Assembly: GCF_014055025.1 (NCBI RefSeq)
Contig: NZ_CP059571.1
Location: 1,240,001-1,304,000 of the forward strand
DNA from: Neisseria bacilliformis
Lineage (GTDB): Bacteria > Pseudomonadota > Gammaproteobacteria > Burkholderiales > Neisseriaceae
DNA length: 64,000 nucleotides
Reading direction: 5' to 3'
A model generated the notes under the pieces. The model made no database searches. It was not told the DNA's origin and saw only the letters and a list, made by a program, of their open reading frames with translations. Shown here piece after piece: positions 1 through 64,000 of this stretch. Numbering within the stretch: the first letter of the stretch is position 1; each line of letters starts with the position of its first letter. A program made the translations under genes and the position numbers.

Positions 1-180
1 CAAATCCCCTACCGCCACCTGCCCGTGCCCGAAGTGCACTTCCCCGCCCGCAAAAAAAACAAATCCTGCCGCGAAAGCAAAAACAGCCTGCGCATGGTGG
101 CCGACCACTACGGCGCACCGCAGGGCCGTGGCGCGGACACAGACGGCGAAACGGCGCAAACGGCGCAAAAGGCCGTCTGA
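1..180 (+). CDS. 3' end of an unidentified gene (partial)
   Basis: The window opens inside a reading frame that stays open for 59 codons and stops at 178-180. The visible tail is hydrophilic and rich in Lys, Arg and His near its start, and ends in an Ala/Gln/Thr-rich stretch finishing Q-K-A-V. No family is recognisable from so short a piece. Its last codons and its TGA are supplied by an uptake sequence (170-181), so the uptake repeat overlaps the coding end. It lies upstream of and co-directional with the NodT efflux lipoprotein, but 463 bases of repeats separate them, so a shared operon is not shown. Confidence 0.5.
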   Translation, partial: QIPYRHLPVPEVHFPARKKNKSCRESKNSLRMVADHYGAPQGRGADTDGETAQTAQKAV

Positions 181-643
181 AAAACGAAAACCGCCTTTTC
201 AGAAACGTCATCCCCGCGTTTATGCTCCGCAGGAGTACCGACGGGGACGGCCTCTACCACTAAGGTAGGGTGTGTGGCGCAGCCACGCACGCGGTCTCTC
301 CGCCGCAACCGTCGCCCGCCAAGCAAACTAAGAGGCCGTCTGAAAACACCGACGAAACCCGCGCAACCGCTTTTTCAGACGGCCTCCGTCCTAAGGTAGG
401 ATGTACGGCGCAAGCCACGCACACGGTTTTCCCCGCAACAGCCGTTTGCCCGATTAAGAAAACGAAAGGCCGTCTGAAAAACGAAAACAGCCTTTTCAGA
501 CGGCCTCTAAACCTAAGGTAGGGTGTGTCGCCCCGAGGCGACGCACGCGTTCCCAGCTTCTACAGCCGTTTGCCCGACAAGCAAACAAAAGGCCGTCTGA
601 AAGCGCAGCTTCAACGAAGTTAAAACCCAAAAAGGAAAACCCC
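181..643. repeat. Intergenic repeat cluster: DUS pairs and three GTAG-headed palindromes
   Basis: No gene is supported here. Inverted or interrupted uptake-sequence pairs lie at 170-254 (3' arm split by an insertion at 204-247), 333-385 and 467-506. A further DUS with its tail lies just before nodT (about 590-625). Three REP-like palindromes beginning GTAG lie at 265-294, 396-426 and 518-549. Small ORFs here are translations of these repeats. Confidence 0.75.
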
Positions 644-2128
644 ATGCCCCGCCTCCCCCTTGCCGCCGCACTCGCCGCCGCCTGCCTCCTCGCCGCCTGC
701 CGCAGCACCGACGTCAACCTCTCCGGCAGCGTCCCCGTCCCGCAAACCTTCGAGCAAAACCAAGCCGCGCACGGCAGCGAAAACCTCGCCCAATGGTGGC
801 AAAACTGGCACGACCCCGTGTTAAACGCCCTCATCGAACGCGGCCTGCGCGAAAACCGCGACATCCTCGCCGCCCGCAGCCGCCTCACCGAAGCTGCCGA
901 ACAAGCCCGCCTCGCCCGCGCCGACCTCGGCCCCACCCTCGGCGCGTCCGCCCTCGCCTCCGTCGGCAAAAGCCACATCGACAACCCCCTCGACGCAGCC
1001 GAACGCAACGCCCTCGCCCGCCTGCCGCAGGCCGCCGCCCTCGCCGACGACACCCTCGGCGGCCGCAGCAAAACCGCCGCCGTCGGCTTCACCGCCTCAT
1101 GGGAGCCCGACATCTTCGGCCAAAAACGCAGCGACGCCGACGCCGCCCGCTACGCCGCCCTCGGCCGGCAGGAACAACTCTACGGCACACAACTGCTCGT
1201 CGCCGGCGACATCGCCGACCACTACTTCCAAGCCCGCGCCGCCGAAGGCCGTCTGAAAACCGCCGAGCGCAGCATCAGTGCCCTGCAAAACATGCTGCGC
1301 TACGTCCAAGGCCGTTTCACCGCCGGCCACGCCACCGCCTACGACCTCGAACAAGCCCGTGCCGCCCTCGCCGCCATGCAGGCCAAACACAGCACCATTG
1401 CCGCCGAACGCGCCGCCCACGTGCGCAGCATCGCCGTCCTCACCGGCCAAGTGCCACAAGGCTACGCCCTGCCCGACAGCCCCGCCGCCGCGCTGGACAC
1501 CCCCCCCGCCGCCCCATCCGGCCAAACCCCGCAGGGCATGATCGAACGCCGCCCCGACATCCGCGCCAACGCCGCCCAAGTGCGCGCCTACGCCGCCCGC
1601 CTCGCCTCCGCCAAAGCCGACCTCCTGCCCCGCTTCACCCTCCGCTTCATGGGGCAGGACGGCCGCATCGAACTCGACGGCGACAGCGCGCTCAAAGGCT
1701 GGGGCAGCATGCTCTCGCTGGACATCCAAATCCCCATCTTCACCAACGGCCGCATCAAAGCCAACATCCGCGCCGCCGACGCCCGCCTGCAAACCGCCCT
1801 CCTCAGCTACGACCAAGTGCTGCTCACCGCCTTGGGCGAAGCCGACACCGCCTACCACGCCCAAACCGCCGCCACCCGCCAAACCGCCCTCCTGCGCACC
1901 GCCGAACAGGCTGCCGCCAAACAGGCCGCCGACGCGCAGGGGCTGTTCCGCTACGGCAAAATCACCCTCGACCAGGCCCTGCGTGCCGAAGTTTCCGCCC
2001 AAGACGCCCGCGAAAACCTCATCCGCGCCCAACTGGCCGCCGCCCAAGCCGCCGTCGGCCTCTACAAAGCCCTCGGCGGTGGCTGGACACAAGAAACGCC
2101 CGAACCAGCCGCACCGAATCCCGCGTAA
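644..2128 (+). CDS. NodT-family outer-membrane efflux lipoprotein
   Basis: This 494-residue protein matches the outer-membrane channel of tripartite efflux systems (OprM/NodT/CusC type). It forms a trimeric tunnel through outer membrane and periplasm and works with an inner-membrane pump and a periplasmic adaptor. A signal peptide ends in a lipobox (L-L-A-A-C, lipidated Cys19). Two long alpha-helical OEP repeats follow, with the family motif E-R-R-P-D-I-R-A at about residue 302. The ATG is preceded by AAGGAAAA. No adaptor or pump gene lies beside it in the window; the only export permease nearby is convergent (3948-5060). Substrate cannot be inferred. It is followed by a DUS hairpin terminator. 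Confidence 0.9.
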   Translation: MPRLPLAAALAAACLLAACRSTDVNLSGSVPVPQTFEQNQAAHGSENLAQWWQNWHDPVLNALIERGLRENRDILAARSRLTEAAEQARLARADLGPTLGASALASVGKSHIDNPLDAAERNALARLPQAAALADDTLGGRSKTAAVGFTASWEPDIFGQKRSDADAARYAALGRQEQLYGTQLLVAGDIADHYFQARAAEGRLKTAERSISALQNMLRYVQGRFTAGHATAYDLEQARAALAAMQAKHSTIAAERAAHVRSIAVLTGQVPQGYALPDSPAAALDTPPAAPSGQTPQGMIERRPDIRANAAQVRAYAARLASAKADLLPRFTLRFMGQDGRIELDGDSALKGWGSMLSLDIQIPIFTNGRIKANIRAADARLQTALLSYDQVLLTALGEADTAYHAQTAATRQTALLRTAEQAAAKQAADAQGLFRYGKITLDQALRAEVSAQDARENLIRAQLAAAQAAVGLYKALGGGWTQETPEPAAPNPA

Positions 2129-2161
2129 GGCGGCGCAGCCGTTTGGCGGATAAGAAACGAA

Positions 2162-2200
2162 AGGCCGTCTGAAAAGCACGATACGCTTTTCAGACGGCCT
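2162..2200. terminator. DUS inverted-pair hairpin after nodT
   Basis: AGGCCGTCTGAA and its reverse complement are separated by a short spacer and followed by TTTT. This is the usual Neisseria DUS terminator, placed just after the nodT stop. Confidence 0.8.
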
Positions 2201-2495
2201 TTTGCTTGAACGGCACAAACCGCGTGCGTCGCCTCGGGGCGACACACCCTACAACGGTTCGGCATGGCACGATAACGCTTTCCGTAGGTCGGGCATTTAT
2301 GCCCGACATTTTTCAAATTTGCCGGTGTTTGTCGGGCATAAATGCCCGACCTACTGCGTTGCGTTTTCAGACGGCCTCTGCCGTCGAAGTGCCGTAGGTC
2401 GGATACCCGTATCCGACACTCAATGCGGGAAAACTCGGGGAAACGTCGGATTCAAAAATCCGACCTACAACTACCCGCTGCCCGACAAAAACGGG

Positions 2496-2538
2496 AGGCC
2501 GTCTGAAAAATCCGTGTAACCGGTTTTTCAGACGGCCT
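2496..2538. terminator. DUS inverted-pair hairpin
   Basis: Perfect DUS inverted pair lying 3' of the minus-strand gene that ends at 2556; likely its terminator. Confidence 0.75.
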
Positions 2539-2555
2539 TTATCGGCGGGCGGTGT

Positions 2556-3932
2556 TTATTCGAGCCGCAGGGGGATGGGGGCGGGGGTGTTGTTGTTGCC
2601 GGTTCGGGTGTAGTGGGGGAAGGTGAGGGTGCGGGTTGCTTCGTCCCATGTCAGGCGGCGGGCGGGGGTGGCGTGGACGGCAAGGGTTTTTTCGAGGGCG
2701 GCGCGGCGTTGGGTTTTGGGCAGGCGGTAGAGTTCGAGGGCGGCTTGGAAGGCGCGCTGCTGCATGGCGGTGTCTTGCAGGCGGCGGGCGTAGGCGGTGT
2801 GGTCGGGCAGGGCGGTGCGGGTGATGATGCAGCCTTGGGCGTCGGCGAGGCAGGCCCATTTTTCGGTGAGGCCGTCGGGCGGGGGCGGGGGCAGGGAGAC
2901 GGCTTGGTCTTGGGCAAGCTGCGCGGCGGCTTGGGGGAGGCAGGCGGGGACGTAGGCGTAGGCGGTGCGGGCGGCGGTGTGTCCGGCGTTCATGGTGGGG
3001 ATGGGGACGATGCCGGCGAGCCATTGGCTGTCGGCTTGGCCGTTGTCGGCGGCGAGGTTGGCGGTAAGGCTTTGCGCGGTTTGGTAGGGAGAGCGGGCGA
3101 GGGTGCGGTAGAGGTTGGCGGCGGAGTGGAATTCGTCGCGCATGGCGGGGCAGATGCTTTGTTCGGCGGGGGTGAGGGGGGCGAACATGCCGTCGCATTC
3201 CTGCGGCAGGCGGGTGGCCTGTTCGGGCTGTTCGGCGAGCATGGCGGCGGCCAGTTCGGTGTTTTTGCGGATGATGGCGTTGCCGATCATGGGGTAGATG
3301 AGGCCGGGGCGGCCGTTGAGGAGGGCGCGGCCGGTGCGGATGCTGCGGCAGAGGCGGGCGAAGGCGGCGGTGTGTTGGCCGTTTGTCCATTCTGTTGCGG
3401 CAGCTGCGGCGGGGGCGTGCAGCAGGTGTTGGAATGCGGGCAGGCGCAGTTCGGCGAGGTTGTCGGTGTCGTTGGGCCAGCCGCGTTGGGCGAAGGTGTC
3501 GTAGGCGGCGAGTTGTGCGACGTTGGCGGCGAGGGCGGCGTATTTTTCGGTGGCGGCACGGTAGGCTTGGGGCTTGGCGCGGACGGCGGCGAGGCATTCG
3601 ATGCCGTTGCGGCCGCAGGTGAGTTCGTCGTTTTGCGGTTGGGGCAGGAGGATGTCGGCCAGCTCGCGCGGGGTTTCGCCGCGCATGACGGCCGCGCCGT
3701 GTTCGCGCATGATGCGGGCGCGTTCGGCGTCGTTTTCGGTGCGGTAGGGGAGCAGCCAGAGGGCGTCGATGCCGTTTTTCACCGGGGGTTGCGGCTCGGG
3801 GGCGGGGGTGAGCAGGGCGAGGGTGGGGGCGGCGGCGGCGGTTTCGCGCTGCATGAGGTGTTGCGGCACGGCATACAGCAGGGCGTAGGCGGCGAGGATG
3901 AGGAGGACGAGGGTGAAGAGAAGTTTTTTCAT
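2556..3932 (-). CDS. Membrane-anchored periplasmic protein of unknown function
   Basis: The 458-residue product starts with a single hydrophobic segment (residues about 3-21, after M-K-K) that is either an uncleaved anchor or a signal peptide. The remainder is soluble, Ala/Arg-rich and helical in character. Cysteines occur in close pairs (C-G-R-N-G-I-E-C, C-L-A-D-A-Q-G-C and two around residue 240), suggesting periplasmic disulfides. No domain is recognised. Its start lies 15 bases after the stop of the ABC-2 permease gene upstream on the same strand, so the two are probably co-transcribed and may work together in export or envelope maintenance. That partnership is inferred from spacing only. 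Confidence 0.7.
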   Translation of the reverse strand: MKKLLFTLVLLILAAYALLYAVPQHLMQRETAAAAPTLALLTPAPEPQPPVKNGIDALWLLPYRTENDAERARIMREHGAAVMRGETPRELADILLPQPQNDELTCGRNGIECLAAVRAKPQAYRAATEKYAALAANVAQLAAYDTFAQRGWPNDTDNLAELRLPAFQHLLHAPAAAAATEWTNGQHTAAFARLCRSIRTGRALLNGRPGLIYPMIGNAIIRKNTELAAAMLAEQPEQATRLPQECDGMFAPLTPAEQSICPAMRDEFHSAANLYRTLARSPYQTAQSLTANLAADNGQADSQWLAGIVPIPTMNAGHTAARTAYAYVPACLPQAAAQLAQDQAVSLPPPPPDGLTEKWACLADAQGCIITRTALPDHTAYARRLQDTAMQQRAFQAALELYRLPKTQRRAALEKTLAVHATPARRLTWDEATRTLTFPHYTRTGNNNTPAPIPLRLE

Positions 3933-3947
3933 GGCGGGGAACAGTAT

Positions 3948-5060
3948 TCAGCCTTGTTGTTCGAGCATTTTGCGGAAGCGCAGCAGGGCGAGTCCCAAAA
4001 ACGCCGCGCCGATGAGGGTCATGACGAGCATCTGCGGCCACACGGTTTCCAGCCCCGCTCCGCGAAAGAGGATGTTTTGCGAGAATTTCATAAACTGGGT
4101 GAGCGGCCAGTATTCGCTGACGATTTGAGCGGCGCGGGGCATGTTGTCGCGCGGGGAGGAGCCGCCGGCAAAGAGGTTCATGACGATGTAGATGGGCAGC
4201 ATCAGCATGCCGAACTGCCCCATGGTGGGGGCGAAGGTGGCGATCATGATGCCCAGGGCGGCGACGGAGAAGAGGAAGAGGGCGAGGCCGGCGGCGTAGA
4301 GGCCGACGGAGCCGGCCAGCGGCACGCCGATGCCGAGGTGGACGACGAACCAGAGCGAGGCGACGGCGGCAACGAGGATGACGGTGCCGTTGGCGAGGAT
4401 TTTGCCCATCATCAGTTCGAAGGCGGTAACGGGCATGACCAGCAGGTGTTCGATGGTGCCGCGCTCGCGTTCGCGGATGACGGCCGCGCCGGCCAAGAGC
4501 ATGAGGAGCATGAAGGCCATGGTGCCGATTTGCGAGGTGGGCATGAACCAGGAGCTTTCGCCGTTGGGGTTGAATTTGGTGTTGATGACGGGGTTGACGG
4601 CTTCGGGCAGGGTGATGTTGGCAAAGCTGTTGATTTCGCGGCTGAAAATCTGCGATAGGTAGGACGCGCCGACGCCGGCCTGGGTCATGGAGGTGGCGTC
4701 GATGAGGAGCTGGACTTTGGGTTTGCGTCCGGCCGCCACGTCGCGCTGGAAGCCGGGCGGGATTTCGAGGATGAAGATGGTTTCGCCCTTGTCCATCATT
4801 TCGTCGGCCTCTTCGCGCTTCACATCCTGCGGGGGTTTGAAATAGGGCGGGCGGACAGCGTCGCGGATGCGCATGGAGAGCTCGGAGCGGTCTTGGTCGA
4901 TGATGCCGACGGAGGCGTTTTTCACGTCGGAGCTGACCTGCGCCATTTGGGCGATGGTGGCGGTGAAAATGTAGACGATGAGCACCATCAGCACGGGGTC
5001 GGTGAGCACGCTGCGGAATTCTTTGAGCATCAGGGTGAGGATATTTTTCAGAGTGCGCAT
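3948..5060 (-). CDS. ABC-2 type transporter permease (YhhJ/YadH-like)
   Basis: The start is at 5060, preceded by AAAGGAAACCCG; longer upstream extensions are translated repeats. The 370-residue product has the ABC2_membrane_3 layout: one membrane helix near residues 22-42, a large periplasmic loop, then a block of five or so helices. It carries the conserved stretch E-R-E-R-G-T-I-E-H-L-L-V-M-P typical of ABC-2 permeases. Such proteins form the membrane part of ATP-driven exporters of drugs or envelope components. No ATP-binding subunit or HlyD-type adaptor is present in the window, which is unusual, since these are normally adjacent. The downstream unknown periplasmic gene is probably in the same operon. 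Confidence 0.85.
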   Translation of the reverse strand: MRTLKNILTLMLKEFRSVLTDPVLMVLIVYIFTATIAQMAQVSSDVKNASVGIIDQDRSELSMRIRDAVRPPYFKPPQDVKREEADEMMDKGETIFILEIPPGFQRDVAAGRKPKVQLLIDATSMTQAGVGASYLSQIFSREINSFANITLPEAVNPVINTKFNPNGESSWFMPTSQIGTMAFMLLMLLAGAAVIRERERGTIEHLLVMPVTAFELMMGKILANGTVILVAAVASLWFVVHLGIGVPLAGSVGLYAAGLALFLFSVAALGIMIATFAPTMGQFGMLMLPIYIVMNLFAGGSSPRDNMPRAAQIVSEYWPLTQFMKFSQNILFRGAGLETVWPQMLVMTLIGAAFLGLALLRFRKMLEQQG

Positions 5061-5321
5061 CGGGTTTCCTTTTTTCAGACGGCCTTTGGTGTTGCGGGGG
5101 GCGCGTTTGCGGCCGGTTTTGGGTTTCAGACGGCCTTTGGCTTTGCGGGCGGGTACAGACCGCGTGCGTGGCTGCGCCACACACCTTACCTTGGCGGCAG
5201 AGGCCGTCTGAATTTCGGTTTTGCGGCAAAGAACGCGTGCGTGGCTTGCGCCACACACCCTACTTGTCTGCCCGACTCCCGTTTGGGTTTTAACTTCGTT
5301 GAAGCTGCGCTTTCAGACGGC
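5061..5321. repeat. Intergenic repeats between permease and trkH
   Basis: Holds DUS arms, two minus-strand GTAG-type palindromes (5161-5189 and 5234-5263), and a DUS with the conserved tail at about 5288-5322 next to the trkH stop. No gene. Confidence 0.75.
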
Positions 5322-6779
5322 CTATTTCTTCCAGTAGTCGGGCGTGAAGAGGATGAAGACGGTGAAAATCTCCAAGCGTCCCAGCAGCATCACGGCGCAG
5401 CACATCCATTTTTGCAGGTCGGTGAGGGCGGCGTAGTTGTCGCCCGGGCCGACGCTGCCGAGGCCGGGGCCGGCGTTGGTGATGCAGGCGACGGTGGCGG
5501 AGAGGGCGGTTACGAAATCCATGCCGCCGGCCATCAGGCCGAGGGTGAAGATGACGACGGTCATGAAGTATACAAAGATAAAGGCCATCACCGCCATCGC
5601 GGTGCGCTCGGACACGGAGCGTTTGTTCAGTTTCACGGTGCGCACGGCGTTGGGGTGCAGCAGCAGCGACACTTCGCGCAGGCTGAATTTGGCCAGCACG
5701 AGGGCGCGCGCCATTTTGATGCCGCCGCCCATCGAGCCGGTGTTGGCCAGCACGTTGGAGAGGAAAAACATCCACAGTGTTACCAGAAGCGGCCAGCGGG
5801 CGAAGTCGGCGTTGGCAAAGCCGTTGGCCAGGCCGATGGAAATGAAGTTGAAACCGGCGTAGCGCAGCGCGTCGGGCAGGGGGTAGTAGCCCTGCTGCCA
5901 GAGGTAGAGGGCGGCGGCGGCGATGCTGGCGAAAAGCACGATGAGCATGACGCGGGCTTCTTCGTCGCGCCAGTAGGGGCGCAGCGATTTTTCCCGCGCC
6001 ATGGCGAAGTGGTTGGCGAAGTTGAACGCGCCAAACAGGGTGGCGGCGGCGATGACGGCTTCGATGACGGGTGATTTGTAGAAGGCGATGCTGGCGTCGT
6101 GGGTGGAGAAGCCGCCCAGCGAGAAGGTGGACATGGCGTGGCACACGGCGTCGAACCAGCCCATGCCCGCCCATTTGAGGGCGGCGCAGGTTAAGAGGGT
6201 GAAGCCGAGGTACACCAGCCACAGGCGTTTGGCGGTTTGCGAGATGCGCGGCGCCATTTTGCTGTCTTTGTCGATGCCGGGGATTTCGGCTTTGAACAGT
6301 TGGATGCCGCCCACGCCGAGCATGGGCAGGATGGCGACGGCCAGCACGATGATGCCCATGCCGCCGAACCAGTTCATCATGTGTCGCCAGAAATTGAGCG
6401 AGGGGGCGAGGGTGTCGAGGCTGGATATGACGGTTGCGCCGGTGGTGGTGAGGCCGCTCATGGCTTCAAAGAAGGCGTCGGTGTAGCCGGCGTTGGGGAA
6501 GTAGAAGTAAAAAGGCAGGGCGGAGATGGCGGCGAAGCCGAGCCAGAGCAGGAAGACGAGGGTGAAGCCGTCGCGCGCGCGCAACTCGCGGCGGCGGTGG
6601 CGCGTGGCCGCCCACACGGCCACCGAGCCGGCGAGGGTAACCAGCGAGGTGCCGGCGAAGGCGTGGAAGGTAGAATCGTGAAACAGATAGGACACGGCGG
6701 TGGGCACCAGCATCAGCACGGCATACAGCGCGGCGAGCTTGGAGAGGGCGTGGAGGATGGGGGCGATTTTGTAATACAT
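5322..6779 (-). CDS. trkH: Trk potassium uptake protein TrkH
   Basis: This 485-residue inner-membrane protein is the channel-like subunit of the low-affinity Trk K+ importer. The four selectivity-filter loops of the SKT superfamily are visible in order: [26 protein letters not shown] and T-N-A-G-P-G-L-G. Length matches the family. The regulatory subunit gene trkA lies upstream on the same strand, separated by about 320 bases of repeats, so the two need not be one transcript. Together with the K+/H+ antiporter at 60.8-62.6 kb, the window encodes both uptake and efflux of potassium. Confidence 0.95.
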
Positions 6780-7100
6780 GGGCTTGGTTGCCGTTCGGGT
6801 TTGGGTGTGCGCCGGTGGCGGTGTTTGGTGTTTTTGCTTCGTTGAGGCTGTGCGTTCAGACGGCCTCTTTGCGGCTTGGAGGCCGTCTGAAAACGGGTGT
6901 GGTGCGCAGGGCGTGGGTAGGGTGTGTCGCCCCGAGGCGACGCACGCGTTCCCTGCCGTTCAACGCATCTGCGCCTTCCCGACAATCCGAAACCGCGTGC
7001 GTGGCTGCGCCACACACCCTACCTGCGGGGTAGAGGCCGTCTGAAAAGCGCAGCTTCAAGATACCCTGCCAGTCTGCCGTCATTGGTTTTTCAGACGGCC
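6780..7100. repeat. Intergenic repeats between trkH and trkA
   Basis: Contains several DUS copies, a plus-strand GTAG palindrome (6917-6948) and a minus-strand partner (6994-7022) facing each other like a BIME unit, and DUS tails. ORFs here translate repeats only. Confidence 0.75.
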
Positions 7101-8495
7101 TCAGCCGAAGAAGCCGACCTTCACCTGTATCAGTTTTTCCAACTCGCGCACGACGCGGCGGCGGGAGACGAAGAAGATGAGGTGGTCGCCGTCCTGCATT
7201 TTCACGCCGTCGTTGTGCCCCATGATGACTTCGTCGCCGCGCACGAGGCCGGCGATGTGCGCGCCGGAGGGCCATTTGATGTCGGAGACGCGGCGTCCGA
7301 CGAGGGCGGAGGTGTCTTTGGTGCCGTGCACGACGACTTCCACGGCTTCGGCGTGGCCGCGCCGCAGGGGGTGCACGGCGGCCACGTCACCCTGGCGGAT
7401 GTGGGTGAGGATGTTGCCGATGGTCATCATGTGCGGGGAGACGACGATGTCGATCTGGTTGCCTTCGAGCAAATCGACGTAGCGGGTGCGGTTGATGATG
7501 GTGATGATGCGTTTCGCGCCGAGGTCTTTGGCCAGCAGGCTGGCCATGATGTTGTTTTCGTCGTCGTTGGTGAGGGCGAGGAACACGTCGATTTCGTCGA
7601 TGTATTCGTGGGCGAGCAGGTTTTCGTCGGTGGCCGAGCCCTGCAAGACGAGGCTGGTGTCGAGGTGTTCGGCCAGCCATTCGGCGCGCTGGGGGTTGTG
7701 TTCGATGATTTTGATGTCGTAGAGGCTTTCCACCTGCTTGGCCAGGCGGTAGCCGACGTTGCCGCCGCCGGCAATCATGACGCGGCGGGTGCGGTTTTCC
7801 AGCGGGCGCAACTCGCGCATCACGGTTTTGACGTGGCGGCTGTCGGCGAGGAAAAACACTTCGTCGCCTTCGATGATTACAGTGTCGGCGGTGGGGACGA
7901 TGAGGCGGTTGTTGCGGTAGATGGCGCAGATTTGGCAGTCCACGCCTTCGGGCAGGTGGCCGTTCACCGAGGCGATGGGACGGCCGACCAGAAGGCCGCC
8001 GCTGTGCGCCTGTACCACGGCCATGCGGGCTTTGTCGCCGGCAAAGCGCAGCACCTGCAAGGCGCAGGAGTAGCTCAACAGGGCGGTGATGCGTTCGGTT
8101 ACGAGCTGTTCGGGGTGGATGGAGTCGGTTACGGCGAAGGCGTCGAGCACGCGGTTGTCGCTCTGGCCGTTTGATTCGAGGTAGTCGGACTGGCGCACGC
8201 GGGCGATGCGGCCGGGAATGTTGAACAGGTCGGCGGCGATGCGGCAGGCGGCGAGGTTGGTGTCGTCGTGGCGGGTGAGGGCGAGCAGCAGGTCGCAGTC
8301 GCCCGCGCCGGCGGCGGCGAGCACGGCGGGCGACGCGCCGTTGCCGGTGATGGTCTGCACGTCAAGCTGCGTGCCGGTGCGGCGCAGGGCGTTTTCGTCG
8401 GTGTCGATGACGGTTACGTCGTTGTTGGGCAGTGCGGCGAGGTTCTGCGCTACGGTGGAGCCGACCTGGCCGCTGCCGAGGATGATGATTTTCAC
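7101..8495 (-). CDS. trkA: Trk potassium uptake regulator TrkA
   Basis: The 464-residue cytoplasmic protein controls the TrkH channel by binding NAD(H)/nucleotides. It has the duplicated RCK layout of the family: a Rossmann domain with G-S-G-Q-V-G near the N-terminus, an RCK_C domain, a second Rossmann domain with G-G-G-N-V-G at about residue 236, and a final RCK_C domain. Translation starts at a GTG (8495). The gene lies upstream of trkH on the same strand. Confidence 0.95.
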   Translation of the reverse strand: MKIIILGSGQVGSTVAQNLAALPNNDVTVIDTDENALRRTGTQLDVQTITGNGASPAVLAAAGAGDCDLLLALTRHDDTNLAACRIAADLFNIPGRIARVRQSDYLESNGQSDNRVLDAFAVTDSIHPEQLVTERITALLSYSCALQVLRFAGDKARMAVVQAHSGGLLVGRPIASVNGHLPEGVDCQICAIYRNNRLIVPTADTVIIEGDEVFFLADSRHVKTVMRELRPLENRTRRVMIAGGGNVGYRLAKQVESLYDIKIIEHNPQRAEWLAEHLDTSLVLQGSATDENLLAHEYIDEIDVFLALTNDDENNIMASLLAKDLGAKRIITIINRTRYVDLLEGNQIDIVVSPHMMTIGNILTHIRQGDVAAVHPLRRGHAEAVEVVVHGTKDTSALVGRRVSDIKWPSGAHIAGLVRGDEVIMGHNDGVKMQDGDHLIFFVSRRRVVRELEKLIQVKVGFFG

Positions 8496-8616
8496 GTTGT
8501 TTCAAATGGGGAAAACGGTTTTGCTTTGTTGCAACGGCTTTTCAGACGGCCTCAAAAGCCTCAGAGACCGTCTGAAAGCGCAGCTTCGGCGCAGCCAAAA
8601 CCTTGTCTGAAAAACC

Positions 8617-9489
8617 TTATTCGATGTTCTGAACCTGCTCGCGCATCTGCTCGATCAGCACTTTGAGCTCCACCGAAGCCTGCGTGGATTCGGCGGCCAC
8701 GGCCTTGCTGCCCAGCGTGTTGGCTTCGCGGTTGAGTTCCTGCATCAGAAAATCCAGCCGCTTGCCCACGCTGCCTTTCGCGCCGGACACCACGCGGCGC
8801 ACTTCGCCGATATGGGTTTTCAGACGGCTGAACTCTTCGTCCACATCCGCCTTCTGCATAAAGAGGACGAATTCCTGTTTCAGCCGGTCGTCGTCGATAT
8901 TGGCCACCGCCTCGGCCAGCCGCGCGCGGGTTTTGTCCAAATGAACTTGGATAAGCTGCGGGAAACGCGCCTCCAAAGCGGCCACAGTCTGCTCCATCGC
9001 GTCCAGCCGCTGCAAAATATGCTCGCGCAGCTTTTCCCCCTCGCGCGCGCGTGCGGCGGCAAACTCGCCCAACGCGTCGTCCAGCAGCGATTTCACCGCC
9101 AGAGCCAGCGTTTCGCCGTCTTCGTCCTGCGCCGCGAGCACGCCGGGGAAATTCAGAATGTCGGCCACCGTCAGCTTGCCCAAGCCGCCCCACTGCCCGC
9201 GCAACTCGTCGTTCAAATCCGCCAGCGCGGCGGCCAGCTCGCGGTTGAGCGACAAAGCCGCCCCCGTTGCCACCGCCTTCTGGATTTGGATGCGGCACTC
9301 GATTTTGCCGCGCTGCGCCGTTTCGGCCACCCGTTCGCGCAGCGCGGCCTCCAAATGGCGCAGCTCGTCGGGCATTTTGAACTGCACGTCCAAATAGCGG
9401 TGGTTCACCGCCCGAATGTCGAGATTGATGCGTTTGCCGCCGCATTCGCCTGCGGCGTTGGCAAAACCGGTCATACTGCGGATGCTCAT
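8617..9489 (-). CDS. yicC: YicC-family endoribonuclease
   Basis: The 290-residue protein opens with the family signature M-S-I-R-S-M-T-G-F-A and contains the YicC_N domain followed by DUF1732 at the C-terminus (helical, ending in V-E-L-K-V-L-I-E-Q-M-R-E-Q-V-Q-N-I-E). YicC proteins are oligomeric endoribonucleases; the E. coli member takes part in small-RNA turnover. It is divergent from the gene for RNase PH, another RNA-processing enzyme, with both promoters in the 99-base gap. Confidence 0.93.
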   Translation of the reverse strand: MSIRSMTGFANAAGECGGKRINLDIRAVNHRYLDVQFKMPDELRHLEAALRERVAETAQRGKIECRIQIQKAVATGAALSLNRELAAALADLNDELRGQWGGLGKLTVADILNFPGVLAAQDEDGETLALAVKSLLDDALGEFAAARAREGEKLREHILQRLDAMEQTVAALEARFPQLIQVHLDKTRARLAEAVANIDDDRLKQEFVLFMQKADVDEEFSRLKTHIGEVRRVVSGAKGSVGKRLDFLMQELNREANTLGSKAVAAESTQASVELKVLIEQMREQVQNIE

Positions 9490-9533
9490 GTTTTACTCCG
9501 TTGTTTAAAAATTCACGAGTGAAAGCAGGCGGC

Positions 9534-9539
9534 AATATA
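9534..9539 (-). promoter_or_regulatory. Extended -10 for yicC
   Basis: On the minus strand reads TGTGCTATATT, an extended -10 (TGN before the hexamer) 45 bases upstream of the yicC ATG. No clear -35 is seen. Confidence 0.45.
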
Positions 9540-9552
9540 GCACATTTGCCCG

Positions 9553-9561
9553 TGCTATAAT
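9553..9561 (+). promoter_or_regulatory. Extended -10 for rph
   Basis: TGCTATAAT is a perfect extended -10, 28 bases upstream of the chosen rph ATG. Confidence 0.6.
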
Positions 9562-9588
9562 TTGCATTTTTTAACAGAAAGAGCCGCC

Positions 9589-10314
9589 ATGACCGCCCCC
9601 GCCCGTACCGAACGCGCCGCCGACGCACTGCGCCCCGTGCGCATCACCCCGCATTTCCTGCCCCACGCCGACGGCTCCGCCCTCATCGAATGCGGCAACA
9701 CCCGCGTCATCTGCACCGCTTCGATAGATGAAAACGTGCCGCCCTTCCTGCGCGGACAGGGCCAAGGCTGGATCACTGCCGAATACGGCATGCTCCCCGC
9801 CGCCACCGCCACCCGCAGCCGCCGCGAAGCCGCCGCCGGCAAACAAAGCGGCCGCACCCAGGAAATCCAACGCCTCATCGGCCGCTCCCTGCGCGCCGCC
9901 GCCGACCTGCAAAAACTGGGCGAGCGGCAAATCCTCATCGACTGCGACGTCATCCAAGCCGACGGCGGCACCCGCACCGCCTCCATCACCGGCGCATACG
10001 TCGCCCTCGCCCTGGCCGTGCGCAAACTTCTTTCAGACGGCCTCATCGCCGAAAACCCGCTGGTGTCGCAAATCGCCGCCGTCTCCGCCGGCATCGTCGG
10101 CGGCGTGCCGCTGTTGGATTTGGACTACCCCGAAGACTCCGGCTGCGACAGCGACGTGAACATCGTGATGAACGGCGCAGGCGGCATCATCGAAATCCAG
10201 GGCACCGCCGAAGGCGCGCCCTTCTCCCCCGCCGAACTCGCCGCACTGCTGCGCCTGGCGCAAAAAGGCATCGGCGAACTCATGGCCGAACAGAAACGGG
10301 CACTGGCGGCGTAA
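9589..10314 (+). CDS. rph: Ribonuclease PH
   Basis: This phosphorolytic 3'-5' exoribonuclease trims tRNA precursors and forms a hexameric ring. Family blocks are clear: [23 protein letters not shown], the phosphate-binding stretch [16 protein letters not shown], and [16 protein letters not shown]. The ATG at 9589 (AGAAAGAG upstream) is chosen over an in-frame ATG at 9562, which lies on top of the -10 sequence. The product of 241 residues has the usual length. A DUS lies inside the gene (S-D-G-L-I codons), as is common in Neisseria. Confidence 0.95.
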
Positions 10315-10776
10315 GCCAAGGCAGGGCGGGTAGCAAGAGGCCGTCTGAAAACCTGATGAGGCTGCGCCGAACCGTTGCAGTGTGCGTCGCCCCGAGGCAA
10401 CGCACGCGGCTTTTGCCGTTTAAGCGAGAGACCGTCTGAAAGTCGTGTTACGCGGCTTTCAGACGGCCTTTCGTTCTTTGGCCGTGGAGACGGATGTTGC
10501 AAACCGCAAACCGCGTGCGTGGCTGCGCCACACACCCTACGCAGTTGTAGCTCGGATTCTTGAATCCGACGTTTTTCCATATCGGATGTCGGATACGAGT
10601 ATCCGACCTACTGGAAGCGTTATCGCGCCATGCCGAACCCGTCGTAGGGTGTGTCGCCCCGAGGCGACGCACGCGGTTTGTGCCGTTTAAGCAAGAGGCC
10701 GTCTGAAACCGTAAAACAGGTTTTTGGCTGCGCCGAAGCTGCGCTTTCAGACGGCCTCTTGCCGTTTGCGCAACGC
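10315..10776. repeat. Intergenic repeat cluster downstream of rph
   Basis: No gene is supported. Contains GTAG-type palindromes at about 10378-10410, 10512-10540 (minus) and 10644-10675 (plus). An inverted pair of TCGGAT-type palindromes lies at 10547-10570 and 10588-10611, with DUS copies (some one base off, AGACCGTCTGAA) and a DUS tail repeat at 10720-10755. Confidence 0.75.
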
Positions 10777-13488
10777 CTATTGCTGGCGGATGCGGTGGTA
10801 GCGGCCGGTTTGCAGGGTGTAGCTTTGCGCCGGGCCGCGGCCGCACCATTGGACGGCGATGTGCACGCTGCGGGCGGGTTTGCCGCCGAGACCGAAGAGG
10901 AGGCGGCGGTCGTTTTGGGCGGCGAGGCCGTTGTTGGCGTATACCTCGCGGTGCTGCGGGGCGGCGGTGGGGCTGTCGGCGGCGGCGAGGGTGGCGCGGC
11001 TGCCTTGGGCGTCGCGGTTGCAGCCGGTGCCGTTGCCTTCGAGTTGCAGCCCGATCCAGTTGGTGGCCTGGCTGTCGTTGCGGTAGAGGGAGGGGGCGGC
11101 GGTCATGTGGGTTACGAGGCTGTCGAGGTCGCCGTCGTTGTCGAAGTCGGCGAGGATCATGCCGCGCGAGGTGCCTTTTTTCGTCCAGCCGGCCTGTTCG
11201 GCCACGTCGACAAAATAGCTGCCTTTATTCATATAAATGCGGTTGGCTTCGCTGCCGAAGACGCAGCGGCCGCGCACGTCGGCCCAGCGGTCGGCGTAGC
11301 CGTGCACGTCGGGGTTGGTGAGGGCAATTTGGGCGTTCCAGTACCAGTAGTCGGGGCAGACGGCTTCTTTTTTGTCGTAGGCATCGTCGGCCATGCCGTT
11401 GGCCTGCACGATGTCGAGGCGGCCGTCGCGGTCGAGGTCGCCGAAGGCTGCGCCCCAGCCGAATCGGCGTTCGTTGAGGGCGTTGCGGCGGGCGGCTTCG
11501 TCGGTGAAGGCGGCGGCGTCGGTCTGGCCGGGGCGGCTGTAATTCATCCACAGCAGGCTGCCTTCGGCTTGCAGTTTTTCGTGGACGTTGGAGACGTGGA
11601 TGTCGGGGCGGCCGTTGTCGTCGAGATCGCCGAAGGTGGCGTTCATGCCTTTGTAGGTGTCGCGGCCGATCGCGCCGGCGAAGCTGCCTTTGACGGGCAG
11701 GAAGCCTTTGCCCTGTTGGTTGAAATAGAGTTCGTCCGGGCCGAAGTCGTTGGCGATGTAGAGGTCGGGGTAGCCGTCGGCGTTGAGATCGCCGGTGGCG
11801 GCGGCCATGGTCCAGCGTTTGCCTTCAAAGCCGGTTTGGGCTTGGGGGACACGCGCGAAGCGGCCGCCGCCGAGGTTGCGGAAGAGCAGGTTTTCGTCGG
11901 CATTGTTGGCGTTGTGCCAGCTTCGGTGCATCACGTCGAACATGCGCCGGTCGCCCGGGTATTCGGGCTCGGGGAGTTTGAAGATGTTGTAGGGGACGCT
12001 GTGGCCGTAGCCGGGAAGGTGGGTTTGCATGACGTTGCCGACGAAGATGTCGAGTTTTCCGTCGCCATTGAAGTCGAGGACGTTGGTGGCGACGCTGATT
12101 TGGTAGTTGTCGAGGCCGCTTTGCTGTCCGATTTTGCTGAAATTCAGACGGCCTGTTTCTTTGAGTTCGTTGCGCAGCAGGCGGCCTTTGCCGAAGCCAG
12201 TGCCCAGAAGCAGGTCTTGGTCGCCGTCGTTGTCCATGTCGAACCAGGTGGCCGAGGCGATGAGGCCGTGTTGCTCGGGGCGGGTGCGGTGCGGCGCAAG
12301 GGCGGGGATGTCGAAACGATCGAAGCGGAAATTTCCTTTGTTTAAAAATAGTTGGGCGCGGTCCTGCTCGGATTTCAAGGGCTGGGTGAGGAAGATGTCG
12401 GGCAGGCCGTCGTTGTCCGCATCGGCCACGGCGGCGGCGTCGCCGACGGAGAGCAGCCATTTGGCGATGTGGTGCATGCGCGGGTCGGTGCGCTGCCAAA
12501 TATCGCCCTGCGCGCCGCCTATGCCGCTGTGCGCGGCGGAGATTTCGACGAAACGGAAACGCGCTTCGTCGGCGGCGAAGGCGTGGGTGGCGCGGTATGC
12601 GCCCCAGCCGGTGAGGCCGATGAGGCCGGTGAGCAGCAGGGCTTTGGCCTCTTGTCGCAGGATGGCGGCGGGGTGGCGGTAGCGGGCGCGGTTTTGCCAC
12701 AGCAGCCACAGGCCGCGCAGGGTCATGTAGGCGAAGGCCGAGTAAAACAGGGTGGAGAAGCTCTGGAATTTGTGCAGCAGCAAATCAACGAACACGATGA
12801 AAAAGGCCATGAACACCTGCCCTTTGCGCGACTCGGCCGAGGTGGGCGGGTCGGTGATCATAAAGAAGGTGAAGAGGTAGAAGGCGGGCGAGGAAAACGC
12901 GCCCATAAACAGGGTTTGCGGCGGGATGTGGTGGCGCAGCAGCCAGGCGCGCAGGCCGAGCTGCATGGCGTAAAACGCGAGGAAGGACACGATTAACACG
13001 CTGCGGCGGATGTTGAGCGCGAACAGCATCAGCGCGGCGGTGGCGATGAAAAAGGCGGTAACGCCCGCGCCGCCCCACTGGTAGGCCGGCGCGGGGGTGA
13101 TCATGCCGTCGCTCAACACCAGCGCGGCAATCACGCCGAACAGGCCGGGGTTGTAGATGTGGCGGCCGTTTACGGTAAAGACGTATTTCGAGGCGGTGGC
13201 GAAAAACGGCGGCACCAGCGCGAGCCACAGTCCGTGGGAAAAATTGGTGAGCACCGACAGCCCCAGCCCGGTAATCAGCCCGCTGACGGGGACAAGCAGC
13301 GTTTTCTTGCGCAACAGATAGTGCAGCGTGCAGTCGAGCGCGACGCACACGGCCAAAATCAGGCCGACCTGCGCGGGGCTGCGGTTGAAGCCCCAAAAGG
13401 TGATGCCGCAGAACACAAAGGTGAATTGCAGCAGCAAAACGGGCAGGCGCGGGTCGTTTTTCGCGGGAACGCGGTCTAAGGGAATCAT
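10777..13488 (-). CDS. RnfD/NqrB-like membrane domain fused to FG-GAP repeats and ASPIC/UnbV domain
   Basis: The 903-residue product has three parts. Residues about 15-300 are a multi-helix membrane domain with RnfD/NqrB-like blocks (G-R-H-I-Y-N-P-G-L-F-G and M-I-T-D-P-P-T-S), resembling flavin-carrying subunits of ion-pumping redox complexes. Then come seven calcium-type FG-GAP/VCBS motifs (D-A-D-N-D-G, D-M-D-N-D-G, D-F-N-G-D-G, D-L-N-A-D-G, D-L-D-D-N-G, D-L-D-R-D-G, D-F-D-N-D-G), as in beta-propellers. The C-terminus resembles the ASPIC/UnbV (CRTAC1) domain. The propeller is expected outside the cytoplasmic membrane. It is monocistronic, with repeats on both sides. Whether it transfers electrons is not shown. 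Confidence 0.85.
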   Translation of the reverse strand: MIPLDRVPAKNDPRLPVLLLQFTFVFCGITFWGFNRSPAQVGLILAVCVALDCTLHYLLRKKTLLVPVSGLITGLGLSVLTNFSHGLWLALVPPFFATASKYVFTVNGRHIYNPGLFGVIAALVLSDGMITPAPAYQWGGAGVTAFFIATAALMLFALNIRRSVLIVSFLAFYAMQLGLRAWLLRHHIPPQTLFMGAFSSPAFYLFTFFMITDPPTSAESRKGQVFMAFFIVFVDLLLHKFQSFSTLFYSAFAYMTLRGLWLLWQNRARYRHPAAILRQEAKALLLTGLIGLTGWGAYRATHAFAADEARFRFVEISAAHSGIGGAQGDIWQRTDPRMHHIAKWLLSVGDAAAVADADNDGLPDIFLTQPLKSEQDRAQLFLNKGNFRFDRFDIPALAPHRTRPEQHGLIASATWFDMDNDGDQDLLLGTGFGKGRLLRNELKETGRLNFSKIGQQSGLDNYQISVATNVLDFNGDGKLDIFVGNVMQTHLPGYGHSVPYNIFKLPEPEYPGDRRMFDVMHRSWHNANNADENLLFRNLGGGRFARVPQAQTGFEGKRWTMAAATGDLNADGYPDLYIANDFGPDELYFNQQGKGFLPVKGSFAGAIGRDTYKGMNATFGDLDDNGRPDIHVSNVHEKLQAEGSLLWMNYSRPGQTDAAAFTDEAARRNALNERRFGWGAAFGDLDRDGRLDIVQANGMADDAYDKKEAVCPDYWYWNAQIALTNPDVHGYADRWADVRGRCVFGSEANRIYMNKGSYFVDVAEQAGWTKKGTSRGMILADFDNDGDLDSLVTHMTAAPSLYRNDSQATNWIGLQLEGNGTGCNRDAQGSRATLAAADSPTAAPQHREVYANNGLAAQNDRRLLFGLGGKPARSVHIAVQWCGRGPAQSYTLQTGRYHRIRQQ

Positions 13489-13874
13489 GGGAAGAGGCCG
13501 TCTGAAAAAGGGGCGGATTATAGGGCAAACGGCAAGGCAGAGGCCGTCTGAAAAGCCAAAACGCGTTTTCAGACGGCCTCTGGGCTGCTAAACCTTATTG
13601 GAAACTTCAAGATTGTGTTTTAAGGATATGAACAGGCAGATTAAGGAAACGGCGGCAACCCAGATTGGGCAGGCGCGGGAATAATGGCAGAATGGGGCTG
13701 GCGTAGGGTGTGTCGCCCCGCGACGCACGCGGTCTGTGTCGCGCAAGCAATCCACGTGTTTCCCAAGCCTAAACCGCGTGCGCGGCTGCGCCACACACCC
13801 TGCCTTAACGGCAGAGGCCGTCTGAAAAACGCAAAACGCGCTTTCAGACGGCCTTTGTTTGGACTCGGTTCGTG
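13489..13874. repeat. Intergenic repeats between the FG-GAP gene and DUF4124 gene
   Basis: Contains DUS copies with hairpins near 13541-13580 and 13814-13856, and facing GTAG palindromes at 13703-13731 (plus) and 13775-13803 (minus). A short stretch (about 13590-13680) has no recognised feature. Confidence 0.7.
13517..13522 (-). promoter_or_regulatory. -10 hexamer upstream of the FG-GAP gene
   Basis: Perfect TATAAT on the minus strand, 29 bases upstream of the ATG at 13488; no obvious -35. Confidence 0.45.
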
Positions 13875-14354
13875 TTAACGGGCAGATATGCCGCTGCCGC
13901 TTCCTAAAAGCTTCGCCAAATCCGCTTCTGCTTGTTTGACGGCATTTTCCAAATCGGCAATTCGCGCCTGATATTTGGCATAGTTTCTCTCATTGCCATA
14001 ACGGATTTTCTTTCCTTCTTCCAATGCTTTTTTTGCATCACTCAAGCGACGACGTGCAGCGGCAATTTGTTCTTGACTGGCTGTTGATTGTTGGCTTGCG
14101 CCTAAGGTGGCAACAGAAGGCTGCTCTGACAGCTGTTTTTCATATGTTTGCGCTGATTGATAGCTGCCGGGAGAAGGGGGCAGCGACGAATATATGGCCG
14201 GACGGCCTAAATCGCTTTTCGCGCAGTTGGCACCCGGCGCAGGGGTGGAGGTGTAGGTGGTGCGCCCTTTGCTGTCGGTGCAGGTGTAAACGGAGGCGGC
14301 GCAGGCGGGCAAGGCGGCGGCCAGCAGCAGGGCGGCGGCGTATTTCGTTTTCAT
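13875..14354 (-). CDS. DUF4124 domain-containing secreted protein
   Basis: The start at 14354 follows AAAGGAAACCC. The 159-residue product begins with a Sec signal peptide ending near A-C-A-A. It then has the DUF4124 beta-hairpin module: V-Y-T-C-T-D-S-K-G-R-T-T-Y-T-S-T-P, usually found in small periplasmic proteins of beta- and gammaproteobacteria. The second half is a predicted coiled coil (Q-I-A-A-A-R-R-R-L-S-D-A-K-K-A-L-E-E-G). Function is unknown. It starts 22 bases after the stop of the small membrane protein gene upstream, so the two are probably one operon. Confidence 0.85.
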   Translation of the reverse strand: MKTKYAAALLLAAALPACAASVYTCTDSKGRTTYTSTPAPGANCAKSDLGRPAIYSSLPPSPGSYQSAQTYEKQLSEQPSVATLGASQQSTASQEQIAAARRRLSDAKKALEEGKKIRYGNERNYAKYQARIADLENAVKQAEADLAKLLGSGSGISAR

Positions 14355-14376
14355 GGGTTTCCTTTCTTTTCGGGGG

Positions 14377-14577
14377 TTAAAACCAGAGATACCAGGCCAG
14401 CAGGAGGACGGCGGCAACGGCAAAGTTGATGGCAAAAGCGATCCGCCACTGCCGTTTGGAGGGCGGGGCGGCTTTCAGGCCGCTGCGGCTGCGGCGGACG
14501 AGGAAGAAGGGCGAGAGCAGGACGGAGACGGCGGCGGTGAGGATAACGGCCGCATAGTAGGCTTTTTCCGTGGTCAT
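14377..14577 (-). CDS. Small two-helix membrane protein
   Basis: The 66-residue product has two hydrophobic segments (residues about 9-27 and 47-65) joined by a basic loop (R-R-S-R-S-G-L-K), so both termini would be periplasmic by the positive-inside rule. The ATG follows AAAGGAAAAGG. A -10 (14619-14624) lies upstream. It precedes the DUF4124 gene by 22 bases. No family recognised. Confidence 0.7.
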   Translation of the reverse strand: MTTEKAYYAAVILTAAVSVLLSPFFLVRRSRSGLKAAPPSKRQWRIAFAINFAVAAVLLLAWYLWF

Positions 14578-14618
14578 GCCTTTTCCTTTCCGGCGGGCTG
14601 CCGTTTGTTCATGACGCG

Positions 14619-14624
14619 ATTATA
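14619..14624 (-). promoter_or_regulatory. -10 hexamer of the small membrane protein/DUF4124 operon
   Basis: TATAAT on the minus strand 42 bases upstream of the ATG at 14577. Confidence 0.4.
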
Positions 14625-14654
14625 TAACGGGAATCCGCGGGCGGGGCAGGGGAA

Positions 14655-14695
14655 AGGCCGTCTGAAAACCCGTAAAACAGGTTTTCAGACGGCCT
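14655..14695. terminator. DUS inverted-pair hairpin
   Basis: A 41-base DUS hairpin with TTTTTA on one side. The same hairpin, including its loop, is repeated at 14824-14864. Confidence 0.7.
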
Positions 14696-14741
14696 TTTTA
14701 TTCCCCAAAAACATCCAAACATCCGTCGCAAACCCGAAAAC

Positions 14742-14773
14742 CGCGTGCGTCGCCTTGGGGCGACACACCCTAC
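14742..14773 (-). repeat. GTAG-headed REP-like palindrome
   Basis: Minus-strand copy of the TCGCC/GGCGA stem variant, lying between the two identical DUS hairpins of this 310-base gap. The rest of 14578-14887 holds only the promoter and these repeats. Confidence 0.7.
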
Positions 14774-14823
14774 TTTAAAAACCGCCTTTGCATTATCTGG
14801 GCAAGTGTTTCCCACTGCAAAAA

Positions 14824-14864
14824 AGGCCGTCTGAAAACCCGTAAAACAGGTTTTCAGACGGCCT
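14824..14864. terminator. DUS inverted-pair hairpin after dsbA
   Basis: DUS hairpin 23 bases beyond the dsbA stop, on the downstream side of that minus-strand gene. Confidence 0.75.
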
Positions 14865-14887
14865 TTGCAACAGGCTGCGGCCTGCGT

Positions 14888-15583
14888 TTATTTGTTGGCG
14901 GCGCGGGCGGCGGCTACGCCTTTGCTGCGGGCGGGGGCTTGGGGGGCGGGTTCTTTCATGCCGCGTTCCTGGCGCACTTTGGCGATCATTTCGTCCACTT
15001 TGTTCATGGAGGCGTTCCAGTCGCCGCCGGTGAATTTCATTTTGTATTTGCCGCCGACGATGATGGTGGGGGTGTTTTCAATCTGCATTTGTTCGGTGAG
15101 GTCGGCCATTTGTTTGGCTTGGGCTTCGTTGCCGAAGGATTCGTAGGCGGCGAGCAGTTTTTTGCCGTCGAAGCTGCTTTGCGCGCCTGCCCATTGTTTG
15201 AAGGCGGCGGGGTCGGCGAGGTTGATGCGCTGCTCGAAGATGGCGTTGAACACGGGCATGTTGGCCTGGTGGCGCAGGTTGCTGCTGTTGACGGCGGCGG
15301 CGATGCGGGCGAGCTGCATGTGTTCGGGCTGCCAGACGACGTGGATGGGGCGCAGGTAGGTGTCGGACGCCCATTTTCTGCTGTGTTTTTCCATTTCAGG
15401 TTCGAGGTGGTAGCAGTGGATGCAGAAGTAGCCGAAGAATTCGGCGACTTCGATTTTGCCGTTCTGCTGCTGGGCGAGGGGTTTGTCGAGCACGGTGTAG
15501 TCCTGGCCTTCGACGAGGGCGGCCTGGGCGGAGGCGAGGCCGAGGGTGAGGGCGGCGGCGAGGAGGGTGTGTTTCAGTTTCAT
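14888..15583 (-). CDS. dsbA: Thiol:disulfide interchange protein DsbA
   Basis: This periplasmic oxidoreductase introduces disulfide bonds into exported proteins and is re-oxidised by DsbB. The 231-residue product has a Sec signal peptide (residues 1-21), the thioredoxin-fold active site F-C-I-H-C-Y with Cys54 and Cys57, and the cis-proline loop N-T-P-T-I-I-V-G. The C-I-H-C centre differs from the C-P-H-C of E. coli. Its ATG (AGGAAACACC upstream) lies 20 bases after the stop of the SPOR-domain gene, so they are likely co-transcribed. In Neisseria DsbA is needed for pilus and competence functions, consistent with the transformable lifestyle seen here. Confidence 0.95.
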   Translation of the reverse strand: MKLKHTLLAAALTLGLASAQAALVEGQDYTVLDKPLAQQQNGKIEVAEFFGYFCIHCYHLEPEMEKHSRKWASDTYLRPIHVVWQPEHMQLARIAAAVNSSNLRHQANMPVFNAIFEQRINLADPAAFKQWAGAQSSFDGKKLLAAYESFGNEAQAKQMADLTEQMQIENTPTIIVGGKYKMKFTGGDWNASMNKVDEMIAKVRQERGMKEPAPQAPARSKGVAAARAANK

Positions 15584-15603
15584 GGTGTTTCCTGTGGTTG
15601 GGG

Positions 15604-16431
15604 TTATTGTGCGGGGCGGGCGAAGCTGTCTATGCCTTTGCTTTGCAGTTCGCGGCGGGTTTGCGCGGCGGCTTCGGCGGAGGCGGGGGCGGTTTGCACG
15701 CGGTACATGGTTTTGCCCTGTATTTGGGCTTCGACGACGCGGGTGTCTACGCCGGCGGCGGCGAGGCGGGCGCGTTGGGATTCGGCTTTGTCGCGGCTGC
15801 CGTAGGAGCCGGCCTGGACGATAACGCCGCCGCCGCTGTTTCTTCCGCTGCGTTCGCTGCGTGCGCCGTTTTCATTGCCGGCCTGTCCGCTGAGGGCGGC
15901 TTCGGCTTTGCGGCGGTCGGCTTCGCGGTCGGCGCGTTTTTGGTCGCGGCCGATTTTGCCGTTGAGGATTTGCTCGGGGCCGGGTTTGGCTTTGTCGCGG
16001 CGGGGGCGTTCGGCGTGGGGTTTGGTTTTGGTGTCGGGTTTGCCGCTATCGGGCAGCAGGTCGGGCACGCCGGGGATGGTTTCCGGCTCTTTGCCGCTGT
16101 CGGACTCTTTGCCTTCTTTGCCTTCTTGGCCGCTTTCGGGTTGGGAGGCGGTTTGTTCGGGGGTGTTTTTTTGTGCCGGTTTGCCGCTTTCGGGCGGGAC
16201 GGGTTCGGCTTCGGGCGCGGAGGCGGGCTTTTTGGGCTCGGGCGCGGGTTCGGGTTTTTTGGGGGAGAGGATTTCGGGCGGGGTGAGTTCTTTTTCTTCG
16301 ATGGGGGCTTTGAAGTCGCGTTTGCGGCTGCTTTCGAGGGTGTACACGAGGCCGCCGATGATGACGGTGGCCAGAAGGAGGCCGACGATGAAGCCGGTGA
16401 GTCCTTTGCCGTGGGCTTTTGCTGTTTTCAT
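15604..16431 (-). CDS. SPOR-domain protein (FtsN-like)
   Basis: The 275-residue bitopic membrane protein has a short basic cytoplasmic tail, one membrane helix (residues about 11-31), and a long Pro/Glu/Lys-rich periplasmic linker. A C-terminal SPOR domain (about residues 195-272, starting G-V-I-V-Q-A-G-S-Y) follows. SPOR domains bind denuded peptidoglycan at division sites, so a septal role like FtsN is likely, though FtsN identity itself is not proven. An extended -10 is seen at 16496-16501. dsbA follows in the same direction. Confidence 0.85.
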   Translation of the reverse strand: MKTAKAHGKGLTGFIVGLLLATVIIGGLVYTLESSRKRDFKAPIEEKELTPPEILSPKKPEPAPEPKKPASAPEAEPVPPESGKPAQKNTPEQTASQPESGQEGKEGKESDSGKEPETIPGVPDLLPDSGKPDTKTKPHAERPRRDKAKPGPEQILNGKIGRDQKRADREADRRKAEAALSGQAGNENGARSERSGRNSGGGVIVQAGSYGSRDKAESQRARLAAAGVDTRVVEAQIQGKTMYRVQTAPASAEAAAQTRRELQSKGIDSFARPAQ

Positions 16432-16495
16432 AAAAACTACCTTTTTTCGATGTGTTTCGGCCGTCTGAAAAAGTGTGGGAACAGGCGGGCGGCGT

Positions 16496-16501
16496 ATTCT
16501 A
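16496..16501 (-). promoter_or_regulatory. Extended -10 for the SPOR/dsbA operon
   Basis: Minus strand reads TTTTGCTAGAAT, 65 bases upstream of the SPOR gene ATG. Confidence 0.4.
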
Positions 16502-16543
16502 GCAAAATTCAGACGGCCTGTTGCGCTTGTTTGCCGCTGTGGT

Positions 16544-18034
16544 TTACAGGGCGCGGCGCAGGGCGGCGGCGCGCAGGATGTGGCTGCGGTTTACTGTGTC
16601 GTCGCCGGAAAGGTCGGCGATGGTGCGGGCGGTGCGCATGATGCGGTGGAAGCTGCGGGCGGAGAGGGAGAGTTTTTCCAGTATGCCGCCGAGGGTTTCC
16701 CTGGCTTCGGCGGATATGCCGGCGGCGGTGTCCAGCTCGGTGGGGCTGAGGGCGCGGTTGAGCTTGCCCTGCCGCGCGTTTTGGCGTTCGCGGGCGGCAA
16801 GGACGCGTTCGAGCACGGCCGCGCTGGGTTCGCCCGCCGCGGCCTGCACGAGGTCGGCAGCGGGGAGGGCGGGCACTTCGATGACGAGGTCGATGCGGTC
16901 GATAAGCGGGCCTGAGATTTTGCTGCGGTAACGCTGTATCGCGTCGGGCGTGCAGCGGCAGGGTTTGGACGGGTGGCCGTGGTAGCCGCAGGGGCAGGGG
17001 TTCATGGCGGCGACGAGTTGGAAGTCGGCGGGGAACACGGCCTGGCGGGCGGCGCGGGAGATGTGGATTTCGCCGCTTTCGAGGGGTTCGCGCAGGGCTT
17101 CGAGCACTTTGCGGTCGAACTCGGGCAATTCGTCGAGAAAGAGCACGCCTTTGTGGGCGAGGGAGATTTCGCCGGGGCGGGGGTCGGAGCCGCCGCCGAC
17201 GAGGGCGACCGCGCTGGCGGAGTGGTGGGGGCTTTTGCAGGGGCGGCTGCGGCTGAAATTCTGGGTGTGGTGCGGCAGCAGCGACTGCACCGTCCACACT
17301 TCGATCAGTTCGTCGTCGGTGAGCGGCGGCAGGATGGAGGGCAGGCGTTGGGCGAGCATGGATTTGCCGGTGCCGGGCGGGCCCATCATCAGGAGGCTGT
17401 GGCCGCCGGCGGCGGCGATTTCGAGGGCGAGGCGGGCGGTGTGCTGGCCTTTGACGTCTTTGAGGTCGGGCAGGTTTTGGTTTTCAGACGGCCTGATCTG
17501 CGCTTGGGCACGGGGCAGGGGGACGGTGCCGTTGAGGTGGGCGGCAACGGTGGCGAGGCTGTCCGCGCCGTAGGCCTCCACGCCGTGCATCACGGCGGCC
17601 TGGGCGGCGTTTTCGGACGGCATGACGAAGGCGCGGCGCGCCTGTTTGGCCTGCCAGGCCATCGCCAGCCCGCCGCGTATCGGCCGCAGCAGGCCGGAGA
17701 GGGCGAGTTCGCCGGCAAATTCGTATTGCGGCAGTTGTTCGGGGCTGATTTGGCCGGAGGCGGCGAGGATGCCGAGGGCGACGGGCAGGTCGAAGCGGCC
17801 GGATTCTTTGGGCAGGTCGGCGGGGGCGAGGTTGACGGTGATTTTTTTTGCGGGAAACTCGAAGCCGCTCTGGATGATGGCAGCGCGCACGCGGTCGCGG
17901 CTTTCCTTCACTTCGGTGTCGGGCAGGCCGACGATGTTGAACTGCGGCAGGCCGTTGGCCAGATGGGTTTCCACTTCCACGGGCGGGGCGTTTGCGCCGG
18001 CGAGGGCGCGGCTGTGGACGACGGCGAAGGTCAT
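16544..18034 (-). CDS. comM: YifB/ComM-type Mg-chelatase-like AAA+ helicase
   Basis: ComM is a hexameric helicase that drives branch migration of RecA-formed joints during natural transformation. The start at 18034 (M-T-F-A-V-V, with AAGGACAA upstream) fits the family better than the in-frame ATG 18 bases earlier. The 496-residue product has an N-terminal Lon-like domain, Walker A M-M-G-P-P-G-T-G-K-S, a cysteine cluster M-N-P-C-P-C-G-Y-H-G-H with a second C-R-C pair, and a Mg-chelatase C-terminal domain ending A-A-L-R-R-A-L. A DUS lies within the gene. Its presence fits the high DUS density around it. Confidence 0.93.
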   Translation of the reverse strand: MTFAVVHSRALAGANAPPVEVETHLANGLPQFNIVGLPDTEVKESRDRVRAAIIQSGFEFPAKKITVNLAPADLPKESGRFDLPVALGILAASGQISPEQLPQYEFAGELALSGLLRPIRGGLAMAWQAKQARRAFVMPSENAAQAAVMHGVEAYGADSLATVAAHLNGTVPLPRAQAQIRPSENQNLPDLKDVKGQHTARLALEIAAAGGHSLLMMGPPGTGKSMLAQRLPSILPPLTDDELIEVWTVQSLLPHHTQNFSRSRPCKSPHHSASAVALVGGGSDPRPGEISLAHKGVLFLDELPEFDRKVLEALREPLESGEIHISRAARQAVFPADFQLVAAMNPCPCGYHGHPSKPCRCTPDAIQRYRSKISGPLIDRIDLVIEVPALPAADLVQAAAGEPSAAVLERVLAARERQNARQGKLNRALSPTELDTAAGISAEARETLGGILEKLSLSARSFHRIMRTARTIADLSGDDTVNRSHILRAAALRRAL

Positions 18035-18129
18035 GGGTTGTCCTTGTATCAATATATCAATGTGTTTTCAGACGGCCTCAAAGTCCGTCCGGCGTTTTTG
18101 GCTGCGCCGAAGCTGCGCTTTCAGACGGC

Positions 18130-19641
18130 CTATTTGAACAGCAAAATCAGCACCAGCGCGAGGGCGATGACGGCCAGCCACAGGCTTTGCCGCTGCTGGA
18201 TTTTCACCAGACGGACATAGGCGTCGCGCATTTCCTGCTGGCGGTTTTCGTCCACCAGCGCGGCGATTTTGCGCGGCAGGGCGGGCAGGATTTCCGCCCA
18301 GTCGGGGGCTTCGTTTTTCAGGTTGCGCCACAGGGCTTTGGGACCGACTTGGGCGTGCATCCATTTGACGAGGAAGGGTTTGGCAGTTGCCCACAAGTCC
18401 AAATCGGGGTCGAGCTGCCGCCCCAGCCCTTCGATGTTGAGCAGGGTTTTTTGCAGCAAGACAAGCTGCGGCTGGATTTCCACATGGAAGCGGCGGCTCA
18501 CTTCAAACAGGCGCATCAGCACCAGGCCGAAGGAGATCTGCGAAATCGGTTTGTTGAACACGGGTTCGCACACGGCACGCACCGCCGCTTCCAATTCCTC
18601 GGCGCGGGTGTCGGGCGGCACCCAGCCCGATTCGATGTGCGCCGTGGCGACGCGGTGGTAGTCGCGGTTGAAAAAAGCAAGGAAATTGATGGCCAGATAG
18701 CGTTTGTCGTAGTCGGTGAGACTGCCGACGATGCCGAAATCGAGGGCGATGTAGCGGTTGCCGGGGGCGACGAGGATGTTGCCCGGGTGCATGTCGGCGT
18801 GGAAAAAGCCGTCGCGGAACACTTGGGTGAAGAAGATTTCCACGCCGTATTCGGCCAGCTTGTGCAAATCTGTGCCCTGCGCTTTGAGCGCGGCAATGTC
18901 GGACACCGGCGTGCCGTCCATCCATTCGATGGTGAGCACTTCGCGCGCGCAGTAGTCGTAGAACACCTTGGGCACGGTGAGCATGGGGCTGTCTTTGAAA
19001 TTGCGCCCGAGCTGGCTGCAATTGGCCGCCTCGCGCAGCAAATCCAATTCGTCGTGCAGGTATTTGTCAAACTCGTCCACCACCTCGCGCGGGCGCAGCC
19101 TTTTGCCGTCGGCAAACAGCCGCTCCGCCCAGCCGGCGCAAAAGCGCAAGAGTGCCAAATCCTGCTCGATCACGGGGCGGATGTCCGGCCGCAGCACCTT
19201 CACCGCCACTTCCTCGCCCGAAAACAGCCGCGCCCGGTGCACCTGCGCCACCGACGCGCTGGCCACCGGCACGGTTTCAAATTCGGCATAAAGCTCCGAC
19301 ACCGGCCTGCCCAAAGCCCGCTCAATCTGGCGGCGCGACAAATCCGCGTCAAACGGCGGCACTTTGTCCTGCAACTTCGCCAACTCGGCGGCATAGGACG
19401 GCGCAATCAGGTCGGGGCGGGTGGAGAGCACCTGGCCGAACTTCACAAACACCGGCCCCAGCTCCTCCAAAGCCAGCCGCAGCCGCACCGGCAGCGGCTG
19501 CGCCGCCGCCTCGCGCGGCACGGGCACAAGCCGCAGCAGCCTGCGCCGCCAGCCGCCGCGCGCCAGAGGCACGGCCAGCTCGGCAAGGCCGTGGCGGCGC
19601 ACGGTTTTCCAAAGGGTTCTGCTGCGTTTGAGCCATTTCAT
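18130..19641 (-). CDS. ubiB: Ubiquinone biosynthesis atypical kinase UbiB
   Basis: UbiB is a membrane-anchored ATPase of the ADCK/ABC1 family, required for ubiquinone biosynthesis. The start at 19641 (M-K-W-L-K) gives 503 residues; upstream extension is unsupported. The family KxGQ motif is present as K-F-G-Q, the Ala-rich loop as [10 protein letters not shown], the invariant Lys as V-A-V-K-V-L-R-P, and the metal site as A-L-D-F-G. A C-terminal membrane helix ([14 protein letters not shown]) is visible. A perfect -10 lies at 19673-19678. Confidence 0.94.
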
Positions 19642-19672
19642 AGCGGGTTTCCGTAAGACAAAAAACGGCAGG

Positions 19673-19678
19673 ATTATA
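19673..19678 (-). promoter_or_regulatory. -10 hexamer for ubiB
   Basis: TATAAT on the minus strand 32 bases upstream of the ATG. Confidence 0.45.
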
Positions 19679-19850
19679 AGGCATGGCGCAAAACGGCGGT
19701 TGGAAGCCGCGTTTTCAGACGGCCTCCAAATCCCCGCCAAGCCCCGCGCGGCAAGGAGATACGGCGGTTATGACAAAACTTGACAGTTTGCCTAAAAGGC
19801 TTAACAATCGCGCTTTTCCAACGAAAACCGTTTTTGAAAGAGAGAAAAGC

Positions 19851-20315
19851 ATGAAAACAACATCCCTCGCCGCCCTCCTTGCCGCCGCCTGCGCACTGGC
19901 CGCCTGCGGCGGCAGCGACAACGCCGCCCCCGCCGCTTCCGGCGCGGCCTCCGCCGCCCCCGCAGCCGCCGGTTCGGCCTGCGAACAGTATGAAAAAGCC
20001 TATGCCGACATGATCGCCGGCCTGAGCGGCGAAGCCAAAGACGCGCAGCAGAAAATCTTTGAAGTGGCCAAAGAAGCCATGAAAGCCCTGCCCGAAGACC
20101 AGCGCGAAGCCGCCTGCCGCGAATCGCTCAAAGGCATGCAGGGCACCGCCGATTCTGCCGAAGATGCGAAAGAAGCCGCCTCTGAAGCGGCCGAAGACGC
20201 CAAAGAGGCGGCCGAAGACGCCAAAGAGGCGGCCGAAGACGCCAAAGAAGCCGCTTCCGACGCCAAAGAAGCCGCGCAGGAAGCCGCCGAAGAGGCCAAA
20301 GAGAAAGCCAAGTAA
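19851..20315 (+). CDS. Lipoprotein with tandem E-D-A-K-E-A-A heptads
   Basis: The 154-residue product has a lipobox (L-A-A-C, Cys19), an Ala/Pro-rich linker, a short region with two cysteines, then about 55 residues of near-perfect heptads (D-A-K-E-A-A-E/S) predicted to form a long amphipathic helix or coiled coil. Part of the heptad region is three direct 21-base DNA repeats (20187-20249), so copy number could vary by slippage. The start at 19851 is chosen because it begins the signal peptide; the upstream extension is repeat-derived. No function is recognised; the architecture recalls stress-related or peptidoglycan-facing alpha-helical lipoproteins. A DUS hairpin terminator follows. Confidence 0.8.
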   Translation: MKTTSLAALLAAACALAACGGSDNAAPAASGAASAAPAAAGSACEQYEKAYADMIAGLSGEAKDAQQKIFEVAKEAMKALPEDQREAACRESLKGMQGTADSAEDAKEAASEAAEDAKEAAEDAKEAAEDAKEAASDAKEAAQEAAEEAKEKAK

Positions 20316-20336
20316 CACGGCATCAAACACGGCGGA

Positions 20337-20369
20337 AGGCCGTCTGAAAAACAGGTTTTCAGACGGCCT
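20337..20369. terminator. DUS hairpin after the heptad lipoprotein
   Basis: Tight DUS inverted pair 21 bases after the stop, followed by TT. Confidence 0.8.
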
Positions 20370-20415
20370 TTCCACCATCCGCCCGATACGTTTCTGATTT
20401 GGAAAGACCGACACC

Positions 20416-21999
20416 ATGACCGTACAAAAACACCTTGCCGCCCTCACCGCCGCCGCCTTCCTCGCCGCCGCGCCCTGCGCCGCGCCTGCCGCCGCTCCCG
20501 CCGCTCCCGCAGCGGTACAGCAGCAGCTCGACAAGGCCGAAACTGCCTTCAACGCCGGACGCGACGCCGACGCCGTCGCCATCTGGCAGCCGCTGGCCGA
20601 AACGGGCAACGCCCAAGCCCAGGCGCGGCTGGGCAAAGCCTATTACCAGGGGCGCGGCGTGCTGCAGGATTACGCGCAGGCCGTGCAGTGGTTTGAAAAA
20701 TCCGCCGCGCAGGGCAACGCGCTGGCGCAGAACAACCTTGGCGTGATGTATTACTACGGCCACGGCGTCGCCAAAGACCCCGCCAAGTCCGTCCAATGGA
20801 TGCGCAAAGCCGCCGAACAGGGACTGCCGCAGGCGCAGCGCAACCTCGGCGCAGACTACGAAGACGGCTTCGGCGTGGCAAAAGACCCGCGCGAAGCCGC
20901 CAAATGGTACAAAAAAGCCCTCGCCGGCTACGAAAAAGCCGCCGCCCAAGGCAGCGCGCAGGCGCAGTTCAACCTTGCCATGATGTACAGCGGCGGGCGC
21001 GGCGTGGAAAAGAGCGACGAAAAATCGTTTGAATGGCTGGAAAAAGCCGCCCGCCAAGGCTACACCGAAGCCGAATACGCCCTCGGCCTGCGCTACGGCC
21101 TCGGACGCGGCGTGGCGAAAGACGACGCGCAGGCCGCCGCTTGGTACCGCAAAGCCGCCGAAAAAGGCCACACCGCCGCCGCCGGCCTGCTCGGCTCGCG
21201 CTACCTGACCGGCAACGGCGTGGCCAAAGACGACAAACAGGCCGCCGAATGGTTTGCCAAAGCCGCCGCAAAAGGCGACGCCTTCGCCCAATACAACCTC
21301 GGCCTGATGTACAACCTCGGACGCGGCGTACCGCAAGACCGCACCCGCTCCATCGACCTGCTCACCAAAGCCGCCGAACAAGGCCGCCTCAGCGCGCAAT
21401 ACCTGCTCTACTCCCTTTACGCCCAAGGCAGAAACGGCGTGCCGCAGGACGACAAACAAGCCTCCTACTGGCTCGCCAAAGCCGCCGAGCAGGGCGACCC
21501 CCGCGCCGAATACAACATGGCCGTGCGCTACCGCATCGGACGCGGCGTGGAAAAAGACGACGCCAAAGCCATCGAATGGCTGAAAAAAGCCGCCGCCCAC
21601 GAAACCTCCGCCTCCGTGCTCGCCCAATACGACCTCGGCAGCCTCTACCTCAAAGGCGAGGGCGTCGCCCAAGACGACAAACAGGCCGCCGAATGGCTGG
21701 AAAAAGCCGCCGGCCACGACTACATCCACGCCCAGAAAAAACTCGCCGCCCTCGTCATCACCGGCACCGGCACGCCGCAGGACACCGCCAAAGGCATGGA
21801 ACTTCTGCGCGCGGCGGCCGAACAAGGCGACGCCACCAGCCAAACCCTGCTGGGCATGGCCTACAACACCGGCCTGTTCGGCATCGGCCAGGATCCCGCC
21901 CAAGCCCGCGTCTGGCTGGAAAAAGCCGCCGCCCAGGGCAGCAAAGAAGCCCGCGCCTACCTCGAACGCGTCCGAGACGGGCAGAAAACCGGCGAATAA
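20416..21999 (+). CDS. Periplasmic Sel1-repeat protein
   Basis: The 527-residue product carries a Sec signal peptide (residues about 1-30, A-A-P-C-A-A-P-A) followed by roughly a dozen Sel1-like repeats of about 36 residues. The repeat consensus A-x-W-x-x-K-A-A-x-Q-G-x-A-x-A-Q-x-x-L-G is obvious throughout. Sel1 solenoids are protein-binding scaffolds; in Gram-negative bacteria exported members act in envelope homeostasis or host interaction. The ligand is unknown. Repeats in the middle are very uniform, suggesting duplication. Transcription is separated from the upstream lipoprotein by a DUS terminator. Confidence 0.88.
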   Translation: MTVQKHLAALTAAAFLAAAPCAAPAAAPAAPAAVQQQLDKAETAFNAGRDADAVAIWQPLAETGNAQAQARLGKAYYQGRGVLQDYAQAVQWFEKSAAQGNALAQNNLGVMYYYGHGVAKDPAKSVQWMRKAAEQGLPQAQRNLGADYEDGFGVAKDPREAAKWYKKALAGYEKAAAQGSAQAQFNLAMMYSGGRGVEKSDEKSFEWLEKAARQGYTEAEYALGLRYGLGRGVAKDDAQAAAWYRKAAEKGHTAAAGLLGSRYLTGNGVAKDDKQAAEWFAKAAAKGDAFAQYNLGLMYNLGRGVPQDRTRSIDLLTKAAEQGRLSAQYLLYSLYAQGRNGVPQDDKQASYWLAKAAEQGDPRAEYNMAVRYRIGRGVEKDDAKAIEWLKKAAAHETSASVLAQYDLGSLYLKGEGVAQDDKQAAEWLEKAAGHDYIHAQKKLAALVITGTGTPQDTAKGMELLRAAAEQGDATSQTLLGMAYNTGLFGIGQDPAQARVWLEKAAAQGSKEARAYLERVRDGQKTGE

Positions 22000-22025
22000 G
22001 CCGCCGCACCGGCAATAAGGCAAAG

Positions 22026-22057
22026 AGGCTGTCTGAAAAACACTTTTCAGACGGCCT
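22026..22057. terminator. DUS hairpin after the Sel1 gene
   Basis: Inverted DUS pair with one mismatched arm, 27 bases after the stop. Confidence 0.7.
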
Positions 22058-22486
22058 CTGCCGCTTGTGTAGGGTGTGTGGCTTCGCCACGCACGCGGTC
22101 TGTGTACAGAAACGGCCTCCGCCGTCTACGTAGGGTGTGTCGCCCCAAGGCGACGCACGCGTTTTCTGCCGCCCGACGGATGCGCCCGCACACCGAAAGC
22201 CGCGTGAACGGCTGCACCAAACCTCCTGCGGCCTGGCCGAAAATCGGGGTGGGTCGGGCATTTATGCCCGACTGGCGGACACCGGTAAATTTTGAACACG
22301 TCGGGCATAAATGCCCGACCTACGGACTGCGCCACACAGCCTACAACGTGTTCGGTATGGAACGGCGGGCGAAGACGGTTCTGGCCGTTCAGGTAGGGTG
22401 TGTGGCTTTGCCACGCACGCGGTCTGAAACCTTTGCAAAGGTTTCGGCCTGTGTACAGAGACGCTTGAACGTGTAGAAAACAAAAG

Positions 22487-22527
22487 AGGCCGTCTGAAAA
22501 AGCGGATTCCGTTTTTTCAGACGGCCT
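22487..22527. terminator. DUS hairpin
   Basis: Perfect inverted DUS pair followed by TTTT, 3' of the minus-strand gene ending at 22546. Confidence 0.7.
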
Positions 22528-22545
22528 TTTGTGCGGCAGGCAGGT

Positions 22546-22848
22546 TTATTCCTGTGTTTCTGCTTCAAATTCTTCAAACGCGGTGCGGAAGAAGAAAAAG
22601 TCGTTCGGCTTGACGATTTCGGCGGCATGGCCTTCGGAGAGGATGTTGAGGCGGAAGAAGGCGGTTTGGAAACATTCGCGCTCGAAGTCGTGCAGCTCGC
22701 CCACGGCTTCGAGGCGGGTGTGCGGCGGCAGGCAGCCGGGGCGGCGCAGCATTTCGGCCATGTAGCGGTAGAAGGGGTTGCGGTCGAGTTCTTCCTGATA
22801 GAAGTCTTTGAAGGCGGTGTAGGCTTCGGCGTGGCTGGGGGCGGACAT
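22546..22848 (-). CDS. Small acidic protein of unknown function
   Basis: About 100 residues from the ATG at 22848; an in-frame TTG 33 bases earlier overlaps repeat-like sequence and is less likely. The sequence is soluble, acidic and aromatic, with F-Y-Q-E-E-L-D-R-N-P-F-Y-R-Y near the start and a run of Phe (D-F-F-F-F-F-R) near the end. No domain is recognised and no ribosome binding site is evident. It stands alone between two repeat clusters. Confidence 0.5.
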   Translation of the reverse strand: MSAPSHAEAYTAFKDFYQEELDRNPFYRYMAEMLRRPGCLPPHTRLEAVGELHDFERECFQTAFFRLNILSEGHAAEIVKPNDFFFFRTAFEEFEAETQE

Positions 22849-23058
22849 GGCGGTTCGGTAGGGTGTACAGGAGTAGGGCAAGATTACGTTAAAAAGACGA
22901 AAATTTCCATTTTTCCGCGCAAATGTTTTGTGTGCGGCCCGAAACGTTGGAAAAATGCAAATCGGGTTTTTATGACGGCGTACGGTTTGGGCGGGCGCGT
23001 CGGCTGGAGCCGTCTGAAAATCCCAAAATACGGTTTTGGCTGCGCCGAAGCTGCGTTT

Positions 23059-24657
23059 TCAGACGGCCTCGATGATTTTTTTGGCCGCTTCCGCACCCCA
23101 GTAGGCGGCTTCTTCGAATACGGAGTAGCCGCTCATGCCGCTGTGGGCGAAGAGGAGCGGAGGGCGGGTTTGGCGCAGGCGCAGGAGGGCGGGATCGGTG
23201 AGGTAGCCGGGGCGGGGGACGGCCATGCCGTGGCCGCGCACGGTGAGGGAGACGGTTTCGACGCTGCGCCAGAAGTGGCTGCCGTAGGCGTGCAGCAGGT
23301 CGGCTGCGGCGGGGCGCAGCAGGGTTTCGGCGTCGGCATCGAGCAGCAGGCGGCGGATGTTTTGCGTGGTGTCGTGGACGGGGGCGGTGTAGGCGGTGAA
23401 GACAGTGCGCGGGGGTTTGGCGGCGCGGATGAGCTGGTTGCCGGCGGCGACGTAGCCCAGATGCGGGCTGCCGTAGATGACGTTGTCCCACGCCAGTTCG
23501 CTGTTTTCCGGCTCTTGCAGGAAGCGGTTGAGGACGAAGTTGGCGATGAGCCAGGGGGCGGTTTCAGACGGCCTCAGGCCGTATTGTGCGGCGTTTTCCA
23601 CGATATGCGCGGCCACTTCGGGCGGGATGGCGCAGATGACGTTTTGCGCGTCGGCGAGGATGGTTCGGCCGCTTTGGTTGTGTCGCAGCCACACGGCCAC
23701 GCGGCTGCCGCGCGCTTGGATTTTGACGGCGGAAGCGTCCCACGAGGCGGGGGTGGAAAAACGCCATTCGTTTTCCTGCGGCGGCTCGGTGAGGGGGCGC
23801 AGGCCGCTGCGGCGGCGCAGGGCTTCGGAAATGTGGGCGAGGCCGTCGGGCCAGGTGAGGACGGTGTCGGCGTGCGGGCCGCGCGCGCAGAAGTAGTGCA
23901 GGCCGGCGAAGGCGGACACGTCGGCGATGCCGCGCCCGTAGTCGTCGCGGCAGCAGTAGTCGAGGTACCAGAGCAGGGTGGGGGAGCGGTAGCCTTCGCG
24001 GCGCAGCCATTGGGCGAAGGTGAGGGCGTCGAGCCGCCGCCATTGTTCGTCGTGCGAGGAGAGGGCGATGGGGATGGCGAAGATTTTGCGCCCGTCGCGG
24101 CCGTAGGCGGTTTTCAGACGGCCTGTGAGGGTGAAGAAGCGGCGGCTGTCGGCGTCTTGGCGCGGCAGCAGGGCGTCTTGCCATTTGCCTTGGTACAGCA
24201 GGCGTTCCTGTGGGGCGTAGACCAAATCGGTTTCGTTGAACGCGCCGTTTCGCATGATGCCCAGATCGGCGAGCATTTCGCGTACATACGCGCTTTCGGG
24301 GGAGGGCAGGGCGAGGTAGTGGGCACCGGTGGGGGCGGCGAGCTCGCCGTGGTAGAAGCCGGCGTTGTTGCCGTTGCGCTCCAAGCCTTCGGCCAGCAGG
24401 ATGTCGCGGCGGCCGTGTCTGACAAGGTACCAGAGGGCAGTGAGGGCGGCCGCGCCGCTGCCGAGGATGAGCGTGCCGCAGCGGACGGTGCGCTCGGGGC
24501 GCAGGGAGAAGCCGCCGTCGCGCAGAGTGTGGCCGAAGGGCAGGCCGGGGCGGTTTACGCTGACGGGGGGAAGCTGCGGCCGCCACAGCTTCCACGAGGC
24601 GGCGGAGGCGGCGGCAAGGGCGGCGGCGGAGAGGAGGAAGCGGCGGCGGGTGGGCAT
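23059..24657 (-). CDS. Tat-exported FAD-dependent oxidoreductase (amine-oxidase-like fold)
   Basis: The 532-residue product begins with a twin-arginine signal (P-T-R-R-R-F-L-L-S-A-A-A), so it is exported folded with its cofactor. A dinucleotide-binding beta-alpha-beta motif follows at about residue 67 (L-G-S-G-A-A-A-L-T-A-L-W, with an acidic residue at the end of strand 2: L-L-A-E-G). A C-terminal G-M-S-G-Y-S-V-F-E-E-A-A stretch is typical of the FAD-contacting end of amine-oxidase/phytoene-desaturase folds. Substrate is not identifiable. It starts 51 bases after a small secreted cysteine-containing protein gene, with which it probably forms an operon. Confidence 0.8.
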   Translation of the reverse strand: MPTRRRFLLSAAALAAASAASWKLWRPQLPPVSVNRPGLPFGHTLRDGGFSLRPERTVRCGTLILGSGAAALTALWYLVRHGRRDILLAEGLERNGNNAGFYHGELAAPTGAHYLALPSPESAYVREMLADLGIMRNGAFNETDLVYAPQERLLYQGKWQDALLPRQDADSRRFFTLTGRLKTAYGRDGRKIFAIPIALSSHDEQWRRLDALTFAQWLRREGYRSPTLLWYLDYCCRDDYGRGIADVSAFAGLHYFCARGPHADTVLTWPDGLAHISEALRRRSGLRPLTEPPQENEWRFSTPASWDASAVKIQARGSRVAVWLRHNQSGRTILADAQNVICAIPPEVAAHIVENAAQYGLRPSETAPWLIANFVLNRFLQEPENSELAWDNVIYGSPHLGYVAAGNQLIRAAKPPRTVFTAYTAPVHDTTQNIRRLLLDADAETLLRPAAADLLHAYGSHFWRSVETVSLTVRGHGMAVPRPGYLTDPALLRLRQTRPPLLFAHSGMSGYSVFEEAAYWGAEAAKKIIEAV

Positions 24658-24708
24658 GGCTGGGGCGGCGGGGGCGTTGGGGAAACGGTTTTCAGACGGC
24701 CTCTGTCT

Positions 24709-25122
24709 TTATTTGTATTTGCCGGCCACGCGGACGATTTCCGCGCGGTGCGCGGCGCAGAAGGCGGCGGCTTTCTTTTGCAGCGCGGGGGTCGGCGTTT
24801 TCATGTCGGCCATTTTCACCGTGCCGAGCAGATCGGTGAGGCCGGGAATGCTGCGCAGGATGCCGTCTTGTTCCGACAGGCGGCCGTATTGCTGCTCGCA
24901 GGAGGCCGTCGGCGCATCGAGGCGGTCGTGGGCTTGGCTCAGGTTTTCCATGCTGCCTGCCGCCGCCAGTGCTTCTTTCGGGCAGAAGATGACGGCACTT
25001 TGCAGCAGCACGGCATCGCGCATCACGGCGCGGCATTCGGCGGAAACGGGTTTTTCCTGCGGCGCGGCAAAGGCGGGCAGGCAGGCAAGGGCGCAGAGCA
25101 GGGCGGTAAGACGGGGTTTCAT
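24709..25122 (-). CDS. Secreted four-cysteine protein of unknown function
   Basis: The start at 25122 is fixed by AAGGAGAACCACC. The 137-residue product has a Sec signal peptide (cleavage after A-F-A) and four cysteines in the mature part (A-E-C-R, F-C-P-K, S-C-E-Q, F-C-A-A), likely two disulfides made by DsbA. Its position directly before the Tat-exported oxidoreductase gene suggests a periplasmic partner or electron carrier, though no cofactor motif is seen. Confidence 0.7.
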   Translation of the reverse strand: MKPRLTALLCALACLPAFAAPQEKPVSAECRAVMRDAVLLQSAVIFCPKEALAAAGSMENLSQAHDRLDAPTASCEQQYGRLSEQDGILRSIPGLTDLLGTVKMADMKTPTPALQKKAAAFCAAHRAEIVRVAGKYK

Positions 25123-25192
25123 GGTGGTTCTCCTTAGGTAGCAAAACAGGATGAGGCCGTCTGAAAAAACGGGGTCAGGCGACGCGGGGCGC

Positions 25193-25198
25193 ATTATA
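25193..25198 (-). promoter_or_regulatory. -10 hexamer for the cysteine protein/oxidoreductase operon
   Basis: TATAAT on the minus strand (GCTATAATGCG context), 71 bases from the ATG and divergent from the xseA promoter. Confidence 0.4.
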
Positions 25199-25217
25199 GC
25201 CGCCCGCCGTTTTCCCG

Positions 25218-25223
25218 TATAAT
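25218..25223 (+). promoter_or_regulatory. -10 hexamer for xseA
   Basis: TATAAT 34 bases upstream of the xseA ATG, in the context CCCGTATAATCCGC that recurs before polA and lpxL. Confidence 0.5.
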
Positions 25224-25256
25224 CCGCCGCTTTTCCCCGCCTGCGCCCGCTCCGCC

Positions 25257-26609
25257 ATGCCCGATTTGTTTTCCGATGCCGCCCTTTCCGTTTCCGAGCT
25301 GAACGCCGCCGCCAAACTCCTGCTGGAAGAACACTTTTCCGGCCTGTGGGTGGCGGGGGAAGTGTCCAACCTCACCCGCGCCGCCAGCGGGCATTATTAT
25401 TTCTCGCTCAAAGACGCGCGCGCCCAGGTGCGCTGCGCCATGTTCAAAGGCGTGGCGCAGCGGTTTGCCGCGATGAAGGAGGGCGACCATATCGAGGTGC
25501 GCGGGCGTATTTCCATTTATGAGGCGCGCGGCGAGTTTCAGATTACCGTGAACGAGGTGCGCGTGAAGGGGCTGGGGCGGCTCTACGAAGCCTACGAACA
25601 ACTCAAAGCCGCCTTGCAGGCCGAGGGCTTGTTTGCCGCTGAGCGCAAGCGGCCGCTGCCCGCCCATCCGCAGCGCATCGGCATTGTAACCAGCCCCGCC
25701 GCTGCCGCCCTGCGCGACGTGCTCTCCACGCTGCGCCGCCGCGCGCCCGATCTTCCCGTGATCCTCTATCCCGCCGCCGTGCAGGGCGCGGAGGCCGCGC
25801 CGCAGCTTGTCCGCGCGGTGAACGCGGCCTCGGAACGCGGCGAGTGCGACGTTCTGATTGTGTGCCGTGGCGGCGGCAGCATCGAGGATTTGTGGCCGTT
25901 TAACGAAGAGGCCGTTGTCCGCGCCGTGGCCGCCTGCCGCATTCCGGTGGTGAGCGGCGTGGGGCACGAAACCGATTTCACCCTCACCGATTTCGCCGCC
26001 GACACCCGCGCCCCCACGCCCACCGCCGCCGCCGAGCTGGCCGCGCCCGACCGCGCCACGCTGCTGCACCGGCTCGCAGAGGCCGAAGGCCGTCTGAAAA
26101 CCGCCGCGCTCTACCGCTATCAGGACGCGGCGCAGCGCACCGATTGGTGCGCCCGCCAATTGCGCCACCCGCGCCAAAAGCTCGACGCGCAGCGCGCACG
26201 CGTGGCCGAATGCGCCGCCCGCCTCGCCGCCGCCGCCCGCGCCTGCCTGCGCCTGTCGGATGAAAAGCTGTCGCGCCAAAACCTGCTGCTGCAACACGCC
26301 CGTCCCGACACGGCGGCGCAAACAGGCCGTCTGAACGCTTTTCAGACGGCCTTGACGCGCAACGCCGGCGTGCTGCTTGCGGCGAAAAAGCAGCGTTTGG
26401 AAAAACAGGCCGCGCTCTTGGATGCCGTGTCGCCGCAGCACATTCTGGCACGCGGCTTTTCGGTGGTGAGAAACACGCGCGGGCAGGTGGTGCGCGACGC
26501 CGCCGCGCTCAAACAGGGGCAGACGCTGCACATCACCTTCGCCGAGGGCGAAGCCGCCGTGCGCGTCAGCAGCGACACCGCGCAGCCGGATTTGTTTGAT
26601 TTTTCGTGA
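25257..26609 (+). CDS. xseA: Exodeoxyribonuclease VII large subunit
   Basis: XseA is the catalytic subunit of exonuclease VII, which degrades single-stranded DNA to oligonucleotides. The 450-residue product has the N-terminal OB fold (L-W-V-A-G-E-V-S-N-L-T-R-A-A-S-G-H-Y-Y-F) and the catalytic core with G-I-V-T-S-P-A-A-A-A-L-R-D and I-V-C-R-G-G-G-S-I-E-D-L-W-P-F-N. H-E-T-D-F-T-L-T-D-F-A-A-D and a coiled-coil C-terminus follow. Two DUS copies lie in the coiled-coil region, one facing the other (about 26085-26352). It is followed by a DUS terminator and then polA. Confidence 0.96.
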   Translation: MPDLFSDAALSVSELNAAAKLLLEEHFSGLWVAGEVSNLTRAASGHYYFSLKDARAQVRCAMFKGVAQRFAAMKEGDHIEVRGRISIYEARGEFQITVNEVRVKGLGRLYEAYEQLKAALQAEGLFAAERKRPLPAHPQRIGIVTSPAAAALRDVLSTLRRRAPDLPVILYPAAVQGAEAAPQLVRAVNAASERGECDVLIVCRGGGSIEDLWPFNEEAVVRAVAACRIPVVSGVGHETDFTLTDFAADTRAPTPTAAAELAAPDRATLLHRLAEAEGRLKTAALYRYQDAAQRTDWCARQLRHPRQKLDAQRARVAECAARLAAAARACLRLSDEKLSRQNLLLQHARPDTAAQTGRLNAFQTALTRNAGVLLAAKKQRLEKQAALLDAVSPQHILARGFSVVRNTRGQVVRDAAALKQGQTLHITFAEGEAAVRVSSDTAQPDLFDFS

Positions 26610-26633
26610 AATCCGCCGCGCTGCGGCATGAAG

Positions 26634-26673
26634 AGGCCGTCTGAAAACCGAAAACGGGTTTTTCAGACGGCCT
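26634..26673. terminator. DUS hairpin between xseA and polA
   Basis: Perfect inverted DUS pair separating two co-directional genes. Confidence 0.75.
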
Positions 26674-26677
26674 CACG

Positions 26678-26683
26678 TATAAT
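26678..26683 (+). promoter_or_regulatory. -10 hexamer for polA
   Basis: TATAAT in the context CACGTATAATCCGC directly after the terminator, 33 bases before the ATG. Confidence 0.5.
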
Positions 26684-26715
26684 CCGCTTCTTTATTTTTC
26701 AGACGGCCTCCCATT

Positions 26716-29514
26716 ATGTCCGCATCAAACCCCAAAACCCTCCTGCTCGTCGACGGCTCTTCCTATCTCTACCGCGCCTACCACGCGATGGCGCAGCTTA
26801 CCGCGCCCGACGGCGTGCCCACGGGTGCGCTGTACGGCGTGCTGAACATGCTGCGGCGGCTGCGTGCGGATTATGTGCACGACTATTGCGCGGTGGTGTT
26901 TGACGCCAAAGGCAAAAATTTCCGCCATGAAATGTTTGCCGACTACAAGGCCACTCGCCCTCCGATGCCCGACGATTTGCGCCCGCAGGCCGAAGCCTTG
27001 CCCGATTTGGTGCGGCTGATGGGCTGGCCGGTATTGGTGGTGCCGCAGGTGGAAGCCGACGACGTAATCGGCACGCTGGCGGTGCAGGGCGGCGAAGCGG
27101 GCTGGGACGTGGTGATTTCCACCGGCGACAAAGACATGGCGCAGCTGGTCAACGAGCGCGTTACGCTGGTCAACACCATGAGCGGCGAAACGCTGGATAC
27201 AGACGGCGTAAAAGCCAAATTCGGCGTGCGCCCCGACCAAATCCGCGACTATCTCGCGCTGATGGGCGACAAGGTGGACAACGTGCCGGGCGTGGAAAAA
27301 TGCGGGCCGAAAACGGCGGTGAAATGGCTCGAAGCCTATGAAACTTTGGCGGGCGTGATGGAACATGCGGGCGAAATCAAGGGCAAAGTGGGCGAAAACC
27401 TGCAAGCCGCGCTCTCGCAGCTGCCCTTGTCCTACGATTTGGTTACGATTAAAACCGATGTGGATTTGCACGCCGAACTTTCAGACGGCCTCGAAAGCCT
27501 GCGCCGCACGCCGCCCAAATGGGCGCAGCTGGCGGCGGATTTCAAACGCTGGGGTTTCAAAAGCTGGCTCAAAGAAGCCGAAAGCCGGATGCACGAAGCG
27601 GCCGAGAGCGATTTGTTTGGCAGCGCCGATGTGGGCGAGATCGCCGCTTTGGCATTAGAGATGCCGTCTGAAAAGCAGCCTGAAAAAGCCGCCGCGCCGG
27701 AAAAGCTCGATTATCAGGCCGTTACCACCGAAACCCAGTTCGCCGCCCTGTTGGACAAATTATCCAAAGCCGAACGCATCGGCATCGACACCGAAACCAC
27801 GTCGCTTGATGCGATGAACGCGCAGCTTGTCGGCATCAGCATCGCCTTTGAAGCGGGCGAAGCGGCGTATATCCCGCTCGGCCACAGCATGACCGCCGCG
27901 CCGCAGCAGCTTGATTTGCAAGACACCTTAGGCCGTCTGAAACCCCATCTCGAAAACGGCAGCCTGAAAAAAATCGGCCAGAATCTGAAATACGACCAAC
28001 ACGTTTTCGCCAACTACGGCATTGCGTTGCGCGGCATTGCGGGCGATGCCATGCTGGCTTCGTATATTGTCGAGAGCCATTTGGGACACGGTTTGGACGA
28101 ATTGTCCGAACGCTGGCTCGGCCTGCCGACGATTACTTACGAATCCTTGTGCGGCAAGGGCGCGAAGCAGATTTCTTTTGCCGATGTCGCCGTCGAACAG
28201 GCCGCCGAATATGCCGCGCAAGACGCCGATTTCGCCCTGCGCCTTGAAGCGCATCTGCGCGCGCAAATGGACGAAAAACAGCTTGAAATGTATCTGAATT
28301 TGGAATTGCCCGTCGCCCAAGTGCTGTTTGAAATGGAGCGCAACGGCGTGCACATCGACCGCGCCGAACTGGCCGCGCAAAGCAGCGAATTGGGCGCGGC
28401 GCTGCTGAAACTCGAAGAGCAGGCGTTTCAGACGGCCGGACAACCGTTTAATCTCAACTCGCCCAAGCAGCTTCAAGAAATCCTGTTCGACAAAATGGGC
28501 ATCCCCACCAAAGGGCTGAAAAAAACCGCATCCGGCGGCATCTCCACCAACGAAGCCGTGCTCGAACAGCTCGCGCCCGACTACCCCCTGCCCAAAATCA
28601 TCTTGGAAAACCGCAGCCTGGCCAAACTCAAATCCACCTACACCGACAAGCTGCCCGAAATGATCAACCCGCGCACCGGCCGCGTGCACACCACCTATTC
28701 CCAAGCCGTCGCTATCACCGGCCGCCTTGCCAGCAGCAACCCCAACCTGCAAAACATCCCCATCCGCACAGCCGAAGGCCGCCGCGTGCGCCGCGCCTTT
28801 ACCGCGCCCGCAGGCAGCCTGATTGTGTCGGCCGACTACTCGCAAATCGAGCTGCGCATCATGGCGCATTTGTCGGGCGACAAAACCCTGATGGCCGCCT
28901 TCCAAAACGGCGAAGACGTACACCGCCGCACCGCCGCCGAAGTGTTCGGCATCGCGCCCGAAAACGTCAGCCCCGAGCAGCGCCGCTACGCCAAAACCAT
29001 CAACTTCGGCCTGATTTACGGCATGGGTCAATACGGCCTCGCCAAATCGCTGGGCATCGACAACCTGTCCGCCAAAAACTTCATCGACCGCTACTTCGCC
29101 CGCTACCCCGGCGTGGCCGAATACATACAGCGCACCAAAGAAGAAGCCGCCGCCCAAGGCTACGTAGAAACCCTGTTCGGCCGCCGCCTCTACCTGCCCG
29201 ACATCCGCGCCAAAAACGCCAACGCCCGTGCCGGCGCCGAACGCGCCGCCATCAACGCCCCCATGCAGGGCACCGCCTCCGACCTCATCAAACGCGCCAT
29301 GATCGCCGTGTCAAGCCGCCTGCATTCAGACGGCCTTGAAAGCAAACTAATTATGCAGGTGCATGATGAATTGGTATTAGAAGTGGTTGAAAACGAATTG
29401 GAAACCGTAAAAGAAATGCTGCCGCAAGTGATGGCCGAAGTGGCGCAAGGCCGTCTGAACGTGCCGCTGTTGGCGGAAGTGGGAGTGGGCGGAAATTGGG
29501 ATGATGCGCATTGA
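26716..29514 (+). CDS. polA: DNA polymerase I
   Basis: The 932-residue enzyme processes Okazaki fragments and fills repair gaps. The 5' nuclease domain (1-290) has L-L-V-D-G-S-S-Y-L-Y-R-A and V-V-F-D-A-K-G. The 3'-5' proofreading domain is intact, with D-T-E-T in Exo I, N-L-K-Y-D in Exo II and Y-A-A-Q-D in Exo III. The polymerase domain has D-Y-S-Q-I-E-L-R, the O-helix R-R-Y-A-K-T-I-N-F-G-L-I-Y-G, and Q-V-H-D-E-L-V-L-E. Several DUS cores lie inside the gene. Confidence 0.97.
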   Translation: MSASNPKTLLLVDGSSYLYRAYHAMAQLTAPDGVPTGALYGVLNMLRRLRADYVHDYCAVVFDAKGKNFRHEMFADYKATRPPMPDDLRPQAEALPDLVRLMGWPVLVVPQVEADDVIGTLAVQGGEAGWDVVISTGDKDMAQLVNERVTLVNTMSGETLDTDGVKAKFGVRPDQIRDYLALMGDKVDNVPGVEKCGPKTAVKWLEAYETLAGVMEHAGEIKGKVGENLQAALSQLPLSYDLVTIKTDVDLHAELSDGLESLRRTPPKWAQLAADFKRWGFKSWLKEAESRMHEAAESDLFGSADVGEIAALALEMPSEKQPEKAAAPEKLDYQAVTTETQFAALLDKLSKAERIGIDTETTSLDAMNAQLVGISIAFEAGEAAYIPLGHSMTAAPQQLDLQDTLGRLKPHLENGSLKKIGQNLKYDQHVFANYGIALRGIAGDAMLASYIVESHLGHGLDELSERWLGLPTITYESLCGKGAKQISFADVAVEQAAEYAAQDADFALRLEAHLRAQMDEKQLEMYLNLELPVAQVLFEMERNGVHIDRAELAAQSSELGAALLKLEEQAFQTAGQPFNLNSPKQLQEILFDKMGIPTKGLKKTASGGISTNEAVLEQLAPDYPLPKIILENRSLAKLKSTYTDKLPEMINPRTGRVHTTYSQAVAITGRLASSNPNLQNIPIRTAEGRRVRRAFTAPAGSLIVSADYSQIELRIMAHLSGDKTLMAAFQNGEDVHRRTAAEVFGIAPENVSPEQRRYAKTINFGLIYGMGQYGLAKSLGIDNLSAKNFIDRYFARYPGVAEYIQRTKEEAAAQGYVETLFGRRLYLPDIRAKNANARAGAERAAINAPMQGTASDLIKRAMIAVSSRLHSDGLESKLIMQVHDELVLEVVENELETVKEMLPQVMAEVAQGRLNVPLLAEVGVGGNWDDAH

Positions 29515-29585
29515 TTTGGATAAACTGCCGCACAAAACGCTTGCGACAAAAATACCGAGCAATAGGGATAAACAAAGGATAAGTG

Positions 29586-31472
29586 ATGGCAAACGATTTA
29601 ATTAAGCAAGGCATTGAACTCTTTAACTCTGAAAAATATGCCGAAGCTATTCAAAAGCTGGATGAGGCTTTGAAGACAGCAAACAATCCGCAACAACAAG
29701 TTAATGTCCAATATTGGTTAGGGCGTTGTTATTTCGATCAGGCGCTTCAAACCAATGACACAATCTTGTTTGACAAAGCACGCGGACACTTTGAAAAACG
29801 ATTGGTATGGGCTGAACAATTAAGCGGAGAAAAGATTATTGAAAAACAAGGTGATACCCAGCATTGGCTGGGGCGTTGTTATTTTGAACAGGCACTTCAA
29901 ATCGGTAACGCAGTCTTGTTTGACATGGCGAGAGAGCACTTTCAAAAACGATTGGTATGGGCTGAACAATTAAGCGGAGAAAAGAGCATTGAAAAACAAG
30001 GTTATGCCCAACATTGGCTGGGGCGTTGTTATTTTGAACAGGCACTTCAAATCGGTAACGCAGTCTTGTTTGACATGGCAAGAGAGCACTTTCAAAAACG
30101 ATTGGTATGGGCTAAACAGTTAAATGGCAATAATAGTATTGAAAAACAGATTATTGCCCAATTTTGGTTGGGTCGTTGTTATTTGAAACAGGCCAAGCAA
30201 AACCAAGGCAACATAGAGCAAAGCGAAGATTATTTGTCCGAAGCAGAAAAATGTTTTGATGAAGTGTCTAAGCTAGTAGAAAAATCAAAAGATAAATCTT
30301 TTAAAAAGCAAGCGATTGCGAAGCTGAGACGCGATTTCAGAGAACTTGATTTTGTAAAAGGTAATTACGAAGGTTACTTCAAATCCAAACAAGAGCATAT
30401 CCAACAAAAGCTGTCTAAAAATAAAAAGATAAACGGCCGTCTGAAAGAAAACATCGCTGCGGTTTTGGCGGTATTGAGCATAGACCCGATTGAATTTGAC
30501 AAACCTCTGGCGCATTACACCAGCCCGGCTGTATGCGAAAAATTATTGGGCATAGGACAAAAAGAGTCCAAGCAGGAAAATATCGTTGCCGGCAAAATGA
30601 GAATGAACAGCTCGGCCTATATGAACGACCCCTATGAAGGCAAAAGCCTGTATGACCTGCTGGGTATTCAGGAGCCGGATTTGGAAAACCTGTCAGAACT
30701 CAGCCGCCACAATGCTTTTTTCGCCTGTTTTTCTTCGCGGGTAAACGATTTAAACCAGTTCCGCCTGTACGGCAAAGTCGGCAATGTCGAAGCCTCGGGC
30801 TGCTGCCTGGTGCTCAACAGACGCGGCAATTGGATACGCGAGCCCGACCTCGAAGCGTCTTTCCACCGCCTGAACGATCAAGACGGATTCACGGGTAGCG
30901 TTGTAAAAGAAACCACGGCGCAAAGGCCGTCTGAAAACCTGCCGCTGTACCAAATCGCCTATATTTTCTACCGCGACGAATATACGCAGGATAAAGAATA
31001 CGATGTGATGGACGGCAAGACAGATTTCGGCATCCGCTTAAAGCCAATCAGCGACAACCTAGATTGGCATGAAGTCAGAAAACAACAGCTTCAGACGGCC
31101 TTAAAAGGCTTGTGCGGATATTGGAAAGATACTGATCAGAGCAAGGAAGAGTTCCAAGAAAACAAAGCGGCATTGGAATACATCCGCTATCTGTTTAAAG
31201 ACCACGCTTTCCGCGACGAAGAAGAATTCCGCCTGCTGCAAATCGAAGAAATCGGCTCGGACAAAGTGCAATATTGCCCAGATACCAATACCGCTTTTTT
31301 GGAATACGGCAATGTTTGCACTCGGCTGGATGAGGTGATTTTAGGCACCAATTACGAACGTACCAATGCTGGTCTTAAAGTAGAAGTATTCCGCCATCTG
31401 CTCAAACGCAAACAGCCGCACATCAAAGTAAGGCATTCGTCATTGCCGATTAACCCGCCAAACAGATACTAG
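29586..31472 (+). CDS. TPR-like repeat protein with DUF2971-like C-terminal domain
   Basis: The ATG at 29586 follows AGGA with good spacing (a GTG lies one codon earlier). The 628-residue product has two parts. Residues about 40-210 hold four tandem 50-residue TPR-like repeats (H-W-L-G-R-C-Y-F-E-Q-A-L-Q), of which the second and third are almost identical in DNA (150-base period). Residues about 300-610 resemble DUF2971: L-A-H-Y-T-S near its start, M-N-S-S-A-Y-M-N-D-P-Y-E-G, F-F-A-C-F-S-S-R, and E-E-E-F-R-L-L near its end. The gene is clearly more AT-rich than its neighbours and uses AT-ending codons, pointing to horizontal transfer. Biochemical activity is unknown. Confidence 0.8.
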   Translation: MANDLIKQGIELFNSEKYAEAIQKLDEALKTANNPQQQVNVQYWLGRCYFDQALQTNDTILFDKARGHFEKRLVWAEQLSGEKIIEKQGDTQHWLGRCYFEQALQIGNAVLFDMAREHFQKRLVWAEQLSGEKSIEKQGYAQHWLGRCYFEQALQIGNAVLFDMAREHFQKRLVWAKQLNGNNSIEKQIIAQFWLGRCYLKQAKQNQGNIEQSEDYLSEAEKCFDEVSKLVEKSKDKSFKKQAIAKLRRDFRELDFVKGNYEGYFKSKQEHIQQKLSKNKKINGRLKENIAAVLAVLSIDPIEFDKPLAHYTSPAVCEKLLGIGQKESKQENIVAGKMRMNSSAYMNDPYEGKSLYDLLGIQEPDLENLSELSRHNAFFACFSSRVNDLNQFRLYGKVGNVEASGCCLVLNRRGNWIREPDLEASFHRLNDQDGFTGSVVKETTAQRPSENLPLYQIAYIFYRDEYTQDKEYDVMDGKTDFGIRLKPISDNLDWHEVRKQQLQTALKGLCGYWKDTDQSKEEFQENKAALEYIRYLFKDHAFRDEEEFRLLQIEEIGSDKVQYCPDTNTAFLEYGNVCTRLDEVILGTNYERTNAGLKVEVFRHLLKRKQPHIKVRHSSLPINPPNRY

Positions 31473-31490
31473 TAAGCATAGGTTAGGTTT

Positions 31491-31612
31491 TCAAATCCAA
31501 CAAATACCTTTATCTATCTGAAACATGGCGGGGTTGCAGCCTCGCTGCCGGTAGTTGGAATCCGTTCATAAATTAAATCAGGCGGTATGAGACAAAAAGG
31601 CCGTCTGAAACC
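31491..31612 (+). repeat. Direct repeat copy A downstream of the TPR/DUF2971 gene
   Basis: About 115 bases that align along their length with 32269-32381, sharing blocks such as AGTTGGAATCCGTT and ending in a DUS. One copy follows each of the two accessory genes. Confidence 0.75.
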
Positions 31613-31637
31613 TGCCAAGCTGTTTTTCAGGTAGCCT
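31598..31637. terminator. Mixed-dialect DUS hairpin
   Basis: Left arm is AGGCCGTCTGAA. The right arm is the complement of AGGCTACCTGAA, the dialect described for Eikenella. The arms still pair through most of their length. It lies between the two accessory genes. Confidence 0.6.
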
Positions 31638-31664
31638 TTCCCGATAACGCTGAGGAATTTTGTG

Positions 31665-32258
31665 ATGAATCATGAAGTTTTAAAAACAGCCGAAGAACTG
31701 TTGGACAATCTTGAAGTCGATAAAGCATTGCCGCTGGTTCAATCGTTGGCTGGTGCGGGCGTAACGGAAGCCTATGGCATGCTGGCCTATATATATGATT
31801 ACAAGCACCAAAATTTTGGCAGCCCGGACGAACAAACCGTCGCGGCAGCCTATGGAAACTATTACGCAGCCTTGGAACAAGACTTCCGTCGCGGCAATCT
31901 GCGCGCCGGCATGAAGCTGGCCGGCGCATTGCGGTTCCATGCCGCCAACCATATTGCCAAAGACGATCAAAAAGCCCTGCTCATCTATCAGCAGTGCGCG
32001 GCAGAAGGATGGGACGAAGCCGCCATCACGCTGGCGGAAATCTACAAAACAGGCGATTTGGGCGTGGAAGCCGATTTTGGCAGATGCATCAGCCTGTTGG
32101 CATCCGCCGCCGAAAAAGGAAATGCGCAAGCCATGCACGAACTGGGGATTTTGCTGCTGCCAAACCACCGCAGCCGGGCACTGGATTGGATAGCCAAAGC
32201 GGCGCAAAAGGGATATTGGCAGTCGGTGGAATATATCCGGTCGGCACGGCAAGGGTAG
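31665..32258 (+). CDS. Sel1-like repeat cytoplasmic protein
   Basis: The ATG at 31665 is preceded by GAGGA eight bases away; a GTG one codon earlier is possible. The 197-residue product lacks a signal peptide and is all-helical, with degenerate Sel1/TPR repeats (K-A-L-L-I-Y-Q-Q-C-A-A-E-G-W-D-E-A-A-I; A-S-A-A-E-K-G-N-A-Q-A-M-H-E-L-G; I-A-K-A-A-Q-K-G-Y). It sits between two copies of a ~115-base repeat next to the TPR/DUF2971 gene, so the pair looks like a transferred two-gene cassette. One possible relationship is effector and antagonist, but nothing in the sequence proves it. Confidence 0.75.
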   Translation: MNHEVLKTAEELLDNLEVDKALPLVQSLAGAGVTEAYGMLAYIYDYKHQNFGSPDEQTVAAAYGNYYAALEQDFRRGNLRAGMKLAGALRFHAANHIAKDDQKALLIYQQCAAEGWDEAAITLAEIYKTGDLGVEADFGRCISLLASAAEKGNAQAMHELGILLLPNHRSRALDWIAKAAQKGYWQSVEYIRSARQG

Positions 32259-32268
32259 CTTGGGTGGT

Positions 32269-32381
32269 CAAACCCGACAAACACCTCTATCCGTTTCAAA
32301 CACGCCGGATTCGCAACCCGCCTGCCGCAGTTGGAATCCGTTTATCAATTAGGCAGCGAGGGACAAGGAAGGCCGTCTGAA
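32269..32381 (+). repeat. Direct repeat copy B downstream of the Sel1-like gene
   Basis: Aligns with copy A at 31491-31612, at visibly high identity with small indels, and again ends in a DUS. Confidence 0.75.
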
Positions 32382-32409
32382 AACCGTAGCGCAGTTTTTC
32401 AGACGGCCT
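32370..32409. terminator. DUS hairpin after the Sel1-like gene
   Basis: Perfect inverted DUS pair followed by TT; a GTAG palindrome (32422-32453) lies just beyond. Confidence 0.75.
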
Positions 32410-32421
32410 TTTGCCATTCAG

Positions 32422-32453
32422 GTAGGGTGTGTCGCCCCAAGGCGACGCACGCG
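32422..32453 (+). repeat. GTAG-headed REP-like palindrome
   Basis: TCGCC/GGCGA stem variant. Between here and 32688 only a DUS tail (about 32505-32540) is seen; the rest has no recognised feature. Confidence 0.65.
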
Positions 32454-32688
32454 GTTTGCGGTTTTTGGGTTTGCATCACACGGTTGCTTGGGGGGAACGA
32501 AAGGCCGTCTGAAAACGCAGCTTCGGCGTAGCCAAAACCTACTTTCCGGAAAATTCTCCTTGCCGCACCCGTCTTGACCCGTTTTTACAAATGCAATACC
32601 ATAACGAAACAGGAAAACAGGCGCGCCGCCTGTTTGTTTGTGTCCGGATTTGTCCGGTTTGTCCATTCAGAAATTCAGAAAGAGAAAC

Positions 32689-33525
32689 ATGAAAAAATCC
32701 CTCCTTGCCGTGCTGTTGTGCGCCGCCGCCGTTGCGCAGGCGCATGAAGTTTGGGTGAACGCGCCCGCCGAGTTGTCGTCCGCCGACGTTTTGAATGCCG
32801 AGCTGGCGTACAGCCACGATTTTCCCCATGCCGAAAAAATCGCCGCCGACCGCGAACATATTTTCGTGCCGCTGACGCTGACCAACGCCAAGGGCACGAC
32901 CACGGCGATGAAGCGGCAGGGCGAAAACTACCAGTACACCGCAGGCCGTCTGAAAAAAGGCAGCTACATCGTCGGCGCAATGTACAAGCCGACCTTCTGG
33001 TCGAAAGACGCGGCGGGCAAATGGGAGCAGAAAAGCCTGGCCGAGCGGCCGGAGGCGGTTTCGTGCGAGCAAAGCCGCATGTTCGGCAAAAGCATTGTGA
33101 TTGTGGATGGCGCGGTTGATCAGGCCGCCATCAGCCGCCCGATCGGCCAAACCCTTGAAATCGTGCCGCTGGCCAATCCGAACGCGGCCAAACCCAGCGA
33201 GCTGTTCCCCGTGCAGATTCTCTATCAGGGCGAGCCGCTTTCCGGCGCGACGGTTACCGCCACCGCCGACACCATTGTCGTGCGCGATATGGAAGCGGCG
33301 CACGACCACCGCGAGCCGCAGGCGTTCTCGGGCAAAACCGACAAGCAGGGCAAAGTCAATATCCTGCCGCTGGTTGAGGGGCTGTGGAAAGTGAAAGTGG
33401 TGCACAAAACCCCGTTCGGCGACAGCAAGGTTTGCGGCGAATCGGCGGCTTATTCCACGCTGATCGTGCCCGTCGGCAGCGAACGCGCCAACACTGGGGC
33501 GCACCACCACCATCACCACCATTAA
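32689..33525 (+). CDS. DUF4198 periplasmic protein with native C-terminal heptahistidine
   Basis: The start at 32689 begins a Sec signal peptide (M-K-K-S-L-L-A-V-L-L, cleavage after A-Q-A) and follows AGAAAGAGAAAC. The mature protein opens with H-E-V-W-V-N, a frequent start for DUF4198 proteins, whose relatives are linked to nickel/cobalt uptake (NikK-like). The last seven residues are all His, encoded by mixed CAC/CAT codons, and an earlier H-D-H motif is present. These suggest a metal-binding periplasmic protein. No TonB receptor or permease lies next to it in the window. A DUS terminator follows. Confidence 0.85.
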   Translation: MKKSLLAVLLCAAAVAQAHEVWVNAPAELSSADVLNAELAYSHDFPHAEKIAADREHIFVPLTLTNAKGTTTAMKRQGENYQYTAGRLKKGSYIVGAMYKPTFWSKDAAGKWEQKSLAERPEAVSCEQSRMFGKSIVIVDGAVDQAAISRPIGQTLEIVPLANPNAAKPSELFPVQILYQGEPLSGATVTATADTIVVRDMEAAHDHREPQAFSGKTDKQGKVNILPLVEGLWKVKVVHKTPFGDSKVCGESAAYSTLIVPVGSERANTGAHHHHHHH

Positions 33526-33544
33526 GCGGGCAGATAGTGGCAAC

Positions 33545-33576
33545 AGGCCGTCTGAAAACTGTTTTTCAGACGGCCT
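33545..33576. terminator. DUS hairpin after the DUF4198 gene
   Basis: Perfect inverted DUS pair 19 bases after the stop. It also lies downstream of the convergent tetR-type gene. Confidence 0.75.
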
Positions 33577-33637
33577 GAAATGTTTTTGGGGCAGGGTGTT
33601 TGTTGACTGGCGATAATTCCGGGTAAAACCGGCCGGT

Positions 33638-34282
33638 TTACGCCTTCAAGTCGGCGCAGATGGCCGCGAAGTCGGCGCGGTGATTCGGGTGGATGTAGGG
33701 TTTGAGCAGGCTGAGGTTGCGCAGCACGCCGAGGCGTTTGGTGTCTTCGGGCAGTTTGCCGCTGCGCCGCAGCGAGCCGTGCAGGTCGAACCAGTATTTG
33801 GTGATGATCCACATATTGAGGGCGAGGTTTTGCAGGTCTTCTTTGTCGGCGCACAGGATGCCGATGGCGGCGAGGTGTTCGAGGTAGTGCAGCACCAGCG
33901 GCGAGGCTTTGGCGCGGGTGAATTCGTTGTAGTCGCCCAAGAGTTCGGCGTTGCGCGAGAGCAGGGCGTTGGTGTCGCTGAACAGGAAGCGGTAGTCCCA
34001 CATGATGGCGAAGATGCCGTTGAGGTAGGCGGCCACGTCGGCGAGGCTTTGCGGGGCGTCGGCTTCGCGTATCCAAGCCATCATGCTGCCGCTGTAACGG
34101 CGGTGCAGTTGCAGGATGATTTCGTCTTTGTTGCGGAAGTGGTAGTAGAGGTTGCCGGGGCTGATGGCGAGATGGGCGGCAATGTGGTTGGTGGTGGTGG
34201 CGCGCTCGCTCTCTTCGTTGAAGAGTTTGAGCGCGGCGTCGAGTATGCGGTTGTAGGTGTTGCTGCGGGTTTCTTTGCTCAT
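33638..34282 (-). CDS. TetR/AcrR-family transcriptional regulator
   Basis: The 214-residue product has the N-terminal TetR helix-turn-helix (R-I-L-D-A-A-L-K-L-F-N-E-E-S then T-T-T-N-H-I-A-A-H-L-A-I-S-P-G-N-L-Y-Y-H-F) and a helical ligand-binding half. Such repressors usually control transport, lipid or efflux genes. No obvious target lies beside it: truB is upstream on the same strand behind a DUS pair, and the DUF4198 gene is convergent. The ligand is unknown. Confidence 0.92.
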   Translation of the reverse strand: MSKETRSNTYNRILDAALKLFNEESERATTTNHIAAHLAISPGNLYYHFRNKDEIILQLHRRYSGSMMAWIREADAPQSLADVAAYLNGIFAIMWDYRFLFSDTNALLSRNAELLGDYNEFTRAKASPLVLHYLEHLAAIGILCADKEDLQNLALNMWIITKYWFDLHGSLRRSGKLPEDTKRLGVLRNLSLLKPYIHPNHRADFAAICADLKA

Positions 34283-34309
34283 GTTTTTTCTGCCTTTTTA
34301 TCAGTTTGA

Positions 34310-34357
34310 GGCCGTCTGAAAACATTGTTTCAATGAGATTGGAAGATTTCAGACGGC
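34310..34357. terminator. DUS pair between truB and the tetR-type gene
   Basis: AGGCCGTCTGAA and its inverted copy with a longer loop, in the gap between two minus-strand genes. Confidence 0.55.
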
Positions 34358-34368
34358 CTCCCGTGTTT

Positions 34369-35286
34369 TTATGCCGCCTGCGCGGTGTTCATCAGCCGCA
34401 GGGCTTTCAGACGGCCTATGTCTTTCTGATAAGTAACCAGTCCGATAAAGCGGCCGGCGCGGCTGTATACGCGGATGGGGCTGTCGGCGCGGAAGTCTTC
34501 TGAAAACTGCGGACGCTGGCCGCAGCGCAGCATTTCCACGGCGGTGTCGTTTAACACCAGCTTGGGCAGGTGCCGCACCAGAACGTCGCAGGGCAGCAGC
34601 AGCGCGTCGCGTTGGGCTTCATCGAGCGCGGCCAAATCTTCGAGCGTGTGGCTTTGGGCGATGGTGAAACCGGCGGTTTCGGTGCGGCGCAGGGCGGTGA
34701 GGTGGGCGTAGGTGCCGATGTGTTTGGCGATGTCTTCGCTGAGGGTGCGGATGTAGGTGCCTTTGCTGCAACGCACGTGTATCATGGCTTCGGGCGCGGC
34801 GAAGCGTTCGGTTGCTATGGAATAAATGGTGATGTCGCGCGCTTTGCGTTCGATGACGATGCCTTTGCGGGCGTATTCGTACAGCGGTTTGCCCTCGTGT
34901 TTGAGTGCGGAAAACATGGGCGGCACTTGGCGGATGCTGCCTGTGAGCGCGGCGCAGGCCGTCTGAAATTCGGCCTCGCTGATGTCGGCGCGGCCGGTGG
35001 CGACGATTTCGCCTTCGGCATCGCCGGTGCTGCTGGCCTCGCCCAGTTTCAGCGTGGCGGTGTAGGCTTTGTCGGCATCGAGCAGGTATTGGGCGAACTT
35101 GGCGGCCTCGCCGAAACACACGGGCAGAAGCCCTGTGGCCAGCGGGTCGAGCACGCCGGTGTGCCCGGCTTTTTCGGCGCAGTAGAGACGGCGGGCTTTT
35201 TGCAGGGCGGCGTTGCTGGAAAGGCCGGCGGGTTTGTCGAGCAGAAGCACGCCGTGAACGGGGCGTTTGGCGGGTTGGGCGGTCAT
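34369..35286 (-). CDS. truB: tRNA pseudouridine(55) synthase TruB
   Basis: TruB converts U55 of the tRNA T-loop to pseudouridine. The 305-residue product has the TruB motifs G-V-L-L-L-D-K-P-A-G, the catalytic block H-T-G-V-L-D-P-L-A-T-G-L-L-P-V (Asp nucleophile), and C-S-K-G-T-Y-I-R-T-L. It lies downstream of rbfA on the same strand with one small gene between, matching the usual ribosome/tRNA-maturation grouping in Neisseria. Confidence 0.96.
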   Translation of the reverse strand: MTAQPAKRPVHGVLLLDKPAGLSSNAALQKARRLYCAEKAGHTGVLDPLATGLLPVCFGEAAKFAQYLLDADKAYTATLKLGEASSTGDAEGEIVATGRADISEAEFQTACAALTGSIRQVPPMFSALKHEGKPLYEYARKGIVIERKARDITIYSIATERFAAPEAMIHVRCSKGTYIRTLSEDIAKHIGTYAHLTALRRTETAGFTIAQSHTLEDLAALDEAQRDALLLPCDVLVRHLPKLVLNDTAVEMLRCGQRPQFSEDFRADSPIRVYSRAGRFIGLVTYQKDIGRLKALRLMNTAQAA

Positions 35287-35456
35287 GGTTCGGGCAATGG
35301 GGGAGGGAGGGCGGGAGTCGGCGGGAGTAGTGTTTTTCAGACGGCTTGTCCGATTGGTCTTGTCGCTATGTTTGAGGCCGTCTGAAAACCGGTTTTTTGT
35401 TGAAACGGGGTGTTGGCTTCGTTGAAACTGCGCTTTTCAGACGGCCTCTGCGGTAT

Positions 35457-35987
35457 TCAGGGCAGGCAGCGTTTGGGCTTTTTGCTGTAACAGTCGGCCG
35501 AGCCGATGCCGATGCTCCAATAGTTGTTGCCTTTGGGCAGTTCGAGGGCGAGCAGTTCGGCTTCGTGCGGGTATTCGGCCATCATCTGCCGGATTTCGTC
35601 TTCGTAGGTTTCGCGCCAGATGGCGGTGTTGATGCCGCAGAAGCGGTAGGAGTAGGGCGCGTCGCCGGTGATTTTCGCGCCGCCGTTGTGCCGCTCGAGC
35701 AGGGCGTAGAGTTCGCCCGAGGGCAGGGCGAACGGGTCTTGGCCGTAGATTTCCACGCTGTTGCCGCTTTGCAGGAAGGGGCCTTCGGGGATGTCGAAAA
35801 AGTCCACGATGCCTTGTGTGTCGAAATAAACGTGGCAGTCGAGCGTTTCGTAGTAGAAGGCGTGGTTGTTTCGGTTGCAGGGTTCGCCCAGGAGGGCGAG
35901 GGCGTCTTCTTTGCGGCAGCCGAAACCGAGGCGGCCTCTGCCGGCGATTTCCAGCCCTTCGAGCGGGCGCAGGACGAGGTGTGCCAT
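35457..35987 (-). CDS. Hypothetical protein between rbfA and truB
   Basis: The start at 35987 lies four bases after the rbfA stop, so translation is probably coupled. The 176-residue product is soluble and acidic, with an N-terminal alpha/beta part (G-R-L-G-F-G-C-R-K-E-D-A-L-A-L-L-G-E-P) followed by a beta-rich segment (C-H-V-Y-F-D-T-Q-G-I-V-D-F-F-D). It carries five or so cysteines but has no signal peptide. No family is recognised. The insertion of this gene between rbfA and truB suggests no obvious role in RNA modification. Confidence 0.75.
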   Translation of the reverse strand: MAHLVLRPLEGLEIAGRGRLGFGCRKEDALALLGEPCNRNNHAFYYETLDCHVYFDTQGIVDFFDIPEGPFLQSGNSVEIYGQDPFALPSGELYALLERHNGGAKITGDAPYSYRFCGINTAIWRETYEDEIRQMMAEYPHEAELLALELPKGNNYWSIGIGSADCYSKKPKRCLP

Positions 35988-35991
35988 CGGT

Positions 35992-36363
35992 TCAGCCTTC
36001 CACGGGTTTTTCGGCGGCAACCTGTTCGATCAGGTGGGAAATGCTCATGCCGCGTTCGAGCGATTGGTCGTATTTGAAATGCAGTTCGGGCGTTTTGAAG
36101 AGCTTGATGCGTTTGGCCAGCTCGCTGCGCAGGTGGCCCTTGGCATGTTCGAGGGCTGCTTCGGTAATGTCGCGGGTGCTGTCGTCGAGCACGGTGTAAT
36201 AAATGGTGGCGTGGCTGTAATCGCGGCTTACGTCCACTTCGTTGATGGTGATGAAACCGGCGCGCGGGTCTTTCAGGCCGGTGCGCACCATTTCGGCCAG
36301 CTCGCGCATGATTTGTTCTTTGACACGGTCTTGGCGGGCATAGCCCCTGCGGGTTTTGTTCAT
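35992..36363 (-). CDS. rbfA: 30S ribosome-binding factor A
   Basis: RbfA is a KH-type protein required for maturation of the 5' end of 16S rRNA and for cold adaptation. The 123-residue product has the family stretches Y-A-R-Q-D-R-V-K-E-Q-I-M-R-E-L, D-P-R-A-G-F-I-T-I-N-E-V-D-V-S-R-D and L-R-S-E-L-A-K-R-I-K-L-F-K-T-P-E-L-H-F. The ATG at 36363 follows AAAGGACGCCG. A -10 hexamer lies at 36403-36408, divergent from lpxL. Confidence 0.95.
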   Translation of the reverse strand: MNKTRRGYARQDRVKEQIMRELAEMVRTGLKDPRAGFITINEVDVSRDYSHATIYYTVLDDSTRDITEAALEHAKGHLRSELAKRIKLFKTPELHFKYDQSLERGMSISHLIEQVAAEKPVEG

Positions 36364-36402
36364 TCGGCGTCCTTTAAAAAAGCACTCGGCAAGTCGGGGC
36401 GC

Positions 36403-36408
36403 ATTATA
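36403..36408 (-). promoter_or_regulatory. -10 hexamer for rbfA
   Basis: GCTATAAT on the minus strand, 40 bases from the rbfA ATG. Confidence 0.5.
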
Positions 36409-36420
36409 GCCCAATTGCCG

Positions 36421-36426
36421 TATAAT
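36421..36426 (+). promoter_or_regulatory. -10 hexamer for the lpxL-type gene
   Basis: CCGTATAATGCC, 13 bases from the divergent rbfA -10. The leader of about 100 bases contains a DUS. Confidence 0.45.
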
Positions 36427-36534
36427 GCCCGCCTTCCTTTGTTTAGGGCGGGTCGGCAATGCGTAAAACCAATGCCAACAGACCTTAGGCCGTCTGAAAA
36501 ACACGCTTTCGCGCCGCCCAAATCCGTATCCCCT

Positions 36535-37404
36535 ATGAAGATTCTGTTTGCCCTTTTGTATCTGATACAGCTTCTGCCGTTTTCCCTAATCCAGAAAACG
36601 GGTGCCGCGCTGGGGCTGGCCGCCTATTGGCTGGCCGCGCCGCGCCGCCGCATCGGACGCGTCAATCTGGAAAAATGCTTTCCCGAATGGGATGCAGACA
36701 AACGCGAAGCGGTGCTCAAAGCACATTTCAAACAGATGGGCATACTGGTGGCCGAATACGGCCTGTATTGGTACGGCGATGCAGGCCGTCTGAAAAAGCT
36801 GGTGCGCTACCGCGACAAACATTATCTCGACGACGCGCTCGCGGCGGGCGAAAAAGTTATCCTGCTCTACCCGCATTTCACCGCCTTCGAGTTGGCCGTG
36901 TACGCGCTCAACCAGGATGTGCCGCTGGTGAGCATGTACTCCCACCAGAAAAACGCAGCGCTCGACGCGCAAATCCTCAAAGGCCGCCACCGCTACAACA
37001 ATGTCTTCCTCATCGGCCGCACCGAAGGGTTGCGCGCCATCATCAAAGAACTGAAAAAAAGCAGTGCGCCCTTCCTCTACCTGCCCGACCAGGATTTCGG
37101 CCGCAAAGATTCCGTGTTCGTAAACTTTTTCGGCATTCAGACGGCCACCATCGCCGGACTCAGCCGCATCGCCGCCCTCACCAGTGCGAAAGTCATCCCC
37201 GCCATCCCCACGCGGCAGGCCGACGGCACGGTCGAGTTGCGTTTCTACCCCGCCTGGGAAAACTTCCCCACCGACAACGCGCAAGCCGACGCGCAGCGCA
37301 TGAACGACTTCATCGAAGCGCGCGTGCGCGAGCAGCCCGAACAATACTACTGGCTGCACAAACGCTTCAAAACCCGCCCCGAAGGAGAAGCGGGGTTTTA
37401 CTGA
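36535..37404 (+). CDS. lpxL: LpxL/HtrB-type lipid A acyltransferase
   Basis: This inner-membrane enzyme transfers a secondary acyl chain to lipid A. The start at 36535 (M-K-I-L-F-A-L-L-Y-L-I) begins a hydrophobic anchor; the 289-residue length matches the family. The catalytic HX4E motif is H-F-T-A-F-E, followed by conserved blocks S-M-Y-S-H-Q-K-N, R-T-E-G-L-R-A-I-I-K and P-D-Q-D-F-G-R-K-D-S-V-F-V-N-F-F-G. Symbol is by family; LpxL versus LpxM cannot be settled from the sequence alone. It is followed by a DUS terminator. Confidence 0.88.
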   Translation: MKILFALLYLIQLLPFSLIQKTGAALGLAAYWLAAPRRRIGRVNLEKCFPEWDADKREAVLKAHFKQMGILVAEYGLYWYGDAGRLKKLVRYRDKHYLDDALAAGEKVILLYPHFTAFELAVYALNQDVPLVSMYSHQKNAALDAQILKGRHRYNNVFLIGRTEGLRAIIKELKKSSAPFLYLPDQDFGRKDSVFVNFFGIQTATIAGLSRIAALTSAKVIPAIPTRQADGTVELRFYPAWENFPTDNAQADAQRMNDFIEARVREQPEQYYWLHKRFKTRPEGEAGFY

Positions 37405-37428
37405 ACGCACAAGCCGAAGCTGCCCGAA

Positions 37429-37470
37429 AGGCCGTCTGAAAAACACCGCCGCTGTGTTTTCAGACGGCCT
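37429..37470. terminator. DUS hairpin between lpxL and tpiA
   Basis: Perfect inverted DUS pair 25 bases after the stop. Confidence 0.75.
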
Positions 37471-37577
37471 TTCCGCCGCCGCCCGCCCCCGCAGGTGCGG
37501 CAGGCGGTGCAGGCGGCAGGCAAATTCGGGTACAATCGCGCCCGCCCGAAACCGGAAAATTTGAAAGAATAAAGAAT

Positions 37578-38333
37578 ATGTGGAACAAAAAATGGGTGGT
37601 CGGCAACTGGAAAATGAACGGCCGCCTGCACGAAAACGACACCCTGCTGTCCGAAATCCTCGCCCTGCCGCCGCAGCCGAACGTCTGCATCGGCATCGCT
37701 CCGCCCGCCGTCTACCTGCAACAGGTGCGAAACGCAACGCAAAACGCCCCACACAACACCATCCTCCCCTGCGCCCAAGACCTCAGCCGCTTCCCCGGAA
37801 CAGGCGCATACACCGGCGAAATCTCGGCCGCCATGCTCAAAGACGCAGGCGCGCAAGCCGTCCTCGTCGGCCACTCCGAACGCAGCCTGTATTTCAATGA
37901 AACCAACGACGAGCGCAGACAAAAAATCGAAAACGCTCTCGCTGCCGGATTAATCCCCCTGCTGTGCGTCGGCGAAAACCTGCAAGAGCGCGAAAACGGC
38001 GACGAAAAAACTACCGTTGCCCGCCAGTTGTCGGTATTGAAAGGTCTGCAAACCGACACATTCGCCATCGCCTACGAACCCGTGTGGGCAATCGGCACAG
38101 GAAAAGTCGCCAATAAAGAACAAATTGCGCAAATGCACCATTTTATTTACAACGAAGTCTTGTCATTCGGAAACAGCGGTGCTAATATCCGCATTCTTTA
38201 CGGGGGCAGCGTCAACGAAACAAACGCAGCGGAAATCTTCTCCGCAGCCCATGTAGACGGAGCCTTGGTAGGCGGAGCGTCGCTTTCGGGCAAACAGTTT
38301 TCCGCCATCATCCGAGCCGCAGAACAAGCCTGA
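37578..38333 (+). CDS. tpiA: Triosephosphate isomerase
   Basis: This glycolytic enzyme interconverts dihydroxyacetone phosphate and glyceraldehyde 3-phosphate. The 251-residue TIM barrel shows the catalytic Lys (G-N-W-K-M-N-G), His (G-H-S-E-R-S), Glu ([11 protein letters not shown]) and phosphate loop (Y-G-G-S-V-N). A TACAAT at 37531-37536 may be its -10. It precedes secG by four bases, so the two form an operon. Confidence 0.97.
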
Positions 38334-38337
38334 ATTT

Positions 38338-38676
38338 ATGGAAGCATTTAAAACCCTGATTATGATTTTGAACGGTTTCGCCGGATTAGCCATCATCCTG
38401 CTCGTTCTCATGCAGCACGGAAAAGGTGCGGACGCAGGTGCTTCCTTTGCCAGCGGCAGCGGCAGCGCGCAAGGCGTATTCGGCTCGGCAGGCAGCGGCA
38501 ACTTCCTCAGCCGCAGCACCTATATCGCCGCAACCGTATTTTTCGCCACTTGCCTCGCTCTGACCTATATATACAGCCATTCGGGCAAAGGCAAGCTGGA
38601 TTTCAGCAACGTACAGCAAAGTGCACCCGTAAAAACACAGCCTGCCGCACCTGCCGGAAACGGCGAAGTGAAGTAA
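38338..38676 (+). CDS. secG: Preprotein translocase subunit SecG
   Basis: SecG is the small two-helix subunit of the SecYEG translocon. The 112-residue product has the two membrane helices (residues about 3-22 and 55-77) separated by the Gly/Ser-rich loop (G-A-D-A-G-A-S-F-A-S-G-S-G-S-A-Q-G-V-F-G-S) typical of SecG. The C-terminal tail is Pro/Ala-rich. It is co-transcribed with tpiA and lies directly before tRNA-Leu. Confidence 0.95.
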   Translation: MEAFKTLIMILNGFAGLAIILLVLMQHGKGADAGASFASGSGSAQGVFGSAGSGNFLSRSTYIAATVFFATCLALTYIYSHSGKGKLDFSNVQQSAPVKTQPAAPAGNGEVK

Positions 38677-38691
38677 AAAATTGATTTTCCT

Positions 38692-38777
38692 GCCGACATG
38701 GTGAAATTGGTAGACACGCTATCTTGAGGGGGTAGTGATCCTAGATCGTGCGAGTTCAAGTCTCGCTGTCGGCACCA
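38692..38777 (+). tRNA. tRNA-Leu (anticodon GAG), CCA encoded
   Basis: An 86-base class II tRNA. The acceptor stem is G-C-C-G-A-C-A with T-G-T-C-G-G-C, the anticodon stem C-T-A-T-C/G-G-T-A-G encloses loop TTGAGGG (anticodon GAG), there is a variable arm and T-loop TTCAAGT, and the 3' end is ACCA. Its 3' end (38753-38778) is the attachment site of the mobile element that follows. Confidence 0.95.
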
Positions 38778-38778
38778 A
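38753..38778 (+). other. attL core (tRNA-Leu 3' end)
   Basis: The sequence from AGTTCAAGTC to CACCAA at the tRNA 3' end is repeated with one substitution and one missing base at 47009-47033. Confidence 0.75.
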
Positions 38779-38786
38779 CATCCGAA

Positions 38787-38815
38787 AACAGCCCCACCGC
38801 GCGGGCTGTTTTTTT
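38787..38815 (+). terminator. Rho-independent terminator after tRNA-Leu
   Basis: AACAGCCC / GGGCTGTT stem with an 8-base loop and a T run. A near copy lies at 47041-47069 beyond the right attachment site. Confidence 0.85.
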
Positions 38816-38819
38816 ACAT

Positions 38820-38996
38820 CCAACGCCGTCCAACGCCGTAAACCAAACGCCCGCCCAGTAAGGATTTGCGCCTGTTTCCCTCTTTCCGTTTTCCCGTCTT
38901 GGCAGTCTAACGCCGTCTAATCCCATCCGATTGAATCAACCAAACTCAGGGGGTATTATTTGGGGTATCTGCAAATATCCCCGAAAAAATACCCCC
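38820..38996 (+). promoter_or_regulatory. Putative integrase arm sites and int operator
   Basis: Contains CCAACGCCGTCCAACGCCGT at 38820-38840 and GTCTAACGCCGTCTAA at 38905-38920, both recurring at the right end (47072-47087 and 47159-47174). Inverted GGGGTATT motifs follow (38949-38957, 38962-38968, then ATATCCCC 38975-38982 and AATACCCCC 38988-38996) immediately before the integrase ATG. Roles are inferred from position. Confidence 0.45.
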
Positions 38997-38999
38997 AAA

Positions 39000-40196
39000 A
39001 TGCCGCTAAACGACCGCCAAATCAGAAACGCCAAGCCTGCCGCCAAGCCCTACAAGCTGGCCGACGGCGGCGGGCTGTATTTGGCCGTTACCCCCGCAGG
39101 CGGGAAATCGTGGCGGCTGAAATACCGTATCGACGGGAAAGAAAAGCTGCTGACTATCGGCAAATATCCCGCCGTTTCCCTGCTGGAAGCCCGCCAAGCC
39201 GCCGAACAGGCGCGGGCAGGCTTGGCAAGGGGCGCAGACCCCGCCGCCGCCAAGCAACAGGCCAAAGCACAGCGGCAGGCCGCACTGCAAAACACGTTTG
39301 AGAACATCGCCCGCCGCTGGTATGCCGACAACCGACACCGCTGGAAGCCCAACCACGCCGCCCGCCTGCTGGCCTATTTGGAAAAGGACGTTTTCCCCGC
39401 CATCAGCGGCGAGCCGATAGACGCAATCAGGGTAAACGACATCAAAAGCCTGTTAGCCGACGTTTTGGCACGGGGAGCAATCAACACGGCGGAAAAAATC
39501 CGCGATTGGATAGGGGCGGTTTTCGACTATGCGGCCATGCTGGAAATCACAGACCGCAACCCCGCCCGCGCCCTGAAAGGCTTTCTGCCCAAGCGTGCAA
39601 CCGAACATATGCCCGCCCTGCCACGCGAAGAACTGACCGAGTTTTACCGCCGCTTGACCGCCGCCGACATCAAGCGGCAGAACAAAATAGCCCTGCTGCT
39701 GATTATGCTGGTATTTGTGCGCAATACCGAACTGCGCGGCGGCAGATGGGCGGAAATTGATTATGAAGCCCGCCTTTGGACAATCCCCGCCGAACGGATG
39801 AAACGCCCGCGCGTGCATACCGTGCCGCTGGCCGCCTGGCCGCTGGAACTGCTGCGCGAACTGCACACCCTCACCGGCAACACGCCCTATCTGTTTCCGA
39901 GCCGCACCAACGCGGAAGGCTACATATCCGACGCAACATTAACGCGCATCATCGAGCGGATGGGCTACAAAGGCATTGCCACAATCCACGGCTTCCGCAG
40001 CTTGGCAAGCAGCGTATTGAACGAACAGGGATTCAATCGGGACGCCATCGAACGGCAGCTTGCCCATGTAGAGGAAAACAGAATCAGGGCGGCATACAAC
40101 CGCGCCGACTACATGGCCGAGCGGCGAGAAATGATGGACTGGTACGCCGACTTTCTGCGGCGGCACTATCAGGCCGCCATGACGGACACCCGATAA
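39000..40196 (+). CDS. int: Tyrosine recombinase / integrase with DUF4102 arm domain
   Basis: The ATG at 39000 (M-P-L-N-D-R-Q-I-R-N-A-K) is the standard start; an in-frame TTG upstream would translate the att region. The 398-residue protein has the DUF4102 arm-binding domain (G-G-G-L-Y-L-A-V, K-L-L-T-I-G-K-Y-P), a SAM-like core-binding domain, and a catalytic domain. The catalytic domain holds the Arg of R-N-T-E-L-R-G-G-R-W, H-G-F-R, a second His in Q-L-A-H-V, and the Tyr in A-A-Y-N-R-A-D-Y. All catalytic positions appear intact. It belongs to the P4-type family that targets tRNA genes and lies next to its attachment site. Confidence 0.95.
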   Translation: MPLNDRQIRNAKPAAKPYKLADGGGLYLAVTPAGGKSWRLKYRIDGKEKLLTIGKYPAVSLLEARQAAEQARAGLARGADPAAAKQQAKAQRQAALQNTFENIARRWYADNRHRWKPNHAARLLAYLEKDVFPAISGEPIDAIRVNDIKSLLADVLARGAINTAEKIRDWIGAVFDYAAMLEITDRNPARALKGFLPKRATEHMPALPREELTEFYRRLTAADIKRQNKIALLLIMLVFVRNTELRGGRWAEIDYEARLWTIPAERMKRPRVHTVPLAAWPLELLRELHTLTGNTPYLFPSRTNAEGYISDATLTRIIERMGYKGIATIHGFRSLASSVLNEQGFNRDAIERQLAHVEENRIRAAYNRADYMAERREMMDWYADFLRRHYQAAMTDTR

Positions 40197-40198
40197 AG

Positions 40199-40223
40199 AC
40201 CGCCCCGAAAGGCGGCTTTTTTT
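40199..40223 (+). terminator. Rho-independent terminator after int
   Basis: CCGCC/GGCGG stem followed by a run of seven T. Confidence 0.75.
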
Positions 40224-40290
40224 ATCTGTCATGATTTGCGCGGGCGTGAAACTGTTTGACCCGTTCGAGTAAAGGCCGTCTGAAACCGCC

Positions 40291-40314
40291 GCCCGCAGAA
40301 ATGCGGGCTTTTTT
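40291..40314 (+). terminator. Second terminator between int and alpA
   Basis: GCCCGCA/TGCGGGC stem, GAAA loop, then T6. Confidence 0.75.
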
Positions 40315-40325
40315 ACGCCCGATTG

Positions 40326-40360
40326 AAAGGCCGCCTGAAACACCGTTCGGGCGGCCTTTT
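40326..40360 (+). terminator. Third terminator-like hairpin before alpA
   Basis: AAAGGCCGCC and GGGCGGCCTTTT arms, a DUS-like hairpin (AGGCCGCCTGAA). The remaining bases to 40480 show no other feature. Confidence 0.6.
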
Positions 40361-40480
40361 CCCTTTCCAAGCAAAAAAAGCGGCCTTTGTACTGAAACGG
40401 GACTTTGCGGGGGAAAGCCGCCCGCCCGCCTACCATCCGCCCATCATCCAACCACGCCCAACACGGCAGAAAGGCAGACT

Positions 40481-40699
40481 ATGCAAACCATACCGAGCTT
40501 TATCGACGCCAACGGCCTTGCGCAGGCTTTCAGCGTTTCCGTATCGACAATTTGGAACTGGAACAACCCCAAAAGCCGCCACTACCGCCCAAACTTTCCC
40601 AAGCCCGTCAAAGTATCCGCCAACGCTACCCGCTGGCCTGCCGACGAAGTGGCCGCCTACATGGCCGATTTAGCCGCAGCACGGGAGGCCGCCCAATGA
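40481..40699 (+). CDS. AlpA-family regulator / excisionase
   Basis: The 72-residue product starts at 40481 after AGAAAGG. It has the AlpA/excisionase winged-helix layout: a helix-turn-helix (G-L-A-Q-A-F-S-V-S-V-S-T-I-W-N-W), then F-P-K-P-V-K-V-S-A-N-A-T-R-W-P-A-D-E-V, the R-W stretch typical of AlpA. In P4-like elements such proteins control integrase expression and excision. Its TGA overlaps the ATG of the next gene (ATGA), so the two are translationally coupled. Confidence 0.85.
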   Translation: MQTIPSFIDANGLAQAFSVSVSTIWNWNNPKSRHYRPNFPKPVKVSANATRWPADEVAAYMADLAAAREAAQ

Positions 40700-40980
40700 A
40701 AAACGCCCGAAACACCGGTAAAGGCATTTCAGGCGCGGCACAGAAAGCGAGCCGCCATTGTAACCCTTTCCGCCCCAACAGCCAAAACGCGGAAATCCTT
40801 GCCATCCTGCAAAGCGGGCAGAGCCTTACCCATTACGAAGCCGCACAGATGGGCATCATGGCCTTTACCGCCCGCATCAACGAAATCAGGGCGGCGGGCT
40901 TCCCCGTTGTCTGCACCATGACCGCCCATGAGAACAAGCACGGCAAAACCGTCAAGCGCGGAGTATTCACGCTGGCATAA
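40696..40980 (+). CDS. Winged-helix DNA-binding protein of the element
   Basis: The 94-residue product overlaps the alpA stop by ATGA. It has a basic N-terminus and a helix-turn-helix (A-E-I-L-A-I-L-Q-S-G-Q-S-L-T-H-Y-E-A-A-Q-M-G-I-M-A-F-T-A-R-I-N-E-I-R), followed by a wing-like strand pair ending K-R-G-V-F-T-L-A. Similar small helix-turn-helix proteins occur in phages and islands; a regulatory role is likely but the target is unknown. Confidence 0.75.
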   Translation: MKNARNTGKGISGAAQKASRHCNPFRPNSQNAEILAILQSGQSLTHYEAAQMGIMAFTARINEIRAAGFPVVCTMTAHENKHGKTVKRGVFTLA

Positions 40981-40981
40981 C

Positions 40982-41004
40982 TGCAATTATTGCAATTTTA
41001 TTGC
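40982..41004 (+). promoter_or_regulatory. Repeated TGCAATT motif before the Mor-like gene
   Basis: Three tandem TGCAAT/TTGC blocks (TGCAATTATTGCAATTTTA then TTGC) in an AT-rich gap; possibly an operator or promoter region. Confidence 0.3.
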
Positions 41005-41025
41005 GTGAAATATCGTTTTCAAGCA

Positions 41026-41496
41026 ATGATATGGCAGAAAACAACAGCAAACACCCCTAACCTTGCCGAATTGGAAAACATGAAACTGCCCAAACTCACC
41101 CCCGAAAACCTGCCGACTGTCCGCCCCTACCTGCCCGATACCTTCCTGCAACTGGAAACCGTGGCCGGTACGCAAACCGCCCTACTGCTGGTGTCCGAGC
41201 ATGGCGGGGAACAATACCCCGTTGCCAAAGGCGCAACGAAACAGGGCAGGCGGCGCACCGCCCGTATTGCCGCCCTTATCGGCGAAGCCGCCGCCCTGCG
41301 CCTTGCCGCCGCCTACGGACAACAGCGCAACATTGCCATACCGGCCTGCCGCAAGGCGCGGGAAGTGCTGCGCAACCGCGAAATCCGCGCCGCCTACGAT
41401 ATGGCGGAAGGTTCGGGCATGACCCCCGCCGCCCTTGCCCGCCGCTACGGATTGAGCCAACGGGCAATCTTCAACATCCTCAAACGCAGCGAATGA
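41026..41496 (+). CDS. Mor-like transcription activator of the element
   Basis: Product of 156 residues from ATG 41026 or 138 from ATG 41080; neither start has a strong ribosome site. The C-terminal part matches the Mor/Martha-type helix-turn-helix of Mu-like phages: R-N-R-E-I-R-A-A-Y-D then M-T-P-A-A-L-A-R-R-Y-G-L-S-Q-R-A-I-F-N-I-L-K-R. Mor activates middle transcription in phage Mu. Here it would be expected to switch on the downstream operon or respond to a helper. It is followed after 11 bases by the DUF1804 gene. Confidence 0.75.
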   Translation: MIWQKTTANTPNLAELENMKLPKLTPENLPTVRPYLPDTFLQLETVAGTQTALLLVSEHGGEQYPVAKGATKQGRRRTARIAALIGEAAALRLAAAYGQQRNIAIPACRKAREVLRNREIRAAYDMAEGSGMTPAALARRYGLSQRAIFNILKRSE

Positions 41497-41507
41497 AAGG
41501 ATAAACC

Positions 41508-41993
41508 ATGCATCACGAAACGACACGCCAAGCCCTGCGCAACGCCTACATCAACGGCGCAAACATGGAAACGGCGGCGGCAGACTGCGGGATATGCCTG
41601 CGAACCGCCTACGCATGGAAGGCCGAGGCCAAGGCCGCAGGCGACGACTGGAACAGACTACGGGCGGTGTACACGCTGTCAAACGTGGAGGCGACGGCGC
41701 AGGGCGTGCTGCGCCGCATGATGGGGCAGTATGACAAGGCGGCGTTGGATTTGGAGGCCGACCCCGATTTGCCCGCCGTCAAGCGTGCCGAAGTGCTGGC
41801 GACGCTGGCCGACGCGTTGGCGAAAACCGTCGCCGCCAACAAGCGGCTGATGCCGGAAACCTCGGATTTGGCGGCGGCAGTGCGCGCGCTGGGCTTGCTG
41901 ACGGCCTTTACGGTGGAACGTTATCCGCAGCACGCCGCCGCGCTGGCCGAAATCATCGAGCCTTTCGGCGAAGTGCTGGAAAAGGCCGTCTGA
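41508..41993 (+). CDS. DUF1804 protein (Mu-like, small-terminase-like)
   Basis: The ATG follows AAAGGATAAACC. The 161-residue protein starts with a helix-turn-helix (A-A-A-D-C-G-I-C-L-R-T-A-Y-A-W-K-A-E-A-K-A-A-G-D-D-W) and has a helical C-terminal half, matching DUF1804 of Mu-like prophages, thought to be a small terminase-type DNA-recognition subunit. No large terminase is present in the element. In phage satellites a lone small terminase can redirect helper packaging; that role here is inference. The last four codons and TGA come from an embedded DUS (E-K-A-V-stop). Confidence 0.7.
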   Translation: MHHETTRQALRNAYINGANMETAAADCGICLRTAYAWKAEAKAAGDDWNRLRAVYTLSNVEATAQGVLRRMMGQYDKAALDLEADPDLPAVKRAEVLATLADALAKTVAANKRLMPETSDLAAAVRALGLLTAFTVERYPQHAAALAEIIEPFGEVLEKAV

Positions 41994-42249
41994 ACTTGAC
42001 AACCAAACCCAGAGATTGCAGAATCGCGGCCTCTCTCTCCAAAAAAACTTAGCCCGAATCGGCAGGGTGAAACGCCGATTTTTCACGCCTATATCTTTCA
42101 GGCCGTCTGAAAACTTTTCAGGCGCAGCCGTCAAGCTATGGCGGTGTCTGCCAACCGTAAGGCGCAGGCCGGTTTCTAAGTTACCGGAGAGAGCACCGCC
42201 CCCAATTTTGGGGATTCTCAAACTCTCAAAAAACTTAGGAGGCCATCAA
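41994..42249 (+). ncRNA. Structured leader / possible antisense-type regulatory RNA
   Basis: A 256-base gap with unusual order. CTCTCTCC near 42031-42037 is complementary to GGAGAGAG near 42184-42191. A CAAAAAAACTTAG motif (about 42036-42050) is repeated as CAAAAAACTTAGG directly at the ribosome binding site (about 42224-42239). CCCC-AATTTT-GGGG forms a local hairpin. The layout (complementary tracts plus a copy of the RBS region) recalls phage immunity leaders such as C4-type RNAs. Identity is uncertain; a DUS also lies at about 42102-42113. Confidence 0.3.
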
Positions 42250-42567
42250 ATGGCAAAACTTCAAACCCGCGCCGACGCGCAATCTATCCAAACATCCCCC
42301 GTTTCCCATCAGGAAAAAACCGTAACCATTCCCCGCGCCCTTGCCGAACAGGCATCAACATCCCTGTTTGACTTCATCGCCTTTCTCAAACACGCCGACA
42401 CCATCGGCATGACCGCCCGCCGCCTGCTGGAAACAGGCGACATCCAAACCGCCCGATACCAGCTTGAACTGCTGGCATCGCTGGCCGAAAACGTCCGCCC
42501 GCCCGAGCCGCACGCCTATGCCCTTTGGGAAGCCGTAGAGGCCGCCGACAAGGCGCAGGGCTGCTAA
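42250..42567 (+). CDS. Small helical protein of the element
   Basis: The ATG is fixed by a perfect AGGAGG at 42237-42242, the strongest ribosome site in the element. The 105-residue product is soluble and helical, with D-F-I-A-F-L-K-H-A-D-T-I-G-M-T-A-R-R-L-L-E-T-G-D and a Pro-rich turn near the end. No family recognised. Because its start is overlapped by the structured leader, its translation is probably regulated. It could be an early control or derepression protein. Confidence 0.65.
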   Translation: MAKLQTRADAQSIQTSPVSHQEKTVTIPRALAEQASTSLFDFIAFLKHADTIGMTARRLLETGDIQTARYQLELLASLAENVRPPEPHAYALWEAVEAADKAQGC

Positions 42568-42709
42568 TCCCCCATTCCCGCCCCGCACAGGCTTTCAGAC
42601 GGCCTTTTGCGGCGCGGGGCATATCTACCCCTTTCCCATACCCCAAACCCCGCCAAAAGCGCACACAAAGCCATTATTGCGCCAGTTGCGCGGGAAGAAA
42701 GGCAAAGCC

Positions 42710-42931
42710 ATGTTTATCGCCGTTGTATCCATCCCCAACCCCAAAGCCCGCGCGGGCGAAGCCTTTACACACGTTTGGGCATCGCTTGGTGCATACCCCA
42801 CACCCGAACAGGCGCAGGCCGCTATCGACCTCTACGCCGCAGAAAACCTAGTACAGGAAAGCCGTATCAGCCAAGCCCTGCCGCGCTTTTTCTTTCAAGG
42901 CAGGCGGCTGCCTGATTCTGCAAGGGGGTAA
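42710..42931 (+). CDS. Small conserved-type protein, paralogue 1
   Basis: The 73-residue product starts after AGAAAGG. It reads I-A-V-V-S-I-P-N-P-K-A-R-A-G-E-A-F at the N-terminus and ends L-P-R-F-F-F-Q-G-R-R-L-P-D-S. It is clearly paralogous to the N-terminal part of the protein starting at 43177. Function unknown. It precedes the next gene by three bases. Confidence 0.65.
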   Translation: MFIAVVSIPNPKARAGEAFTHVWASLGAYPTPEQAQAAIDLYAAENLVQESRISQALPRFFFQGRRLPDSARG

Positions 42932-42934
42932 GCC

Positions 42935-43180
42935 GTGAAAGACGCAACCGCCGTTCTACTCGCAGGGCTGGTAAAACTGGATTTAAGCACAGAGGAAAAG
43001 GCGCGGATTCTTACCCTGCCGCCCTGCCCGAAATGCGGCCAAACATCCTGCGCCCACCCCGAAAACCAAGCAACCGCCGCCCAAATGCGCAGCCTGCTGC
43101 ATGCCGTGCTGGAAGCGGCAGGCGCAAGCCCCGAAAGCATGGGCATCCTGCCCGAAACGCCCGAAAGGAGAACGCAATGA
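42935..43180 (+). CDS. Small cysteine-containing protein of the element
   Basis: GTG start at 42935 with AAGGGGGT upstream. The 81-residue product has a C-P-K-C-G-Q-T-S-C-A-H motif that may bind zinc, inside helical flanks. Its stop overlaps the next ATG (ATGA at 43177-43180), showing translational coupling. No family recognised. Confidence 0.65.
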   Translation: MKDATAVLLAGLVKLDLSTEEKARILTLPPCPKCGQTSCAHPENQATAAQMRSLLHAVLEAAGASPESMGILPETPERRTQ

Positions 43181-43677
43181 AACCCTATATCGCCGTTGTA
43201 ACCATCCCCAACCCCCGCCCCGTGGCCGGAGAAGCCTACACAGAGTGCTACGCCCCCATCGGCGAGTTTCCCACCCGCGAAGAAGCGGAAGCCGCCTGCG
43301 ACATCTACGCCGCCCGCCATCCCGTTATCAAACGGCACATCAGCCAAACCCTGCCGCCCTTCTTCTTTCGCGGCGCAAGCCCCCGACGCCATCCTGATAG
43401 GGGCCGCCGAATGAACCGCCCCGACTTATCCGACCTCAAAGCCGCCGCGCAAGGCCGCTGGCCTGCCATCCATGCCGCGCTAGGCATCCCCGCCGACCTG
43501 CTGGACAAACGCAGACACCGTCCCTGCCCCCATTGCGGAGGCAAAGACCGCTACCGCTACACAGACTACCAAGACGGCGGCGGCTACATCTGCAACCAAT
43601 GCACCCCCGAAGGCGGCAGCGGCTTTGATTTACTCATGCTGGTGTATGGCTGGACATTTGCCGAAGCCGCCCGCTAA
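43177..43677 (+). CDS. Paralogue 2 fused in frame to a primase zinc-ribbon; ends at an internal TAA
   Basis: The frame starts with a paralogue of the 42710 protein (I-A-V-V-T-I-P-N-P-R-P-V-A-G-E-A-Y to F-F-F-R-G-A-S) and runs on into a primase zinc-binding domain (C-P-H-C-G-G-K-D-R-Y-R-Y and C-N-Q-C-T-P-E-G-G-S-G-F-D). The junction is a C5 tract at 43380-43384. With one fewer C, the first protein would end S-P-D-A-I-L-I-G-A-A-E-stop at an ATGA overlapping ATG 43411, the natural start of the primase. So the fusion probably arose by slippage. The TAA at 43675-43677 separates the zinc domain from the TOPRIM part, which continues in the same frame. Confidence 0.65.
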   Translation: MKPYIAVVTIPNPRPVAGEAYTECYAPIGEFPTREEAEAACDIYAARHPVIKRHISQTLPPFFFRGASPRRHPDRGRRMNRPDLSDLKAAAQGRWPAIHAALGIPADLLDKRRHRPCPHCGGKDRYRYTDYQDGGGYICNQCTPEGGSGFDLLMLVYGWTFAEAAR

Positions 43678-44463
43678 GTGGCCGCCTTGCTTGGCATGAG
43701 TCCGTCTGAAAACCCGCCCGCCGCAAGGCAGCCTGAAAGCCCCGAGCCGAAACCCGACAAACAGCCCGAACTAATCCGCCTTTTCAACGCCGCCGCCCCG
43801 ATAGACGGCACGCCCGCCGCCCTGTACCTCAAAGGGCGCGGCCTTTCGCCCGAACTGTTCGACGCCTGCCCCGATTTGCGCTACTGCCCCGCCTTGCCCT
43901 ACTGGATAACCCGCTGCGCCGACAACCGCCCCGCCTGCATCGGCAGCTGCCCCGCCATGCTGGCCGCCATCCGCACCCCCGACGGCACATTGCAGGGCTT
44001 GCACAAAACCTACCTGCAAACAGACGGGCGCAAGTTCGCAGGCATCCACCCCGACACGGGCGACCCCCTGCCCGCCAAGAAAATGGCCGCCCGCTACGGC
44101 GGAGCATTGCACGGCGCGGCGGTACACCTTTACCCGCCCGATTTTCAAGGCCGCATCATCGCAGCGGAGGGCATAGAAACCGCCCTTGCCGCATGGCAGC
44201 TGTTCCAAACACCGGCCATAGCCGCCCTGTCCGCCCACGGCCTGCAAAACCTGCAATGGCCGCACGGCACGGAAACCCTGCTAATCGCCGCCGACAACGA
44301 CCATAGTCAAACAGGCCGCAAGGCCGCCGAAGCCCTCACCCGCCGCGCTGCCCGCGCAGGCATAGGCGGCGGCATCTGGCAGCCTGAAACAGCGGGCTTT
44401 GACGCACTGGACGAACTGAACAGGCGGCAGGCCGCTACAAACGCCCCAAAACCGCCCGTATAG
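43678..44463 (+). CDS. TOPRIM part of the element primase (separated by an in-frame stop)
   Basis: The open frame resumes directly after the TAA with V-A-A-L-L-G-M-S and runs 261 residues. It has the primase TOPRIM signatures I-I-A-A-E-G-I-E-T-A-L-A and L-L-I-A-A-D-N-D-H-S. Zinc-ribbon plus TOPRIM primases of this kind are normally one protein of about 350 residues (43411-44463 here). A single C-to-T change (CAA to TAA) would explain the stop. Re-initiation at GTG 43678 or ATG 43696 could still make the TOPRIM domain, but an intact primase needs readthrough. An exact AGGCAGCCTGAA (Kingella-type uptake dialect) lies at 43726-43737. Confidence 0.7.
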   Translation: MAALLGMSPSENPPAARQPESPEPKPDKQPELIRLFNAAAPIDGTPAALYLKGRGLSPELFDACPDLRYCPALPYWITRCADNRPACIGSCPAMLAAIRTPDGTLQGLHKTYLQTDGRKFAGIHPDTGDPLPAKKMAARYGGALHGAAVHLYPPDFQGRIIAAEGIETALAAWQLFQTPAIAALSAHGLQNLQWPHGTETLLIAADNDHSQTGRKAAEALTRRAARAGIGGGIWQPETAGFDALDELNRRQAATNAPKPPV

Positions 44464-44558
44464 CCCGCTTCCCCATTCAGACGTCCCACCCCCTTACCCA
44501 TGCGCCCAAACCGCAGGAAAACGCAACAGAGGCGCAGCAAACACAGAAAGCAGACACC

Positions 44559-46253
44559 ATGAGCGCAGCAAACGACCCGTTAGCCCACTTTGAACCCGTG
44601 GCCGACCGCCCCTACTACGACTGCACCCGCAGCGGCGTTTACTACTGCCACATTGAAACCGACAAAGACGGCGGCATCATCGAAAAACCGCCCCTGCGCC
44701 TGTCCGACCAAATCGAACTAATCGGGCGGGGCATCGACGCGGGCGGCCACTACTACCGCATCATCCAATGGCGGGACACCCTCACCCGCCAAAGCAAAAC
44801 CGCCGCGCTATCCTGCGCCGACATCGGCACACCGCCAAGCTGGCAGCGTCTGCAAGGATGGGGCATAACCGTCATGAGCGGACGGCGCAAACGCGAACTG
44901 CTGGCCGACTACCTGCAAACAGACGGCCAAACCACCCCATACACCGTAACCGATAAAGCAGGCTGGCACGGCGGCGGCTACATCCTGCCCAACGGCGAAA
45001 CCATCGTTTCAGACAAAGAACACATCATCTACAACGGCGACCCCGCCCCCGCCTACACCCAAAGCGGCAGCCTTGCCGACTGGCAGCGCGAAATAGCCGC
45101 CCGCGCCGCCGGTAATTCCCGCTTGCTGCTGGCAATCGGCACGGCACTGGCCGCCCCGCTGCTGCACCTGTTCGGCGAAGCAAACGGCGGCTTCCACATC
45201 TACGGCGACTCATCCGACGGCAAAACCACCGCCGCCCTTGTCGGCCTGTCCGTCTACGGCACGCCCGCCGCCCTCAAACTCGCATGGCGCGGCACGGATT
45301 TAGGCTTTTCCAATGCCGCCCTTGCCCGCAACGACGGTTTGCTTGTTCTCGACGAAATCGGCGAAGCCCACCCCAAAACCGTAAGCAAAACCGCCTATTC
45401 CGTCATCAACGGCAAATCCAAGATTCAGGGCGCGAAAGAGGGCGGCAACCGCCCCGCCCAAGAATGGCGCATCCTGCTGTTCTCAACCGGCGAATACGCC
45501 CTGCAAGCCTACATGGAACGGGCGGGCGAAACATGGGAAGCAGGGCAGGCCGTGCGCCTTCCCAGCATCCGCGCCGCCGCCCGCTACGGCATCTTCGACA
45601 CCCTGCACGGCCACCCCAACGGCGCAGCCCTTGCCGACCACCTGCAACAGGCCGCCCGGCAATACCACGGCACGGCCATCCGCGCATGGATAGCCAAACT
45701 GCAAACCCTGCCCGCCGACACCATCCGCGCCGCCTTTGAAGCATTCCTTGCCGCCCTGCCCGAGATGGACGGCCAAGCCGCCCGCGTCGCCCGCCGCTTC
45801 GCCCTTGCCGCCGCCGCGCTGGAACTGGCCGCCGACATAACCGCCCTGCCTGCCGGTGTCGGCATGGCCGGTATCAAGCAATGCTTTGACGAATGGCACG
45901 CCGACAACGGCAGCGGCAAACATGAAGACCACCAAATCATCCGCAACATGGCCGCCTTCATGCAGCAACACGCCCACGGCCTGCGCTTTGCCGACTGGCG
46001 CGACGAATACACCAACCGCGACCATGCAGGCTACCGCAAAGACAACGGGCAGGGCGAAAAGGCCGAATACTGGATAATCCCCGTCATTTTCGAGGACGAA
46101 ATCATGAAGGGCAGAGACAAAAACAAAGCCTGCGCCGTCTTGCACGGCATCGGCTGGATGATGAAAGCGGCGGATGGCCGCTGGAAATGCAAGAAATACG
46201 GCAAAGGCCGCTTTTATGTACTACTCGGCGCAGAGCCGCCCGAAGCCGAATAA
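44559..46253 (+). CDS. DUF927-family replicative helicase of the element
   Basis: The 564-residue product starts after AGAAAG. Its N-terminal half matches DUF927 (G-W-H-G-G-G-Y-I-L-P-N-G-E, H-I-I-Y-N-G). The ATPase core has Walker A G-D-S-S-D-G-K-T-T, a Walker B-like L-L-V-L-D-E-I-G and F-S-T-G-E. The C-terminal region (about 450-560) looks like a winged-helix DNA-binding part. Such proteins pair with TOPRIM primases in islands and satellites to start replication. Here the gene sits between the primase and the iteron array, the expected place for an origin-binding helicase. A rho-independent terminator follows. Confidence 0.88.
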   Translation: MSAANDPLAHFEPVADRPYYDCTRSGVYYCHIETDKDGGIIEKPPLRLSDQIELIGRGIDAGGHYYRIIQWRDTLTRQSKTAALSCADIGTPPSWQRLQGWGITVMSGRRKRELLADYLQTDGQTTPYTVTDKAGWHGGGYILPNGETIVSDKEHIIYNGDPAPAYTQSGSLADWQREIAARAAGNSRLLLAIGTALAAPLLHLFGEANGGFHIYGDSSDGKTTAALVGLSVYGTPAALKLAWRGTDLGFSNAALARNDGLLVLDEIGEAHPKTVSKTAYSVINGKSKIQGAKEGGNRPAQEWRILLFSTGEYALQAYMERAGETWEAGQAVRLPSIRAAARYGIFDTLHGHPNGAALADHLQQAARQYHGTAIRAWIAKLQTLPADTIRAAFEAFLAALPEMDGQAARVARRFALAAAALELAADITALPAGVGMAGIKQCFDEWHADNGSGKHEDHQIIRNMAAFMQQHAHGLRFADWRDEYTNRDHAGYRKDNGQGEKAEYWIIPVIFEDEIMKGRDKNKACAVLHGIGWMMKAADGRWKCKKYGKGRFYVLLGAEPPEAE

Positions 46254-46284
46254 GCAAAGGCCGTCTGAAAAACCCCGTTAAACA

Positions 46285-46306
46285 AACCGCCGCAAGGCGG
46301 TTTTTT
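46285..46306 (+). terminator. Rho-independent terminator after the DUF927 gene
   Basis: AACCGCC/GGCGGTT stem, GCAA loop, T6; a DUS precedes it at about 46257-46268. Confidence 0.85.
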
Positions 46307-46462
46307 CATGCCCTCAAACAGCCAAACCTCGCAACATGCCCTTTTCCGCCCCACAGATGCACGCAGACGGCCTTTTCCAACCTTTCCCATACCAACCATT
46401 ATCACACCGCCAAACGCGCTAAAAACGCCGCTTTTGCGCCCTGCGTGAAGTTTTCCTATCAG

Positions 46463-46486
46463 GAAACAATCAGCCGTGATTGTTTC
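46463..46486 (+). repeat. Perfect 10-bp palindrome beside the iterons
   Basis: GAAACAATCA and TGATTGTTTC are separated by GCCG, 40 bases before the first iteron. No T run follows, so it is not a classical terminator; it may be an initiator site or regulator operator. Confidence 0.6.
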
Positions 46487-46511
46487 ATCAAAAAAACGCT
46501 ATACGCGCGAG

Positions 46512-46774
46512 AAAAACGCGTTTTTAGTGGGTATGTGGGTATGCGCCTCTGAAAGCCTTGATATACGGGCATCTTTGCATACCCACTGAATAAATTTACG
46601 TGGGTATGTTGTGGGTATGCTGGGTATGAGTTAAAAAACAAACACTTGGAAGCACCGCATACCCACATACCCACGGGCTACCCAGTAAATTTATGTATGT
46701 GGGTATGCACTTTTTACAATATAAACAAAAAGATAAAATGTAAATTCCCACATACCCACTAAAAAACGCGTTTT
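46512..46774 (+). other. Putative replication origin: iteron array of the element
   Basis: Nine perfect GTGGGTATG nonamers lie in both orientations: direct at 46527, 46535, 46600, 46611 and 46699; inverted at 46578, 46658, 46666 and 46751. One-mismatch copies lie at 46620 and near 46676. An AT-rich stretch (46708-46750) lies between the last two, and the array is bracketed by AAAACGCGTTTT palindromes (46512-46525 and 46763-46774). No reading frame explains it. It lies directly after the primase and helicase genes, as in P4-like replicons. Confidence 0.75.
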
Positions 46775-47008
46775 GCGTTTTATATACGCATGTTTTCCCG
46801 CCTGCCCGACGGCCACCCTTACGGTATATTCAATCCGAATGCAAGCCAACCACGAAAAAAAACCGCCGGAAACGGCGGCGCAGATGACGGCGGAAAAAAC
46901 ACAAAACAGCCAAAAAACCGCCTGACCTTTGCAAAATGGGGGTATTTTTGGGGGTATTTTGGTTTTTGCTGTTTAAACAGTTTATAAAAATCAATGTATT
47001 AAGTATTT
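46775..47008 (+). other. Right end of the element
   Basis: No convincing gene; short frames at 46790-46987 and 46839-46925 have no recognised product. Two direct copies of GGGGGTATTT (46938-46947 and 46950-46959) match motifs at the left end before int and are probable recombinase or excisionase sites. Confidence 0.5.
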
Positions 47009-47033
47009 AGTTCAAGTCTAGCTGTCGCACCAA
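47009..47033 (+). other. attR core
   Basis: Near copy of the tRNA-Leu 3' end (one substitution and one missing base) with no tRNA body upstream. Confidence 0.75.
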
Positions 47034-47360
47034 TATAAAAAACAGCCCCAACGTGCGGGCTGTTTTTTTACGTCTAACGCCGTCTAATGCCGTAAACCAA
47101 AATCCCGCCGTATAAGGCTTTGCATCAAATTCACGCCCGCCGTTTCCCCGCCTTGACCGTCTAACGCCGTCTAATCCCGTCTGATTGAATCGACCAAATC
47201 GCGGGGGTATTGGAGGCATCTGCAAACACCCTCGAAAAATACCCCCAAAATGCCGCTAAACGACCGCCAAATCAGGAATGCCAAGCCCGCCGCCAAGCCC
47301 TACAAGCTGGCAGACGGCCTTTTCTGTATGCAGATTTTGTTGAAAACCGGCCTTACGGTG
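47034..47360 (+). pseudogene. Left-end stump of a second related element (truncated integrase)
   Basis: This stretch aligns with 38779-39056: terminator (47041-47069), GTCTAACGCCGTCTAA sites (47072-47087 and 47159-47174), GGGGGTAT motif, then an integrase start at 47249 reading M-P-L-N-D-R-Q-I-R-N-A-K-P-A-A-K-P-Y-K-L-A-D. The similarity ends abruptly at CAGACGGCCTTTT (about 47314), where a DUS-like sequence begins. It is the remnant of an older element inserted at the same site. The rest to 47407 has no recognised feature. Confidence 0.75.
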
Positions 47361-47407
47361 GTGTTTTAGGTTCTCTTAAATATCAATAGTCTCAGTAGTT
47401 CTTGCGT

Positions 47408-48187
47408 TCACTCCGACCGCTGGCGCAGTTGCTCGAACAGGCAGACGGTGGCGGCCATGGCGACGTTGAGGGATTCGGTTGCGCCGGACATGGGGATTTT
47501 TACTGTGCGGGTGGCGGTGTTGCGGGCGGCGGCGGTGAGGCCGCCGCCTTCGTTGCCGAACAGCCAGGCGCAGGGGGGGCGCAGGTTGAGGCGGTAGAGG
47601 GGGGTGCTGTTGGCGGTGAGGGCGGTGGCAAACAGGGGTTCGCGGTAGGTTTGCCTCCATACGGCGAGGTTGGAGGCGGGGTGGAGGCGCAGCAGGAAGT
47701 GCGCGCCCATGGCGGCACGGAGGACTTTTGGCGACCAGAGGTCGGCGCAGCCTTCGCCGGCGATGATTTGGCGCACGCCCGCCGCCGCTGCGCTGCGCAG
47801 GATGGTGCCGATGTTGCCGGGGTCTTGGATGCGTTCGAGTACGACGCAGTCACCGTTTTGCGGCGGGGCGGCGGTTTCGGGGATTTCGACCAGACTGAGG
47901 ATGCCGCCGCCGTCGGAGAGGGCGGAGGCTTTGGCTAGCAGGCGGTCTTCGACGGCGGCGGTGTTTTCGGACGGCAGACGCGCGAGCAGGCTTTGTGTTT
48001 CGGGGGTGTGCAGGCGGCTTTGTGCGATGAAGACTTGTTGCGGCTGCGCGCCGCTTTGCAGCAGCGCGTCGAGCAGGTGCGCGCCTTCGAGTACGGTTTG
48101 GCGGTATTGGCGGCGGTATTTGGCCGACACGCCGAGTTTGGCGAGGTGTTTGAGCTGCGTGTTGTGCGGGGAGGCGATTTGTTTCAT
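47408..48187 (-). CDS. TrmH/SpoU-family RNA 2'-O-methyltransferase
   Basis: The start at 48187 (M-K-Q-I-A-S-P-H-N) gives 259 residues; an upstream GTG would add 17 unsupported residues. The knotted SPOUT fold motifs are clear: motif 1 L-E-R-I-Q-D-P-G-N-I-G-T-I-L-R-S-A, motif 2 L-F-G-N-E-G-G-G-L, motif 3 I-P-M-S-G-A-T-E-S-L-N-V-A-M-A-A. An N-terminal L30e-like substrate-binding domain precedes them. The target nucleotide (rRNA or tRNA) cannot be decided. It is the first core gene beyond the mobile element. Confidence 0.9.
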   Translation of the reverse strand: MKQIASPHNTQLKHLAKLGVSAKYRRQYRQTVLEGAHLLDALLQSGAQPQQVFIAQSRLHTPETQSLLARLPSENTAAVEDRLLAKASALSDGGGILSLVEIPETAAPPQNGDCVVLERIQDPGNIGTILRSAAAAGVRQIIAGEGCADLWSPKVLRAAMGAHFLLRLHPASNLAVWRQTYREPLFATALTANSTPLYRLNLRPPCAWLFGNEGGGLTAAARNTATRTVKIPMSGATESLNVAMAATVCLFEQLRQRSE

Positions 48188-48295
48188 GGGTGTTTGTTTT
48201 GGAACGGTGTTTTGACTGTGTTGCGGCTTCGTTTTCACTTCGTTGAAGCGACGCTTTCAGACGGCCTGTGCTTGGCGGGTGCGCAGTGAAGGGAG

Positions 48296-48327
48296 AGGCC
48301 GTCTGAAAAAGTGTTTTCAGACGGCCT
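48296..48327. terminator. DUS hairpin after gyrA
   Basis: Perfect inverted DUS pair followed by TTTT, 16 bases beyond the gyrA stop. Confidence 0.8.
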
Positions 48328-48343
48328 TTTGCCTGCGCGGGGC

Positions 48344-51133
<2,790 letters not shown>

Positions 51134-51169
51134 GGCTGTGGGGCTTTGCGGGAACAAAAATAACGCGCG

Positions 51170-51175
51170 ATTTTA
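51170..51175 (-). promoter_or_regulatory. Extended -10 for gyrA
   Basis: Minus strand reads TGTGCTAAAAT, 37 bases upstream of the ATG. Confidence 0.45.
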
Positions 51176-51387
51176 GCACAAAAGGCTTTGAGGCCGTCTG
51201 AAAGCGAAGTTTCGGCGAAGTTAAAAGGCGGTGTGTGTTTTCAGACGGCCTCTGCGTCGGTTTGCCCCGTTAGGTACGGCGCAGGCGCGAAGAGGTCGTC
51301 TGAAAAGCGCAGCTCCAACAGAGTTAAAAAGCCTTACGCATTTTTTCAGACGGCCTCACGCTTGTCCGCGCCGCCGTTTTCCGTGTC

Positions 51388-52143
51388 TCACCAAAAATCG
51401 CGGATGTCCGCCGCCGCTTCCGTGCCGAAGCGTTCCGATTCGACATAGGCCGCGATTTTTGCCGCCGTATCGGCCGCCGTCTGCAAGCCGCCTTCGTTTT
51501 TCAGCGACACGAAACGGCCTTTGAGCGGGAAGGCCGCCGCGTCCGACGCGCGGATTTGCGCCTGCATGTCGGTGTCCACCACGCCCGGGGCGAGGCAGGC
51601 GGCGCGCACGTTTTCATGATGCTCCGCCGCCAAACAGCGGGCGTGGTGGTCGAGCGCGGCCTTGCTTGTGCCGTACACGCTCCAACCGGCGTAGCTTTTG
51701 CGCCCCGCGCCGCTGCCGATGTGCAGGATGTCCAGCGGCACCAGCGCAGGCCGCGCCGCCAAAACCGCGTTGGCCAGCAGCAGCGGCGCGGCCACGTTTA
51801 ACGACACGGCAGACAGGATTTCAGACGGCCTCTGCCGCCCCGAAACGGCGTTGGGCGACACGGCGGCGGCGTTGTTGATTAACAGGATTTTGCCTGCATC
51901 GGCCAGAAAATCCCACAGCAGGCCGCCCCCGTCTCCACCATGCGGGGATGACGTGTCTGAAAGCCAGGCAGCCAAAGCCGCGCCGTCGGCCAAATCGATT
52001 GACACCTGATGCAGGTTTTCAGACGGCCGCAAAGCCGCCGCCCCCCGCGCCAGTCCCAAAACCTGCCAGCCGCGTTGCAGATAGAGTTCCGCCAGCGCCC
52101 GCCCCAGCCCGCGCGTGTGGCCGGTGATGATCAGCTTGTCCAT
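51388..52143 (-). CDS. Short-chain dehydrogenase/reductase
   Basis: The 251-residue product is a classical-type SDR with a slightly divergent nucleotide motif T-G-H-T-R-G-L-G, N-N-A-A-A and the active-site Y-G-T-S-K (Tyr/Lys), preceded by H-I-G-S-G-A. An internal segment (residues about 60-85, S-S-P-H-G-G-D-G-G-G) and an embedded DUS enlarge it slightly. Substrate unknown. It is divergent from coaBC with 59 bases between. The region 51176-51387 holds DUS copies only, including AGGTCGTCTGAA at 51293-51304. Confidence 0.87.
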   Translation of the reverse strand: MDKLIITGHTRGLGRALAELYLQRGWQVLGLARGAAALRPSENLHQVSIDLADGAALAAWLSDTSSPHGGDGGGLLWDFLADAGKILLINNAAAVSPNAVSGRQRPSEILSAVSLNVAAPLLLANAVLAARPALVPLDILHIGSGAGRKSYAGWSVYGTSKAALDHHARCLAAEHHENVRAACLAPGVVDTDMQAQIRASDAAAFPLKGRFVSLKNEGGLQTAADTAAKIAAYVESERFGTEAAADIRDFW

Positions 52144-52163
52144 AAAAACCCTTTTTCATACGC

Positions 52164-52169
52164 TACAAT
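52164..52169 (+). promoter_or_regulatory. -10-like hexamer for coaBC
   Basis: TACAAT 34 bases upstream of the ATG, in the context CGCTACAATGCG. Confidence 0.4.
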
Positions 52170-52202
52170 GCGCGCCATTTTACCCGCAAACGGAACACCG
52201 CC

Positions 52203-53390
52203 ATGCCCAAACACATCCTGCTCGGCGTCAGCGGCGGCATTGCCGCCTACAAAGCCTGCGAACTCGTGCGCCTGTTAAAAAAACAAGGGCACGAAGTGAG
52301 CGTCGCCATGAGCCGCGCCGCCGCCGAATTCGTCTCCCCACTCACCTTCCAAGCCCTCAGCGGCAACCCCGTTTTGAGCGAAACCCACGACGGCGCGGCC
52401 GCTGACGGCATGGCGCACATCCGCCTCACCCGCGAAGCCGACGCCTTCCTCATCGCCCCCGCCACTGCCAACACCCTCGCCAAAATCGCGAACGGCATCG
52501 CCGACAACCTGCTCACCAACCTCGCCGCCGCCCGCACCTGCCCGCTGGCCGCCGCGCCCGCCATGAACGTGCACATGTGGCGCAATCCGGCCAACCAACG
52601 CAACATCGCCCAACTCACCGCCGACGGCATCACCGTCTTCCCGCCCGAAAGCGGCGATCTGGCCTGCGGCGAAACCGGCGAAGGGCGCATGGCCGAGCCC
52701 GCCACACTGGCCGAACTGCTGCCCGATTTGTGGACGGAAAAAATCCTGCGCGGCAAAAACGTGCTCATCACCGCCGGTGCCACCTTCGAGCCCATCGACC
52801 CCGTGCGCGGCATCACCAACCTGTCCAGCGGCAAAATGGGCGCGGCACTCGCCCGCGCCTGCCGCGCCGCCGGCGCGCGCGTTACCCTCGTGCACGGCCT
52901 GATGCAGGCCGCCCTGCCCGCCGCCCTGCACGAAACCGTCTCCGCCGCCCGCGCGCAGGACATGTACCGCGAAGTCATGGCACGCGCCGCCGACAACGAC
53001 ATCTTCATCGCCGTGGCCGCCGTGGCCGACTACACCGTAAAAAACGCCGCCGCGCACAAAATCAAAAAAGACGGCAGCGGCACGCCGCCCGTTATCGAAC
53101 TGGCCGAAAACCCCGACATCCTCGCCGCCGCCGCCGCCCTGCCGCACCCGCCCTTCTGCGTCGGCTTCGCCGCCGAAAGCCGCAACGTGCTGGAATACGC
53201 CCGCGCCAAACGCCTGAAAAAAAACATCCCCCTCATCGCCGCCAACGACGTGTCCCTGGCCATGGGCGGCGACGACAACCAAATCACCCTGATCGACAAA
53301 CACGGCGAAACCGCCCTGCCCGAAAGCGGCAAAGACCAAGCGGCGGCCGCCATCGTCGGGCGCATCGCGCATTTGTTGGACGAAGGGTAA
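52203..53390 (+). CDS. coaBC: Phosphopantothenoylcysteine synthetase/decarboxylase CoaBC
   Basis: This bifunctional flavoprotein makes 4'-phosphopantetheine for coenzyme A. The 395-residue product has an N-terminal CoaC domain (G-V-S-G-G-I-A-A-Y-K, A-P-A-T-A-N-T-L-A-K-I-A-N-G-I-A-D-N-L, and the P-A-M-N-V-H-M-W loop). A C-terminal CoaB domain (G-A-T-F-E-P-I-D-P-V-R, I-T-N-L-S-S-G-K-M-G, A-A-V-A-D-Y) follows. Length and order are standard. A DUS terminator follows. Confidence 0.97.
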   Translation: MPKHILLGVSGGIAAYKACELVRLLKKQGHEVSVAMSRAAAEFVSPLTFQALSGNPVLSETHDGAAADGMAHIRLTREADAFLIAPATANTLAKIANGIADNLLTNLAAARTCPLAAAPAMNVHMWRNPANQRNIAQLTADGITVFPPESGDLACGETGEGRMAEPATLAELLPDLWTEKILRGKNVLITAGATFEPIDPVRGITNLSSGKMGAALARACRAAGARVTLVHGLMQAALPAALHETVSAARAQDMYREVMARAADNDIFIAVAAVADYTVKNAAAHKIKKDGSGTPPVIELAENPDILAAAAALPHPPFCVGFAAESRNVLEYARAKRLKKNIPLIAANDVSLAMGGDDNQITLIDKHGETALPESGKDQAAAAIVGRIAHLLDEG

Positions 53391-53767
53391 CGGAGAAAGG
53401 CGCAGAGGCCGTCTGAAAGCCCGTTTTCAGACGGCCTGTTTCACATACTCCCATGCCGGATCTAAGGTAGGGGGTGTCGCCCTCCGAGGCGACGCACGCG
53501 GTCTGCTCCACACAACGAATCCACGCCTTTCCAAAAAAAAAAACCAAACCGCGTGTGTGGCTTGCGCCACACACCCTACCTATGCGGCAAGAGGCCGTCT
53601 GAAAGCTCAGATTTGTTTTTCAGACGGCCTGTTTCCCCATCCCATCCATACCGAACCCGACGTAGGGTGTGTCGCCCCGAGGCGACGCACGCGTTCTATG
53701 CCGTTTAAAGGCCGTCTGAAAAAACGTTTTATCGGTTTTCAGACGGCCTTTGCACAAACCTTGCGCC
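53391..53767. repeat. Intergenic repeats between coaBC and the convergent permease
   Basis: A DUS hairpin at 53406-53437, GTAG palindromes at 53467-53500 (plus), 53550-53579 (minus) and 53662-53693 (plus), and further DUS pairs near 53591-53630 and 53708-53752. No gene. Confidence 0.75.
53406..53437. terminator. DUS hairpin after coaBC
   Basis: Perfect inverted DUS pair 15 bases after the stop. Confidence 0.75.
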
Positions 53768-55150
53768 TCACACTTCCAAATCGTCGCTCAGGTACACCCG
53801 GCTGCCGCCGTCGCGCGGCATCAGCAGGTTCATCAGCAGCGCGGCGGTGCCGCCCATGCAGATGGGGTTTTGGAACAGCTCTTTGAGCGGCAGCAGGTCG
53901 AACACTTCGGGCTTGAAGCTCACGCCCAGCCCCAGGCCGATGGAGGTGGCGGCGATGACGGTTTCGCGGCGGTTGATGCCGTGGCTCATCAGGATGCGCA
54001 CGCCGGCCACGGTAATCAGGCCGAACATCAGCACCATCGCGCCGCCGATGACCGGGCTGGGGATGGTGGTGAAGGCGCGGCCGACGACGGGAAACAGCCC
54101 CAGCAGCACCAAAATGGCGGCGATGTAGCGGCCGACGTGGCGCGAGGCGACGCCGGTCATTTGGATCACACCGTTGTTTTGCGCGAAGGTGGTCAGGGGC
54201 AGCGAGCCCAGCGCGGTGGCGATGACCGACACCAGCCCGTCGGCCAAAACGCCGCCGCGCAGCCGTTTGCGGAACTCCGCGCCCTCGTAGTCTTCGCCCG
54301 ACACCATCGCCGTGGCGGTCAGATCGCCCACCGCTTCGAAAATGCTCAAAAGATACACCAGCGCGGCCACGAGAAAGGGCACGGGCCGGAAATCGAAGCC
54401 GTATTTGAAGGGCTGCGGCACGGTAACGGGCGGCAGGCCGCGCAGCACGGAAAAATCCACCATGCCCAGATACAGCGCGGCCAGATAGCCCGCCACCATG
54501 CCCACGGCGATGCCGCTCATGCGCAGCAGCGGGTTTTTCAGGCAGTTGAACAGCAGCACCACCGCGAGCACGAATGCCGCCAGGCCGATGTTGCGCAGCG
54601 AGCCGAAGCTGCCGTCGGCCAAGGCCGCGAAGCCGCCGCCGAATTCGGTGATTGCCACGCCGATCAGGCTCAGCCCGATCATCATCACCACCACGCCGCT
54701 CACGGTGGGCGTGATCACTTTTTCCAGATAGGGCAACAGCCAGGCCGAAGCGGCCACCAGAAACGCGCCGCAAAAGGCGATGCCCAAAAGCGCGGACATC
54801 ACCGCGTGCACGTCCATGCCCTGTTCCTTCATGCCGCTGCCCAGCGCAATCATCACGCCGACAAAGGAAAAGTTCACCGACTGGATGGAGAGCAGCCCCG
54901 AGCCGACCGGCCCGAAGCGGCTGACCTGCAAAAACGTGCCGATGCCGGAGGCCACCATCGCCATCGACACCAGATAGGCGGTCATTTCGGGCGGCAGTTT
55001 CAATGCGCCGCCGACAATCAGCGCAGGGGTAATCATGGGGACGAAAATCGCCAGAAGATGCGTAACCGCGCTCAACAGCGCGTTGGCAAAGGGCGGCTTG
55101 TCTTCGAGGCGGTAAACCAGATCGGCATTTTGCGGGGCGGGTGCGGACAT
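53768..55150 (-). CDS. NCS2-family purine permease (XanQ/XanP-like)
   Basis: The 460-residue inner-membrane protein belongs to the nucleobase-ascorbate transporter family (about 14 helices). The NAT signature reads Q-N-N-G-V-I-Q-M-T-G, as in E. coli xanthine permeases, and helix 8 carries E-A-V-G-D-L-T-A-T, with the conserved Glu. Xanthine or a related purine is therefore the likely substrate, taken up with protons; uracil permeases have different residues at these positions. It is monocistronic, with a -10 at 55223-55228. Confidence 0.9.
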   Translation of the reverse strand: MSAPAPQNADLVYRLEDKPPFANALLSAVTHLLAIFVPMITPALIVGGALKLPPEMTAYLVSMAMVASGIGTFLQVSRFGPVGSGLLSIQSVNFSFVGVMIALGSGMKEQGMDVHAVMSALLGIAFCGAFLVAASAWLLPYLEKVITPTVSGVVVMMIGLSLIGVAITEFGGGFAALADGSFGSLRNIGLAAFVLAVVLLFNCLKNPLLRMSGIAVGMVAGYLAALYLGMVDFSVLRGLPPVTVPQPFKYGFDFRPVPFLVAALVYLLSIFEAVGDLTATAMVSGEDYEGAEFRKRLRGGVLADGLVSVIATALGSLPLTTFAQNNGVIQMTGVASRHVGRYIAAILVLLGLFPVVGRAFTTIPSPVIGGAMVLMFGLITVAGVRILMSHGINRRETVIAATSIGLGLGVSFKPEVFDLLPLKELFQNPICMGGTAALLMNLLMPRDGGSRVYLSDDLEV

Positions 55151-55222
55151 TATGTGCTTTCGGGAAGGAGTGGGAAACGCGGCCGCCGGCGGGCGGCGGA
55201 TGTGAAGTTTTGCAAAGGCGGG

Positions 55223-55228
55223 ATTATA
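55223..55228 (-). promoter_or_regulatory. -10 hexamer for the purine permease gene
   Basis: TATAAT on the minus strand, 73 bases upstream of the ATG. Confidence 0.4.
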
Positions 55229-55440
55229 AACAGGCAGAGGCCGTCTGAAAAACGTTTTTGGCTGCGCCGAAACTGTTTTTCAGACGGCCTTTTGCCGTTT
55301 AGGCAGGGTGTGTGGCGCAGCCACGCACGCGGTTTCGGATTTTCGGGGGAAGTTCGGATTTTGTTATGCAGCAGGGAACGTGTGCGTCGCCTTGGGGCGA
55401 CACACCCTACATTAGGTTCGGGATGGGCGGAATGGGGAAC

Positions 55441-55474
55441 AGGCCGTCTGAAAACCCCCATTTTCAGACGGCCT
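55441..55474. terminator. DUS hairpin after dnaG
   Basis: Perfect inverted DUS pair directly beyond the dnaG stop. Confidence 0.75.
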
Positions 55475-55478
55475 TTGC

Positions 55479-57248
55479 CTAACGTTCGGCCAGCAGTTGC
55501 AGCAGCAGTTTTTTTTCCGCCGGGGTGAGGCCGCCTTGGGCGGTTTTTTGTTTGAGGATGTCGAGCTGGGCGGCGCGCAGGGATTTGGCGAGTTTGGCGA
55601 GGCCGTCGGCGAAGGCGGTTTCGTCTTCTTCGCCCGCGTCGTCGTAATCGGTCATGCCGCTTTGGCGGTAGATGGTGTGCAGCACGGTTTCGGTGCGGCT
55701 GCCCCGGAAGTGTTCCCAGATTTGCGCGTGGTCGGGCAGGGTGGGGCGGCTGCGGATGAAGTCGGCGATGTCGACGAGGCAGGCGGCGTCTTCTTCGGGG
55801 GGGAGGTAGTCGGGCAGTTCGACGTGCGCGGCCCAAGCGGGGTTGGCCATCAGGCTGCGGATGAGGCGTTGGGCGAGGGTGGGCATGCGCATCTGGCGGG
55901 CGGTGTAGGCGGGCAGTTTGTAGCTTTTGGCCTGTACGCGCCGCTGCGGCATTTCTTGTCCGAGCAGTACGGCGAGGTCGGCCGGGTCGATGCCCACCAT
56001 CTCGCCCAAACGCTGTTTCAAGAGAAAACCGAGCGCGGGCGCGGTAATCTGCGCCAGAAGCGGCGAGGCTTTTTTGACGAGTTCGGCCTTGCCCTCCTGC
56101 GTGTTCAGATTGAGGCCGTCTGAAAGCGCGTACCAGAAATATTCGGAAAGCGGTTTGCTCTGATGAATGAGCGCGTCTTCAAACTGCGCTTTGCCGAAGG
56201 CGCGGACATAGCTGTCGGGGTCGTGCTCTTCGGGCAGAAACAGAAAATGCAGCGATTTGCCGTCTTTGAGCTGGGGCAGGGCGTTTTCCAGCGCGCGCCA
56301 TGCGGCTTTGCGCCCTGCCGCGTCGCCGTCGAAACAAAAATAGATGTCGTCGGTCTGCCGCATGAGGATTTTGACGTGTTCGGCGGTGGTAGCCGTGCCC
56401 AGTGCGGCCACGCCGTAGCCGATGCCGAACTGCGACAGGGCGACTACGTCCATATAGCCTTCCACCACCAAAATCCGCCCCGCGTCTTTGATGGCGGCAC
56501 GCGCTTCGTAAAGGCCGTAGAGGTTTTTGCCTTTGTCAAACAGCGGCGTGTCGGGCGAATTGAGGTATTTGGGCTTGGAGTCGTCGAGCACGCGCCCGCC
56601 GAAGCCGATCACCTGCCCGCGTATGTCGCGGATGGGGAACATAATCCGGTGGCGGAAACGGTCGTAATGGCGGTTTTGCTCTTCGTTGTGTATCACCATG
56701 CCGCTATCAATGAGCGGGCTGCTCGGATAGGGCCGGAACACCTGCGCGAGCGGCTGCCAGCCCTCGGGCGCGTAGCCCAAGCCGTAGTGCGCGATGATTT
56801 CCGCGCTCAGGCCGCGCGTGTTCAGATATTGTTGCGCGGCGGGGGAGGATTTGAGCTGCTGCGCGTAAAAAGAAGCGGCGGCGGCGGTGGTTTCTTCGAG
56901 GGTCTGCTGCGTTTTTTTGCGCTGCGCCCGCGCTTCGGGATTGTCGCTGCGGCCGCGCGTTTGCGGCACGACCATGCCGACGCGGTCGGCCAGATACTGC
57001 ACGGCCTCGGGAAACGACAGCCCCTGATGTTCCATCACAAAGCCCACCGCCGAGCCGTGTGCGCCGCAGCTGAAGCAGTGGTAAAACTGCTTGGTGGGGC
57101 TCACCGAAAACGACGGTGTTTTTTCTTTGTGAAACGGGCAGCAGGCCATGTAGTTCGCGCCGCTTTTTTTCAGCGGCACTTGTTGGTCGATAATATCGAC
57201 AATATCGACTTTGGACAGCAGCTCGTCTATGAAATCGGATGGAATCAT
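55479..57248 (-). CDS. dnaG: DNA primase
   Basis: DnaG makes RNA primers at the replication fork. The 589-residue product has the CHC2 zinc-binding domain (C-P-F-H and C-F-S-C), the catalytic core with R-I-M-F-P-I-R-D, TOPRIM motifs V-V-E-G-Y-M-D and F-D-G-D-A-A-G, and a helical C-terminal DnaB-binding domain. Start and length match the family. rpoD and rpsU, often its neighbours elsewhere, are not adjacent here. Confidence 0.97.
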   Translation of the reverse strand: MIPSDFIDELLSKVDIVDIIDQQVPLKKSGANYMACCPFHKEKTPSFSVSPTKQFYHCFSCGAHGSAVGFVMEHQGLSFPEAVQYLADRVGMVVPQTRGRSDNPEARAQRKKTQQTLEETTAAAASFYAQQLKSSPAAQQYLNTRGLSAEIIAHYGLGYAPEGWQPLAQVFRPYPSSPLIDSGMVIHNEEQNRHYDRFRHRIMFPIRDIRGQVIGFGGRVLDDSKPKYLNSPDTPLFDKGKNLYGLYEARAAIKDAGRILVVEGYMDVVALSQFGIGYGVAALGTATTAEHVKILMRQTDDIYFCFDGDAAGRKAAWRALENALPQLKDGKSLHFLFLPEEHDPDSYVRAFGKAQFEDALIHQSKPLSEYFWYALSDGLNLNTQEGKAELVKKASPLLAQITAPALGFLLKQRLGEMVGIDPADLAVLLGQEMPQRRVQAKSYKLPAYTARQMRMPTLAQRLIRSLMANPAWAAHVELPDYLPPEEDAACLVDIADFIRSRPTLPDHAQIWEHFRGSRTETVLHTIYRQSGMTDYDDAGEEDETAFADGLAKLAKSLRAAQLDILKQKTAQGGLTPAEKKLLLQLLAER

Positions 57249-57328
57249 GGGGCGGGAATACGGAGGCCGCCCGCTTTGCAGGGGCGGCGTTATTGCAAGG
57301 TGCGGCCGGTGTTTTCAGACGGCCTGTT

Positions 57329-57532
57329 TCATTCTTGTTCTTCGTTGTCGCTGTTTTTGCAGAAGAAATAGGCGTAAACGGAGCGGAAGACGAGCAGGGC
57401 GGGCACGGTGGCGATCATGCACAGGAAAAACCGGCCGCCGTCGATGTAATCGAAAACGAACAGGCCGCCGAAAACAAGGCTGGCGGCGAAGGTTACGAGG
57501 ATGACCATTATGGTGAAGGCGCGGTGGTTCAC
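57329..57532 (-). CDS. Small two-helix membrane protein
   Basis: GTG start at 57532 is chosen because GGAGG lies seven bases upstream; a longer frame has no ribosome site. The 67-residue product has two hydrophobic helices (about 6-27 and 33-52) and a charged tail (C-K-N-S-D-N-E-E-Q-E). No family recognised. Confidence 0.6.
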   Translation of the reverse strand: MNHRAFTIMVILVTFAASLVFGGLFVFDYIDGGRFFLCMIATVPALLVFRSVYAYFFCKNSDNEEQE

Positions 57533-57598
57533 GGCGTTTTCCTCCGGTTGCGAAATAAGGCAAGGATACTGAAAAAAGGCTGCCGCCGCCATGCGAAA

Positions 57599-57652
57599 AG
57601 GCCGTCTGAAAACGGGTTTGGCTTCATTTGAAGCACCGTTTTAAGACGGCCT
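57599..57652. terminator. DUS-type hairpin after ribB
   Basis: DUS and an inverted copy with one mismatch (TTAAGACGGCCT), followed by TT. Confidence 0.65.
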
Positions 57653-57658
57653 TTTGGC

Positions 57659-58765
57659 TTATTGCGCGGCGGGGGCGGCGTATTCCTCAAAGCCTTCCAC
57701 TTCGAGGCCGAAGCCGGTGAGGCCATTCATGGAGGAGGGTTTGCCCATCACGCGCATTTTTTTCACACCGAGGCCGGCGAGGATTTGCGCGCCGATGCCG
57801 TAGGTTTTCCTGTCCCATTTTTTGATTTGGAAGGCGTTTTTCGGCAGGGTGCGTTCGAGCAGCGACGCGCCGTCTTCGGTGCGGTGCAGCAGGATGGCGA
57901 CGCCGCTTTCGCACGTTTGCAGGCGTTCGAGCACGGCGGGCAGCGGCCAGGAGTGGCCGGGGGCGGTGTGCAGGAAGTCCATCACGCCGAAGGGTTCGTG
58001 CACGCGCACCAGGGTTTCGCGCTCGGGCAGGATGCGGCCTTTGACCAGGGCGAGGTGGGTTTCGCCGGTGAGTTTGTCCACATAAACGTGCTGGCGGAAC
58101 GCGCCCCAGGGGGTGCGGATTTCGCTGTCGCCCATTTCTTCGAGCAGGCTTTCGGTGCGGCTGCGGTATTCGATGAGGTCGGCGATGGTGCCGATTTTGA
58201 TGTTGTGTTCGGCGGCGAATTTTTTCAGCTCGGGCATCCGCGCCATGGTGCCGTCGTCGTTGAGGATTTCGCAAATCACGCCGGCGGGGATGAGGCCGCA
58301 CATCCGGGTGAGGTCGACGGCGGCTTCGGTGTGGCCGGCGCGCACCAGCACGCCGCCTTTTTGCGCGCGCAGCGGGAAGATGTGGCCGGGCTGGACGATG
58401 TCTTCGGGGCGCACGGCCGGCGAGACGGCCGTGCGGATGGTGTGGGCGCGGTCGGCGGCGGAAATGCCGGTGGAGATGCCTTGCGCCGCTTCGATGGACA
58501 CGGTGAAGTTGGTGCCGTATTGCGCGCCGTTTTTCTGCGTCATCTGCGGCAGGTTGAGCCGGTCGACCAGCTCGTCGGCCATCGGCAGGCAGACGAGGCC
58601 GCGTGCGTGTTTGATCATAAAGTTGACCGCCTCGGGGGTAACGGACTGGGCGGCCATAATCAGATCGCCTTCGTTTTCGCGGTCTTCGGCGTCGGTGATG
58701 ATGACCATTTTGCCGGCTTTGATGTCGGCGAGGATTTCGGGAATGGGGGAAACGGCGGCGGTCAT
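57659..58765 (-). CDS. ribB: 3,4-dihydroxy-2-butanone 4-phosphate synthase with degenerate GTP cyclohydrolase II domain
   Basis: The N-terminal ~200 residues are a complete RibB (D-R-E-N-E-G-D-L-I-M-A-A, H-I-F-P-L-R-A-Q-K-G-G-V-L-V-R-A-G-H-T-E-A), which converts ribulose 5-phosphate into the riboflavin precursor. The C-terminal ~165 residues have the GTP cyclohydrolase II fold but lack the zinc-binding cysteine cluster (the region reads H-T-A-P-G-H-S-W-P-L-P), so GTP hydrolysis is not expected. Such RibBX-type fusions are known in proteobacteria, which then carry a separate RibA. ATG 58765 follows AAGAAG. No FMN riboswitch is evident upstream. Confidence 0.92.
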   Translation of the reverse strand: MTAAVSPIPEILADIKAGKMVIITDAEDRENEGDLIMAAQSVTPEAVNFMIKHARGLVCLPMADELVDRLNLPQMTQKNGAQYGTNFTVSIEAAQGISTGISAADRAHTIRTAVSPAVRPEDIVQPGHIFPLRAQKGGVLVRAGHTEAAVDLTRMCGLIPAGVICEILNDDGTMARMPELKKFAAEHNIKIGTIADLIEYRSRTESLLEEMGDSEIRTPWGAFRQHVYVDKLTGETHLALVKGRILPERETLVRVHEPFGVMDFLHTAPGHSWPLPAVLERLQTCESGVAILLHRTEDGASLLERTLPKNAFQIKKWDRKTYGIGAQILAGLGVKKMRVMGKPSSMNGLTGFGLEVEGFEEYAAPAAQ

Positions 58766-59098
58766 GGCGGCTTCTTTCGTGGGTGGGTGCAAAAGCGGCG
58801 GATTGTATGCGCGGGGCGGGGGAATGGCAATGAGGCCGTCTGAAAAACAGTTTTCAGACGGCCTTTTGGCGGCATGGAACGCGTGCGTCGCCTTGGGCGG
58901 CACGCCCTGCGTATGGTTCATGATGCCGGTGGAAACGGTGGGTCAAGACCCACCCTACGGGCTTTTTGGCCGCATAGGCTGCGTGCGTGGCTGCGCCACA
59001 CACTCTGCGTTTGGGGCGGCATGGGTCGGATGGTAAGAGGCCGTCTGAAAAACCGGTTTTGGCTGTGCCGAAGCTGCGCTTTCAGACGGCCTCTTGCT
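58766..59098. repeat. Intergenic repeats between fadD and ribB
   Basis: A DUS hairpin (58833-58864), palindromes at 58880-58910 and 58981-59009, a distinct GTGGGTCAAGACCCAC palindrome with flanking CTAC (58938-58958), and a DUS pair with tail (59038-59092) after fadD. No gene. Confidence 0.75.
59038..59092. terminator. DUS pair with conserved tail after fadD
   Basis: DUS and inverted DUS enclosing the GGCTGTGCCGAAGCTGCGC tail, just beyond the fadD stop. Confidence 0.65.
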
Positions 59099-60766
59099 TT
59101 ATTTCTGCGCTTCTTTCAGCTCGCGGCGCAGGATTTTGCCGACATTCGATTTGGGCAGTTCGTCGCGGAATTCGATGTCTTTGGGCACTTTGTAGGCGGT
59201 CAGCTCGGTGCGGCAGAAGGCGGTGAGTTCTTCTTTGGTGAGGCTGGGGTCTTTTTTTACGACGAACACTTTGAGGGCTTCGCCGGTTTTGTCGCTGGGC
59301 ACGCCGATGCAGGCCACTTCCAGCACTTTGTCGTTGTGGGCGATGACTTCTTCGATTTCGTTGGGGTAAACGTTGAAGCCGGATACGACGATGAGGTCTT
59401 TTTTGCGGTCGACCAGTTTGAACCAGCCTTTTTCGTCCATGACGGCGATGTCGCCGGTTTCGAGGAAGCCGCGCGGGTCGATGGCTTTGGCGGTTTCTTC
59501 GGGTCTGTTCCAATAGCCCTGCATCACCTGCGGGCCTTTCACCCACATTTCGCCCGGCTGCCCCTGCGGCACGGTGTTGCCCTCTGAGTCGCGCAGTTCG
59601 ATTTCGGTGGAGGGGATGGGCAGGCCGATGCCGCCGCTGTATGTTTCGATGTTCAAGGGGTTGCAGCAGACGCCGGGGCTGGCTTCGGTGAGGCCGTAGG
59701 CTTCGACGATGGGGGTGCCGGTGATGCGTTTCCATTTTTCGGCCACGGCCTGCTGGGTGGCCATGCCGCCGCCGAGGGTGAGGCGCAGGTTGTTGAAATC
59801 AAGTTCGGCGAAGGCGGGGTTGTTGACGAGGCTGTTGAAGAGGGTGTTCACGCCGACAAAGACGCTGACGCGCTCTTTTTTCATGTCGCCGAGAAAGGCT
59901 TTCATGTCGCGTGGGTTGGTGATGAGGACGATTTTGGAACCGGCGTCGGTGAAGATCATTAGGTTTACGGTGAGGGCGAAAATGTGGTAGAGGGGCAGGG
60001 CGGCGATGACGGTTTCTTCGCCCTGGCGCAGGCGGTTTTTGATCCATTCGGCCGCCTGCATCATGTTGGCGCAGATGTTGCCATGGCTGAGCACCGCGCC
60101 TTTGGCCACGCCGGTGGTGCCGCCGGTGTATTGTAAAAAGGCGGTGTCGGAGCGGGTGAGTTCCACTTTTTGGAAGGGCTGCGCCGCGCCTTGTTTCATG
60201 GCCGTCTGAAAGGGGATGGCGTTTTTGATGTGGTAGGCGGGCACCATTTTTTTGATTTTGCGCACCACAAAATTGATGATGCCGCCTTTGATTGCGCCGA
60301 ACATGTCGCCGACGGAGGCGACGATGACGTGTTTGACTTGGGTGTTCGGCAGCACGGCTTGGAGGGTGGCGGCGAAGTTTTCCAGTACGACGATGACGGA
60401 CGCGCCGCTGTCTTTGAGCTGGTGTTCGAGTTCGCGCGGGGTGTAGAGCGGGTTGGTGTTGACGACCACCATGCCCGCCTGCAACGCGCCGAACAGGACG
60501 ACGGGGTATTGCAGCAGGTTGGGCAGCATGATGGCGATGCGCTCGCCGCGCGGCAGTTTGAGCACGTTTTGCAGGTAGGAGGCGAAGTCGGCGATGAGCT
60601 TGGCGGTTTCGGCGTAGGTGAGCGTTTTGCCCATGTTTTGAAAGGCGGGCTTGGTGGCGAATTTGGCCGCGCTTTGGGCGAATACGTCGGTGATGGATTT
60701 GTAGCGGGTGATGTCGATTTCGGCGTTGATGCCGGGTTCGTAGCTGTTGAGCCAGGGTTTTTCCAT
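59099..60766 (-). CDS. fadD: Long-chain-fatty-acid--CoA ligase
   Basis: FadD activates fatty acids with ATP and CoA at the inner membrane. The 555-residue product has the AMP-binding signature Y-T-G-G-T-T-G-V-A-K-G-A, the A5 motif Y-G-L-T-E-A-S-P-G, T-G-D-I-A-V-M-D-E-K-G-W-F, the FACS stretch D-R-K-K-D-L-I-V-V-S-G-F-N-V-Y-P-N-E, and the catalytic Lys in N-V-G-K-I-L-R-R-E-L. It is separated from the upstream antiporter gene by a DUS hairpin. Confidence 0.95.
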   Translation of the reverse strand: MEKPWLNSYEPGINAEIDITRYKSITDVFAQSAAKFATKPAFQNMGKTLTYAETAKLIADFASYLQNVLKLPRGERIAIMLPNLLQYPVVLFGALQAGMVVVNTNPLYTPRELEHQLKDSGASVIVVLENFAATLQAVLPNTQVKHVIVASVGDMFGAIKGGIINFVVRKIKKMVPAYHIKNAIPFQTAMKQGAAQPFQKVELTRSDTAFLQYTGGTTGVAKGAVLSHGNICANMMQAAEWIKNRLRQGEETVIAALPLYHIFALTVNLMIFTDAGSKIVLITNPRDMKAFLGDMKKERVSVFVGVNTLFNSLVNNPAFAELDFNNLRLTLGGGMATQQAVAEKWKRITGTPIVEAYGLTEASPGVCCNPLNIETYSGGIGLPIPSTEIELRDSEGNTVPQGQPGEMWVKGPQVMQGYWNRPEETAKAIDPRGFLETGDIAVMDEKGWFKLVDRKKDLIVVSGFNVYPNEIEEVIAHNDKVLEVACIGVPSDKTGEALKVFVVKKDPSLTKEELTAFCRTELTAYKVPKDIEFRDELPKSNVGKILRRELKEAQK

Positions 60767-60802
60767 GTCGGGTCTTTCTTGGTGTTTTGAAAAACAGGGT
60801 TG

Positions 60803-60834
60803 AGGCCGTCTGAAAACCTTTTTTCAGACGGCCT
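60803..60834. terminator. DUS hairpin between nhaP2-type gene and fadD
   Basis: Perfect inverted DUS pair in the 74-base gap. Confidence 0.75.
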
Positions 60835-60840
60835 CACTGT

Positions 60841-62577
<1,737 letters not shown>

Positions 62578-62659
62578 GGACGGGCTTTCTGCGGTTGCGG
62601 GTTATCGGGCGTGTCGGCAATTAAATTTGCAGCGGATTTCGCGGCAAAAAAACGGGCGG

Positions 62660-62665
62660 ATTCTA
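62660..62665 (-). promoter_or_regulatory. Extended -10 for the antiporter gene
   Basis: Minus strand reads ATGTGCTAGAAT, 83 bases upstream of the GTG. Confidence 0.4.
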
Positions 62666-62693
62666 GCACATGAATACGCACTATCAGCTATCG

Positions 62694-62761
62694 AGGCCGT
62701 CTGAAAACATCACGGCAGGTGTTTTCAGAAACGTCATCTCCGTGCAGGCGGGGACGGCCTC
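62694..62761. repeat. DUS pair whose 3' arm is split by a dRS3-like insertion
   Basis: Left DUS at 62694-62705. The right arm TTTTCAGA (62722-62729) is separated from CGGCCTC (62755-62761) by 25 bases with ATCTCC..GGCGGGGA ends, resembling a degenerate Neisseria dRS3 repeat. The same break point is seen at 196-254. Confidence 0.6.
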
Positions 62762-62766
62762 TGCGT

Positions 62767-63876
62767 TTATTCGGGGTCGGGATCGTCGCTAAACGCATGG
62801 GCGCGGAATATCGGAATGAAGCCGTACAGATAAAGCGCAAACGCCGCCATCGCCAGCGCGGCGGGAACTGTGATTAAAAACAGCGGATGATACGCCGACA
62901 GCACGGCGCGGCTGAGCGCGGCGGCGGCCAAACAGGCAAACGCGGCGCGGGCGGAGGCGGGGTAATCGAGGCGGGCAAACCCGCTGTGGCGCAGGCCGGC
63001 AGTGAGAAAAACCAGCATGATGGCACCGCACATCGCGCCGAGGGTAATCAGGTGCAGCGGCGCGCCCTGCCCCCTGCCGAGCAGCGTGTTCGCGCCCAGC
63101 CACAGATAACCCGCAGCGGCGGCAAGCTGGATGAGGTAGTAAAACGCCACATAATGTTTGCGCAGCAGTTCCCAATGGTGCAGCTCGCGCAGTTTCGCCA
63201 AAATCACAAAGCCGACGGCCAAAGCCATAAACCCTACCGCCTCGGGCGGCAGCCGCAACTCGGCGGCGGCATACAGCAGCAGAAACAAGATGGCCATGTT
63301 TTTATAGACAAAATTGGGGATGAACACCGGGTCTTTCAGACGGCATGATTTGAGTGCCTCCGCGCCCAAAACCACGCTCACGCGGAAAGACACCAGCATC
63401 ACGGCGGCGATGTTGAGATGAACCAGCGTGCGCAAAAAACGCCAATCTGCGGTGCAGGCAAAGGTCGTCTGAACGAGGGCAAACAGCAAAAGCAGCAGCA
63501 GGATGGCGAACTGATCGGTATTGCGCCCGCGCCATGCCAGCCAAGTGCAGAACGAAAACAGAATTGCCCAAGCCGCCGCCACGGCAAACGCAGCCGCCTG
63601 CGGGAAAAACGGCAGTGCAAGGGCGGCAAAGGCCAGCGGCGCGGCGAGCGTGAAAGCGATGGTTTTCAGACGGCCTTTATAGTCTGTCCAGTCTGGAAAT
63701 GCGGTTAACAAAAAACCGCTGTACGCGCACACCGGCAAAAGCTGCAAAAACACCAAGCGGTGAAACACCACCACATCGCTGCGCAGGAAAAACGCCGCCG
63801 CGCCGAATACCACCGCCGCTGCCGCCGCCGTGAAAAACGGGCGCATGGGATGAGTGAAAAATTGACCGGTATTCAA
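62767..63876 (-). CDS. nnrS: NnrS-family heme/copper membrane protein
   Basis: NnrS proteins are 10-12-helix heme- and copper-containing membrane proteins linked to nitric-oxide stress relief in denitrifiers. The 369-residue product begins F-F-T-H-P-M-R-P-F-F, the family's N-terminal signature, then shows about 12 helices. Late H-H-W and H-L-I-T-L-G-A-M features are typical of NnrS. The start appears to be TTG (63876) with AAAGG upstream; the next ATG (63846) would cut into the signature. No clear NsrR or FNR site is visible in the short upstream stretch. Confidence 0.88.
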   Translation of the reverse strand: MNTGQFFTHPMRPFFTAAAAAVVFGAAAFFLRSDVVVFHRLVFLQLLPVCAYSGFLLTAFPDWTDYKGRLKTIAFTLAAPLAFAALALPFFPQAAAFAVAAAWAILFSFCTWLAWRGRNTDQFAILLLLLLFALVQTTFACTADWRFLRTLVHLNIAAVMLVSFRVSVVLGAEALKSCRLKDPVFIPNFVYKNMAILFLLLYAAAELRLPPEAVGFMALAVGFVILAKLRELHHWELLRKHYVAFYYLIQLAAAAGYLWLGANTLLGRGQGAPLHLITLGAMCGAIMLVFLTAGLRHSGFARLDYPASARAAFACLAAAALSRAVLSAYHPLFLITVPAALAMAAFALYLYGFIPIFRAHAFSDDPDPE

Positions 63877-63926
63877 TTTAAAACCTTTGCGACATTTCCG
63901 GCAAAAGGCCGGTAAAAAATGCCGTC

Positions 63927-63946
63927 ATTCCCGCGCAGGCGGAAAT
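63927..63946 (+). repeat. dRS3-like repeat
   Basis: ATTCCC-N8-GGAAAT, one base from the Neisseria dRS3 consensus (ATTCCC-N8-GGGAAT). The remainder of 63877-64000 shows no gene; the upstream end of nnrS lies here. Confidence 0.6.
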
Positions 63947-64000
63947 CTTGGCGGACGGCAGGCCATATTTTGCAACACACGCCATCGTTAAAATGCTGAC

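Follow-up and report, generated by a model that had tools for sequence, protein, structure and literature searches.

P4-like satellites have a tRNA integration site, an AlpA/Vis-like regulator, primase-helicase replication and iterons, and their defining genes are Sid, Psu and delta; P4 delta, a homologue of Ogr, boosts the late genes of P2. Among packaged elements, phiAH14b of Pseudomonas sp. ANT_H14 (KU708005) is carried in the capsids of its helper AH14a (PMC4936722). The Pasteurella PICI PmCI172 uses a Mu-like helper and is packaged in small capsids, as stated in two reports (PMC6092414, PMC6893505), and the pair PmCI172/PmCI86 is the sole system with a Mu-like helper that we met in the literature searched. 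According to the first of these studies (PMC6092414), all of its Gram-negative PICIs fall in the Gammaproteobacteria. For a further group, the helper-embedded PICIs (PMC10111431), the main text does not contain the terms 'Mu-like', 'phage Mu' or 'gp45'.

Here we describe an 8.26-kb element of Neisseria bacilliformis which, judging from its genes and its relatives, is likely to be an integrated PICI/P4-like phage satellite whose Mor and DUF1804 cassette fits a Mu-like helper. It resembles phiAH14b in the order of integrase, AlpA, small genes, TOPRIM primase and DUF927-family helicase and in the lack of a capsid gene, and no terminase has been identified in phiAH14b; phiAH14b differs by its size (16.8 kb) and by one tail-assembly-like gene, and a lone small terminase is unreported for it. 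The DUF927 protein of phiAH14b is 35.8% identical over 67% of the query. It is the nearest experimentally packaged relative that we found. PmCI172 is gammaproteobacterial and encodes a capsid homologue. The Gram-negative PICI EcCICFT073 is comparable in its activator, AlpA, and in having its own primase, but in the part of the island seen one 'DNA primase family protein' is followed by capsid and head decoration genes, and its cos packaging does without TerS. The helper-embedded PICIs have a primase family that includes DUF927 matches; the window element is located at a tRNA gene instead. With P4-like satellites it has in common the tRNA site, an AlpA/Vis-like regulator, primase-helicase replication and iterons, whereas Sid, Psu and Ogr/delta were matched by none of the element proteins scanned.

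RESULTS

Insertion site and ends of the element

The window, i.e. the whole stretch of 64,000 nucleotides that was analysed, is part of a 2.49-Mb single-contig genome and carries the 8.26-kb insert at positions 38778-47033, after a tRNA-Leu(GAG) gene (38692..38777, found with ARAGORN; this and all following features lie on the forward strand unless stated otherwise). The initial annotation had proposed an 8.3-kb element between two copies of the tRNA 3' end. Both the insert and the two copies were recovered, with attL formed by the 3' end of the tRNA gene (38753-38777) and attR by its displaced, diverged repeat (about 47009-47033), but the right copy is imperfect, with mismatches and one base missing relative to the tRNA 3' end. 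In line with this, the exact-repeat search that was also used on the relatives yielded no end repeat of 13 bp or longer for the window element. The element has an integrase and an att site of its own, as a satellite should, though with an imperfect attR.

The likeness between the two ends continues past the end of the tRNA, positions 47009-47318 being 83.6% identical to 38753-39068. The DNA to the right of the window element (47037..47318) is the truncated remainder of another, related element, consisting of the leader and the first few tens of integrase codons (integrase residues 10-46 correspond to 47208-47318). With this second start behind attR, the tRNA-Leu(GAG) site has probably served for integration on two or more occasions. 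Among the best 30 secG-tRNA-Leu(GAG) loci, 9 contained a full-length related integrase, 5 contained remnants and 16 were without an integrase match, counts that refer to related integrases only, as unrelated ones may occupy such sites; in two of these 16, L280 and L288, ~40 bp and ~650 bp past the tRNA are available. These counts bear on a trait of Gram-negative PICIs, namely att sites that prophages never use.

Gene content

The tyrosine integrase (39000..40196; ATG start, with a TTG start at 38931 also open) matches PF13356/PF22022/PF00589 (3.7e-16 to 9.2e-28) and phrog_1 (9.1e-64). It is followed by an AlpA/excisionase-like regulator (40481..40699). The AlpA-type assignment made previously, which would correspond to the AlpA (or MerR) gene near the integrase of Gram-negative PICIs, is backed by an excisionase PHROG (phrog_1553, 1.5e-8) but not by the Pfam AlpA family, where PF05930 reached 13.8 bits and stayed under the cut-off of 21. 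Next come an HTH_39 winged-helix protein (40696..40980; PF14090, 2.6e-8), which is also found in a sister element of the same genome (91% identity at the DNA level), a Mor/C-family late transcription activator-like protein (41026..41496; PF08765, 1e-9; phrog_836, 1.3e-26) and a DUF1804 protein (41508..41993; PF08822, 6.5e-42), a putative Mu-type small terminase that has no adjoining large terminase. Three small proteins follow: one with a homologue in the sister element (42250..42567; cluster 3, without PHROG match), one resembling the N-terminal part of the ORF at 43177-43677 (42710..42931; without Pfam or PHROG match) and one containing cysteines (42935..43180; without Pfam match). The replication module comprises an ORF with the primase zinc ribbon at its end (43177..43677; PF08273, 1e-11), the TOPRIM half of the primase (43678..44463; PF13362, 5.5e-18; PF23639, 1.1e-21) and a DUF927 replicative helicase-like protein (44559..46253; PF06048, 5.4e-54; phrog_1139, 6.3e-72). 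Downstream of it, nine exact copies of GTGGGTATG on both strands form an iteron array at 46527-46759, a putative origin; 0.09 copies would be expected across the whole window. Element-specific repeated octamers are found downstream of DUF927 in many relatives as well. Integrase, Mor, DUF1804, primase, DUF927 and origin, all named in the initial annotation, are therefore borne out by HMM matches and iterons, and the element has the replication module and origin expected of a satellite, though its primase frame is interrupted.

Scanning the element proteins other than the short ORFs downstream of DUF927 against Pfam and PHROG HMMs, we found no structural, lysis or conjugation family, in agreement with the earlier claim that capsid, tail, lysis and conjugation genes are absent, and no relaxase or mating family; the one weak exception is a match of DUF1804 to the small terminase phrog_4102 (E 0.007). 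The MuA/B transposase, TerL and portal families that would mark a Mu-like phage were not found among the element's proteins either, Mor and DUF1804 being all that the two have in common.

An in-frame stop in the primase

An in-frame TAA (43675-43677) divides the primase into its zinc-ribbon and TOPRIM portions and is directly followed by the GTG with which the TOPRIM frame begins; this stop had gone unnoticed in the initial annotation. The same stop codon is present in the sister element. Of the 31 loci that contain both domains, however, 28 have an uninterrupted frame from zinc ribbon to TOPRIM: 23 show no stop as far as the match extends, and in 5 the sole primase stop is at about codon 350, which we take as the natural end. 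Only the window element, its sister (same codon) and L052 (different codon) have an interrupted primase. The DUF927 gene is under purifying selection in comparison with two relatives (dN/dS 0.238/0.648 and 0.241/1.014). Given the interrupted primase frame and the imperfect attR, the window copy itself may now be inactive.

A family of elements with a common backbone

Of the 46 genomes examined for the genus, 29 contain DUF927 relatives (E up to 1e-10, counting fragments); at the family level, a DUF927 profile matched 35 of 83 genomes, from 6 of 12 genera (E up to 1e-60). We compared 34 loci, i.e. the window element, its sister and 32 fetched loci; two places at contig edges (G022:C11 and G033:C97) and one short fragment (G012:C7) were left out, and three loci without the primase zinc domain (L057, L066 and L071) were excluded from the cassette counts. 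In 31 of the 34 loci the integrase is preceded by a tRNA or tmRNA gene (tRNA-Leu(GAG) 10, Leu(TAG) 13, Leu(CAA) 3, tmRNA 2, and one each of Phe, Met and Arg), while the remaining three have no integrase match or start at a contig end. In 23 loci the end of the tRNA gene recurs exactly, over 13-48 bp, past DUF927, which delimits elements of 8.4-12.5 kb; these sizes, like the 8.26 kb of the window element, fall short of the ~15 kb given for Gram-positive PICIs. HMM scans of representatives revealed single helper-directed genes only (small terminase, head protease, tape-measure N-terminus). Thus the complete relatives with structural or conjugation genes that had been named beforehand as a sign against a satellite did not appear among the loci compared. 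Relatives with integrase, primase and DUF927 form a family at tRNA and tmRNA sites; DUF1804, part of the gene set proposed for the search, was confined to the window element among the loci compared. In 80 more distant DUF927 loci on viral contigs, searched with two large terminases and one portal as queries, a large-terminase or portal homologue was present in one (L235).

Exchangeable cassettes between integrase and primase

The backbone encloses a region of varying content, for which we counted blastp single-linkage clusters and scanned cluster representatives with HMMs. A Terminase_2 small terminase is found in 8 loci, and KilA-N in 7 others whose cassette has no Terminase_2 gene. Gam is present in 7 further loci, each of which also has Mor, and 4 of these 7 additionally carry a Mu-type head maturation protease. 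Within the loci compared, the DUF1804 cassette occurs solely in the window element and an Sf6-type small terminase in its sister. Extra genes are a GP3_package small terminase downstream of DUF927 in L055 and a tape-measure N-terminus in L048. The lone small terminases of the family are thus annotated as Sf6_terminase, Terminase_2 or GP3_package, with DUF1804 as a putative addition. Integrase clades mostly track the integration site, whereas cassette types are scattered across both trees, as judged without a formal test. The exchange is most apparent for L044 and L046: their integrases are 99% and their DUF927 proteins 98% identical, and the flanking DNA on both sides is 89-97% identical, but the 3.8 kb between integrase and DUF927 gave no blastn match over 150 bp. 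Both have the AlpA-like gene; behind it, one carries two Mor genes and then Gam, the other HTH_39 and KilA-N. Examining 10 cargo proteins with PADLOC, we obtained strong matches for a type II methyltransferase (L061) and for a toxin-like protein of the sister element (PD-Lambda-2_A), and two weak matches (E 0.003-0.005).

The sister element and other related DNA of the same genome

The sister element (L003) is inserted in ssrA. Across 3,265 aligned positions, among them the primase stop, 43016-46279 of the window is 99.4% identical to it, whereas the integrases differ (about 40% identity). The sister contains a toxin-antitoxin-like pair, presumably HigBA, whose toxin is the PD-Lambda-2_A match. 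Its Sf6-type small terminase (PF20901) and the one encoded by a resident tailed prophage share 62% identity across 118 residues. The DUF927 proteins are 99.8% identical, yet the iterons differ (GTGGGTATG in the window element, GTTGTTATG-like units in the sister), and therefore either the DUF927 protein tolerates the difference or another factor reads the iterons. Further related DNA in the genome comprises integrase fragments at tRNA-Leu(TAG) and, at tRNA-Phe, a shorter element that has no DUF927.

The view that this genome has no Mu-like prophage had to be abandoned when a search with the Mu portal revealed one, which seems to be rearranged and has a small terminase of the Gp27 type and a large terminase of another type. 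The family search had overlooked its TerL (23.5 bits against a cut-off of 22), showing that such searches can miss homologues. Protein searches that caught diverged homologues in other genomes (33-51% identity and up) detected neither a second DUF1804 nor a TerL of the type usually found with DUF1804 in this genome.

DUF1804, Mor and Mu-like phages

Elsewhere in the genus DUF1804 lies next to a large terminase. We fetched 15 of the 16 other DUF1804 loci; Mor is located upstream in all 15 and a large terminase downstream in 14, and at the sixteenth place (G022:C104) TerL adjoins by its coordinates. In L088, TerL is the phrog_38 terminase large subunit and is followed by a Mu portal. Among the best 80 of 267 IMG/VR loci with DUF1804, a Mu-type TerL is found downstream in 78 (gap 36-1,530 bp), and none of the 80 had a match to the DUF927, primase or integrase of the window element. 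The two without TerL are L125, which enters lysis-like genes and then ends, and L160, in which transposase genes follow DUF1804. In phage SuMu, DUF1804 likewise adjoins the terminase (PMC3447690). In addition, DUF1804 takes the same slot ahead of TerL that the Gp27-type small terminase holds in the Mu-like prophage described above. From this position we infer that DUF1804 is a small terminase; its PHROGs label is only DNA-binding protein, and its fold match to small terminases is weak.

The initial annotation had read Mor and DUF1804 as pointing to a Mu-like helper. The occurrence of Mor and Gam in seven other elements, four of them with the head protease, and the pairing of DUF1804 with TerL strengthen this reading. 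Co-occurrence of elements having a Mu cassette with DUF1804-type prophages was rejected as evidence, with 3 of 7 versus 13 of 46 genomes (the element's own lone DUF1804 uncounted) and no clear enrichment. One genome of the set contains both L044 and L101, the latter a DUF1804-type Mu-like prophage. On the viral contig L191, a related element with integrase, AlpA, primase, DUF927 and Mor also encodes gpT, a head protein of Mu. It is located inside a Mu-like tail operon, with a Mu gp44-like gene on one side and gp45 on the other, similar in this respect to the helper-embedded PICIs; its boundaries are provisional, since the search gave no end repeat longer than 11 bp. Phage genes are present on the same contig in L192 and L235, too.

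DISCUSSION

The initial interpretation as a phage satellite has gained from the family of relatives, their narrow sizes, their lone helper-directed genes and the precedent of phiAH14b. A prophage that has lost its structural genes would also explain why the primase has a stop, why attR is imperfect and why no matching helper was found in the same genome, all of which fit decay of the window copy. We regard this as very improbable for the element as such: relatives occur in well over half of the genus genomes, the loci compared have the same backbone within a narrow size range, nearly all primase frames are intact and DUF927 is under purifying selection, and independent decay would not yield the same set time and again. 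Spread as an integrative element through conjugation (IME), or chiefly through natural transformation instead of phage particles, seems scarcely more probable. Another satellite was moved by natural competence in the laboratory (PMC13376191), but lone phage terminases and head genes are left unexplained by conjugation or transformation, and conjugation is further opposed by the lack of relaxase and mating families among the proteins scanned. The window also contains GCCGTCTGAA and AGGCCGTCTGAA, which we take to be Neisseria DNA uptake sequences. Five copies of GCCGTCTGAA lie in the 8.26-kb element, which is compatible with uptake, and AGGCCGTCTGAA occurs 113 times in the whole window; however, uptake sequences are sparser in the element, with 5 against 120 in the other 55.7 kb.

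More serious is the possibility that the element is a satellite in which DUF1804 and Mor regulate the element itself or interfere with the helper, packaging relying on another signal (a pac or cos site). The cautious PHROGs label and the weak fold match of DUF1804 agree with this, as do the seven elements that have a KilA-N cassette and no Terminase_2 gene. Nonetheless we consider it rather doubtful, given that DUF1804 occupies the slot of a Gp27-type small terminase and that three annotated small-terminase families are represented within the element family.

We therefore prefer a satellite whose cassette serves packaging by a Mu-like helper. In such a satellite, the helper phage would switch on the AlpA-like regulator, the integrase would excise the element, and the primase and the DUF927 helicase would replicate it from the iteron array before its DNA is packaged in the helper particle. 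Mor, a functional parallel of P4 delta, would boost the late genes of the helper as delta does those of P2, and DUF1804 would act as a private small terminase that steers the TerL of the Mu-like helper to satellite DNA. In the relatives that have it, Gam may protect linear concatemers from host nuclease.

On balance we favour the view that these elements form one Neisseriaceae satellite lineage, with a constant backbone for integration and replication, which changes helper by replacing a cassette of 3-4 kb. Such cassettes would provide either small terminases without a large partner, drawn from several families, or a set of Mu tools (Mor as late activator, Gam to protect ends, head protease/scaffold), which would enable one backbone to parasitise transposable as well as unrelated tailed phages. 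We found no Neisseria phage satellite in the titles and abstracts searched, and the family is apparently new in this taxon; it is notable for its cassette exchange. The link to Mu-like phages had been called unusual at the outset, but a PICI that exploits a Mu-like phage has a precedent in PmCI172 (PMC6092414).

Taken together, a family that is common throughout the genus and has near-identical backbones with different cassettes, as in L044 and L046, opens helper switching to experiment. A further question is by what means a satellite can exploit a phage such as Mu, which replicates by transposition; possible means are suggested by Gam and by a small terminase of the satellite's own.

A sister element in ssrA

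The own genome carries a sister satellite in ssrA (locus L003, about 6000-15990, corresponding to 1.178-1.188 Mb of the genome), whose replication module is 99.4% identical to that of the window element. In both elements the primase is split by the same in-frame TAA (window 43675-43677; L003 9237-9239, reverse strand), immediately followed by GTG. The iteron units of the window element (46527-46759) are unlike those of its sister (L003 6300-6440 and 14190-14370), even though the two DUF927 proteins share 99.8% identity. The sister satellite also carries a toxin-antitoxin-like pair and an Sf6-type small terminase with 62% identity to the small terminase of the resident prophage.

Related elements and Mu-like phages

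Among the related loci, L061 has cargo upstream of AlpA (799-3446, oriented), including a type II DNA methyltransferase, the gene adjoining which gave no PADLOC match; in L050 the cargo is a Fic-domain protein (2321-3439, reverse strand) on the downstream side of DUF927. A satellite gene in L048 (14744-15067) resembles a tail tape-measure protein at its N-terminus only. The viral contig L191 (IMGVR_UViG_2751185881_000012) holds an element that has Mor and Mu gpT besides DUF927 and sits in a Mu-like prophage, between its gp44-like and gp45 genes; the ends of this element were looked for on the contig and not found. The own genome contains a Mu-like prophage as well (L305-L306, 1.69-1.711 Mb), with a Gp27-type small terminase and an unusual order of early/head genes relative to terminase/portal genes.

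Probable repeated use of integration sites

Window positions 47037-47318 are the truncated remains of a related element that preceded the window element at the same tRNA. Elsewhere in this genome (L107, about 7400-12900, and L108), tRNA-Phe harbors a shorter related element without DUF927, and tRNA-Leu(TAG) integrase fragments. In the related loci L045, L052 and L062 the element is followed downstream by another integrase gene, either complete or broken, which suggests tandem integration.
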